DNA from: Nitrospiraceae bacterium
Lineage (GTDB): Bacteria; Nitrospirota; Nitrospiria; Nitrospirales; Nitrospiraceae
Reading direction: 5' to 3'
Assembly (NCBI GenBank): GCA_013140715.1
Contig: JABFSG010000031.1
Span: 1-40,539, forward strand
DNA length: 40,539 nt
Below are positions 1 through 40,539 of the stretch, in pieces. Made by a program: the position numbers and the translations under genes. Position 1 is the first letter of the stretch, and every line of letters begins with the position of its first letter. Below the pieces are notes generated by a model. That model saw only the letters and a program-made list of their open reading frames with translations, searched no databases and was not told where the DNA came from.

Positions 1-276
1 GCCCCCGCCCCCGCCACCAGTTCGTGGCTCTTGAGGACGCGCTTCGTTGACGGTCAACGTGCGACCACCCAACTCAGTGCCATTTAGCGCGGTGATTGCG
101 GCCTGTGCTTCCGCATCCGAGGACATTTCTACAAAACCAAACCCGCGGGATTGGCCAGTGAACTTATCCGTGATGATTCTGGATGATGTCACCGCTCCAT
201 GAACAGAAAACAAACCGCTCAATTCCTGCTCGGTTGTGGAATACGGCAAACCACCGACATAGATCTTAGAACCCAT
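1..276 (-). CDS. RRM-type RNA-binding protein, 3' end outside the window
   Basis: The minus-strand frame starts at ATG 276 and stays open to the window edge, giving 92 residues. It begins MGSKIYVGGLPYSTTEQEL and contains the RNP2-like KIYVGGLPY strand near residues 4-12 and the RNP1 octamer RGFGFVEM near residues 44-51. This is a complete single RNA-recognition motif of about 80 residues. It is followed by a Gly-rich run that begins a disordered tail, as in the small bacterial and cyanobacterial Rbp proteins. A strong Shine-Dalgarno (AAGGAGGAG) lies about 5 bases before the ATG. The family binds single-stranded RNA in the cytoplasm, often in cold or stress adaptation; the target here is unknown. 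The leader is long and has its own promoter candidate at 478-506. Confidence 0.93.
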   Translation of the reverse strand, partial: MGSKIYVGGLPYSTTEQELSGLFSVHGAVTSSRIITDKFTGQSRGFGFVEMSSDAEAQAAITALNGTELGGRTLTVNEARPQEPRTGGGGGG

Positions 277-477
277 TGGGCTCCTCCTTTGAAAGTATGT
301 GTTGTCTTGGACTCGAGAACAAAGTAAGGAAGGAGTGGGCCGAAGACGCAAACACCATGGCGGCTCAAGACTGGCTTCCGATCAAATTCCCGTGCAGAAC
401 CAAAACAACATCTGTCTTAGGCCTTGTCACTCTCACCGATACCATCACCAGGCCTCTCGCGATGATACACGAGTTGC

Positions 478-506
478 ACTCTACTCCTTAGCTTCTTCAA
501 ATGCAA
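478..506 (-). promoter_or_regulatory. Sigma-70-like promoter for the RRM gene
   Basis: Read on the minus strand, TTGCAT (501-506) and TAGAGT (478-483) are separated by exactly 17 bases. Transcription from here would give a leader of roughly 190 bases before the RRM start at 276. The match is by eye. Confidence 0.4.
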
Positions 507-542
507 GCGATAATACCGGATGGTCTGCCAGTCTGAATGTTC

Positions 543-796
543 GCCCGCATTATTTATGAACGCTTCTGCTGCAATCGCGGATTCGCTGCTACGACAAGCC
601 TTCGGCGGGCAGGCTCGCCACTCGCTCCCTCGACGTACTGTTGGGGACTGGCACCTTTCTTTTTGGCTCCTGTCCCCATCTAAAGCGCGAGACAGGCACA
701 GCCGAAGATGACGGAGCCAGTCCCCTGGCACTCCGTATGTCCGTCTCGCAACGCGACTGCGCGATTTCGCGAGGAACCGTCGTAAATAATGCGGGC
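543..796. repeat. MITE-like interspersed element, copy 1 (254 bp)
   Basis: The ends GCCCGCATTATTTATGA (left) and the inverse complement GCCCGCATTATTTACGA (right) form a 17-bp terminal inverted repeat with one mismatch. The interior matches copy 2 at 2833-3024 over both flanks, for example GCAATCGCGGATTCGCTGCT and TCGGCGGGCAGGCTCGC. No transposase is encoded, so it would be non-autonomous. It lies in the intergenic space between the RRM gene and the next plus-strand gene. Copy 1 is about 60 bp longer than copy 2 because of an inserted segment (643-725). Confidence 0.75.
643..725. repeat. Nested inverted-repeat insertion inside MITE copy 1
   Basis: The segment starts GGGGACTGGCACC and ends GGAGCCAGTCCCC, an inverted repeat of 12 of 13 bases. 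It interrupts the sequence shared with copy 2 after CTCGACGTACTGTT and before TCCGTATGTCCGTCTCGC. An internal GGCTCCTGTCCCC adds a further partial copy of the same arm. It looks like a second small palindromic repeat family inserted into the first. Confidence 0.5.
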
Positions 797-833
797 TAGC
801 ACCCCCTCCTACCCTACTGTATAATCCCGCTCC

Positions 834-1451
834 ATGCCTGCCTCTTCTCTCTGCCTCCCATCGACTCTACTCAAACGTGCCTCCTACACCATCTTGTCCA
901 GGCACGTCCCATTCTATTTTCTTCTGGGTAGTCTGATCATGGGATCCGGCAGTCCCATCCTGGCCCAAGTGCCTGGCCCTGCTGCCACCCCATCCGGATT
1001 AGTCGGAGCCTCAATGGCCGTCCTCGCGATGTTGCAAGATGCCAATGTGCTTCCACCCGAAGGCACTCCCGAAGCAAATCGTGTCATCAAAGCAGTCATT
1101 CAATTTCAATCGGTGTTCATGAAAAGCAATGATCCGGAGGTGCAAGCATTTCTGAATCAGGCGCTTGCAGCGCAAGGAGGCAGTGACGCACAGGAAACCC
1201 TGTCACGATTCCGTTCAGCCGGTTGGACATCCGAGCTGCTTGAAGCACTGGAAGACCGTTGGACTGCCGCGGCAATCGATGGGCGAGAACGATTGGCGCC
1301 TGGCTTTCGGCATTTCAACGTGAGCCTGGAAGACTTCGATTCATTGATGAAACTCGTTGCAACAGCTCATAGGGCCTTAGAGCAACGGGGACAGAACATC
1401 CACCAAGTGTTTGCACAACGACGACGGGAGATGCCGGGCGGAATACAATAA
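834..1451 (+). CDS. Exported protein of unknown function
   Basis: The predicted protein has 205 residues. A hydrophobic stretch (FYFLLGSLIMGSGSPILAQ, about residues 28-46) after a basic segment looks like a signal peptide with cleavage after ILA or AQ, so the mature part is probably periplasmic. The rest is hydrophilic and mostly helical with no motif I recognise. The N-terminal region is long for a signal peptide and ATG 834 lacks a clear Shine-Dalgarno. A TTG at 894 would give a more usual one, so the start is uncertain. The gene ends 19 bp before the next plus-strand ATG, so the two are probably co-transcribed. Confidence 0.7.
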   Translation: MPASSLCLPSTLLKRASYTILSRHVPFYFLLGSLIMGSGSPILAQVPGPAATPSGLVGASMAVLAMLQDANVLPPEGTPEANRVIKAVIQFQSVFMKSNDPEVQAFLNQALAAQGGSDAQETLSRFRSAGWTSELLEALEDRWTAAAIDGRERLAPGFRHFNVSLEDFDSLMKLVATAHRALEQRGQNIHQVFAQRRREMPGGIQ

Positions 1452-1470
1452 CTGCAACAGGGAGGACCCA

Positions 1471-1707
1471 ATGGCAACGAAAGCCTATATCTTGATCAAG
1501 GTCAAAGCCGGACGGACAAAAGATGTGCTGCAATCCCTCAAACGCCTCCCAGGCGTCGAACAGGCGCACTCCTGCTTTGGGCGCCCCGACATTATTATGT
1601 TCATCGGCGTCGCAGATGAACGAGCCCTCTCGGATGTGGTGATCACAAAGATTCACCAAGTCGATGGGGTAGAGGAAACCGATACGCACATCGTTGCCGA
1701 CGCCTAA
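1471..1707 (+). CDS. Stand-alone Lrp/AsnC ligand-binding (RAM) domain protein
   Basis: The product is 78 residues starting MATKAYILIKVKAG. The start is fixed by GGAGG six bases upstream of ATG 1471; an upstream in-frame ATG at 1411 lies inside the previous gene and has no ribosome site. The pattern AYILIKVKAG, V-x-Q-A-H-x-C-FGRPDIIMFI and DVVITKIHQVDGVEETDTHIV matches the alpha-beta RAM/AsnC_trans_reg fold without a DNA-binding helix-turn-helix. Such proteins form dimers or higher oligomers that bind amino acids or other small effectors. They may modulate a full-length Lrp partner; the ligand here is unknown. A terminator-like hairpin follows. Confidence 0.9.
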   Translation: MATKAYILIKVKAGRTKDVLQSLKRLPGVEQAHSCFGRPDIIMFIGVADERALSDVVITKIHQVDGVEETDTHIVADA

Positions 1708-1727
1708 CATTGTGCGTGAAGCGCAAG

Positions 1728-1756
1728 AACCGGATTGGTTCTCCGGTTTATTTGGT
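1728..1756 (+). terminator. Hairpin after the RAM-domain gene
   Basis: AACCGGA (1728-1734) pairs with TCCGGTT (1742-1748) around a 7-base loop, followed by TATTTGGTTTGT. It is U-rich but interrupted, so this is a weak intrinsic terminator candidate. The downstream T/G-rich tract resembles the one at 17388-17470. Confidence 0.4.
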
Positions 1757-1842
1757 TTGTCTCATTTGTTTGGTTGAACAAGGCCAGCTAACTGGACAAA
1801 ACAAACCAGGTCAACCCGTCCGGCCAGTTCCGCGCGGCAATT

Positions 1843-2823
1843 CTACAAGCGGAAAGACGAGACGATGACCGAGGTTCCACCAAGTTCTGCCGAACGGTAG
1901 CAGGCATCGGCAACTTCGACAGCGCAACATCCATCGCGCCCTGTGATAGGCGGCGGAGTATTCGTCTCGATGGCATGGACAAAGGCGCGAAGGGTGGCAA
2001 AGATCGTCTGCTGCGGTTCCACGTCCCATTCATGAGGAGCCTCGTTACCGATAACGCCTGTCACCCGATGGTGATACCAATCAGCGGCGATCTGTCCCTC
2101 GGTTCCCACCCACTCTGTCCTCCCCACTCGCCCCGCTACGACTCGTGCAATGTCCAGAACGCATCGTAGACCGCTCGTAGTCTGAGCCTGCACGATTGCC
2201 ATCGTCTCCGGCGCCTCGATCGGGAACCGGTCCAGCTCGCAGCGGACAGAGGCTATTTCTTCACCGGTGAGATAGGGCACCAAATCCAAGAGATGAACCC
2301 CAAACTCCAGCAGCGCCCCGCGCTGACCGGCCATCGGCGACTGAGGCTGTGCGCTGGCTTTCGCTTCAATCCTGCTGGTGAAGGTGGCATACCGGATCCG
2401 GCCGATCTCCGGCAAGCGATCTTTCAAAAAAAGAATCGTCGAATCGAAACGCATGGTCTGGGCCGTCATTAGTAACAGGCCGGCCCTTTCCGCCGCCGCC
2501 ACCATCATTCGTGCTTCATGGCCTGTCGGTGCAAGAGGCTTTTCGACAAGGAGCGGCTTGCCCGCCTTGACGGCTTCAAGACAAATCTCGGGGCAGAGTG
2601 ACGGTGGGGTCACCACAACAACTGCCTCCACCATCGGATCGGCGATCAAATCACGATAGTTCCTATAGACAGGAATCTCTGCCGTTCCGAGCGACGGTAG
2701 TCCCTCATCGATCCGCTTCCGGCAGAGAGCGGCAAGGCTCACCCCTGGCAAATCATGCAGGAGATGGCGAATATACCGGCTGCCATGCCGGCCGGCACCG
2801 ATGAGACCGATTCTGAGCGGCAT
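1843..2823 (-). CDS. Gfo/Idh/MocA family NAD(P)-dependent oxidoreductase
   Basis: The protein has 326 residues from ATG 2823, preceded by AGGAGA about 3 bases upstream. A longer frame begins in the neighbouring repeat element (MRARRI) and is not the likely start. The N-terminus MPLRIGLIGAGRHGSRYIRHL is a Rossmann GxGxxG dinucleotide site. LLVEKPLAPTGHEA near residues 90-105 is the EKP signature of the family, whose lysine takes part in catalysis. The C-terminal half has the alpha-beta substrate domain (LLEFGVHLLDLVPYLTGEE). The family oxidises or reduces sugars, inositols and related alcohols in the cytoplasm; the substrate is not evident. It is a single minus-strand gene between two repeats. 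Confidence 0.9.
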   Translation of the reverse strand: MPLRIGLIGAGRHGSRYIRHLLHDLPGVSLAALCRKRIDEGLPSLGTAEIPVYRNYRDLIADPMVEAVVVVTPPSLCPEICLEAVKAGKPLLVEKPLAPTGHEARMMVAAAERAGLLLMTAQTMRFDSTILFLKDRLPEIGRIRYATFTSRIEAKASAQPQSPMAGQRGALLEFGVHLLDLVPYLTGEEIASVRCELDRFPIEAPETMAIVQAQTTSGLRCVLDIARVVAGRVGRTEWVGTEGQIAADWYHHRVTGVIGNEAPHEWDVEPQQTIFATLRAFVHAIETNTPPPITGRDGCCAVEVADACYRSAELGGTSVIVSSFRL

Positions 2824-2832
2824 AATTCTCCT

Positions 2833-3024
2833 AGCCCGCATTATTCATGAGCGCTTCTGCTGCAATCGCAGATTCGCTGCTGCGATGAGCCTTCGGCGGG
2901 CAGGCTCGCTGCGCGTTCTCTCGACGTACTGTTCAAGTACGCCTCGAGGCCTCGCGGCTCCGCATGCCCGTCTCGCAATGCGACTGCGCGATTTCGCGAC
3001 GAACCGTCATGAATAATGCGGGCT
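2833..3024. repeat. MITE-like interspersed element, copy 2 (192 bp)
   Basis: A perfect 18-bp terminal inverted repeat is visible: AGCCCGCATTATTCATGA at 2833-2850 and its complement at 3007-3024. The interior is homologous to copy 1 at 543-796 but without the nested insertion. The element abuts the ribosome-binding site of the oxidoreductase gene (AGGAGA, 2827-2832), so transcription of that gene must start in or cross the element. Confidence 0.8.
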
Positions 3025-3096
3025 GTCCACAAAGGTGAGCAAACTCTAATCGCCATCGGACAGGGGGTCAACCAAAACCAGACCCTTCTCGTCAGA

Positions 3097-3126
3097 TTGA
3101 CAGTCCGACGGACTGGTCCCTATAGT
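3097..3126 (+). promoter_or_regulatory. Promoter with an embedded palindromic operator
   Basis: TTGACA (3097-3102) and CTATAG (3120-3125) are spaced by 17 bases, a near-consensus sigma-70 promoter for the hydrolase gene at 3202. Between the boxes lies a perfect 15-base palindrome, CAGTCCGACGGACTG (3101-3115), overlapping the end of the -35 box. That position suits a repressor. The regulator is unknown. Confidence 0.55.
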
Positions 3127-3201
3127 ACGTGAACGTGCCATCACCTCGGTCTAAAAAAATGCCGAACCCTGCAAAGCCTTGATGGAAAAGAGATTACTGA
3201 A

Positions 3202-3996
3202 ATGATATCGACCATCGCTCCCTTTACGTTGGATCAAATCGGTACCGGCACGGCGCGCTTCCCAAGCGGCATTGCCATTCCCACTCTGACGGATGCCGCC
3301 GTCGATCCCTATATCCAGACCCGCGTATCGAAACATGTCCAAGTGGAATGTATTCAGTTTTGGCCTCAGCAAAAAGGGCTCTACCCAGGGCTCGTCTTAT
3401 TGCATGAAGCATGGGGATTAACCGCTCAAATCAAAGACCTTGGCGCCAGGCTGGCATGCGAGGGCTACGGCGTCATCATTCCGAACTTGTATGGGCGATT
3501 GGGTGGCATGGTGACGGCCAATGCAGAGGTCGCGGATGCTCTCATGGGCAAGCTGAACGAATCACTCGTCCTGCAAGACATCAATTCCTGTTGCGAATTT
3601 TTGAATACACGCGACCACATTAAACAAAATATCCACGGCGTGGTCGGTTTCGGTATGGGCGGCACCTACGCGCTTCGATTCGCCTGTCAACGGAAGCGGC
3701 TTCGAGCAGCAGTGGTGTATTACGGACGGATGCAGCCTGAAACAGCAATCAACGATCTCTACTGTCCGGTGCTCTATCACCAAGCCGGTCTCGATCAGTG
3801 GGTACCGGGTCAAGATGTCGATCGGCTCCGTGCAGCAGCAACAGAGCATAAGAAACGGGTGGAGGTCCGGACCTATCAGGATGCTCCCCATGCGTTCTGC
3901 AATGAACAAATCGCAGGAAGTTATCGTGCCGACGCGGCGAGTGAGGCCTGGGAGGCCACCGCAGCATTTCTGAAAACTTGCTTCCAGGGAATCTAA
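3202..3996 (+). CDS. Dienelactone-hydrolase-like alpha/beta hydrolase lacking the nucleophile Cys
   Basis: The protein has 264 residues. The core is a DLH fold: GLVLLHEAWGL near residue 73 (the oxyanion region), GYGVIIPNLYGR, then GVVGFGMGGTYALRFA as the nucleophile elbow. Next come GLD with Asp198 and APHAF with His230, at the acid and base positions. In dienelactone hydrolases the elbow reads G-F-C-x-G-G; here residue 151 is glycine (codon GGT, one base from TGT). Asp and His are kept, so the fold is intact but the classical thiol triad is not. It may be a non-hydrolytic or differently acting member. About 30 extra residues precede the core. Transcription probably starts at the 3097 promoter. 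Confidence 0.85.
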   Translation: MISTIAPFTLDQIGTGTARFPSGIAIPTLTDAAVDPYIQTRVSKHVQVECIQFWPQQKGLYPGLVLLHEAWGLTAQIKDLGARLACEGYGVIIPNLYGRLGGMVTANAEVADALMGKLNESLVLQDINSCCEFLNTRDHIKQNIHGVVGFGMGGTYALRFACQRKRLRAAVVYYGRMQPETAINDLYCPVLYHQAGLDQWVPGQDVDRLRAAATEHKKRVEVRTYQDAPHAFCNEQIAGSYRADAASEAWEATAAFLKTCFQGI

Positions 3997-4032
3997 ACAG
4001 TTTCCTCGTTCCATTGTGCCGGTAGTCTCGCG

Positions 4033-5007
4033 ATGCGCAACCCCACTGTTGTTCACCCTATCTTCTTTGTGCGCATCGGCCTCACCCTTGCGACGGTGGT
4101 CATCGCTATATTCTTGACCTGGCACAATGCGAAGGCGGACGAAGCTCTGCCAAGTTCCACACCAGACTTCCCACTGATCATTCGTACCCACTCCGACCAA
4201 TTAGCCAAACTAGAATCCGACAAAGAAGCCGGCGGTCTATTTGTATCGGCCATTGGTCCTGCGATCCAGTTGAGCGATGCAGCCAGAACCTTGGGGGCCA
4301 ATCCCTTACCGGCCAAGCTCATGAAGGAACTCTTGGTCCCGGATCTGACAGCGGCTGTCCATCGGTTGATGGGTAGCCTGGCTGCCTGGCGCTTCGCCTC
4401 CACCGTCAGACAGGCTGTAACGGATCGGTCATCCGCGCCGACGGCTGAACAATTATTCGGATCGCCACAAGCCAGAGCATGGCTCGATCGACAAGAAAAA
4501 TCGCCCTGGCATGGATCCTTAAAACAACTCTCCGAAGCTGTTGCTTCCCTGGAATGGGCCAAAGAGAATCAGGGTGAACCTGCAACAACTCTGTTGGTAT
4601 CGGCTTTGGAACAAGCCACTCGCCTGGAAATAGATACCCTACAGGCCGCCTATCAGGAATGGGACCGGATACGGAACTGGAAGGATCAGGTTCGTGGACT
4701 GCGCGGGCAGGCTCGGCTCTGTGGAACCTGGCAATGGATCGTGCATAACCATCAGCGAAACCATCAAGAGCAGAAACTGACACTTTCTTTTCCACCGGCA
4801 GGACAAACGCAGGCCACTCTCCCAGGGCTCATGGAAACAGTGGTGTTGGGCGAGAACGTCTACTTACGGTGGGAAATGGCTGGCCTTGTCCAGGAAGACA
4901 GTCTGCAATTCAGCAAAGAAGGACACCGTCTTGAAGGAATGTTCGTCAATTCCCAAGGAGGTTGGGGATCGGTCAGTGGAAAGAGAACGGCTGGCTGTAC
5001 GCCCTAG
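4033..5007 (+). CDS. Exported protein of unknown function
   Basis: The product has 324 residues. The N-terminus has an Arg then a hydrophobic run (FFVRIGLTLATVVIAIFLTW) and a signal-peptidase-like site NAKA-DEA near residue 36, so the protein is probably periplasmic. The middle is helical and the last 100 residues look beta-rich (LCGTWQWIVH, TVVLGENVYLRWEMAG, LEGMFVNSQGGWGSVSGKR), suggesting a small C-terminal beta domain. I do not recognise a family. It starts 36 bp after the hydrolase gene, likely in the same transcript, although no good Shine-Dalgarno precedes ATG 4033. Confidence 0.7.
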   Translation: MRNPTVVHPIFFVRIGLTLATVVIAIFLTWHNAKADEALPSSTPDFPLIIRTHSDQLAKLESDKEAGGLFVSAIGPAIQLSDAARTLGANPLPAKLMKELLVPDLTAAVHRLMGSLAAWRFASTVRQAVTDRSSAPTAEQLFGSPQARAWLDRQEKSPWHGSLKQLSEAVASLEWAKENQGEPATTLLVSALEQATRLEIDTLQAAYQEWDRIRNWKDQVRGLRGQARLCGTWQWIVHNHQRNHQEQKLTLSFPPAGQTQATLPGLMETVVLGENVYLRWEMAGLVQEDSLQFSKEGHRLEGMFVNSQGGWGSVSGKRTAGCTP

Positions 5008-5020
5008 AACGACGCGAGAA

Positions 5021-5093
5021 ACGCGAGACTCGCGCGAAGGGAGCGACGTTGGCAGAGTGGCGCACCTCGTCCCATTTTCCGCCAGTCTCGCGT
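5021..5093. repeat. REP-like inverted repeat between convergent genes
   Basis: ACGCGAGACT (5021-5030) and AGTCTCGCGT (5084-5093) are perfect 10-bp inverted arms. A further CGCGAGACTCGCG palindrome overlaps the left arm. It fills the space between the plus-strand gene ending at 5007 and the minus-strand DUF423 gene ending at 5104, a typical place for REP elements that can also end transcription. Confidence 0.45.
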
Positions 5094-5103
5094 GCCGATT
5101 CTG

Positions 5104-5517
5104 CTAGGACGTTCGGCTCGTGGTGCGAGGAGACGTATCCCGCCAGACTCCCCACCCCAACAGGAGCCAGCCAATGATGAATGCAAGCCCGCCAACAGGA
5201 GTCACAGCCCCCAGCCACCGGATGCCAGCTAGGGACACGCCGTACAGACTGCCGGAGAAAAGGAACATCCCCACGATAAAGAGCCAACCAGACTTTTGCA
5301 GGCCTTGCGCCGGGTACCGATCGATTGCCCAAGACACAATGCACAGCCCAAAGGCGTGATACATTAAATATCTCGTTGCAGTCTCGAACACCTGGAGCAT
5401 CGGTGCATCCAGAATCTCCTTGAGGGCATGGGCGCCAAAGGCGCCGGCAGCAACGCCGGATCCCGCAAGAATGGCCCCAAGCATCAGGAACTTCTGAGCG
5501 GGTGACCGACCTACCAT
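5104..5517 (-). CDS. DUF423 family small integral membrane protein
   Basis: The protein has 137 residues with four predicted membrane helices. The first, LMLGAILAGSGVAAGAFGAHAL, carries the family signature GAFGAHALK. Later segments YLMYHAFGLCIVSWAI, SGWLFIVGMFLFSGSLYGVSL and IRWLGAVTPVGGLAFIIGWLLLGWG complete the DUF423/YgdD pattern. The length is typical. Function is unknown for the family; it sits in the inner membrane. The start is supported by GAGGA 5 bases before ATG 5517. It is a single minus-strand gene with a convergent neighbour. Confidence 0.9.
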   Translation of the reverse strand: MVGRSPAQKFLMLGAILAGSGVAAGAFGAHALKEILDAPMLQVFETATRYLMYHAFGLCIVSWAIDRYPAQGLQKSGWLFIVGMFLFSGSLYGVSLAGIRWLGAVTPVGGLAFIIGWLLLGWGVWRDTSPRTTSRTS

Positions 5518-5739
5518 AGTATCCTCCTCGTTCGTGGACTGCCGTGCCTAACAGGTTCTTCCTATTGCTGTAGCCTTTGTGGTCCATCCGGCTGATCCCC
5601 TTCAGGTGAACGAACAGACCAACTCGACCACATGGGAGCCGCATATTAGCAGAGTGATCCGCACACTACCATTTCGAGTAAGCCTCCCCCACCTCATGGG
5701 GTATAGCCAGCCAATCCTTTCCAGACTATCCTTCGTAAC

Positions 5740-6117
5740 ATGATGACCTTAACGAAACAACAGAGCTGTTGGGCCAGTCCCAAGTTTACGATCGACTGCC
5801 TCCTGTCGAACGTGAGCAGGCAGATGGAAGCGGATGGCTGTGTACTCGAATTTTCCGAAGACGGGTGTAAGACCGCCACCCCCGATCAGATGGCCGTAGG
5901 GGATTTTGTCAAAGTCCAGCTATGGTTAGAGGGCGAGGAGGCCTTTGTCGACATCCGGCTGGCAGAAGTCAGACGAGTTCACAATCACTGGATCGCGCTG
6001 GAAGTGATCCAAGTGAGCCAAACCGACCGGGTAAAATTGAAACGATTTCTCGATACCCTCGCAGCGATGCGTACCGAAGCGCCTGCTTTCATCGACCATC
6101 TTCTTGTTCGGGCATAG
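5740..6117 (+). CDS. PilZ-like domain protein with degenerate ligand motif
   Basis: The protein has 125 residues. The central part (CVLEFSEDGCKTATPDQMAVGDFVKVQLWLEGEEAFVD... LAEVRRVHNHWIALEVIQVSQTDRVKLKRFL; quoted in pieces) follows the PilZ beta-barrel order, with FSEDGCK at the place of the D/N-x-S-x-x-G motif and a C-terminal helix. The upstream RxxxR motif that grips cyclic di-GMP is not visible (only SRQME is there). Binding may therefore be lost and the domain may act through protein contacts. The start could be ATG 5740 or 5743. It is a lone plus-strand gene. Confidence 0.65.
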   Translation: MMTLTKQQSCWASPKFTIDCLLSNVSRQMEADGCVLEFSEDGCKTATPDQMAVGDFVKVQLWLEGEEAFVDIRLAEVRRVHNHWIALEVIQVSQTDRVKLKRFLDTLAAMRTEAPAFIDHLLVRA

Positions 6118-6314
6118 TCCGGCGTCCGCCCTCAAGAGGGAATGAACGACAGGGTGGATCGCTCGACCAAATCGCCTTCGGCATTTGACGACAGAATACC
6201 GCGCGCGTGCCGAATCGACATCCAGGAGATAATTGCGGAATCAAGAACATAATAATCCGAAATTTCTCCAGCATGATCATAAAAAAACATCGATCGCTGA
6301 CATCGACGCCCAAG

Positions 6315-6791
6315 ATGCTTGACAGCTTCTTGGGAGTTTCCTTTGGCACGACGGGAACTCTGTCTCAGCCTCCTGATTCGCATAGAACGGGACTGCCTGC
6401 CTCAACCCCTCCCCCATCGCCTTCGTCGGGCACTGTTCGCTCCGCCCTGAAGAAATTTGTGGCACAGCTCTTCTCAGCAGACAACCCGGAGTCCCAGGCA
6501 CAGACGAATAGCCCTCAACAACCGTCAGTCCAGGCCGAACAAAGCGACACGACGGAATCTCTACTGAAGGCGGAACAGGAACGAACCAAGCAATTACGGC
6601 AGGAGCTCCTCACTGCCCGCTCGGCACTGAAACGGCTTGGTGATTTACAGACAGAGCTCGCAGTGGAACGGGAAACCGGGCAACAATTGGTTCAATTCCT
6701 TGAAGAAGCTGAAAAGGAGGCCCGAAAGGTTCCTCTGCTTGAGCGCTTGTTGAAGCAGCAATTCGATGCCGACAATACATCGGGCAAGTAA
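6315..6791 (+). CDS. Coiled-coil protein of unknown function
   Basis: The frame is open from 6207 but I place the start at ATG 6315 (MLDSFLGVSFG), giving 158 residues; ATG 6273 and GTG 6207 are alternatives and none has a clear ribosome site. The first third is rich in Pro, Ser and Thr and probably disordered. From about residue 75 it becomes a long charged helix (LLKAEQERTKQLRQELLTAR, LAVERETGQQLVQFLEEAEK) with heptad-like leucines, typical of a coiled coil. No catalytic motif is seen. It is the last chromosomal gene before the left end of the integrative element. Confidence 0.6.
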   Translation: MLDSFLGVSFGTTGTLSQPPDSHRTGLPASTPPPSPSSGTVRSALKKFVAQLFSADNPESQAQTNSPQQPSVQAEQSDTTESLLKAEQERTKQLRQELLTARSALKRLGDLQTELAVERETGQQLVQFLEEAEKEARKVPLLERLLKQQFDADNTSGK

Positions 6792-6901
6792 ATAGCCGGA
6801 GAGACCCTGAGTGGCTTGACCACTATTGATCTGCGGTTCAGCCAGCCTCTACTGATACAAAACTTCAAGCCGTGACGCTACTCAACGCGGTATTACGTTC
6901 T

Positions 6902-6925
6902 CTGGTGCCGGAGGCCAGAACTGAA
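6902..6925. repeat. Left attachment-site repeat (attL candidate)
   Basis: CTGGTGCCGGAGGCCAGAA followed by CTGAA matches 14767-14790 in 23 of 24 positions, in the same orientation. On the minus strand this reads as a tRNA acceptor end (CTCCGGCACCA). Upstream there is no tRNA body, so this copy is only the duplicated 3' tip. Confidence 0.75.
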
Positions 6926-7546
6926 GGAACGATGTCCGCGAGCCCTTATCCAGCGCCAGTTTGCCGAGATGCTCCAAGAAGGTGTAGACGGGAGAATACT
7001 CCTGGTGTAGCTAATTTACAAGCCCTCAAGTCCTTCCAATCTAGCCACGCCTGAAGCGATCTGACCTCAAAACTAGCCTAGGGCGTGTTTCTGAGTGCGT
7101 TGATCCTAGGGCATTCTAGAGCGTTCTAGAGTGGGTCGGATTCAGACAAAAAGATATACCCGCCAATTTTCACCATAACCCCTCAATTTCACTACAAAAA
7201 CTGCGTAAAAATCCGTCATCCTATCGTGGATTCGTCCACGCCGGTTTCCCCCGGTGGGGTGGTTCTCGATTCGGCACGCTCTCAGACTCAACTCAACGGG
7301 CGTCACTCGCTGCCATCTACACCGAACCTGACAACAAGGCCCTCAATCGCCAGTGCTAGAGCGGCGTTTGTACTACCTGGCTGAGGTATTCAGGTCTCAG
7401 GGTGGCCGGTTTGCTACACCAGAAGCTACACCAGCGAGCCTAGGCTTGTGGTATTGGCCTTGCCGGTACACCACCAGTTGTATGTGTTCGTTCGTCTCTA
7501 ACAAGCATGACCCATCATCCGGACCGGGCTGAAGGAGCCTCCCGCA
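6926..7546. other. Non-coding left arm of the element
   Basis: No gene is supported in this 620-bp stretch. It holds GGTGTAG at 6981 and GGTGTAGC at 7004, inverted copies GCTACACC at 7413 and 7425, and two CCTAGGGC repeats (7077, 7105). There are also two tandem 10-mers centred on TCTAGA (7112-7131). A hairpin CGTGGA-TTCG-TCCACG lies at 7225-7240. The density of repeats suggests recombinase or replication-protein binding sites and a structured RNA or promoter region ahead of the first cargo gene. Confidence 0.5.
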
Positions 7547-8143
7547 ATGAGTAGTCCCTGTATCGTTTCAACGTGCCCTCGACCGCTGGACCCTGTGGTC
7601 GGTGGACCCTACTGCAACATACACGGCAAGCAGCTACGCCGCTGTGGTTCGCTAGAGTTCACGTCCCTGAAGTCACCAGAACGTAGGCCGTACATCCTAG
7701 CTGCACGCGCACTGCTACCCCCTGGCTTAATTGGGGAGATGCAACAACTACTGGATAGCCTTCCGTTCGTAGACCAGCGCAACGTCAACGGCCTACGCCC
7801 GGCAGCGAAAGCGCGATGTATCCTCGTGAACATCCGACGCCAACGGGGCGCGGATGCTGCCAGGCTGATACTGGCTGCGGCCATTGGCGCGGAGTGCTGC
7901 CCAAAGCCGACAAGCAATGAGCGCTACCGAAAGGTGCAGGTTGCACGCTCCATCTTTCGTCTGCTTCGCTCGCAATCGTTCGAGTTGTTTGATAAGCGCG
8001 TGGTCTATCGAATCAGCCTTCAAGGGGGACGAGCGGCCCTCGCGCTCTGCGACATGGTGGAAGCACTCACGTACTTTTGGACGAAGGACAACAGACAACG
8101 CATTGTAGACGCAGCGAAGAACGAAAGAGGAGGGGCTCATTAA
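7547..8143 (+). CDS. Zinc-finger protein of unknown function
   Basis: The protein has 198 residues. The N-terminus holds C5-x4-C10-x12-C23-x2-H26, a CCCH zinc-binding arrangement like the short finger that precedes many phage HNH nucleases and DNA-binding proteins (C-x4-C ... C-x2-H). No HNH catalytic core follows. Residues 45-190 are helical and basic (RCILVNIRRQRGADAARLIL, YRKVQVARSIFRLLRSQ). A nucleic-acid-binding regulator is plausible. The start is set by AAGGAG nine bases before ATG 7547. It is the first cargo gene of the element and is followed by a repeat that overlaps its last codons. Confidence 0.7.
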   Translation: MSSPCIVSTCPRPLDPVVGGPYCNIHGKQLRRCGSLEFTSLKSPERRPYILAARALLPPGLIGEMQQLLDSLPFVDQRNVNGLRPAAKARCILVNIRRQRGADAARLILAAAIGAECCPKPTSNERYRKVQVARSIFRLLRSQSFELFDKRVVYRISLQGGRAALALCDMVEALTYFWTKDNRQRIVDAAKNERGGAH

Positions 8144-8252
8144 AATGAACCACCTTGTTTAGAGCTGTATATCCGTTCCAAGGTCGGTGAGACCGCCTGA
8201 AGAGGAGCGTGGGCTCATTAGAAATGGCTACTTCGTTTATAGCCGTGTATCC
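8133..8252 (+). repeat. Tandem pair of 42-bp elements, 78-bp period
   Basis: The stretches 8133-8174 and 8211-8252 align without gaps at 31 of 42 positions. Both start GGGCTCATTA and end with a TATCC-like tail (ATATCC, GTATCC). Each is followed at a similar distance by a different hairpin (GGTC-GGTGA-GACC after the first, a long terminator after the second). The first copy overlaps the stop codon of the preceding gene. The conserved layout with changed stem bases suggests a duplicated RNA or regulatory element. Confidence 0.5.
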
Positions 8253-8255
8253 ATC

Positions 8256-8290
8256 AGCCCTCAGTCTGGTTAGGCCAGATTGGGGGCTTT
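8256..8290 (+). terminator. Intrinsic terminator, first of two
   Basis: AGCCCTCAGTCTGG pairs with CCAGATTGGGGGCT, with two mismatched or wobble positions, around the loop TTAGG and is followed by TTGTT. It closes the transcript of the zinc-finger gene, or attenuates transcription into the six-gene cassette. Confidence 0.65.
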
Positions 8291-8293
8291 GTT

Positions 8294-8318
8294 GCTCGCC
8301 GCAAGGCGGGCTTTGTTT
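8294..8318 (+). terminator. Intrinsic terminator, second of two
   Basis: GCTCGCC and GGCGGGC form a 7-bp stem capped by a GCAA tetraloop and followed by TTTGTTT. It lies only 34 bases before the ribbon-helix-helix start codon, so it could act as an attenuator for the cassette. Confidence 0.6.
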
Positions 8319-8351
8319 CGCAACTTGTCCGACACCATAGGAGTTATCTCT

Positions 8352-8612
8352 ATGCCTGTATTCAATCGTAAACAATCGCCATCCGGCAGCACGAAGGCAG
8401 CGGTTCGCCTCTCGAACGACACGCTCGAAGGTCTTGAAGAGATCCGGCGTCTCTTTCGGCTCCGCTTTCCTCTGGCGAAGTTCCCCACCTTGAGCGCCTG
8501 TCTTGATTTGGCTCTCCGTCGCTACCTTGAAGAAGTCGGTGATGATCCCAAGAGTCTTCGGGCTGAAGTGCTGTTATTCAAGGAGAGGTACCAGAAGGAA
8601 GAGCCCCGATGA
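8352..8612 (+). CDS. Ribbon-helix-helix-like DNA-binding protein
   Basis: The product has 86 residues from ATG 8352, with GGAG about 10 bases upstream; the frame is open further upstream but through two terminators. KAAVRLSNDTLEGLEEIRRLF near residues 16-36 (a strand followed by helix 1) and LSACLDLALRRYLEEV (helix 2) fit the MetJ/Arc type ribbon-helix-helix pattern. A helical tail ends EERYQKEEPR-like. Such dimers act as operon repressors or relaxosome helpers. As the first gene of six overlapping genes it may autoregulate the cassette. The assignment rests on pattern only. Confidence 0.65.
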   Translation: MPVFNRKQSPSGSTKAAVRLSNDTLEGLEEIRRLFRLRFPLAKFPTLSACLDLALRRYLEEVGDDPKSLRAEVLLFKERYQKEEPR

Positions 8613-9049
8613 AGTACCGCACGAGGAGAGAGCTAGCTGCGTGGTCGATGGTGGAAGTCCTGGCGGAATTGGATGCCCTGAAGATTGAGCCAGAAAGTCA
8701 GACGGTCTACGCCGACGATGGCCCCACGATCAATGGGGTTCTGACGGTTGGTGAGGTTCCGGCGTGGCTGCACCAGTGGCAGAAAGAGGAGATCAAAGAA
8801 CAAGGGTTCTCGACGCTCACACTTGAACAACAAACGAACCGAGCCACGACGCTAGAGCGCTGGCGCGTGCAGCTCTATCAACACGGCGTCTGTGCGTATG
8901 TGGAATCACTGGGCATGGCCAAGGCTCAGCGCGAACTCAAAGCACGCCACGCGGAGTTGAGTACGTGGGAAGGACGCAACGCGACACGACAGGAAGTGGA
9001 GAAGAAGTTGATGCAGGCTATCGAGAACGAAACAGAGGAGGACGTATGA
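8609..9049 (+). CDS. Cassette protein of unknown function
   Basis: The protein has 146 residues, soluble and strongly helical, acidic overall with many Glu and Gln. It shows no motif I recognise. WSMVEVLAELDALKIEPES at the N-terminus and a charged C-terminal helix (MAKAQRELKARHAELSTWEG) are its main features. Its ATG overlaps the stop of the ribbon-helix-helix gene by 4 bp (ATGA), which implies translational coupling and fixes the start. A structural or adaptor role in the cassette is possible but unsupported. Confidence 0.7.
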   Translation: MKYRTRRELAAWSMVEVLAELDALKIEPESQTVYADDGPTINGVLTVGEVPAWLHQWQKEEIKEQGFSTLTLEQQTNRATTLERWRVQLYQHGVCAYVESLGMAKAQRELKARHAELSTWEGRNATRQEVEKKLMQAIENETEEDV

Positions 9050-9300
9050 GCGCACCACTTGAAGGACACAATCTGAAGAGGGCTTCAGCGGATTGTTACC
9101 TGTGCGGCTGTGGGTTCGGTATCTTCGGAGCACGAGACCAACGCGAGGCGACACAGCGACATGGCCAACATCTCACTGAAGTACGGGCGCAGAGAACACG
9201 GACCACCGACGCACAAAAAGAAAAGAGACAGGCTGATTTTGCAGACGCGCAAGAGCCTCACTGGTCCAGCCCCTTTCGACGAGGAGTCTTAGGACAATGA
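9046..9300 (+). CDS. Small C2H2-type zinc-finger-like protein
   Basis: The product has 84 residues from ATG 9046, which overlaps the previous stop in ATGA. It contains C17-x2-C20 followed by H39-x2-H42 (CYLC ... RHGQH), an 18-residue loop and therefore longer than a classical finger, but a credible zinc site. The C-terminal half is very basic and hydrophilic (RAQRTRTTDAQKEKRQADF) and may touch nucleic acid. No homologue comes to mind. Being translationally coupled to both neighbours supports it as a real gene. Confidence 0.65.
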   Translation: MSAPLEGHNLKRASADCYLCGCGFGIFGARDQREATQRHGQHLTEVRAQRTRTTDAQKEKRQADFADAQEPHWSSPFRRGVLGQ

Positions 9301-9506
9301 GAGTGATTCAGAGAGAGACAAAACTAAACCGTAACGGCGTGCCGATATTGGACCCGCCACGCAGGGCACAGCGCACACTTGACACCACGACAGCGGAGCG
9401 TGAAGCGAAGCTGCGAGAGACCGAGAAGCATTGGGAAGAGCATATCAAGCTCCAAGGCCAACGCCCGCGAAACCGACATTTCACCACTAACACAGGGAGA
9501 TTTTGA
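9297..9506 (+). CDS. Small basic cassette protein
   Basis: The protein has 69 residues, starting with an ATGA overlap on the previous gene. It is hydrophilic and highly charged: a Pro-rich LNRNGVPILDPPRRAQ segment, then a helix TTAEREAKLRETEKHWEEHI, then a basic tail. It has no membrane segment and no known motif. It could be a small nucleic-acid-binding or adaptor protein. Support comes mainly from its position in the overlapping array. Confidence 0.55.
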   Translation: MRVIQRETKLNRNGVPILDPPRRAQRTLDTTTAEREAKLRETEKHWEEHIKLQGQRPRNRHFTTNTGRF

Positions 9507-9508
9507 AC

Positions 9509-10153
9509 ATGGGACAGCTTTTCTATAGGAAGTTCATTGACCAGATGGCACGCGAAGGGTTCAGCGAATATGACGCCGCACAGATGGAGGGTGCCCGCGA
9601 AGCTCACGAACAAGACCGTATTGCTGATCAGAACGTGATGAAGGCGAAGACCACAGCGCAATGGCTGAAGCCAGATGCTCAGGGCAAGCCCACGGTAGCC
9701 TTCGAAACTCAAGAGCAGATGCTCACAGCAATTAATGATCCCCTCTACAAGTCCTCACCGGCCTACCGGGATGCGGTCCAAGACTGTATTGGCCGCATGG
9801 CGACCGTGACACCGAACATTGAGCACGGAGTAGGCGTGGACTTCTCTGTTGAGAGTCTCGCCGTAGCGACACGGAAAGAAGCGGCGAGGGATGCCTACAG
9901 AAAGCTTGTGGTTCAGGCCGGGCGCGATCCACAAGCCCGAATGCAGCTGATCGAACTGCTCAACAATCCAGATCCTTCCGTACAGGCTTGGATTAGCGAG
10001 GGAACAGACGCGATTGGCAACGAAGGGCCAGGACAACGGATGATGAGAGAAGCTGGTAGCGGAAGTTATGGGCCTGATTTGGGCAAGGCGATGGCGGCTG
10101 ACGAGAATAACGGACCAGTGACAGAGGCGGAAGCAGGCAAGGTGCCGGCATGA
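9509..10153 (+). CDS. Cassette protein of unknown function
   Basis: The protein has 214 residues from ATG 9509, with AGGGAGA about nine bases upstream; a TTG at 9503 would overlap the previous stop and is the other option. The N-terminus (GQLFYRKFIDQMAREGFSEY) and the middle (AARDAYRKLVVQAGRDPQAR) are helical. A Gly-rich, acidic C-terminus follows. The profile, soluble and helical with a flexible tail, is like many phage accessory or structural-assembly proteins, but I cannot assign one. It overlaps the next gene by 4 bp. Confidence 0.65.
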   Translation: MGQLFYRKFIDQMAREGFSEYDAAQMEGAREAHEQDRIADQNVMKAKTTAQWLKPDAQGKPTVAFETQEQMLTAINDPLYKSSPAYRDAVQDCIGRMATVTPNIEHGVGVDFSVESLAVATRKEAARDAYRKLVVQAGRDPQARMQLIELLNNPDPSVQAWISEGTDAIGNEGPGQRMMREAGSGSYGPDLGKAMAADENNGPVTEAEAGKVPA

Positions 10154-10380
10154 AGTGGCCATTCAAGACGGTCGAAGAGGTTGCAGCGATCACAAAGCCT
10201 GAGCCGGCCCCGGTACCAGTAGCCCCGGTGCTCTCTCCCGCATTTCCGGTGGCTGACTATCTCCGCATTCCTCCCGTAAACACCAAGCCCGTCCATGTGC
10301 CAAAGCCGGTTGAAGTGTTCCCTAATTGCACAGGCGTGTACACGGTCAACGGGATTTCGACCCACCGAAAAGATAACTAA
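10150..10380 (+). CDS. Pro/Val-rich small cassette protein
   Basis: The protein has 76 residues and starts in an ATGA overlap. It begins MKWPFKTVEEVAAITKPEPA and continues with a Pro-Val-rich stretch (PAPVPVAPVLSPAFPVADYL), probably extended and disordered, then VFPNCTGVYTVNGIST at the end. It has no signal peptide. It is the last gene of the coupled array. Function unknown. Confidence 0.5.
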   Translation: MKWPFKTVEEVAAITKPEPAPVPVAPVLSPAFPVADYLRIPPVNTKPVHVPKPVEVFPNCTGVYTVNGISTHRKDN

Positions 10381-10598
10381 GAGTCTAGGGATGTTGTCCT
10401 AGGCGACCTGGACAGGCTCGTGGGGAAAGTCCTCCAGCTTTCTCTGCGAGCTTGCACAGGCTCTTTCTTCTCTCTCTCTCTCTCGTGGGTGCCCGCTCCC
10501 TTCGGTCGCGCGGATCGGATTCGGATATAGACAAACAGTGCCTTAATTCCCCTACCACCTAGCACGCCTTTAGGTGTGCACAAAGGAGACAGACGAAC

Positions 10599-11507
10599 AT
10601 GACGACGCCGGAACATTCAACACAGGCAGCAGCATCTTGGGAAGACACCGTGACGATGATCGGGGAGCCCGATGTCTTGACGGACGAAGAGCGAGACTTA
10701 CGCAAGTTGCCGATGAAGGACATCGGTGTCCGACCGGATTACTTCCAGCCGAGGCAGTTTCTTGACAATGCGGCGGAGAGTGAGAAGGCTATTGAGGAGT
10801 TTACGCGAGTGATCCAAAGCGGAGGGCGACTCCCCCCGATTAGTGTCATGAAGATCGGTGGGCGCTGGTACGTGATCGACGGACACCACAGGCTCGACGC
10901 ATATGGAGCGGTAGCGAGAGCACGCAAGGTTGCCCTGAGGAAGTCTGGCAAGCGGGGGAAAGAACTCACCCACATTCCGGTGACGGTGTTTGAGGGTACG
11001 ATCCAACAGGCGCGGGACGAGTCGGTGAGAAAGAACTGTCACGACCATGTGAACATGAGCCGGAGCGATAAGATGCAAGAGGCCTGGCAACGAGTCGCAG
11101 AAGGTCAGCACACGACCAAGGAGATTTGGCAACTCTCCTCTATCTCCGTGCGGATGGTGTACTACATGCGCGTGATCCTGGCGAAGGCGCGGACGCTTCA
11201 ACCTGAAGTGAACTTTGCAACAGGGTGGAAATGGGTTGAGGTGTTGCGGTTGGTGCATGGTCTGGAGCCCAAGACAGATCAAGAGAGTCTTGATCAGCAG
11301 TGGGTGGAGTCGAAAAGCCGACACTTCCAGAAGACGTTTGGAGCCGATGCGAGGAAGAAGACGCGGCTCTTTGCACGAGTCATCCGCAAGGGCGATGCGC
11401 CTCTGTCGGTGACACTTGGACAGGAACTGGTAGCCCTTGATCGACAAGCCGACCAAGACGAGGCGACCGCAGCCAGGGTAGAACGAGAGGCCGAACTAGG
11501 GGGTTAA
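10599..11507 (+). CDS. ParB/Spo0J-like N-terminal domain protein
   Basis: The protein has 302 residues. Residues 36-125 resemble the ParB/sulfiredoxin-like domain: KDIGVRPDYFQPRQF as the first strand region and YVIDGHHRLDAYGA at 91-104 for the GxxR nucleotide-binding (CTPase) motif. A helix-turn-helix-like region follows (TTKEIWQLSSISVRMVYYMR), then a charged helical tail. In ParB proteins this fold binds CTP; related proteins are nucleases or regulators. There is no ParA next to it, so a partition role is not evident and a regulator or replication helper is more likely. An AAAGGAG site precedes ATG 10599. The 218-bp gap upstream has a (CT)n run and no gene. Confidence 0.8.
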   Translation: MTTPEHSTQAAASWEDTVTMIGEPDVLTDEERDLRKLPMKDIGVRPDYFQPRQFLDNAAESEKAIEEFTRVIQSGGRLPPISVMKIGGRWYVIDGHHRLDAYGAVARARKVALRKSGKRGKELTHIPVTVFEGTIQQARDESVRKNCHDHVNMSRSDKMQEAWQRVAEGQHTTKEIWQLSSISVRMVYYMRVILAKARTLQPEVNFATGWKWVEVLRLVHGLEPKTDQESLDQQWVESKSRHFQKTFGADARKKTRLFARVIRKGDAPLSVTLGQELVALDRQADQDEATAARVEREAELGG

Positions 11508-11625
11508 AACTGGCCCAAACGGATTGACATGGTATAGGGGGTGCACCGTGCAGTACCGACCGAGAAGGGCTTGACCCATCTAACATCTTGATTAGTCTGG
11601 AAAACTCCAGGAAACACGCGCGATT

Positions 11626-11651
11626 GATCAAGGCACACATGTTTCTTGATC
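11626..11651. promoter_or_regulatory. Inverted repeat ahead of the 11729 gene
   Basis: GATCAAG (11626-11632) and CTTGATC (11645-11651) form 7-bp arms around a 12-base spacer, with no U-tract after them. It is an operator candidate rather than a terminator. The flanking 220-bp gap is otherwise empty. Confidence 0.3.
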
Positions 11652-11728
11652 GTTGAGGAAAAAATGGGAGACTTCCATATCCTTTGGGCTTATCCTTGGC
11701 CACCCTCACCAGATGGAAGGAGAGGGCT

Positions 11729-12310
11729 ATGCCCGACAAAGAGAAAAAATTAAACATTGAGCACGCTCCTTGGCTACTAGAGGCGCGGGCCAAAAGTCAG
11801 CGCTTGCTTCTGCGTCTGTATATCTTAGGTCAGGAAAACGCCAACGCCAATTTACTGCAAGGCGATTCTAAGCGACAGTCCCTTTTTGCTATGTTTGTTG
11901 GAGCAGCCTTCTCACTGTGGAGAGCTGCTTTCTTATGTGATACGAAACAAAACTGGGAGGTCAATTTCCAGGGTGCAAACTATCTTCTGGTGAAGCTCAT
12001 AGAAGACAACTCCGTTAACTTTTCAGCAGATCAACAATCGCAAGAATGGATGGGTGGCTACTATCTGAACAACGCTATGTTTCGGCTCCTTTGGGTCCGC
12101 GCAAAGCTTCAAAACCTCGCGCCAGAGACCAAAGACGATCCCGCTTTGATTGCGTTGGATGCTTTGGAGAACTCTGATTGGTCTGGTGGGATTGAACTCA
12201 ACAAGAACTCAAAGAAGATATGGAACGATTTGATTAACGCGCTAGAGGTAATGGTTGACTGGCTCAAAGTGCCTAAGGTTAAGCAGCCCCGTCGTGGCAG
12301 TCGGCCTTGA
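11729..12310 (+). CDS. Element-borne protein of unknown function
   Basis: The protein has 193 residues from ATG 11729, chosen because GGAAGGAGAGGG lies just upstream; the frame is open from 11684. It is helical with several Trp and hydrophobic runs (SLFAMFVGAAFSLWRAAFLC, GGYYLNNAMFRLLWVRAKLQ) but these look like buried helices rather than clear membrane spans. The codon use seems more A/T rich than in the cassette genes, suggesting a different origin. I recognise no family. It converges with the lipoprotein gene 13 bp downstream. Confidence 0.6.
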   Translation: MPDKEKKLNIEHAPWLLEARAKSQRLLLRLYILGQENANANLLQGDSKRQSLFAMFVGAAFSLWRAAFLCDTKQNWEVNFQGANYLLVKLIEDNSVNFSADQQSQEWMGGYYLNNAMFRLLWVRAKLQNLAPETKDDPALIALDALENSDWSGGIELNKNSKKIWNDLINALEVMVDWLKVPKVKQPRRGSRP

Positions 12311-12323
12311 ACGAATTGTCAGA

Positions 12324-12674
12324 TTACCGTGGTCTGATCTCTATAACCGAATCAGGAGCACTTTCCCAACGAACTGGTTGTATCCCCCCGCTGCAACCAC
12401 TTACGTGTGATCTGTACGAATTAATTCCCGCTACGCGTCCCGCGTTCAGCCAAATGATCTTGTGGTCGTTCCAGCCGAACCCCGCACCAGATACGCAGTA
12501 TTGCCACGCCTCTTGCTGTCCCCGCACTTGACGATCCGTTGGCGTCCCCATAACTTCAAGAACGCGTTCTTTTGAGTCTCCGACATTCAGAAGGATAGTT
12601 TTGTTATCAAGTGTTCCGCAGCCCGCCGCGACGAGTGAAAGAACAAGTGCTATCGCTGCCATTGAAGTACGCAT
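12324..12674 (-). CDS. BamE/SmpA-like lipoprotein
   Basis: The protein has 116 residues from ATG 12674; a longer frame exists only with a TTG start and lacks a signal peptide at its front. MRTSMAAIALVLSLVAAGC is a lipoprotein signal with lipobox VAAGC. After it, LNVGDSKERVLEVMGTPTDR, then QQEAWQYCV, resemble the SmpA/OmlA (BamE) domain, where a G-x-x-x-x-x-V-x-x-x-x-G-x-P helix precedes the sheet. In the chromosome BamE is part of the outer-membrane beta-barrel assembly machine. Here it is element cargo, so it may be a modifier of the envelope, for instance in phage resistance or exclusion, which is speculation. Its start has no strong ribosome site. Confidence 0.7.
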   Translation of the reverse strand: MRTSMAAIALVLSLVAAGCGTLDNKTILLNVGDSKERVLEVMGTPTDRQVRGQQEAWQYCVSGAGFGWNDHKIIWLNAGRVAGINSYRSHVSGCSGGIQPVRWESAPDSVIEIRPR

Positions 12675-12840
12675 CACGTCACCCAGTTTAGAAGGGTACT
12701 TATAAAACCGCAAGGCGGAGAAGGACTAGGGAGCGCACGCCTTCGCCAACAAGACGAGGAGTATCGGGAAGAGACCAAGCCAGAGCAGATTCAGCAGTCG
12801 GAGTTTCACAACTTAACCTGAAAGGACGGTGATCTAGATT

Positions 12841-12963
12841 ATGAAACAAGGAACCAATCACGGCAGCGTCCCCGCGAACCAACCGAGACCCTGGCGCAGT
12901 GAACAAGAGCAGCGGAGTTCACAGGCGAAGAAGGCCAGCACGCCCGCAGTCCCTAAGAAGTAA
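12841..12963 (+). CDS. Small hydrophilic ORF, 40 residues
   Basis: ATG 12841 to TAA 12961-12963 gives 40 residues, rich in Gln, Ser, Lys and Pro with a basic C-terminus (STPAVPKK). AAAGGA lies 14 bases upstream, farther than ideal. It sits between the lipoprotein and integrase genes. It may be a real mini-protein or a chance frame; no homologue is known to me. Confidence 0.3.
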   Translation: MKQGTNHGSVPANQPRPWRSEQEQRSSQAKKASTPAVPKK

Positions 12964-12967
12964 GGGA

Positions 12968-13105
12968 CTACTTCGGATGAATGCTCGCCGGTGCGGGCTG
13001 GTTTGGCTGTGGCAAAAATGGGTTCGTATTTGGTCCCAAGTTTGTCGATTGCCAGACCAGTACCGGCAGCACCGCCAACAACAACGCGAGTTTAACGACT
13101 CTCAT
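12968..13105 (-). CDS. 45-residue membrane-anchored or exported mini-protein overlapping int
   Basis: From ATG 13105 the minus strand reads MRVVKLALLLAVLPVLVWQS followed by a Pro/Asn-rich tail ending ASIHPK and a TAG at 12968-12970. A strong AAGGAGGG site sits 6 bases before the ATG, inside the last codons of the integrase gene, which ends at 13092. The hydrophobic N-terminus could be a signal or anchor. The ribosome site and the overlap argue that it is translated. The family is unknown. Confidence 0.5.
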   Translation of the reverse strand: MRVVKLALLLAVLPVLVWQSTNLGPNTNPFLPQPNQPAPASIHPK

Positions 13106-14669
13106 GTTGTCCCTCCTTGGTGAGTACCTTCAGCACCGCAGGAAACTGCATCTTCTCCAAGCCATCACGCAACCGAGACAACGGCGTCAATTCTCGGTGG
13201 GCGTAGACCTTATCGTGTACCGTGGTGGCCGTGTGGCCGGTCAACATCTCCGCTACGTCTTGGGGACAGCCCAAGGCGTGGAGGTAGTGGATACCGTGGC
13301 GTAGCGAGTGCAGGACTAGCTCTGGCTGCGAGAGTCCTACCCTGTCGAGATGCTGAGCAAACCACTTGCCGACAGCATCCGCGTAGCCATTGACCCTGTG
13401 CGGGAGTTGGTGAAAAAGTCGCGTCTGTCCCTGTGCTCTCGCGGCCTCTACATAATCCAGGAAGCCGAGTGCAATCAGACTTGAGTGAATGGGTATGGTG
13501 CGCCGGCTCCCCTTGTTCTTCACTGATTGATTCTCTCCTCGGTCGGTGATCGTCAGACACGGAATCCCGTCTTTCACTCCAATATCAGCCAGGGCCAGTT
13601 GTGCGGCCTCTTCTCTCCGACAGAGTTGAAACAAACATAACAGCGAGATCCAATAGCGTGCTGGACGTTTCATCCTTTGTGCAAGAAAGTTCGGTGACGA
13701 AAACACACGCAACAACTCCTCATCAGTGAAGGGTCTTACTTTCGTGGCTCCCTTCTCTTGATCTATCTTCGAGGGTGGCAGACCCTTGGCGGGATTGGGA
13801 AAACCTTCCGGCGTGTAGTCTTGCTTCTCAGCCCAGGTAAATAACCCCGACAGCGTGTTCAGATGCTTTGCGACCGTCCGAAGGCTGACGCCACGTTCAT
13901 TCAACAGGTGATCTTTATATGCCCGTCCTTCAGCCTTCGTGATGCTGGCAATCGGACGATCCCCCCCAATAACCGTCTGGAACTTCTCGAACTCTTTCCG
14001 CACTTGGTCGGCGGAGCGTCTGGCGTAGGGATTCTCTACGAGGTATTTCTTCAGCACGACAGAGTACAGCGGGCTCTTCTTGACTGGGGGAGTAGCGGCA
14101 GGAACAAGAGCAGCACCCGTTAGACGTGGCCGGTACTGGCCTTGCCATCGCTCAACTTCAGTCGTCAACATCTCTTGCTTCGCCAACAGGAAGGCACGGC
14201 AGGCACGTTTGAAAGGAAGGGAGTTCGGATCAAGTGCGGGCATCCCCCCGGCGCGCAGCATGGTCTGGACCTCTTCGGCGATACGATCATACCGATGAGC
14301 CGAGAGCGTGCCCTCGGTCTCTTCGAGTCGTTCGATGGTCTCGTCAACCATAATCTCTTGCTGGTCCTCATCGAGTCGATGCAGCGCGCGATAGTCTTCT
14401 GACTTTTCCAGTTCAGCATCCATTGTGCGGGCGATCAAGGCGGCAATGTCAGCTTGGCTCATATACGCTCCGTGGGTCTTCAGTAAGAGGAACAGCCGTT
14501 GCGTGCGTGCGGCCCACTCCAACGAACGAAGTTTCGCATGCTCCTTATCGGCTGTCGAGAGCGATCGCCAAAGTTGAGCACGCCCACCAAACAAGGGACG
14601 TAGACGACGAGGGACCACAGCACGAAAATAGAAGGATTGACGGTTGCCAGGAAGAAAGAGTGTAGCCAT
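13092..14669 (-). CDS. Tyrosine recombinase (integrase)
   Basis: The protein has 525 residues from ATG 14669, set by GGAGG four bases upstream; the frame extends upstream through the tRNA region, which is an artefact. The N-terminus (FLPGNRQSFYFRAVVPRRLR) is the arm-type domain found in DUF6538 integrases. A SAM-like core-binding region follows (MKRPARYWISLLCLFQLC is already catalytic). Catalytic residues visible are Arg in LCRREEAAQL, the HSLRHG box (His-x-x-Arg) and LTGHTATTVHDKVYAH with the nucleophile Tyr. It recombines the element at the tRNA-derived 24-bp core next to its 5' end. GTGTAGC copies overlap its start, so it may autorepress. Confidence 0.95.
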   Translation of the reverse strand: MATLFLPGNRQSFYFRAVVPRRLRPLFGGRAQLWRSLSTADKEHAKLRSLEWAARTQRLFLLLKTHGAYMSQADIAALIARTMDAELEKSEDYRALHRLDEDQQEIMVDETIERLEETEGTLSAHRYDRIAEEVQTMLRAGGMPALDPNSLPFKRACRAFLLAKQEMLTTEVERWQGQYRPRLTGAALVPAATPPVKKSPLYSVVLKKYLVENPYARRSADQVRKEFEKFQTVIGGDRPIASITKAEGRAYKDHLLNERGVSLRTVAKHLNTLSGLFTWAEKQDYTPEGFPNPAKGLPPSKIDQEKGATKVRPFTDEELLRVFSSPNFLAQRMKRPARYWISLLCLFQLCRREEAAQLALADIGVKDGIPCLTITDRGENQSVKNKGSRRTIPIHSSLIALGFLDYVEAARAQGQTRLFHQLPHRVNGYADAVGKWFAQHLDRVGLSQPELVLHSLRHGIHYLHALGCPQDVAEMLTGHTATTVHDKVYAHRELTPLSRLRDGLEKMQFPAVLKVLTKEGQHESR

Positions 14670-14766
14670 ACCCCCTCCAAAGTGTGTAGCAGTGGTGTAG
14701 CTGCCATCACTTTCTTGGGGTCTGGAACGCTGAAACGCCGCTCTGGTGGCTGCGTTTAGCGTTTTG

Positions 14767-14790
14767 CTGGTGCCGGAGGCCAGAATTGAA
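14767..14790. repeat. Right attachment-site repeat (attR candidate)
   Basis: This copy matches 6902-6925 with one mismatch. It reads on the minus strand as the 3' part of a tRNA T-arm and acceptor stem with an encoded CCA end. It lies between the integrase promoter region and tRNA-Leu. Confidence 0.75.
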
Positions 14791-14797
14791 CCGGCAT
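14768..14797 (-). pseudogene. Orphan tRNA 3'-half
   Basis: On the minus strand GCCGG-TTCAATT-CTGGC forms a T-arm, followed by CTCCGGC, A and CCA. The matching 5' half (GCCGGAG...) is absent: only about 21 bases separate this T-arm from the end of tRNA-Leu. It is therefore a tRNA remnant, not a gene. It differs in sequence from the neighbouring tRNA-Leu, so it was not duplicated from it. Confidence 0.6.
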
Positions 14798-14818
14798 GCG
14801 CTTTTTGGGCATGAGCTT

Positions 14819-14906
14819 TGGTGCGGATGGCGGGACTTGAACCCGCACGGCCTTGTGAGCCACAGGATTTTAAGTCCTGGGTGTCTGCCGATTCCACCAC
14901 ATCCGC
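14819..14906 (-). tRNA. tRNA-Leu (anticodon UAA)
   Basis: The minus strand gives acceptor GCGGATG pairing with CATCCGC, then A and encoded CCA. The anticodon arm CAGGA-CTTAAAA-TCCTG puts TAA at positions 34-36, and the T-arm GCGGG-TTCAAGT-CCCGC is canonical. A long variable arm gives a total of 88 nt, as expected for class II tRNA-Leu. It decodes UUA and UUG. It stands just outside the right end of the integrative element, but its own 3' end is not the repeated att sequence. Confidence 0.95.
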
Positions 14907-15155
14907 CAAAGGCAGTGGAGGGATGATAGCGGAGGCCTCGGTGTCCTGCAAGCGCTCTTCGGCGGGTGGGGTATCACATGTTGCTGTTGCATAGCTCGGC
15001 AGCGCGCGAATTAGAATCAGGCCTGAGGAAGGTCTATAAGAATGTTACGCCCTTACGTCTGCCATTTTTGCCACTCCGGCAGCAGAGTCCGCAGTGGCAG
15101 AACTCACGCCTCGTGGTCTCGTCGGTCAAGGTCGGCTCATAGAACTGGAGAGCAA

Positions 15156-15189
15156 GGGCAGGCGCCGCCGTAAGTGGCGGGGCCTGCCC
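15156..15189. terminator. Strong GC-rich hairpin after the YtxH-like gene
   Basis: GGGCAGGC pairs with GCCTGCCC, with CCGCC/GGCGG extending the stem around a short loop. It sits 33 bp beyond the stop of the minus-strand YtxH gene. U-tracts are poor on both sides, so rho-independent action is uncertain. Confidence 0.4.
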
Positions 15190-15221
15190 CCAGGGCTCGA
15201 TCGATAAGCGAGTCAATCTGC

Positions 15222-15482
15222 CTACGCCGCTTCGATCTGCGGCCTCTGCTCCTCCTTAGGGACGCGAGCCCTGTTGCGATCGATCACTTCCTTGACCCCA
15301 GACTGAACCGTTCGACCCCATCGGGTCGCCTGCAATTGCGCTTTTTTTGCATAGCGACCGACATTGCGCCGGCTTTCGGTACCAGCTTGCGGCGCAAAGA
15401 GCAATCCAATTCCCGCCCCGATTACCGCCCCACCTGCTACCAACGCTGCGGCCTTCGCTACGTGACGTCCCCGATTCGACAT
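15222..15482 (-). CDS. YtxH-like membrane-anchored small protein
   Basis: The protein has 86 residues from ATG 15482, with GGAGG seven bases upstream; a longer frame has no ribosome site. The N-terminus MSNRGRHVAK is basic, followed by one Gly/Ala-rich membrane span (AALVAGGAVIGAGIGLLFAP) and QAGTESRRNVG. The span and the LLFAPQAGTESRR-like signature are hallmarks of YtxH (general stress) proteins. The tail is amphipathic and basic. A stress role in the family is known in Gram-positives; here it is inferred. Confidence 0.8.
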   Translation of the reverse strand: MSNRGRHVAKAAALVAGGAVIGAGIGLLFAPQAGTESRRNVGRYAKKAQLQATRWGRTVQSGVKEVIDRNRARVPKEEQRPQIEAA

Positions 15483-15763
15483 GGTGAACCTCCAAGTACG
15501 GTTAATGAAGAATGTGATTACTGAGAGCCTCCACAGTCTTGCTCTCTCCATCAGCAGTAAGCGTGCCAGAGATGAAATCGCAAAAATCTCCGGTGAATCG
15601 TCGCAACCTGGCTCCCACGATTAGGCGCGATTAATTTTCCGTTGTGTTTTCCTCACAGGTCGCAGCACAAGCGTGACAGAAAACCAACATACGAAAGGGA
15701 TAGACCTGGCAAAGTGGCTCTGGCCAATGATCGACACCGACTATTCATCCGGCATCCGCCTGC

Positions 15764-15792
15764 TTGCAATGGTCGAGACCCTCACCTATGAT
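15764..15792 (+). promoter_or_regulatory. Promoter for the small ORF-lgt operon
   Basis: TTGCAA (15764-15769) and TATGAT (15787-15792) are separated by 17 bases. Start of transcription would fall near 15799, giving a leader of about 50 bases before ATG 15852. The rest of the 369-bp gap from 15483 holds no gene that I can support. Confidence 0.5.
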
Positions 15793-15851
15793 TCTCCAAT
15801 AGGAGCCTGTCCGAGTAATCCTTCGTTGCGAGGCGAAGGAGACGCTGGCAG

Positions 15852-16007
15852 ATGAGCGGCGCGGGCTCGAAAAAACCGGAGGCGTATTTGCTGGAATACG
15901 TTGAGGATTTTTTTCTGGCCGAGAACGACGCAGATACCGGCGGATCGTTTACCTCAGTAGAAGAGCATTGCTCGAACAGACTCCTCGGCCACATGAGGCA
16001 AAAATGA
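15852..16007 (+). CDS. 51-residue ORF translationally coupled to lgt
   Basis: ATG 15852 follows AAGGAG by 10 bases. The product is 51 residues, soluble and acidic in the middle (YLLEYVEDFFLAENDADTGG), with no signal peptide. Its TGA at 16005-16007 overlaps the ATG of lgt at 16004 (ATGA), so translation of the two is probably linked. It carries no motif I know. Either it is a real small protein or a leader peptide that sets lgt translation. Confidence 0.55.
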   Translation: MSGAGSKKPEAYLLEYVEDFFLAENDADTGGSFTSVEEHCSNRLLGHMRQK

Positions 16008-16816
16008 CTTGGTTGCACGCGATCCCCTATCCCAATATCAGCCCGGTTTTCCTGGAGCTGGGTCCCCTGCAGTTTCGCTGGTATGGCCTGATGTACCTGA
16101 TCGGGCTGGCCGGCGCCTATTTCCTGATCCTGCGTCGAGTGCAGTCGAAAGGCATCTCCATGACCAAGGATCAGGTCTACAATATGATCGTGTGGGCGGC
16201 CTTCGGGGTGTTTATCGGAGGACGGCTCGGCTACACCCTCTTCTATAATTTTTCCTACTATGTGGAGCATCCGCTCAGCATCGTGGCGGTGTGGGAGGGA
16301 GGCATGTCCTTCCACGGCGGCTTGCTCGGCGTGATCGTGGCCCTATTCTGGTTCAGCCAACGGCAGGGCATTCCCGCCTATCAGATCGCAGACTTGGCAG
16401 CTGCCACCACACCAATAGGGCTGGGGTTCGGTCGACTCGGCAATTTTATCAATGGGGAATTGTACGGCCGAGCCACCGATGTCGACTGGTGTATGGTGTT
16501 TCCGAGCGGGGGACCTGCCTGCCGCCACCCCTCGCAACTGTATGAGGCAGGCCTTGAGGGTCTACTCCTATTCACCCTGTTATGGATCGTCGCGAAAACC
16601 TCTCCGCCTCCCGGCACCATCTTCTGGAGTTTTATCACCGGCTACGGACTCTGCCGCATGCTGGTAGAGTTCGTTCGCGAGCCGGATGCTCAACTCGGTT
16701 TTATCCTCGGATCCTTCTCAATGGGCCAGCTCCTCTCCTTGCCTATGGTGGTGTTAGGAGTCTTTATGCTCGCCGTCGGCTATCAGAAAAGATCTTTGAT
16801 TCAGGCTAAATCATAG
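16004..16816 (+). CDS. lgt: Prolipoprotein diacylglyceryl transferase
   Basis: The protein has 270 residues from ATG 16004, the start chosen from the ATGA overlap. It has seven or so membrane helices and the Lgt signatures FRWYGLMYLIGL near the N-terminus, GGRLGYTLFYN, SFHGGLLGVI with the conserved His, and GRLGNFINGELYGR with the essential Arg and Asn. HPSQLYEAGLEG and the C-terminal GYGLCRMLVEFVREPD complete the pattern. It transfers diacylglycerol from phosphatidylglycerol to the lipobox Cys in the inner membrane, the first step for the lipoproteins encoded elsewhere in this window. The length is typical. A hairpin follows the stop. Confidence 0.97.
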   Translation: MTWLHAIPYPNISPVFLELGPLQFRWYGLMYLIGLAGAYFLILRRVQSKGISMTKDQVYNMIVWAAFGVFIGGRLGYTLFYNFSYYVEHPLSIVAVWEGGMSFHGGLLGVIVALFWFSQRQGIPAYQIADLAAATTPIGLGFGRLGNFINGELYGRATDVDWCMVFPSGGPACRHPSQLYEAGLEGLLLFTLLWIVAKTSPPPGTIFWSFITGYGLCRMLVEFVREPDAQLGFILGSFSMGQLLSLPMVVLGVFMLAVGYQKRSLIQAKS

Positions 16817-16839
16817 GTAATTATTCAGGTAGATAGACT

Positions 16840-16877
16840 GAAGACTGAAGACTGAAGGCTTCTAGTCTTCGGTCTTC
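16840..16877. terminator. Hairpin between convergent lgt and metallopeptidase genes
   Basis: GAAGACTGAAGACT (16840-16853) pairs with AGTCTTCGGTCTTC (16864-16877), 14 bp with one G-U, around a 10-base loop. Direct GACTGAA repeats build both arms. It is placed to stop transcription from lgt. Confidence 0.5.
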
Positions 16878-17014
16878 GGCTTTCAGCCTGCTAATGACAG
16901 GTTCATTTCTGCTTGACCCCAAGGCCATAGAAAGCGAGAAGGGTTGAATGGTTGGGTTCGCGTCCTGCGAGATATTTTTTAGCCTTCAGCCTAAGCACCT
17001 GAGTAGCTACAACC

Positions 17015-17380
17015 CTAGTACGGCATCTCCTCGTCATCCAGTCCGACATGGTGTCCGAGTTCATGGACAACCGTATCCCACACCTCCTGCATGACTTCGG
17101 CCTTCGTCCGACAGAAACGCAGAATGGGACCTCGATAGATGGAGATTCGGGCCGGCAATTGACCGGCAGGCTGGAAGAAAGACGTTTCGTCGGTCGGAAC
17201 ACCTTGATACAGACCCAACAGGTCGTCTTCCGATTCCAACTCAAGGTCCCGCAAAACCTCAGCCGAAGGTTCCTCTTCGACCACAATCGAGACATCGTTG
17301 GCAAGCGCCGCAAAGCGAGCCGGCAGCCCGGCGAGTGCCTCGTGAATCCAGGCCTCGAATTCTTCCGGCGAGACAGTCAT
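17015..17380 (-). CDS. Zincin-like metallopeptidase family protein
   Basis: The protein has 121 residues. HELGHHVGLDD at 106-116 is the HExxHxxGxxD zinc site with His106, Glu107 and His110 and a later Asp as third ligand. The N-terminal MTVSPEEFEAWIHEALAGLP and the middle LLGLYQGVPTDE, RISIYRGPILRFC match the minimal zincin PF06262-type family. It has no signal peptide, so it should be cytoplasmic; the substrate is unknown. The length is typical. Its start has a poor ribosome site (AGG). It is downstream of, and oriented like, addA, 98 bp away. Confidence 0.88.
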   Translation of the reverse strand: MTVSPEEFEAWIHEALAGLPARFAALANDVSIVVEEEPSAEVLRDLELESEDDLLGLYQGVPTDETSFFQPAGQLPARISIYRGPILRFCRTKAEVMQEVWDTVVHELGHHVGLDDEEMPY

Positions 17381-17387
17381 TGGACCT

Positions 17388-17470
17388 GTATCTGGTTTAT
17401 TTGGTTTGTTTTGTTTATTTGGTTGATTTGGTTCATCAGATTAGATTCGTTCAACCAAACAAACCAGCTA
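17388..17470. repeat. T/G-rich repeat upstream of the metallopeptidase gene
   Basis: Tandem TTTGGTTTGT- and TTTATTTGGTTGA-like units run for about 60 bases, followed by the inverse TCAACCAAACAAACCAG. The units echo 1746-1809, which has GGTTTATTTGGTTTGT and ACAAACCAGG. Together they define a dispersed repeat family, possibly able to form a hairpin between addA and the metallopeptidase gene. Confidence 0.4.
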
Positions 17471-17478
17471 ACGGCCTG

Positions 17479-20400
17479 CTAGACATCGACGGCAATACCT
17501 GGCCTCAAAAAGATAAACTGAAACGAGAGAGACGACAACCCCAACGAACTCGCGACAGCTTTTGAATAACTCTCCGCTTGAGACCGGTAACTCTCGACCC
17601 TTGCCAGAACGTCCTCAGCTTCCACACGATCCGTCTTATAGTCGGCAATCCAGATCCAGTCGTCAAGCCGGTAAATCAGATCGATCACCCCTTCCATTCT
17701 CTGGTCTTCTCCGAGGGGCATCACAAATGGAACTTCTCGCCCGAGCAGAGTCGCACGCTGCAATTTGCTGTAGGGCTCGGAAGAAAGAAAATGTTCGAAG
17801 AGAACCTCAAGATCCTCCGTGACATCGGTTATCAAGTGAGGATGGTCCTGAGCCACGTATCGACGAATAGTCCGCCCAATACTCCTATTGATTTCAGAAC
17901 GAGGCCTGGCAAAGTCCCACTGTTCGAGTACCGCATGGGCGCAGACCCCAACCAGTCGAGGCAATTCGGCATCGCGATCTGTTACGGCATAAGGGAACCC
18001 GACGCCGGATCTGTGCTCTGCGAGGCTCGAAGGAGTCAGTCGTCGCGCGGTTGATCGACGATATTCCCACTCTACCAACCTTGCCTGGCGGCGCATGAGA
18101 AGGGGGCCAAGGGCCGGTCCGGGACCCATTGTAGACAGGGAAGCCTGCCTATGCCGTCTCTCGACGACCGTGGCTGGAGTGAGAATGCGCGTAAGTCGGC
18201 TGGTCCCGATACAGACCTCTTCAGCAGACGAAGGGGTTCCCTCGCCCTCCATCACCTCTCTCAGCAGAGAAAGAACGCTGTCATGGCCCGGTTTCGTAGT
18301 CTGCCCGCCTGATAGAACCAGCAGATCGCGCGCTCTCGTCATTCCGACATAGAGAAGCCGGTGCTGTTCCGCCGCTTCCCGTTCCGCCATCTTCTTGTCC
18401 ACGAGCAGGGCTCCAAGATTCGAGCGGCCTCCCATCTGGAGGCTATAGCATCGGCTCGACCAATCATGATGGAGGGACGGCCCCTTGCGCGGACTCTTGA
18501 ATCCCTGGTGCAGGCCGGGAAGCACGACCACGGGGAACTCCAGCCCCTTCGCCTTGTGGATGGTCAATACACGGATTGCATCAGGCGATTCTTCAGCCAA
18601 AGCGCTTTCGGCCTCATCAGGCTGTTCCGACAATCTGGTCATCATCAAGTCAACGAAGCCGCTCAAGGTCAGGTGGGGGCGATTGGCAAGTGTCTCGGCC
18701 ATATCCCGAATTTTCCGCAGATTCGCCACAGCTTGCTCGCCATGGAGCGATGCCGCCGCCAATTCTAAAATCGGCAATCGTTCAAAGATCAGATCGATAG
18801 CGTCAGGCACAGGTCGCAAGGGAGCGAGCTGCTGTAACTCCACCAGATGTTCGTAGAACCCCCGCACCATTTCAGCCTGTGGATGATTCCAATCGAACAG
18901 CGGTGCTCGTTGCCGATAATCCAACCCCCCTCTCTGCTGAAGGGCCAATAGATCCCGGTCCGTCATGCTGCCGAGGGGTGAACGGAGGATTCCAGCCAGC
19001 GCGACTGTGTCATGCGGGCTGTCGATCACGCGGAGGAGATTGACGAAATCGACGATTTCCTGCCGCCGATAAAAATGTTTTTCCCCATCGGTGATATAGG
19101 CGATGTCATACCGTCGCAGGGCATCGAGATAAACCTGGGCCTGGGTCAGCTTCCTAAATATCAGTGCAATGTGGCCTGGTCGAAGTGGACCTTGGCGGCG
19201 ATCACGATCGGTGACCGTCGTGCCGACAAGGAGTTCCTCCTTAAGCCAGCGCGCCAACGCTTCCGCCTCCGCCCTGGTCGCAGCCTGTACGTCAACATCT
19301 TCGTCCTCCTCACCAGGCGTGACAATTCGACATTGCACTCCGGAGACTGAGACTTCCGGTTTGCGTTGAGGCCTGGCTGCCAACCGTTCGTTGGGCGGCT
19401 GAACATGTGCCGTCGGTTGGAAGAGCCGGTCGAAAACATTATTCACGACGTCAAGCACCGCCCCGTTACTACGAAAATTCGTGACCAGCGAATAACAGAC
19501 ACCCCCGCCGGTACGAATCTTCTCCACGACTCGCTCGAAGGCTTCGATATCGGCACGGCGAAAGGCATAGATGGACTGTTTCGGATCTCCCACGATAAAC
19601 AATTTTCCAGGCTCCAATTCCACCTCATGCCATGCAGTCCGATGACTGCCGGCCCGTTCACCGAGGTAGAGGATCATCTCGTACTGCACCGGATCTGTGT
19701 CCTGAAACTCATCCACGAGGATCGCCCGATAGGTCTGTTTGATCCTGGCGCGGACAGCAGGATGATCGCGTAGGAGTGTTTTCGCCTTGGCCAGTAATCC
19801 ATCGAATGCAATCCATCCAGAGGTGTGAAACTTCTGACGAACTTGATCGATGAAGGGTCGTACGAGCGTCACCACTTCTTGAAAGTAACTCTGGTCGACC
19901 GTAAGGAGCTGTTGGGCCAGCCCGATAATGGAGATCGCCTCCCGGAACGCCACCTCATCCCATCCGGCAGGAGCCTTTCCCAGATCCTTCTCCAGAATAG
20001 CTCGTTCATCTTGAGGTAGCTGGGCGAGCCCAACGGTCCCCTGTTCCAACAAGAGCACCAGCAACTGCACTGCAGCAGCCAGCATACTTTCCGCCTTGCG
20101 CCGTTTGGGTCGATCCTGGGCGACAAGAAGAGCAACTCCACGGTCATGCGTGGCCCTGATCCAGCGCTGTAACTCCCCCCCTAACACAAGGGACCGAGCC
20201 TGCTGCTCCAACTCATCCAGGTCCACAAAATCCCCTGCAAGGGTAGAGGTAATCTGCCGCAGATCGTCGAGACTGGTACCAGCCAAAACTTGTCGCCATC
20301 GGCCATGCTGTGGCCCAATCGATCCGAGCTCGCTATCCAACCAGCGGTCCCAGCATGAGATGAATAATTCCTTGAAGTATAGCCCATCATCTTCTTGAAA

Positions 20401-20829
20401 TAATGGGTCAGCTTCTGACTCTAGTGGATGGAGACGAAGAAGATGTGCAGAGAAACTATGCAAGGTCCCAATCTGAGATTTTTCCAACTGTTCAAGTGCC
20501 ATCCTGGCCCGTTCGCCTATTTGTTCAGCCGAGAGATGGTACCGGGCCCTGAAGATGGCGATCAGGTCATCGACCTGCTCCGTTAAACCCAGGAGCTGAG
20601 TACGGAGTCGTTGCTTCATTTCAGTGGCAGCTTTGTTAGTAAAGGTGAGTGCCACGATTTCTGTAACGGCCAAGGGATCGGGTTCTCTCATGAGGAGATT
20701 GAGGATGCGATTGACGAGAATCGTGGTCTTGCCGGTGCCAGCGCCTGCGACCACCACAACATTGCGGTCCCAGGTTGTCTCAGCGAGGAGGCGATCCTGA
20801 GAGTCCGGAAGTATCAGCCCTTCACTCAT
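17479..20829 (-). CDS. addA: AddA-type helicase-nuclease (RecB-like)
   Basis: The protein has 1116 residues. The N-terminal UvrD/Rep helicase has Walker A VVAGAGTGKTT with Lys34, then LTFTNKAATEM (motif Ia), LVDEFQDTDP (motif II), GDPKQSIYAFR (III), NFRSN (IV), VLTIHKAKGLEFPVVVLPG (V) and LLYVGMTRARDLLVLSG (VI). The C-terminus carries a RecB-type nuclease: EGVIDLIYRLDDWIWIADYKTD, with Asp and the DYK core. It should resect double-strand breaks together with AddB for RecA loading. Its start codon overlaps the addB stop by 8 bp, so the two are one operon in the order addB-addA. Confidence 0.93.
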   Translation of the reverse strand: MSEGLILPDSQDRLLAETTWDRNVVVVAGAGTGKTTILVNRILNLLMREPDPLAVTEIVALTFTNKAATEMKQRLRTQLLGLTEQVDDLIAIFRARYHLSAEQIGERARMALEQLEKSQIGTLHSFSAHLLRLHPLESEADPLFQEDDGLYFKELFISCWDRWLDSELGSIGPQHGRWRQVLAGTSLDDLRQITSTLAGDFVDLDELEQQARSLVLGGELQRWIRATHDRGVALLVAQDRPKRRKAESMLAAAVQLLVLLLEQGTVGLAQLPQDERAILEKDLGKAPAGWDEVAFREAISIIGLAQQLLTVDQSYFQEVVTLVRPFIDQVRQKFHTSGWIAFDGLLAKAKTLLRDHPAVRARIKQTYRAILVDEFQDTDPVQYEMILYLGERAGSHRTAWHEVELEPGKLFIVGDPKQSIYAFRRADIEAFERVVEKIRTGGGVCYSLVTNFRSNGAVLDVVNNVFDRLFQPTAHVQPPNERLAARPQRKPEVSVSGVQCRIVTPGEEDEDVDVQAATRAEAEALARWLKEELLVGTTVTDRDRRQGPLRPGHIALIFRKLTQAQVYLDALRRYDIAYITDGEKHFYRRQEIVDFVNLLRVIDSPHDTVALAGILRSPLGSMTDRDLLALQQRGGLDYRQRAPLFDWNHPQAEMVRGFYEHLVELQQLAPLRPVPDAIDLIFERLPILELAAASLHGEQAVANLRKIRDMAETLANRPHLTLSGFVDLMMTRLSEQPDEAESALAEESPDAIRVLTIHKAKGLEFPVVVLPGLHQGFKSPRKGPSLHHDWSSRCYSLQMGGRSNLGALLVDKKMAEREAAEQHRLLYVGMTRARDLLVLSGGQTTKPGHDSVLSLLREVMEGEGTPSSAEEVCIGTSRLTRILTPATVVERRHRQASLSTMGPGPALGPLLMRRQARLVEWEYRRSTARRLTPSSLAEHRSGVGFPYAVTDRDAELPRLVGVCAHAVLEQWDFARPRSEINRSIGRTIRRYVAQDHPHLITDVTEDLEVLFEHFLSSEPYSKLQRATLLGREVPFVMPLGEDQRMEGVIDLIYRLDDWIWIADYKTDRVEAEDVLARVESYRSQAESYSKAVASSLGLSSLSFQFIFLRPGIAVDV

Positions 20830-23800
20830 CGCGTACCTTCTGCTTTCTCAGACGGCGTAAGACTCGAGCCTGAGGCGATCGGTACGAGCGCCACCAGGCA
20901 GCGGCATCGTGGCGTCGGCAGGCGCCTGAAAATTCACAGTAATCGCAATAGCCATCCGGGAGAATAAAAAACTCCCTCTGGGCGATACCTTGGATCAATG
21001 TCGCGAGCGTCTGCCGAATCATGTCGCCGGTCTGGCCTGTCCAGAGACCTGCGTCAAATGTCGAGCGAAAAATAGTCTGTTTCCACTGTGGAGCCAGGAA
21101 GAGCAATTGGACATCGGTCGGTGCGGGAAAAGACGGCAGCGCCATGCGGGCATAGAGCGGTGGTTGCAGTCGAAATCCGCGCAGGGCCGACAGGGCAAGG
21201 TTTCGATCCACGGCAGTGATCTCGCTCCCCTGCTTAAACTTATAGTCCACGATACGGAGGGCTGGGGGGTCTGCTCGGTAATCGACGCGGTCCAGGGTGC
21301 CATGAACCTTCAGGGCAATCGAAGTCGCATCGGACCCTAAGGGAACGACTCCTTGCGCGGCAGCTTCAAACGCAACAGGGCGGAATCCGGTGGCCCGATA
21401 CTCTTCCCAATCGAAAGCGACGGCAGCTGCAACTAACTCTGTCGCCTGTTCGCAAGCCAAGGTCCAAAGCAGAGCATGCCCCGTTCCCTGACTTGCAGCA
21501 TGGACGGCAAACGTATCGGTTACTGCGGAACCTACCGTGGATCGGACTGCGGCTTCAGTCAGCGATTCCTCCGGCCACTGTTGCATCACCAACCGTTCAT
21601 AACTCACGCGAAGCGATTCATGCACAAGGGTTCCCAGCATCAACGGAGGCAGGTGGTCGTGCTGAAGCCGTTTCGGAGGCTCCAATCGAAGGACCTTATC
21701 CGCAAAATATTGAAAGGGACAGGTCGCATACTTCTCCAAAGCCGTCGGCGAGAAGCTCCATTCCGTCATGACCTGTTCTCTCGGTGCTTGTGCGCCGACC
21801 ATGCCGTCGAACGGGCCAAGTTCGGGAGATTCACGTTCAAGCATGTTCAGTGTGGCAAGGCACTGTTCAAATCGGATCCCATCGCGTCCCATCGCATCGA
21901 GCGCCGGCAGCGCATCATGGCCTTGCAACAGACAACCCACAGCCAATTCCTCGATCGGCAGCAGCTCCTGAATCGACGGCTGTTCGCTGATCCGCTGAGT
22001 CAGCCGCCGAGGAACGGTCTTTTCCGGCTTCCCGACGAATCGAGGATCTCGTACCGCCATTGCGATGAAGCTGGACGGCGACATGACTCGTCCTGTTTCG
22101 TCGGTACGTTGGTATGACAGATACAGCCGATGAGTGGCCGAGCGGCTCAACAGTTCAAAAAGAAGCAACTCCTCTTCGTGTCCGGCTAATTTCTCATCGA
22201 TCTTGTACCCCAGGGTCGATTCCAATACGACACGGTGACGATCGCGAAGAAAGGGATCTTCACGCACGTACCGCGGAAAGAGCTTTTCGTTCATACCAAG
22301 GACAAACAACGCCCGGACTGTCCTGCCGCGGGCCGTCATGGCATCCAGTACCTGAACACCCTGGTGCTGCTCCTCTTCAATGGGAATATCGGTCTCGTCC
22401 AATACACGATGGAGCAACTCGACCCATTCCTCCCACGAGAAATTCTCTCCCAACGGATCCAGCTCCTGTAGGCGGGCCAATGAAGATCGGAGCAGTAAGC
22501 CGACCCTGGTGAGGTCTGCAGAATTCGGCGATTCGCCCGAAGATAGGTCGAACAGACTGGGGACATGAAGATGGGATTTCACCAATGAGAGAAATGCATC
22601 GGTCAAGGTTCCAATCGACCCTTGCGTGGGGAGAGCCAGACAATCGCGAATCAGCGGTGCAACGAGCTCCCACAGATATCTCAGCTGAGAAGTTTCACTC
22701 GTTCCAACCGTTGGCTGGTCATCTTCGCCAAGCGCCGTCTCTGCTTCGCGAACAATCGAGGGACTCGCCGGCTCTGCCAGACGCCTCCATTCCGTTTCTC
22801 CTTTTGTAATACCCAACGTATAGACGAGGGAGCGCCAGAGATCGGGGCGGAGCTTGTTGCCGACAGAGCCGGCGTTCAGTGCGCCGTAGAAGGGCGATGT
22901 AACGACATCCAGCATAGCGACACGGTCAAAGTCATTCAGCGGGAGCGAGGCGAGACGCAAGAGGGTTTTGACCAAAGGTTCACGCGACAGCGATTTTCCG
23001 GCTGTCGAAGTGAACGGCACCAGATGACGATCGAACACCGATTGCAGCCGAGCTTGATAGGGTTCCAATGTGCGAGCCACCACTCCGATCTCGTCGAAAC
23101 GATAGTGATTCACCTCGACCAGGGTCAGAATTTCACGGCAGACGCTCGCCAACTCCTCTTCAACCCCGATGACGTTCGTCACGGAGAGTTCGACCGACTC
23201 CGTTGGCGCGGTTCGACCTCCCTCCTTATTCTTATCCTCATGACTGTCTGCCAGCGGGAGAAGATGCCGCTCGAAAAACCGGCGGGCAAAGAGAAAGGCT
23301 GGACGGTTCTGTAACGGAAAATACAATGAAGTCGGCGCAACTCGGGCGACCGATTCAAAAAACGAAAGTTGGACTTGCGAGAGGTCGTAAAAACCATAGT
23401 AGAACAGCCGGTGCAGTCCGATGAGAAAAGAGGAACCGGAGTGATCTCTCCCGAGCGTCGCAGCCAGGTCATCCGGAGAGCCGACCTGGAGAGACCGGCT
23501 AGCTTCCACGATGGCCGCATGCAGGATAAACAACGAACGAAGCCAGGTTCGATCCTCCTCCTCGAACACCCCTTCCGCAAGGGCCTTCAGCCCCGCCGCC
23601 GGTTCGACGACTGCGTCTCTCAAATCGCGCACCGTCGCCCACAGGCCTTTCCAGGTTCCCGGTGAGACAGGCAATCGAGTGAGCGGTTCGAGCCCTGGAA
23701 GCTTGCGTCGAACCACCTGCCGCACCAATTGCTCGAAGAAAAAATCGTCGACCAACATCCGGGACTGTTCCGGACTTGCCTCAGAAACCGGCATGAGGTC

Positions 23801-24025
23801 ATCGCGCAGGCGGAGAGCCAGCTGATGGAATGTGAGAAAGTGGATATTGAGAAACGCGCGGGGTTCGTGACGAGCGAGGACTCGTTTCAGATGCTCGACC
23901 AAGGAGACCGAGGGAACAATAACGGCAAGCGAAACAAAGGGATCGTCTGTCTTGCAGGACCGAAGGTCCTCAACCAGCGCACGTTCAAGGACTGGATGAA
24001 AAGGCCCGGTGACGATGCGAAGCAT
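20822..24025 (-). CDS. addB: AddB-like nuclease subunit
   Basis: The protein has 1067 residues. The N-terminus (MLRIVTGPFHPVLERALVED) has no Walker A lysine, unlike classical AddB, but the middle is helicase-like. Near residue 770 CPFQYFADKVLRLEPP is the first cluster cysteine motif, and C-x2-C-x5-C (CDYCEFSGAC) near the end supplies the others, together the four-cysteine iron-sulfur site of AddB. The nuclease core GTLDRVDY and LRIVDYKFK lies between. It pairs with AddA for resection. There is no Shine-Dalgarno before ATG 24025 and a hairpin-rich gap precedes it. The symbol rests on context and C-terminal motifs. Confidence 0.85.
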   Translation of the reverse strand: MLRIVTGPFHPVLERALVEDLRSCKTDDPFVSLAVIVPSVSLVEHLKRVLARHEPRAFLNIHFLTFHQLALRLRDDLMPVSEASPEQSRMLVDDFFFEQLVRQVVRRKLPGLEPLTRLPVSPGTWKGLWATVRDLRDAVVEPAAGLKALAEGVFEEEDRTWLRSLFILHAAIVEASRSLQVGSPDDLAATLGRDHSGSSFLIGLHRLFYYGFYDLSQVQLSFFESVARVAPTSLYFPLQNRPAFLFARRFFERHLLPLADSHEDKNKEGGRTAPTESVELSVTNVIGVEEELASVCREILTLVEVNHYRFDEIGVVARTLEPYQARLQSVFDRHLVPFTSTAGKSLSREPLVKTLLRLASLPLNDFDRVAMLDVVTSPFYGALNAGSVGNKLRPDLWRSLVYTLGITKGETEWRRLAEPASPSIVREAETALGEDDQPTVGTSETSQLRYLWELVAPLIRDCLALPTQGSIGTLTDAFLSLVKSHLHVPSLFDLSSGESPNSADLTRVGLLLRSSLARLQELDPLGENFSWEEWVELLHRVLDETDIPIEEEQHQGVQVLDAMTARGRTVRALFVLGMNEKLFPRYVREDPFLRDRHRVVLESTLGYKIDEKLAGHEEELLLFELLSRSATHRLYLSYQRTDETGRVMSPSSFIAMAVRDPRFVGKPEKTVPRRLTQRISEQPSIQELLPIEELAVGCLLQGHDALPALDAMGRDGIRFEQCLATLNMLERESPELGPFDGMVGAQAPREQVMTEWSFSPTALEKYATCPFQYFADKVLRLEPPKRLQHDHLPPLMLGTLVHESLRVSYERLVMQQWPEESLTEAAVRSTVGSAVTDTFAVHAASQGTGHALLWTLACEQATELVAAAVAFDWEEYRATGFRPVAFEAAAQGVVPLGSDATSIALKVHGTLDRVDYRADPPALRIVDYKFKQGSEITAVDRNLALSALRGFRLQPPLYARMALPSFPAPTDVQLLFLAPQWKQTIFRSTFDAGLWTGQTGDMIRQTLATLIQGIAQREFFILPDGYCDYCEFSGACRRHDAAAWWRSYRSPQARVLRRLRKQKVRDE

Positions 24026-24056
24026 CTAGTATCGAATGGTGGATGATGAATGGTGC

Positions 24057-24110
24057 ATGGTGAATGGTGAATGTCGGATCAACGCTAAATCATCATTAAC
24101 CATTCACCAT
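24057..24110. repeat. Inverted repeat built from ATGGTGAATG units
   Basis: Arms 24057-24073 and 24094-24110 match over 17 bases with one mismatch. The left side also has direct GAATGGTG repeats. It lies between the addB start and the end of the zinc-ribbon gene, and may act as a terminator for that gene. Confidence 0.5.
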
Positions 24111-24125
24111 CTAACATTTCTTGGG

Positions 24126-24284
24126 CTAGCCTGTCTCCGGCCCCAATAGCTCGCCGTTACAATCCACACAGCACCAGTCGCCATCGATAAATCCCATCGG
24201 ATCGCCGCACATGGGACAATCCGGTGGAGGCCCCTTGTCGAGGACAGGGAGCACCGGCAATTCAAAATCGTCGTCTTCGACCAT
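24126..24284 (-). CDS. 52-residue zinc-ribbon protein
   Basis: From ATG 24284 the product is acidic at first, then carries CPMCG at 23-27 and WCCVDCNGE near 37-45. The pair of C-x2-C knuckles forms a zinc ribbon. GGAGAAGG lies about nine bases before the ATG. The gene is 15 bp after the stop of the thioredoxin-fold gene at 24300, so the two probably form an operon. The function is unknown; small zinc ribbons often serve as nucleic-acid or protein clamps. Confidence 0.75.
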   Translation of the reverse strand: MVEDDDFELPVLPVLDKGPPPDCPMCGDPMGFIDGDWCCVDCNGELLGPETG

Positions 24285-24299
24285 GGACGGATCCTTCTC

Positions 24300-24563
24300 C
24301 TACTCGCGAGGTTTCATTTTGAGCAACAGAGCCTTCTCGGCGCTCTCACGACTCGGCACACCGACGAACGTGAGGCGTCCATCGATAATAGTCGCCGGCA
24401 CCGCCCGAACCGAATGCCGATCGGCAAGGCTCCGTCCATCCTCTGTCGTGATATCCACTTCGCGATAACTGAAACTATATTTCACACGCAACTGTTTCCA
24501 AAGACTCTTCGCAGAGGGGCAAGCCCCACAGCTCGGCGACACTAAGAGCAAAATGTTCGGCAC
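24300..24563 (-). CDS. Thioredoxin/glutaredoxin-fold protein with CGAC
   Basis: The protein has 87 residues from GTG 24563, chosen because GGAGG lies seven bases upstream; the frame is open further back through a palindrome, which is not coding. LLLVSPSCGACPSAKSLW holds the redox pair C-G-A-C near residue 12, and VRAVPATIIDG supplies the cis-proline. Glutaredoxin-like strands EVDITTEDG and RLTFVGVPSRESA complete the fold. It is likely a cytoplasmic dithiol reductase. The short length is glutaredoxin-like. It is followed by the zinc-ribbon gene. Confidence 0.85.
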   Translation of the reverse strand: MPNILLLVSPSCGACPSAKSLWKQLRVKYSFSYREVDITTEDGRSLADRHSVRAVPATIIDGRLTFVGVPSRESAEKALLLKMKPRE

Positions 24564-24627
24564 CGGTTCCCTCCAATAGCAACAGATCTTAGCACCTGCT
24601 TGAATGGGGCGGCAAGCGAAGGAGATG

Positions 24628-24727
24628 CGAGGGGGCAGACAGGCCATCCTTCTTGCTCGCAGAGCCCCCACGATGAACCAGTGGTCGCTCGATGCGCGCA
24701 GTGAAGGACGGCCTGTCTGTCCCCTCT
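24628..24727. repeat. 100-bp imperfect palindrome
   Basis: Left arm GAGGGGGCAGACAGGCC... and right arm ending GGCCTGTCTGTCCCCTC pair over 24 bases with two mismatches (GGCAGACAGGCCATCCTTC against GAAGGACGGCCTGTCTG), with about 50 bases between. It lies in the 343-bp gap between the response-regulator stop and the thioredoxin-fold start, where no other gene is seen. It resembles a REP/MITE-like repeat. Confidence 0.65.
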
Positions 24728-24906
24728 GAAGAAGTTGAAGTATAGGAGGGCCTCGCTCGACGAACGCAGTCAAAAGCTCCTCGCGCCCTCGCCCGCTGGG
24801 AGTTGACATGAAGATAAGAATCAAGGGATGGGCGCGCACACTCAAGGATCGACCAGGCTACCCTTGAAAGAAAATACGGGATGGAAAGTAGGGTTTCAAC
24901 AACCTG

Positions 24907-26325
24907 TTAACGTTCAGCTTCCGTGAGATCCCCCTGCTCTTCCATCTCGTCCATCTCGGCTTCTGCTTTGGCCTTGAGGGTTGAGGGGTGCAGACCGTAT
25001 TTCTTGAGCATCTTGTAGAAGTCTGCGCGATAGCGTCCGGCAAATTGGGCCGCACGCGAGATATTACCGCCGGTGAGTTGCAGGACATTCTTGAGATAGG
25101 TTTTCTCAAATTCTTCCTTCGCTTCAGTCAGCGGCTTGAGCGGCGCATCCGGCGATGTGCCCATGGAGGGCAGCAGGTCAGGCGTGATCATGTCTTGGCG
25201 CGTCATGACGGCGGCCTTCTCGACGACATTTTCCAATTCGCGGACATTGCCGGGCCAGGGATGTGTGATTAGCCGATTGAGGGCGGCCGGTGTAAATCCA
25301 CGCAGCGATTTGTTCGCTCGTTTTGCGCTCGCGGTCAAAAAGTGTTGGGCCATCAATGGGATGTCTTCTCGGCGATCGCGAAGCGGCGGAATAAACAACG
25401 GGACAACTGAGATGCGGTAGTACAGATCGTTCCGGAATGAGCCGTTCTTGACCGCTTCGCCCAGGTCTTTATTGGTTGCGGCGATAATCCGTACATCGAT
25501 CTTCGTCGAGACTTCAGATCCTACTTCGCGGACTTCCCGTTCCTGCACGGCACGCAACAGTTTGACCTGCATCGAGAGCGGTATTTCGCCGATCTCGTCG
25601 AGAAAGAGCGTACCGCCGTTGGCGCTTTGAAACAGGCCTCGCTTCGCGCCATGGGCGCTGGTAAAAGCGCCGCGCACATGTCCGAAGAGCTCGGACTCGA
25701 AGAGCGTTTCGGGAATGGCCGCGCAATTCAGAGCGACAAACGGCCCTTTACTCCGCCGACTGTTCGAATGAATGACCCGTGCCAATACTTCTTTCCCGGT
25801 CCCGGTTTCCCCGAAAAGCAGAATCGTGGCATCGGAATCCGCCACCTGCACAACCTGTTGGAGAATACGCTGCATCGCCGGACTCCTCGCGACGACATTT
25901 TCCATGCCGTACAGTTCGTTGACGAGAGACTTGAGCCGCTGAATCTCTCCTCTCATCCGTTGAGGAGAAAGCCCTTCTTCGATCTTGGCCTTGAGCTCTT
26001 TGTCGTCGAAGGGCTTGGTGAGATATCCGAAGGCTCCACGCTGCATAGCTTCTACGGCATTGGGAATACTGCCGTGGGCCGTGAGAATGATGACCGGAAG
26101 GCCCGGATGAATCCGCAGCAGTTCTTCCGTCACGTCCAATCCATCTTCGCTGCCCAGCCGGAGGTCGGCGACCACAAGATCGTACCGGTCTTTCTTGGCT
26201 GCAGCAATCGCATCGCGCCCGGTGGTGCAGCCTGTGACGGCAAAGCCCATTGCGGTCAACCGCATCTTCACAAGATGCAGCAGCCCTTCTTCATCGTCGA
26301 CTACGAGAATATGTTCTTTTTCCAT
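24907..26325 (-). CDS. glrR: Sigma-54-dependent response regulator, GlrR/QseF-like
   Basis: The protein has 472 residues: a receiver domain (Asp54 in VVADLRLG as phospho-acceptor, Lys near 106), an AAA+ domain (Walker A FGETGTGKE, GGTLFLDEIGEIP) and a C-terminal Fis-type helix-turn-helix, GRYRADFYKML. That helix closely resembles GlrR (GRNRTEFYKLL in Escherichia coli). The sigma-54 contact loop, normally GAFTGA, reads GAFTSA here at 219-224. It activates sigma-54 promoters on phosphorylation, probably by the kinase two genes upstream. Ribosome site AAGGAG precedes ATG 26325 in the 11-bp gap after the lipoprotein gene. Confidence 0.93.
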   Translation of the reverse strand: MEKEHILVVDDEEGLLHLVKMRLTAMGFAVTGCTTGRDAIAAAKKDRYDLVVADLRLGSEDGLDVTEELLRIHPGLPVIILTAHGSIPNAVEAMQRGAFGYLTKPFDDKELKAKIEEGLSPQRMRGEIQRLKSLVNELYGMENVVARSPAMQRILQQVVQVADSDATILLFGETGTGKEVLARVIHSNSRRSKGPFVALNCAAIPETLFESELFGHVRGAFTSAHGAKRGLFQSANGGTLFLDEIGEIPLSMQVKLLRAVQEREVREVGSEVSTKIDVRIIAATNKDLGEAVKNGSFRNDLYYRISVVPLFIPPLRDRREDIPLMAQHFLTASAKRANKSLRGFTPAALNRLITHPWPGNVRELENVVEKAAVMTRQDMITPDLLPSMGTSPDAPLKPLTEAKEEFEKTYLKNVLQLTGGNISRAAQFAGRYRADFYKMLKKYGLHPSTLKAKAEAEMDEMEEQGDLTEAER

Positions 26326-26336
26326 GCAACTCCTTA

Positions 26337-27119
26337 CTACGGTGTTACCGGTTCCGGCAGGGTCGGAGACGGCGCGATCATCGATGGGGGACGAATAGGG
26401 CGAACCTTATCCCGCATTTCCTGATCGATCCGCTTCAATGCCTCCAACTGGCTCGTTAGCTCCTCGATTTTCCTATCTCGATCGTTCAACTGCCTTTGCA
26501 GGGACAACACAAAGCCCGTATCGGTGGGCCCCCTTGGAATATCTCGCTTACCGCCGGCCGTATCCATCTTCCGATCACGCTCGGCCAAATCCCGCTGGAG
26601 GCTTTCCAGAGATTGAGCATCGGCATCCTTGATTACCCGCAATTGTTGAATCGTCAGCTCTCTGTCAAGCAAGTCCCGCACCAGACGATCTGAAGCCTGA
26701 GCCAGGATCGTCTGACTCTCCGATATGGCCGGAGCAGCCATGACAGACTGAAGCCAGGTTTGCTCGACCGGAGAGGCATGATACTCGAGCAGCTGCAGCC
26801 AGAGTTTACTGGAAAAAGCCATCTGACTCTTGGGCGAGACGGCGATCACTTTCTCGAAGTACTTCGACGCGCTATCGCGACTTTCGTAGAGCCCCAGCAG
26901 GGCACGAGTAAAGTAGACATGGTCGCAGGAATTATGCTCGGCACATTTCGGAATGAGCAGTTCCTGTTTTTTTGCCAACGCAAGAATGGATTTTGCCTCT
27001 CCTGCATCCACTTTGAAGTAGGGCTGCGAAAATTGCGGTGCCGGCGACCAGGCAGCGCATCCGGAGAGAACTAGACAGGACAAAACTCCCAAAACCAAGC
27101 TTTGCTGGAGAGCTTTCAT
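26337..27119 (-). CDS. qseG: QseG-like lipoprotein of the kinase operon
   Basis: The protein has 260 residues from ATG 27119, which overlaps the kinase stop as ATGA, with AGGGG seven bases upstream; the longer frame is not needed. The signal ends LVLSGC with Cys21 lipidated. The mature part is helical (a repeat-like YFTRALLGLYESRDSASKYF), then a long coiled coil (IQQLRVIKDADAQSLESLQR and DRDRKIEELTSQLEALKRID) and a Pro-rich end. In enterobacteria QseG is the outer-membrane lipoprotein that contacts GlrK/QseE and tunes it. The gene order kinase, lipoprotein, regulator is the same here. Confidence 0.8.
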   Translation of the reverse strand: MKALQQSLVLGVLSCLVLSGCAAWSPAPQFSQPYFKVDAGEAKSILALAKKQELLIPKCAEHNSCDHVYFTRALLGLYESRDSASKYFEKVIAVSPKSQMAFSSKLWLQLLEYHASPVEQTWLQSVMAAPAISESQTILAQASDRLVRDLLDRELTIQQLRVIKDADAQSLESLQRDLAERDRKMDTAGGKRDIPRGPTDTGFVLSLQRQLNDRDRKIEELTSQLEALKRIDQEMRDKVRPIRPPSMIAPSPTLPEPVTP

Positions 27120-28588
27120 GCCGTTTCCCCTGGTTTTGTGAGAGGTAAAACAAACCGTACCGTCGTTCCCTTTTTGACTTCGCTTTCGATCCAAATCCGT
27201 CCTCCATGCGCTTCGACCACTTTTTTAGCCAAGGCCAGCCCAAGGCCACTGCCTGGTGTAGCATGTTTGGCCTTCGTCCGTCCCTGATAGAACCGTTCGA
27301 AAATATACGGTAGATCTTCGGCCTGGATACCGGGCCCCCCGTCGGTCACGCTCACCTCAAGAACTCCCGCTTTCTGATCCGGCTTCATGAGCAATTTGAC
27401 GATGCCCCCTTCCGAGCTAAATTTCAAGGCGTTTGAGAGCAAATTATCGAGTACTTGTTCAATTCGAAGCGCATCGGCCTTGACCCACACACGCGGTGAG
27501 GGCGATTCCAGCAAGAGCTGTACATGCTTGGCATCGGCAAGAAGCTGGACCTTATTGACCGACATATCTGTGACGCGCTTCAGATCCGTCGGAACAATTC
27601 GATATTCCATCATTCCAGCATCCATTTTGGAGAGATCCAGAATGGTAGAGATGAGGGTGATCAGTCTGCGGCTGCTATCCGCCATGATACGCAAGGTCGT
27701 GCGCTGTTCTTGCGACAGGGGGCCTGGAATTTCATCCAATAGTAGATGGGTGCCCTCCTGGATCGAGGCCATGGGCGTACGTAACTCATGGGAAACGTGG
27801 GCGAGAAACTCCCCCTTCATATCATCCAGCTCTTGGAGTTTTGCACCCATCCAATTGACGGAATCGACGAGGTCGCGCAACTCGCTCGGGGCTCGAATAT
27901 TCAGCGACGTGCGAAAATTCCCCTGACCTATCTGTTTGATATGGTTCTGTAATTGGCGAAGTGGACGCAGGACTGAGTAGCTGGCAAAGCCTGCGAGAGC
28001 AATGCCGAATACGAGGGCCAGCAGAACCAGTTGCTCCGTCACCGCTTCGGCCTGCGCGGAGCTCTCGCGCGACCGGCTGACCCCCACGCTGATGCCCGTC
28101 TCGTGAAGACTGATAAACTGTTGGAGCGTGGCTGTGATGCGGTCCATCAAGGCATCTCGCCGAGCTTCATAGCCCGCCGACAAAGCGGTTGGAGGGGAGA
28201 TTCCATGCTCCAATTCCGCACGGAATATCATAAGCCGCTCTTGCTGCAGATGCTTGGCATCTTGAAGAAGTTGAACACCTTGAGGAGTAAGTTCCTGTAA
28301 TTCAAGACTCTGGAGTCCACGATGGAATTCGTCGACCTCTTCATCGAAATGTTGCAAGAATGTGGCGTCGCGTACAGCTAAATACTTCTTTTCACTATTG
28401 AGCTGGGCAAATAGCACGGTCAGCAGACGTTTGGCCGACTCAATGGCCGGGTAATGTTGAGTCGCCATGTTGGCGCTCAACGCAGTCAACTGGCGTAGTT
28501 GAAACAGGGCATAGAGATTGACCCCCGCCATCACCACAATAATGACGAGGGAGGTCAGAACGATCCGCCAGAAGATCGATAAGCGCAC
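27116..28588 (-). CDS. glrK: Sensor histidine kinase, GlrK/QseE-like
   Basis: The protein has 490 residues from GTG 28588. The N-terminal helix (IVLTSLVIIVVMAGVNLYAL) is followed by a helical periplasmic domain of about 160 residues and a second helix near 185-208. A HAMP linker comes next. The dimerisation box FLAHVSHELRTPMASIQEGT has phospho-His267, and N, G1 and G2 boxes (VLDNLLSNALKFS, VTDGGPGI, GSGLGLALAKKVV) follow. The stretch SHELRTPMASIQEGTHLL is almost the GlrK sequence (SHELKTPLASMREGTELL). It phosphorylates the GlrR-like regulator. No clear ribosome site or promoter was found upstream. Confidence 0.92.
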   Translation of the reverse strand: MRLSIFWRIVLTSLVIIVVMAGVNLYALFQLRQLTALSANMATQHYPAIESAKRLLTVLFAQLNSEKKYLAVRDATFLQHFDEEVDEFHRGLQSLELQELTPQGVQLLQDAKHLQQERLMIFRAELEHGISPPTALSAGYEARRDALMDRITATLQQFISLHETGISVGVSRSRESSAQAEAVTEQLVLLALVFGIALAGFASYSVLRPLRQLQNHIKQIGQGNFRTSLNIRAPSELRDLVDSVNWMGAKLQELDDMKGEFLAHVSHELRTPMASIQEGTHLLLDEIPGPLSQEQRTTLRIMADSSRRLITLISTILDLSKMDAGMMEYRIVPTDLKRVTDMSVNKVQLLADAKHVQLLLESPSPRVWVKADALRIEQVLDNLLSNALKFSSEGGIVKLLMKPDQKAGVLEVSVTDGGPGIQAEDLPYIFERFYQGRTKAKHATPGSGLGLALAKKVVEAHGGRIWIESEVKKGTTVRFVLPLTKPGETA

Positions 28589-28763
28589 GAGAGACGCTCT
28601 TTCTCAGCCTTGCAAATCCACGATATCTGTATAGGCTGTAGGTAATTCCATACACTATTTCCCCATCTCACTCAAGCAATCAGGCAAACACCATCTCGTC
28701 TATATCGATCCTCTTACGGAGGACGGAAAGGCTGGGAATATACGAAAGACTGCCTACTGCCCC

Positions 28764-29585
28764 CTACTTGAAGGGCGACACAAACCGGCGCTGTCGTCGC
28801 GACACCCCATGAAGCGATGCAAAGAGATGGCCACGAAATAGCAGCATCGCTACGGCAAGAGGTGGAGTCAAAAGCAAACCGAGATACCAACTGATTGAGG
28901 AAGGAATACCGGCATAGTCCAACCACCCCCCGAGAATCGTGAACGGCAGCACAAGGAGCTGAGAAAAATCCAACCCGGCTCCCCTCCCTACTCGACTGGA
29001 GAGAGAAAAAAATGTTCGAAACCCCGTGGGCGAGAGGATAAGAGGGATGAGGATCAAGGCAAAGGGAAGAAACCACTCAATCCAATTCTCAAGGACGAAC
29101 TCGTACGAGGTCTTCAACACTTCAAGCGGGGAGTCATGCCGAACCTGATAGATAATTTCCGGCGCAGGGTTCAGTAAAAGAAAGATGAGCAGGAACACCG
29201 CATAGGAGATGAGCTGGCCGTAGGGATTCGTCTGCATCGTCAGATCGAGCGCCATGAGCGGTAGCCATAGAATAAACCCAACACCGATGACAGCCCAAAA
29301 ATAGTGACCGACGCTGCTATAAACGTCCCGGAAGGTAAGAGCCCTCGCATGGTTGAGCGATTGCTCGATCAGGCTCAGGGTAGCGCCGACCAAGAGCGCA
29401 TTCACCGCACCAAGAAGAAACCCACCGATCATACCGAGCGACGACGCAAACTGACTGGCCAGCATCAGCAAGGCGCCGAATCCCACCACAGCCAGCATGA
29501 CCATCCAGCCGCGAACGAGGGACTGTCCTGTTTTGCGAAGAGCGTTCCGATAGAGTAGGACTGTTTCCGTCAGAATGCGCGACAT
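28764..29585 (-). CDS. Polytopic inner-membrane protein of unknown function
   Basis: The protein has 273 residues from ATG 29585 (MSRILTETVLLYRNALR) with GAGGA about 11 bases upstream; the frame extends 22 codons further without a ribosome site. It has about six or seven membrane spans (WMVMLAVVGFGALLMLA, MIGGFLLGAVNALLVGAT, AVIGVGFILWLPLMAL, YAVFLLIFLLLNPAPEII, WFLPFALILIPLILS, LLLTPPLAVAMLLF). A cytoplasmic basic tail ends the chain. No transporter signature is clear. It is transcribed away from clpB and lies 175 bp upstream of the kinase operon. Confidence 0.75.
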   Translation of the reverse strand: MSRILTETVLLYRNALRKTGQSLVRGWMVMLAVVGFGALLMLASQFASSLGMIGGFLLGAVNALLVGATLSLIEQSLNHARALTFRDVYSSVGHYFWAVIGVGFILWLPLMALDLTMQTNPYGQLISYAVFLLIFLLLNPAPEIIYQVRHDSPLEVLKTSYEFVLENWIEWFLPFALILIPLILSPTGFRTFFSLSSRVGRGAGLDFSQLLVLPFTILGGWLDYAGIPSSISWYLGLLLTPPLAVAMLLFRGHLFASLHGVSRRQRRFVSPFK

Positions 29586-29646
29586 AGCAGACAATAGTCC
29601 TCGGGAACTTGCCCGGTCAAGCCGATGAACCCCCGGAGCAGTTGAC

Positions 29647-29671
29647 TTCACATATCCTATGATTATGTGAA
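29647..29671. promoter_or_regulatory. Inverted repeat upstream of clpB
   Basis: TTCACATA (29647-29654) and TATGTGAA (29664-29671) are perfect 8-bp arms with a 9-base spacer, the arm spacing of HrcA CIRCE sites but with a different sequence (CIRCE is TTAGCACTC-N9-GAGTGCTAA). It lies 40 bp before the clpB start and 62 bp before the divergent gene. A repressor or activator for the divergent pair may bind here. Confidence 0.45.
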
Positions 29672-29711
29672 TGGCAACACCACACTTGAATGAGCGGAGA
29701 GGAGTGATCCA

Positions 29712-32306
29712 ATGGACATGAATCGCACGACGATCAAACTACAAGAGGCGCTCCAAACCGCATCCTCCCACGCCTCACGGCGCAGTCACCAGGGAATCGA
29801 CGTGGAACACCTTCTGCTGGCGTTCGTGGAACAGGAGGGAGGGCTCGCCTCCTCTCTCCTCGAAGAGGCTGGCTTGTCTCTGTCTTCCGTTCACCAGGCG
29901 CTGGAGCAGGCGCTCGCCAAATTGCCTCAAGTGCAGGGTGCCGGGGCAAGTCCAGGACAGCTCCACATCGCCGCTCGGCTCAGCCAGGTTTTGGCCAAAG
30001 CCGAAGACGAACAACGAACATTGAAGGATGACTATCTGAGCGTCGAGCATGTCGTCCTCGCCATGGTCCAAGAGGGAGGCATCTTCAAAAAGCTTGGGTT
30101 GACCAAGGAACGGCTCCTGAGCGCACTCCAGCAGGTACGAGGATCTCAGCGTGTCACGAGCCAAGACCCCGAAGGCACCTACCAGGCGTTGGAAAAATAC
30201 GGCAGAGACCTCACCAGATTTGCGGGGCAAGGGAAACTCGATCCCGTCATCGGACGTGATGAAGAAATCCGCCGAGTCGTACAGATTCTCTCACGGCGAA
30301 CCAAGAACAATCCGGTGCTCATCGGCGAACCGGGCGTCGGAAAGACCGCGATCGTCGAAGGACTGGCCTCTCGCATTATCAAGGGAGACGTGCCGGAAGG
30401 GTTGAAGAAGAAACGCGTCATTACGCTCGACATGGGATCCTTAGTGGCCGGCGCAAAGTTTCGCGGCGAATTCGAGGAACGATTGAAGGCGGTCCTCAAA
30501 GAGGTGCAGGCGGCAGAAGGCCAGGTTCTGCTCTTTATCGACGAACTGCATACGGTCGTAGGAGCCGGTGCGGCGGAAGGAGCCATGGACGCAGCCAATC
30601 TGCTCAAACCCCTGTTGGCCCGCGGCGAATTGCATTTGATCGGCGCCACGACCCTGGATGAATATCGAAAACATATTGAAAAAGACGCCGCGTTGGAGCG
30701 GCGGTTCCAAACGGTGTTGGTCGATCAACCGACCGTGGAAGATACCATTTCGATTCTGCGAGGCCTCAAGGAACGTTACGAAATACACCACGGAGTGCGC
30801 ATTAAAGACGCCGCGCTGGTCGCAGCCGCGAAACTCTCGAACCGGTACATCGCCGACCGATTTTTGCCGGACAAGGCCATCGATCTGGTCGATGAGTCAG
30901 CAGCCCGCCTGCGAACGGAAATCGATAGTTTGCCGGCTGAGCTCGACGAAGTCTCCCGCAAGGTCCTGCAGTTGGAGATCGAGCGCGAGGCCCTACGGAA
31001 AGAACAAGATCAGGCCAGCCAGGCAAGGCTGACCACGCTCGAACTCGAGCTCAGCGAGAGGCAACGCGACCTGCAGGCACTTAAAACCCGATGGGATTCT
31101 GAAAAATCATCGGTGGCACGGTTGCGCAAGACTCGTGAAGCGATGGAAGAGGTGAAACAGGCCATGGAGCGGGCAGAACGGGCCTACGATCTCAATCGCG
31201 TGGCGGAGCTGCGATACGGAGAGTTGCCTCGACTCGAACGGGAACTCGCATTGGAGCAAGAGCAGCTCGGCAAGAAACAAGGCCAAAGCCGGTTACTCAA
31301 AGAAGAGGTCGATGAAGACGACATCGCGGCCATCGTGAGCCGCTGGACGGGAATCCCTGTCACCCGGTTGGTCGAAGGTGAAACGGAGAAACTCTTAAAA
31401 CTGGGCGAGCTGCTTCATCAGCGTGTGGTCGGCCAAAATGAAGCGGTAGCGGCAGTCGCCGATGCGGTCCTCCGCGCACGCTCAGGCATCAAAGACCCGA
31501 ACCGACCCATCGGCTCCTTTCTGTTCCTCGGCCCAACCGGAGTCGGAAAGACCGAGTTGGCCAGGACCCTTGCCGGAACGCTCTTCGACGACGAGGCCAA
31601 CCTGATCCGGATCGATATGTCCGAGTACATGGAGAAACACACGGTGGCCCGCCTCATCGGAGCCCCGCCTGGCTACATCGGATACGAAGAAGGAGGGCAA
31701 CTGACGGAAGCGGTCCGCCGGCATCCCTTCTCCGTCATCCTGTTCGACGAGATCGAAAAAGCCCATCACGACGTCTTCAATGTCTTACTCCAAGTGTTGG
31801 ACGACGGACGGTTGACGGACTCTCAAGGCCGAACCGTCGATTTCAAGAATACCGTGTTGATCATGACGTCGAACATCGGCAGCCCACAGATTCTTGAGGC
31901 GCAACAACGGCAGGCCTCCTACGACGAAGTCTGTTCCCTCGTGATGGTGGAACTACGGGAACACTTCCGTCCGGAATTCTTAAACCGCATCGATGAGACG
32001 GTGGTATTCCATGCTCTGGGAACAGAGCAGCTCACCAAGATTGTAGAGATTCAACTCGAACGGTTGCGAACACGCTTGGTGGAGCGACGGATTTCTCTCT
32101 CGGTGACACCGGCGGCTTTACAGTACCTGGGTGAGCGCGGCTACGACCCGGCCTATGGAGCGAGGCCGCTGAAGCGATTGATTCAACAGGAAGTTGAAAC
32201 GCCGATGGCTCGTCAGTTGGTCAAAGGTGAATTACGGGATGGAGATACAGCGACCGTGGATCTGAAAGACCGGCAGATCGTTATCGTGCCGACGGTCGCA
32301 GGATAA
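29712..32306 (+). CDS. clpB: ClpB disaggregase chaperone
   Basis: The protein has 864 residues. An N-terminal Clp repeat domain (residues 1-150) is followed by NBD1 with Walker A GEPGVGKT at 205-212, the coiled-coil M-domain around 400-530 (LELERALE-type charged helices, [20 protein letters not shown] region) and NBD2 with GPTGVGKT at 607-614. A typical C-terminal arginine finger region closes it. It threads aggregated proteins through its hexamer with DnaK. The start at ATG 29712 has GAGGAG 8 bases upstream; an ATG at 29718 is an alternative. Family length is about 860, so it is intact. Possible control is through the inverted repeat at 29647. Confidence 0.97.
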
Positions 32307-32322
32307 AACGTATTGCCCCCTA

Positions 32323-32748
32323 TCAACCCAGAACGACGGACTTGCCTTTCAGATCCTGCGTCGTGCCGCTGACACGGAGTTTGTCGATGTGCCATTCTGT
32401 GGGAGAAACATGAATGACATGGCCCTTGATCGTATGAAACTCCCCCTTCGTAAAAGCCACAGAGTCAGGCCCCTTCACGTCCATCTGTAGGATCACGGCT
32501 CCCGATGCCAAATGGGTAAGCCGCAGACTCTTCGATGTCCTGTCCACTTCATATGCACGTCGTTCGTTGACCATCAGAGTGCTATCGATGAGTTTCGCTG
32601 TCACTTTCCCATCTGCGTCGAACAACGCGAAATTCACGAGTAAGTCACCAGTCGTCGGTTTCAGCGCCAGTTGAATCTGTGGAACGCCCTCGATTTCAAC
32701 CATGCCGTCGGTATTGCGGTACAGGTTCGACCCTACTTCCACGTCCAT
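32323..32748 (-). CDS. Protein of unknown function
   Basis: The protein has 141 residues and is beta-rich, with no signal peptide and no membrane segment. The sequence reads in strands (MVEIEGVPQIQLALKPTTGD, LLVNFALFDADGKVTAKLID, SGAVILQMDVKGPDSVAFTK), like a small beta-sandwich. GAGG is six bases before ATG 32748. It lies 16 bp from the clpB stop on the opposite strand, so it converges with clpB. No family assigned. Confidence 0.65.
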   Translation of the reverse strand: MDVEVGSNLYRNTDGMVEIEGVPQIQLALKPTTGDLLVNFALFDADGKVTAKLIDSTLMVNERRAYEVDRTSKSLRLTHLASGAVILQMDVKGPDSVAFTKGEFHTIKGHVIHVSPTEWHIDKLRVSGTTQDLKGKSVVLG

Positions 32749-32785
32749 GTATAACCTCTTAGCGCGACGATGAATGACCTATTTC

Positions 32786-32989
32786 TTATGACTTCTTGAT
32801 ACGATCGAGAATCAATGCAACGCAGCCGCCGAGCAGCCCTCCTCCGACGATGGTCGTGAGCAGCTCAACCAATTTGAGTCCCCACACGGACCCCTGTGTC
32901 TGCATCGCTTCACGAATGCCCCCCTGCAGCATGATCACGGCCAACGCCATGGTGGAACCGACAATAAACCACCAGAGGAAAACTTTCAT
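32786..32989 (-). CDS. Small two-helix membrane protein
   Basis: The product has 67 residues from ATG 32989 (MKVFLWWFIVG); a GTG at 33001 is the alternative. Two hydrophobic helices (VFLWWFIVGSTMALAVIMLQ and LLTTIVGGGLLGGCVALILD) are joined by a short loop, ending in a basic RIKKS tail. It is not recognised. It sits between comM and the 32748 gene on the same strand. Confidence 0.55.
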   Translation of the reverse strand: MKVFLWWFIVGSTMALAVIMLQGGIREAMQTQGSVWGLKLVELLTTIVGGGLLGGCVALILDRIKKS

Positions 32990-33010
32990 AGCTGGCCACA
33001 CAAGATACTC

Positions 33011-34540
33011 TCAAAACTCCATTCGCCGGTCGAGGCTGCGGTATTGAATCGCTTCCGCCACGTGCAGCGGCTCAATCTTATCAGAGCCGGCAAGATCGGC
33101 AATGGTTCTCGCCACACGTACAATACGCCCATGGGCCCGCGCAGACAATCCAAATTTGGTCAGCGCCTGCCCTAGGAGTTCCTGAGCCGGCATCTCCAGA
33201 CCACAGTACCGCTTCAGAAGCCGCGGCTTCAACTGGGCGTTGGTATGAATTCCATCTTGACGGTACCGGTAAAGTTGCCGCTCCCGCGCCCCCTGAACGC
33301 GTACTCGAATCGTAGCAGAACATTCCGGCATTGGGCCACGATCATGCAGCTCCCGGACAGAGACAGGTGGAACGTCGATATGAATGTCGAGCCTGTCTTG
33401 AAGCGGACCCGAGAGTCTGGCTCGATAGCGGCGAATTTGCTGCGGGGTACAGACGCACTCACGCGTACGGTCCCCATAATATCCGCAGGGACAGGGATTC
33501 ATCGCGGCAATCAACATGAATCGCGCAGGGTAGCGAAGCGAGCCGCTGACCCTGGTCAAGGTCACATACCCATCCTCCAATGGTTGCCGTAATCCATCCA
33601 GAACGGGCCGGCGAAACTCCGGAGACTCGTCCAGGAACAACACGCCATTGTGCGCCAGGGAGACTTCTCCAGGTCGTGGAACTGTTCCACCTCCGATGAG
33701 TCCAGCATCGGAGATACTATGATGGGGAGCGCGAAATGGACGGACCGTCAGCAACGGATGGTGGGCCGGCAGTTGCCCGGCTATGCTATGGACACGGGTC
33801 GTCTCAATCGCCTCTTCCGGCTCCATAAGGGGCAAAATCGTCGTAAGCCGTTTGGCCAACATGGTCTTGCCAGATCCGGGGGGCCCCACCATCAACAGAT
33901 TGTGCCCCCCGGCTGCGGCAACCTCTAATGCCCGCTTCGCATGGTCTTGCCCCTTCACATCGCCATAGTCGTCATCTTCTGCCGGACGTGTGGCGAAGAA
34001 CCGGTCCCGATCAGCCTGGGTCGGGGTCAGCGAAACCTTGCCGGTCAGAAATGCCACTGCTTCGGGAAGCGTGTGGAGCGGGTAGGCAACCACACCCTCC
34101 ACCATAGAGGCTTCTTGGCTGTTCTCAGCGGGCAAGAGCAGGCTGTAGTCCGTCCGGCAAGCGATCCCGATGGAGAGGGCACCGGCAATCGGCTTAATAT
34201 TCCCATCCAGCGAAAGTTCACCGGCACAAACGCGGCCCTGTACATTCTGGGGTGGAATGACTTCTTCTGCGACGAGGATCCCTATGGCAATGGCCAAGTC
34301 GAGCCCGGACCCTTCTTTCTTGATGCCTGCGGGAGCGAGATTCACGGTGATTTTCTTTGCAGGAAAATGAAAACCCGTATTCTTCAACGCGGAACGGACA
34401 CGGTCGCGGCTCTCCCTCACTGTAGCATCCGGAAGACCGACGACTGAGAATTGTGGAAGCCCTCCGGCAATGTCGACTTCCACATCGATCAGATGCGCAT
34501 CGATACCGACGAGGGCTGCGCTCAAAACCTTGGCGAGCAT
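33011..34540 (-). CDS. comM: YifB/ComM family Mg-chelatase-like AAA ATPase
   Basis: The protein has 509 residues from ATG 34540 (MLAKVLSAALVGIDAHLIDV) with GGAAG upstream; a longer frame exists but would add 22 unlikely residues. The N-terminal domain is ChlI/Lon-like (GLPQFSVVGLPDATVRESRD). A central AAA+ has Walker A MVGPPGSGKTML and Walker B GVLFLDESPEF, and a Cys-rich segment (CPCGYYGDRTRECVC) and a C-terminal Mg-chelatase domain follow. ComM is a helicase that promotes branch migration in natural transformation. Length is typical. Upstream is a 129-bp gap. Confidence 0.95.
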   Translation of the reverse strand: MLAKVLSAALVGIDAHLIDVEVDIAGGLPQFSVVGLPDATVRESRDRVRSALKNTGFHFPAKKITVNLAPAGIKKEGSGLDLAIAIGILVAEEVIPPQNVQGRVCAGELSLDGNIKPIAGALSIGIACRTDYSLLLPAENSQEASMVEGVVAYPLHTLPEAVAFLTGKVSLTPTQADRDRFFATRPAEDDDYGDVKGQDHAKRALEVAAAGGHNLLMVGPPGSGKTMLAKRLTTILPLMEPEEAIETTRVHSIAGQLPAHHPLLTVRPFRAPHHSISDAGLIGGGTVPRPGEVSLAHNGVLFLDESPEFRRPVLDGLRQPLEDGYVTLTRVSGSLRYPARFMLIAAMNPCPCGYYGDRTRECVCTPQQIRRYRARLSGPLQDRLDIHIDVPPVSVRELHDRGPMPECSATIRVRVQGARERQLYRYRQDGIHTNAQLKPRLLKRYCGLEMPAQELLGQALTKFGLSARAHGRIVRVARTIADLAGSDKIEPLHVAEAIQYRSLDRRMEF

Positions 34541-34669
34541 GGATACTTCCGGTTCAAGATGCGAGGCTGGTGAATTATAGGAACCCTGTTGAATTGTTGC
34601 AATCAAAACAACAGGAGGCGGCGGGAATATGGTTCCATTTCGGAACTATCCGGGTATTTAGGCTGGGGG

Positions 34670-34912
34670 CTAACGTTTCTTGATGTCCAGAATGTCCTGC
34701 TGGAACCGGTCGCGCGCCGCCAAGATGACTTTTCGTCGTTTCCATCGCCCCCAGGTCCACCATCGAAGGCGCTCTTGAAACGTAAGAACCGGCGCTGGCG
34801 CGCTTCCACCTGGCGCATGCTGAAAATCGTAGCCCTGATGCGATGCACGATTTTCGAAAAACCGGCGGTAGAGGTGATCGTACAACCCTTTGTTTGAATC
34901 GCCTGCGCCCAC
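34670..34912 (-). CDS. Small protein downstream of the DUF255 gene
   Basis: The protein has 80 residues from GTG 34912, with AAGGAGGG six bases upstream, in the 10-bp gap after the DUF255 stop. It is basic and aromatic (LYDHLYRRFFENRASHQGYD, LTFQERLRWWTWGRWKRRKV, RDRFQQDILDIKKR). No membrane segment or cysteine motif is seen. The strong ribosome site and spacing support it as the second gene of the DUF255 operon. Function unknown. Confidence 0.65.
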   Translation of the reverse strand: MGAGDSNKGLYDHLYRRFFENRASHQGYDFQHAPGGSAPAPVLTFQERLRWWTWGRWKRRKVILAARDRFQQDILDIKKR

Positions 34913-34922
34913 GACACCCTCC

Positions 34923-36974
<2,052 letters not shown>

Positions 36975-37078
36975 CGTTTCTCCATTGCATAGCCGGCATA
37001 GTACCGTGACAGACGCCGCTCTGCAATGAACCGGTCGGACTGTGCTATAGTTCGGCGCGAATTCAATAGGCTTACCGC

Positions 37079-38635
37079 ATGAACCGCCCAATAAACCGCT
37101 CCTCTCACTCTCTTAGGCTGCCCGCTTTTCTGGGAAGCATTCTTCTCCTGCTTTCCATAGAAAGCCACAGCTTTGCGCAATCGGCTGACGATCATCGCGT
37201 CTGGCTTCAAGCGCTCGACAATCTGTCCGGCGAACGGATGCTGGCCGATGTGACGACACTCAGCGGTCCTTCATTCAACGGCCGCCAAACAGGAACAGCA
37301 GACGATGCAAGTTCGGCGCAATGGGTCAAGGATCGATTTCGGACTTCGGGCCTCTTATTGGCTAATACTCGCAATGATCCGACCAATCCATTAGGGCAGG
37401 CTCCTAGAGGTGCGGCGGGATTGATGAGCAAATCGGTCACGGCGCCGAAGATTGCACCGGATCCGATACTCCGCATTGCAACAACCGGCGACTCGCTTAC
37501 CAAGCGGCTTGGGGCAGACTATCTCCCTATTCTCGACTCACCCTCCGCTGCGGTTCACGGGCCGATTGTCTTTGCCGGCTATGGAATCGTAGACGCAGCG
37601 CAAAACATCGACGACTATGCCGGAATCGATAGCACCAATGCGATTGTGCTGTTTCTCCGCGGCAAACCGACGCACTACAAAGGAACCGTCAGCCATGCAG
37701 ACAAGGTGCGCCTCGCGCGCCGGAAAGGCGCACTCGGCTATCTGACCGCCACGGGACCGGCGCTCAATTCCTATGAGGCGCGACGAGGCGTCACAGGAGA
37801 ACCGGCTGCCTTTTATGGACTCTCCCCCTTATCAGACACAATCCCCGGCGCCTGGATCAGCACCGCTCTGGCTGAGCAGATCCTTGCCCCTTCCGACGAG
37901 ACACAACCAAGCCGGTTACGTAGCCTGCAGGAGGATTTGAATCGCGCTCCAGCCGAACAGTCGCTCAGCACCGGTTCCTATGGCTCTCTCGATTGGCAAG
38001 CCAACTCGGAGGAAGGTCTCCTCGTAAATGTGCTGGCTATCTTACCGGGGCAGGATTTGCAGAAAACTGATGACATTCTCGTCATCGGGGCGCATCGTGA
38101 CCACTTCGGGCGACAGGCAGGCTTGCTGTTCCCTGGCGCCGACGACAATGCATCCGGCACAGCGGTGCTGTTGGAAGTCGCCCGCGCCATGGCCCAGGCA
38201 GGCGCGAAGGGCAGAGGACCGATCCTGTTCGTTTCCTTCAGCGGAGAAGAGCAGGGACTCGTCGGATCCCGGCTCTATGTCGAACGGCCGCTTGTGCCGA
38301 TCGGCTCGACCAAGGCCATGATCAACATCGACCATGCAGGGATCGGAAATGGACGACTCACGATCGGAATGACGGGGGTTGAAAAGAACGTGGCGCTCGA
38401 AGCGGGACAGACAGTCGGCCTGACGGAGAAACTCGATCTGTTTGGCTTCTTTCCCGGCGGCGATCACGTGCCCTTCAAAGAAGCAGGAGTGCCGACAGTC
38501 ACAATCGTCAGCGGCGGCGTCCACCCACACTTCCATCAGCCGACCGACCGAGCAGACACGGTGAACCAGGAAATCCTAGTGACTACCGCCCGTTATGTGC
38601 TCGCGCTGGTCTGGACTTTAGTAGGGCATCGGTGA
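37079..38635 (+). CDS. Secreted M28-family metallopeptidase
   Basis: The protein has 518 residues with a signal peptide ([18 protein letters not shown], cleaved near residue 34). A PA-like domain lies around 150-250 ([20 protein letters not shown]). The M28 zinc ligands follow: IGAHRDHFG (family HxD; here His-Arg-Asp), [33 protein letters not shown] (Glu-Glu), [12 protein letters not shown] and [14 protein letters not shown]. It is an aminopeptidase-like enzyme, likely periplasmic. It is the first gene of a three-gene operon; a weak TATAGT -10 candidate lies at 37046. The next start overlaps its stop (GTGA). Confidence 0.93.
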
Positions 38636-39228
38636 ATTCGATCGCCGGGAAAGTGTTGATACTGGCCGCCCTATCGATTGTTCTCGGCAGTTCCCCCTCC
38701 TGTGTGAGTCGCCCAAATCTCGTGATCCATCAATCGGATGCCCTCTCGGTCGTCCTCCGCGAAATGCCGTCCGGGCGCCCCTCTCTCGAACCCCATAACC
38801 ATCCCTACAGAGTACCATCTAACGTGGTATTGGAAGTCCTGGCCTCTCTCGATTATGGTGAAGGCTCGCTTTTGCCCTTTTCACAGGGACAGCCACGCCG
38901 TGTGTTTAGCAGAGGCCAGGCGGAATTACTGGCGCCTGAATTGTCGAAGGCGTTGGGGCAGGCACTGCCGCAGGAAGTGGCGGCTTTCAGCGTGGCCGAT
39001 GAGGATAGGCCCGATCGGCTCACGAAAGGCCTGAGTTTCGTGCTTGGGGACGAATTGCATCTGATCGTTGACGAGCTGCGAAAACCTTCGTATCAGGGGG
39101 AGCAACAGCCGTTTCAACAACCGGTGTCGCGATGGGAATTGATTCCTGGCAGCAAGCAGCGACATTACGCGACCCGTCCCGGAGGCAAGGGAATGACCAC
39201 CAATTGGATCATTACCCCATTACGATAG
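38632..39228 (+). CDS. Exported protein of unknown function
   Basis: The protein has 198 residues from GTG 38632, which overlaps the M28 stop by 4 bp. The N-terminus [20 protein letters not shown] is a signal sequence; a Cys follows at about residue 24 (SSPSC) but the lipobox is poor, so lipidation is doubtful. The rest is soluble, with a beta/alpha mix (NVVLEVLASLDYGEGSLLPF, SFVLGDELHLIVDEL). No motif recognised. Ten base pairs later the porin gene starts, so the three form one operon. Confidence 0.7.
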   Translation: MNSIAGKVLILAALSIVLGSSPSCVSRPNLVIHQSDALSVVLREMPSGRPSLEPHNHPYRVPSNVVLEVLASLDYGEGSLLPFSQGQPRRVFSRGQAELLAPELSKALGQALPQEVAAFSVADEDRPDRLTKGLSFVLGDELHLIVDELRKPSYQGEQQPFQQPVSRWELIPGSKQRHYATRPGGKGMTTNWIITPLR

Positions 39229-39238
39229 GACAATAGGC

Positions 39239-40539
39239 GTGAGAAGACAGTGGCCACGGTTTCACAGAAACACCGAACCAGGAACTCCCAAAGCGCGTGA
39301 CTGGCGCGCGATTGCGGTAGTGGCTCTTGTCGTGTGCCTCATCGCTCCTGGCGCGCTGTTCGCTCAACCGGCAAACCAGCCTGTCGGGATCCACAAGGAA
39401 GACACGTTCGAACAACTGAAGGAGCAACTCCGGCAGATTGAGCAACAGCACCAGAAGGAACTGGCCGATCTGAAAGAACGCCTCGGATTAGTGGAAAAGC
39501 GGCAAAGCGGCTTGTCGGATGAGCTCGCCCAGCACATCAAGGTCGGCGCCTACAGCGCTGTCGTGTTCGAAAATTTCAAAGACAGGAAAACGAGTTATGA
39601 CGGCAGGTTCGAGCTATTGATCTCCGGCAACATCCACGACCGGATACGAATCTATAACGAAATCGATCTGGGTATCCCAGGAAGATCGGCAAGCGCAGAG
39701 CAGGCATACGTCGACCTTCTGCTGACTCAGATGTTCAACGTCCGTGCCGGTGTGCTGCTGACTCCTTTCGGGAAGTTCAACCTGGATCACTTCGACCCTC
39801 GTAGAGACCTCTCGCGTCCCCCCTCTGTTGCGCGCCTTGTGACCCCCACCACCTGGTCTGATTTGGGAGTCGGCGCCTTCGGTTTCTTGCCGGTCTCGGA
39901 CAACATCAAAGCCACCTACGACATTCAAGTGATCAACGGACTGACGGATAATTTCATGACTACCCACGGAGCAGCCCCAGGCGCAGGCCTGCGCGACGCG
40001 CGAACAGATTTAAAACCGGACAACAACGGCGATAAGGCGGTGGTCGGTCGTGGAACTTTCAAGTTCTACGACCAATACGAAATCGGATTCTCCGGATACC
40101 GCGGAGAGTATAAGTCCGGCTCCCGCGACCTGATCAACGGCATGGCCTTCGATGCGGAATTCCGGCCTCGCAATGTGAGCATCTTGGAAAATTTTGTGCT
40201 GAGGAGCGAGTTCGCCCGTTTTGAGGTCCACGGCTCGACGGCGCCATCGAGCCTCTGGGGCCACTACACTCAGCTGACCTATCGTTTCTGGCCCACTTTC
40301 TTGAACTCGACTGTGCTCGGACGCCACTTCAACAACCCCATGTTCACACTCGTCGGCCTCTACGGCTATTCGAAGATCAATACCACCGCGAGCGCCACGG
40401 GTAGCCTGATCAGCGAACAGTATATTATCGGATTGAACTATCGCCCGGTCGAAGACTACGTGGTCAAGGTGGAGTACCAATTCAACCAGGGCCAACTCAG
40501 ACCGGGGACTGCCGACGGATTTCTCACCTCCGTCGCGTG
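39239..40539 (+). CDS. Outer-membrane porin-like protein, 3' end outside the window
   Basis: The frame from GTG 39239 is open to the window end, giving at least 433 codons. A signal peptide (VVALVVCLIAPGALFAQ, about residues 28-44) is followed by a short coiled coil (EQLKEQLRQIEQQHQKELAD). Then come repeated beta-strands with aromatic girdles (FELLISGNIHDRIRIYNEID, AGVLLTPFGKFNLDHFDPRR, YEIGFSGYRGEYKSG, YIIGLNYRPVEDYVVKVEYQ). The layout is that of a phosphate-selective or OprO-type porin. AGGA lies nine bases before the GTG. It is the third gene of the M28 operon. Confidence 0.82.
   Translation, partial: MRRQWPRFHRNTEPGTPKARDWRAIAVVALVVCLIAPGALFAQPANQPVGIHKEDTFEQLKEQLRQIEQQHQKELADLKERLGLVEKRQSGLSDELAQHIKVGAYSAVVFENFKDRKTSYDGRFELLISGNIHDRIRIYNEIDLGIPGRSASAEQAYVDLLLTQMFNVRAGVLLTPFGKFNLDHFDPRRDLSRPPSVARLVTPTTWSDLGVGAFGFLPVSDNIKATYDIQVINGLTDNFMTTHGAAPGAGLRDARTDLKPDNNGDKAVVGRGTFKFYDQYEIGFSGYRGEYKSGSRDLINGMAFDAEFRPRNVSILENFVLRSEFARFEVHGSTAPSSLWGHYTQLTYRFWPTFLNSTVLGRHFNNPMFTLVGLYGYSKINTTASATGSLISEQYIIGLNYRPVEDYVVKVEYQFNQGQLRPGTADGFLTSVA

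Follow-up and report, generated by a model that had tools for sequence, protein, structure and literature searches.

A native tRNA-Leu(UAA) gene apparently cut in two, with a foreign gene of the same kind in its place, in a Nitrospiraceae genome

According to the textbooks, a tRNA island leaves the tRNA gene of its host intact. The locus described here lies in a 40,539-nt stretch of DNA from Nitrospiraceae bacterium (GCA_013140715.1, contig JABFSG010000031.1, positions 1-40,539 of the forward strand; hereafter the window), where a segment with an integrase-like gene is flanked by two direct repeats that resemble the 3' end of a tRNA gene. A tRNA-Leu(UAA) close to one of the repeats is the window's sole intact tRNA, and its 3' end is unlike theirs. 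To which tRNA gene do the repeats belong, and what became of it? An earlier sequence-only reading regarded them as an orphan tRNA 3' half, which either arrived with the element from another tRNA gene or was left by the truncation of an ancestral tandem tRNA.

The genome of the window (G000) represents a Nitrospira-type genus, and we compared it with relatives that are coded G005, G008, G030 and so on. G000 and G008 are draft assemblies. In a tree of lgt, G000 falls inside the clade that carries the native type of tRNA-Leu(UAA) described below, as the sister of G030.

Origin of the 24-bp repeats and the 7.9-kb element

The two repeats are 24 bp long and differ at one position, and shuffled sequence yielded zero such matches by chance. 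On the minus strand they read TTCARTTCTGGCCTCCGGCACCAG and extend from the T-loop to the acceptor 3' end with CCA, as the sequence-only reading had recognized. It was also correct that the adjacent intact tRNA-Leu(UAA), with its different 3' end, is not their source. The intact tRNA starting with GCCGGAG that was to be sought in the same genome does not turn up: among the 44 tRNAs of the G000 genome, none starts with this motif or has the 24-bp core as its 3' end.

The relatives carry a single intact tRNA-Leu(UAA) gene, 90 nt long and of the GCCGGAG...CTCCGGC type, at the syntenic locus. In the window this native gene is split: nt 1-31 and nt 43-90 lie in separate places (Table 1), and all that is missing is a stretch of about 11 nt from the anticodon stem-loop. 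The 3' remnant (49 bp) is 93.9% identical to the native genes of G005 and G030. For the 5' remnant, zero chance matches are expected, and it is contiguous with upstream sequence homologous to G005 (15050-15569, E 1e-73). Over its first 42 nt the native gene shows 0-1 mismatches in 18 relatives, but this stretch is decayed in the window. The rest of the tRNA, said to be present at neither end of the element, was thus overlooked: the right end has 49 nt of the gene, and another 31 nt follow on the same strand. Because this 5' half lies beyond the intact tRNA and reaches 15080, the right boundary that had been set at 14797 cuts through a larger split tRNA gene.

At the left-hand end, 6853-6925 aligns to the downstream flank in G005:C7 (E 2e-7), and 5663-6757 aligns to G005 at 78%. 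The G005:C7 locus is an empty site, collinear on both flanks, in which the core lies inside an intact GCCGGAG tRNA-Leu(UAA) gene. The comparison with related genomes suggested earlier was therefore informative, and since the empty site carries the core, the refutation proposed with it, an empty site lacking the core, fails. Judged by these alignments, the 'orphan' repeat is what remains of the 3' end of the tRNA-Leu(UAA) gene that originally occupied this very locus.

Table 1. Features of the split tRNA-Leu(UAA) locus and of the adjoining element in the window.
Feature	Position	Strand	Evidence
Native chromosomal sequence downstream of original tRNA-Leu(UAA), outside element	6853..6901	-	Homology to G005:C7
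Distal 24-bp repeat (native tRNA-Leu(UAA) 3' end, displaced)	6902..6925	-	2 mismatches vs G005 native gene
Element ORF, 198 aa, no family match	7547..8143	+	Profile search
Element ORF, 86 aa, no family match	8352..8612	+	Profile search
Element ORF, 146 aa, no family match	8609..9049	+	Profile search
Element ORF, weakly matched over a short stretch by phage head-assembly/T7 capsid-assembly families	9503..10153	+	phrog_1052
ParB-like protein	10599..11507	+	phrog_1033, E 1.7e-15
Element ORF, 193 aa, no family match	11729..12310	+	Profile search
Tyrosine recombinase with DUF6538 N-terminus, 525 aa, integrase of the element	13092..14669	-	phrog_1 integrase, E 9e-33; DUF6538
Proximal 24-bp repeat, att core, inside 3' remnant	14767..14790	-	Repeat match
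Native tRNA-Leu(UAA), 3' remnant (nt 43-90 and one extra base)	14767..14815	-	Alignment to relatives
Complete foreign tRNA-Leu(UAA) (substitute)	14819..14906	-	ARAGORN; Rfam 59.1 bits; fold
Segment between native 5' remnant and substitute, presumed element remnant and leader of substitute	14907..15049	-	143 bp; absent from G005 empty site
5' remnant of native tRNA-Leu(UAA), nt 1-31, decayed	15050..15080	-	3 mismatches/31
Native upstream flank of original tRNA gene, towards lgt	15081..15569	-	Homology to G005
lgt	15968-16816	+	

The segment between the repeats measures about 7.9 kb and has its integrase next to the tRNA-proximal (right-hand) repeat. Residues R351, K384, R457, H479 and Y489 of this integrase are invariant among its homologues, which are found directly 3' of tRNA-His, tRNA-Leu(GAG) and tRNA-Glu genes in the same layout; PF00589 itself has no match in the window contig. 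Among the other reading frames, the phrog_1052 match (E 4e-7) covers about 43 residues, with PF05396 below its cut-off, and the ParB-like protein has a homologue of 31% identity in G008, on the contig with a foreign tRNA (see below). A search for relatives of the element in phages and viral contigs found none. With an integrase-like gene between terminal repeats and an empty site in a relative, the segment can be assigned by sequence to the tRNA-targeting tyrosine-recombinase integrative elements, its target being a tRNA 3' end; the sequence-only reading had likewise proposed an integrative element with such an att core.

The tRNA between the two halves

The complete tRNA-Leu(UAA) located between the native halves is the only match to the UAA-tRNA signature in G000. 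Across the genus, one intact match per genome was obtained wherever the signature was found, and extra copies were fragments or lay at contig ends. The substitute shares 77% identity with the native type, from which it differs in the acceptor stem and the D arm. Its identity rises to 89% with the tRNA-Leu(UAA) resident at the same locus in g28, a different genus of the family. The native gene has been rebuilt at neither junction: in both G000 and G008 its halves are separate and there is no intact native copy. Taken together, these comparisons indicate that the original tRNA-Leu(UAA) gene is cut in two and that a foreign gene of the same kind is in its place. Of the truncated tandem tRNA once suggested, it holds that a tRNA here was broken, but the broken gene is the native tRNA-Leu(UAA) itself and not a tandem neighbour of it.

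The insert that separates the native halves is about 234 bp long. No second integrase or core repeat is left at 14816-15049, and the 143-bp segment showed no significant similarity to the element ends in G008 or G022 (best p about 0.05). A consensus sigma-70 promoter was not found ahead of the substitute tRNA, and a by-eye impression of one was not borne out. Plasmid and phage matches to the insert, among the matches listed, covered the tRNA part only, at about 73-82%. The gene-splitting element itself is gone from the window, which speaks against the explanation that we favor below.

How the gene may have been split

An arrangement related to that of the window is found in G008. On one contig (C99) an integrase ORF comes after the native 5' half, and on another (C117) a foreign tRNA-Leu(UAA) lies beside the native 3' half, with a ParB-like gene on the same contig; there is no intact native gene. 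The two halves have a 12-bp anticodon core in common, GGACTTAAAATC, whereas the window's own core region is lost. G008 appears to show the live form of the gene-splitting event, with the element still present and the halves on separate contigs. The same anticodon-loop site is used by independent elements in G007, G008, G009, G022 and G025, and those of G022 and G009 bring a leader and a 5' half, with the integrase directly upstream.

We therefore consider it probable that the native tRNA-Leu(UAA) site was hit twice by integrative elements, namely a gene-splitting one with the substitute tRNA and the 7.9-kb one. An anticodon-loop element carrying a complete tRNA-Leu(UAA) would have divided the native gene and left it unrestored, and the tRNA of the element would have taken over the decoding of UUA. 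The rest of this element would later have been deleted, while the indispensable tRNA stayed between two decaying native halves. Before or after the split, the DUF6538 tyrosine recombinase element would have entered the native T-arm/CCA end and thereby produced the 24-bp repeats. We infer that the substitute came on an anticodon-loop element, by analogy with G008, that the gene-splitting element was deleted, and that the substitute tRNA is expressed.

It is unlikely, though worth some consideration, that the substitute was imported by homologous recombination or by illegitimate insertion of a foreign fragment of ~230 bp, with no integrase-driven element. The small size of the insert and its lack of a recognizable element gene or att repeat fit such an import, as does the resemblance of the foreign tRNA to a resident gene at the same locus in another genus of the family. 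However, the breakpoints bracket the anticodon loop, where tRNA integrases normally cross over and which is the very site used by the independent elements of the five genomes named above. Furthermore, no long donor homology flanks the substitute tRNA, as the alignment covers the tRNA alone, and homologous replacement would swap the gene whole and not split it.

We attach very little probability to tandem accretion, in which the intact tRNA-Leu(UAA) would be a chimeric gene restored by a classical anticodon-loop island. In its favor, G007, G018 and G025 show classical 3'-half donation at the locus, and at tRNA-Phe G109 has the same nested anticodon/3'-end arrangement. Such a restoration needs the native 5' half to start the intact tRNA, but here the native 5' half stands separate, and the intact tRNA differs from the native type in its acceptor stem and D arm. 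A classical 3'-half-restoring island was rejected for the anticodon-level event on the first of these points.

Two further readings have almost nothing left to recommend them. One supposes tRNA halves that are joined in trans, or an intron in tRNA-Leu(UAA). It would explain the parting at the anticodon loop, and group I introns are known in the anticodon of tRNA-Leu(UAA). The window and eight related loci gave no match to a group I intron covariance model, however; the 5' remnant also bears substitutions in a stretch with 0-1 mismatch in 18 relatives, and the halves enclose a complete tRNA. An element that brought its att from another tRNA gene, to a locus that was never a tRNA site besides the intact tRNA-Leu, fits the lack of an intact tRNA with that 3' end in the genome but is refuted by the G005 empty site and by the two native halves, which lie in order at the syntenic locus exactly where the relatives are intact, so that the core belongs to the gene native to the locus.

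Relation to known systems and implications

The double-hit account has partial precedents. The gene-splitting event looks like 'tRNA-dependent lysogeny', known chiefly from actinobacteriophages whose prophages are intact; there the cores are 8-11 bp long and the phage tRNA is of the same isotype (Guerrero-Bustamante and Hatfull, 2024, PMC10865867). The window may be a fossil of such an event. In both, a unique host tRNA gene is disrupted and is not rebuilt. Entry in the published system is via a short core (PMC10865867), to which the 12 bp of G008 may correspond, and a same-isotype element tRNA complements the loss, as it appears to do in G008 and may have done in the window. Unlike in that system, the element is gone from the window and the tRNA is the only resident copy; the host belongs to another phylum, and the element is at most a putative temperate phage.

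The 7.9-kb element resembles Islander-type islands, with their anticodon (A) and T-stem/junction (J) crossovers (PMC4383910), in its recombinase, end repeats and proximal integrase, but its proximal tRNA is a broken gene. The window locus and this class of island would escape searches in which an intact tRNA is paired with its own fragments. In Sinorhizobium meliloti, integration of a prophage bearing a tRNA swaps the host tRNA gene for one resembling those of unrelated bacteria (PMC11476347); in that case the prophage or island persists, whereas the window retains a ~230-bp remnant and a second element at the broken 3' end. Finally, pTN3-like integrases rebuild the tRNA from its 5' half, which is described as seldom in bacteria (PMC8371274). 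The elements of G022 and G009 are alike in this respect; the likeness is limited to these relatives, as the event in the window is a whole-gene substitution.

The locus looks like a readable fossil, in which two native halves surround a foreign tRNA with the same anticodon, and it extends the signature of tRNA-dependent integration beyond the known hosts. An essential single-copy tRNA gene appears to have been destroyed and its foreign replacement to have outlasted its vehicle; mobile elements may thus be able to rewrite a core gene of translation, and a 'resident' tRNA gene is not necessarily vertically inherited. More tentatively, it is conceivable that in the Nitrospiraceae elements with a whole tRNA-Leu(UAA) repeatedly take over this essential single-copy function, and that their loss leaves the host, as in the window, permanently dependent on the tRNA they brought. 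Such repeated takeovers, if true, would explain why the tRNA-Leu(UAA) genes resident at this one locus in different clades are of dissimilar types (GCCGGAG, GGGGATG and GCGGGAG).

Source of the repeats flanking the 7.9-kb element

The direct repeats bounding the integrase element (6902-6925 and 14767-14790), which the sequence-only reading had described, are real: they are 24 bp long and differ at one base, and zero chance matches are expected in a shuffled-sequence test. Read on the minus strand, the repeat runs from the T-loop through the CCA end of a tRNA. ARAGORN finds one intact tRNA in the window, a tRNA-Leu(UAA) at 14819-14906 (minus strand). A genome-wide check of 44 tRNAs gave none with the repeat at its 3' end or GCCGGAG at its start; to this point the sequence-only reading is upheld. 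The source was traced by searching 60 relatives with the tRNA-surrounding region and then reading the matched loci. Conservation across the genus covers the repeat and a further ~25 nt on its upstream side, and the loci read gave the native tRNA-Leu(UAA) of the genus, GCCGGAGTGGCGAAATTGGCAGACGCAAGGGACTTAAAATCC...GGCCTCCGGCACCA. Of 32 genomes in the genus, 18 contain the 5' 42 nt of this gene with no more than one mismatch, and named records sharing its 3' half are mostly Nitrospira species.

The sequence-only reading had also held that neither end carries the rest of the tRNA. This does not hold, as both native halves are present (see table); only the ~11 nt of the anticodon stem-loop region were not found in the window. 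The halves are separated by 234 bp, within which lies the intact tRNA-Leu(UAA), and the 5' remnant continues into upstream homology to the relative G005 (15050-15569, E 1e-73). The comparison with relatives lacking the element, also proposed earlier, identified G005 as an empty site, since its intact native gene sits between flanks collinear with window 1882-6757 (left) and 15050-21016 (right). In a tree of the neighbouring gene lgt, the window's genome falls within the native-type clade beside G030, which retains the native gene, and the split is therefore the derived state. Elsewhere in the window, 35-70 bp stretches (540-582, 1745-1815, 2830-2873, 2980-3024 and 17383-17426) match several non-syntenic sites in relatives and probably represent a dispersed small repeat family of the genus.

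Remnants of the native gene and comparable elements in relatives
Feature	Location	Strand	Detail
Native 5' remnant, nt 1-31 of 90	window 15050-15080	-	3 substitutions, chance expectation 0
Native 3' remnant, nt 43-90	window 14767-14815		93.9% over 49 bp
G008 whole-tRNA-substituting element	C99:156-1410 (L138) and C117:1876-3593 (L089)
G022 leader + 5'-half element	C128:1949-3284 (L141) with C533:13724 (L140)
G009 leader + 5'-half element	C31:65145-66480 (L143) with C45:14060 (L142)
G109 two nested islands, tRNA-Phe site	C1:3931080-3973709 (L163/L247)		orphan 3' half begins at anticodon, then window-type integrase

The substitute tRNA and the integrase

Judged by its sequence, the intact tRNA-Leu(UAA) of the window is foreign. 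Its identity to the native type is 77%. Across the 396 genomes searched from the phylum, its best hit (89%) is the resident tRNA-Leu(UAA) of g28, another genus of the family; the D, anticodon and T arms of the two match. Its fold and score are those of a normal tRNA; a consensus promoter was not found before it. A genus-wide census of UAA-tRNA signatures finds exactly one in this genome, the substitute. Because window genes contain UUA codons, established decoding rules predict that the substitute gene should be essential. In g28 itself, a GCGGGAG-type resident tRNA-Leu(UAA) is followed within ~10 bp by an orphan 3' half of tRNA-Leu(UAA) of the GCCGGAG type (L237, G072:C14, ~10857), hinting at an independent similar replacement.

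The 7.9-kb element encodes a 525-aa tyrosine recombinase that has DUF6538 at its N-terminus and retains its catalytic residues. Within the family, genes for its close homologues (36-49% identity) are located immediately 3' of tRNA-His, tRNA-Leu(GAG) or tRNA-Glu, and a more distant one in the complete genome G109 adjoins an orphan 3' half of tRNA-Phe. There the intact tRNA-Phe lies 30 kb upstream, and the far side is marked by an 18-nt end of tRNA-Phe. The sites used by this integrase family are thus the 3' ends of tRNA genes, and the G109 site shows that nesting with anticodon-level islands occurs beyond the window. The element carries little cargo, namely a ParB-like protein, an ORF whose match to phage head-assembly proteins is short, and unmatched ORFs. 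An imperfect 42-nt repeat (8133-8174 and 8211-8252; 74%, 78-bp spacing) precedes a small ORF at 8352 and is possibly a duplicated leader or operator.

Occupation of the locus across the genus

Three kinds of occupation are found at this locus. Classical 3'-half donation occurs in G007, G018 and G025. In G022 and G009, the element donates a leader and 5' half: ~27 bp separate the end of a 406-aa integrase from the rebuilt tRNA downstream, and the native promoter and 5' half remain as an orphan. This resembles the rare archaeal pTN3-like layout; 5'-half donation in bacteria is described as infrequent (PMC8371274), and a 5' fragment is present in 159 of the 3919 islands in Islander (PMC4383910). 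The third kind, whole-gene substitution, occurs in G008, where contig C99 carries the native 5' half and then an integrase ORF, and C117 a complete foreign tRNA-Leu(UAA) and then the native 3' half. GGACTTAAAATC is common to both junctions, the halves lying on separate contigs of a draft assembly in which no intact native gene was found. The C117 part includes a ParB-like gene 31% identical to that of the window.

In five further genomes (G001, G003, G011, G021 and G024; L088, L065, L092, L271 and L070) the resident tRNA-Leu(UAA) is unlike the native type and has a GGCATACGC D arm. The loci read in G001, G003, G011 and G024 are syntenic with the window, so this essential tRNA is unusually variable within one genus.

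A probable fossil of tRNA substitution

The G008 arrangement fits tRNA-dependent lysogeny, described for actinobacteriophages whose cores span 8-11 bp and whose tRNAs are of the same isotype (PMC10865867). By analogy, and on an evidence base that includes draft assemblies, we infer that the window is probably a fossil of such an event, having the G008 layout without the element. The window event's own element ends would be gone; comparison of the window segment with the ends of the G008 element gave no significant similarity.

Replacement of a host tRNA with one from a prophage is already on record (PMC10865867; Sinorhizobium, PMC11476347). Among the open-access papers searched, we found none that reports loss of the vehicle with its substitute tRNA kept as the only isoacceptor, and none that describes a second element at the 3' end of a broken tRNA gene. 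Islander-type searches match an intact tRNA to its own fragment (PMC4383910), and they would not pair the substitute tRNA-Leu(UAA) with the native halves in the window.
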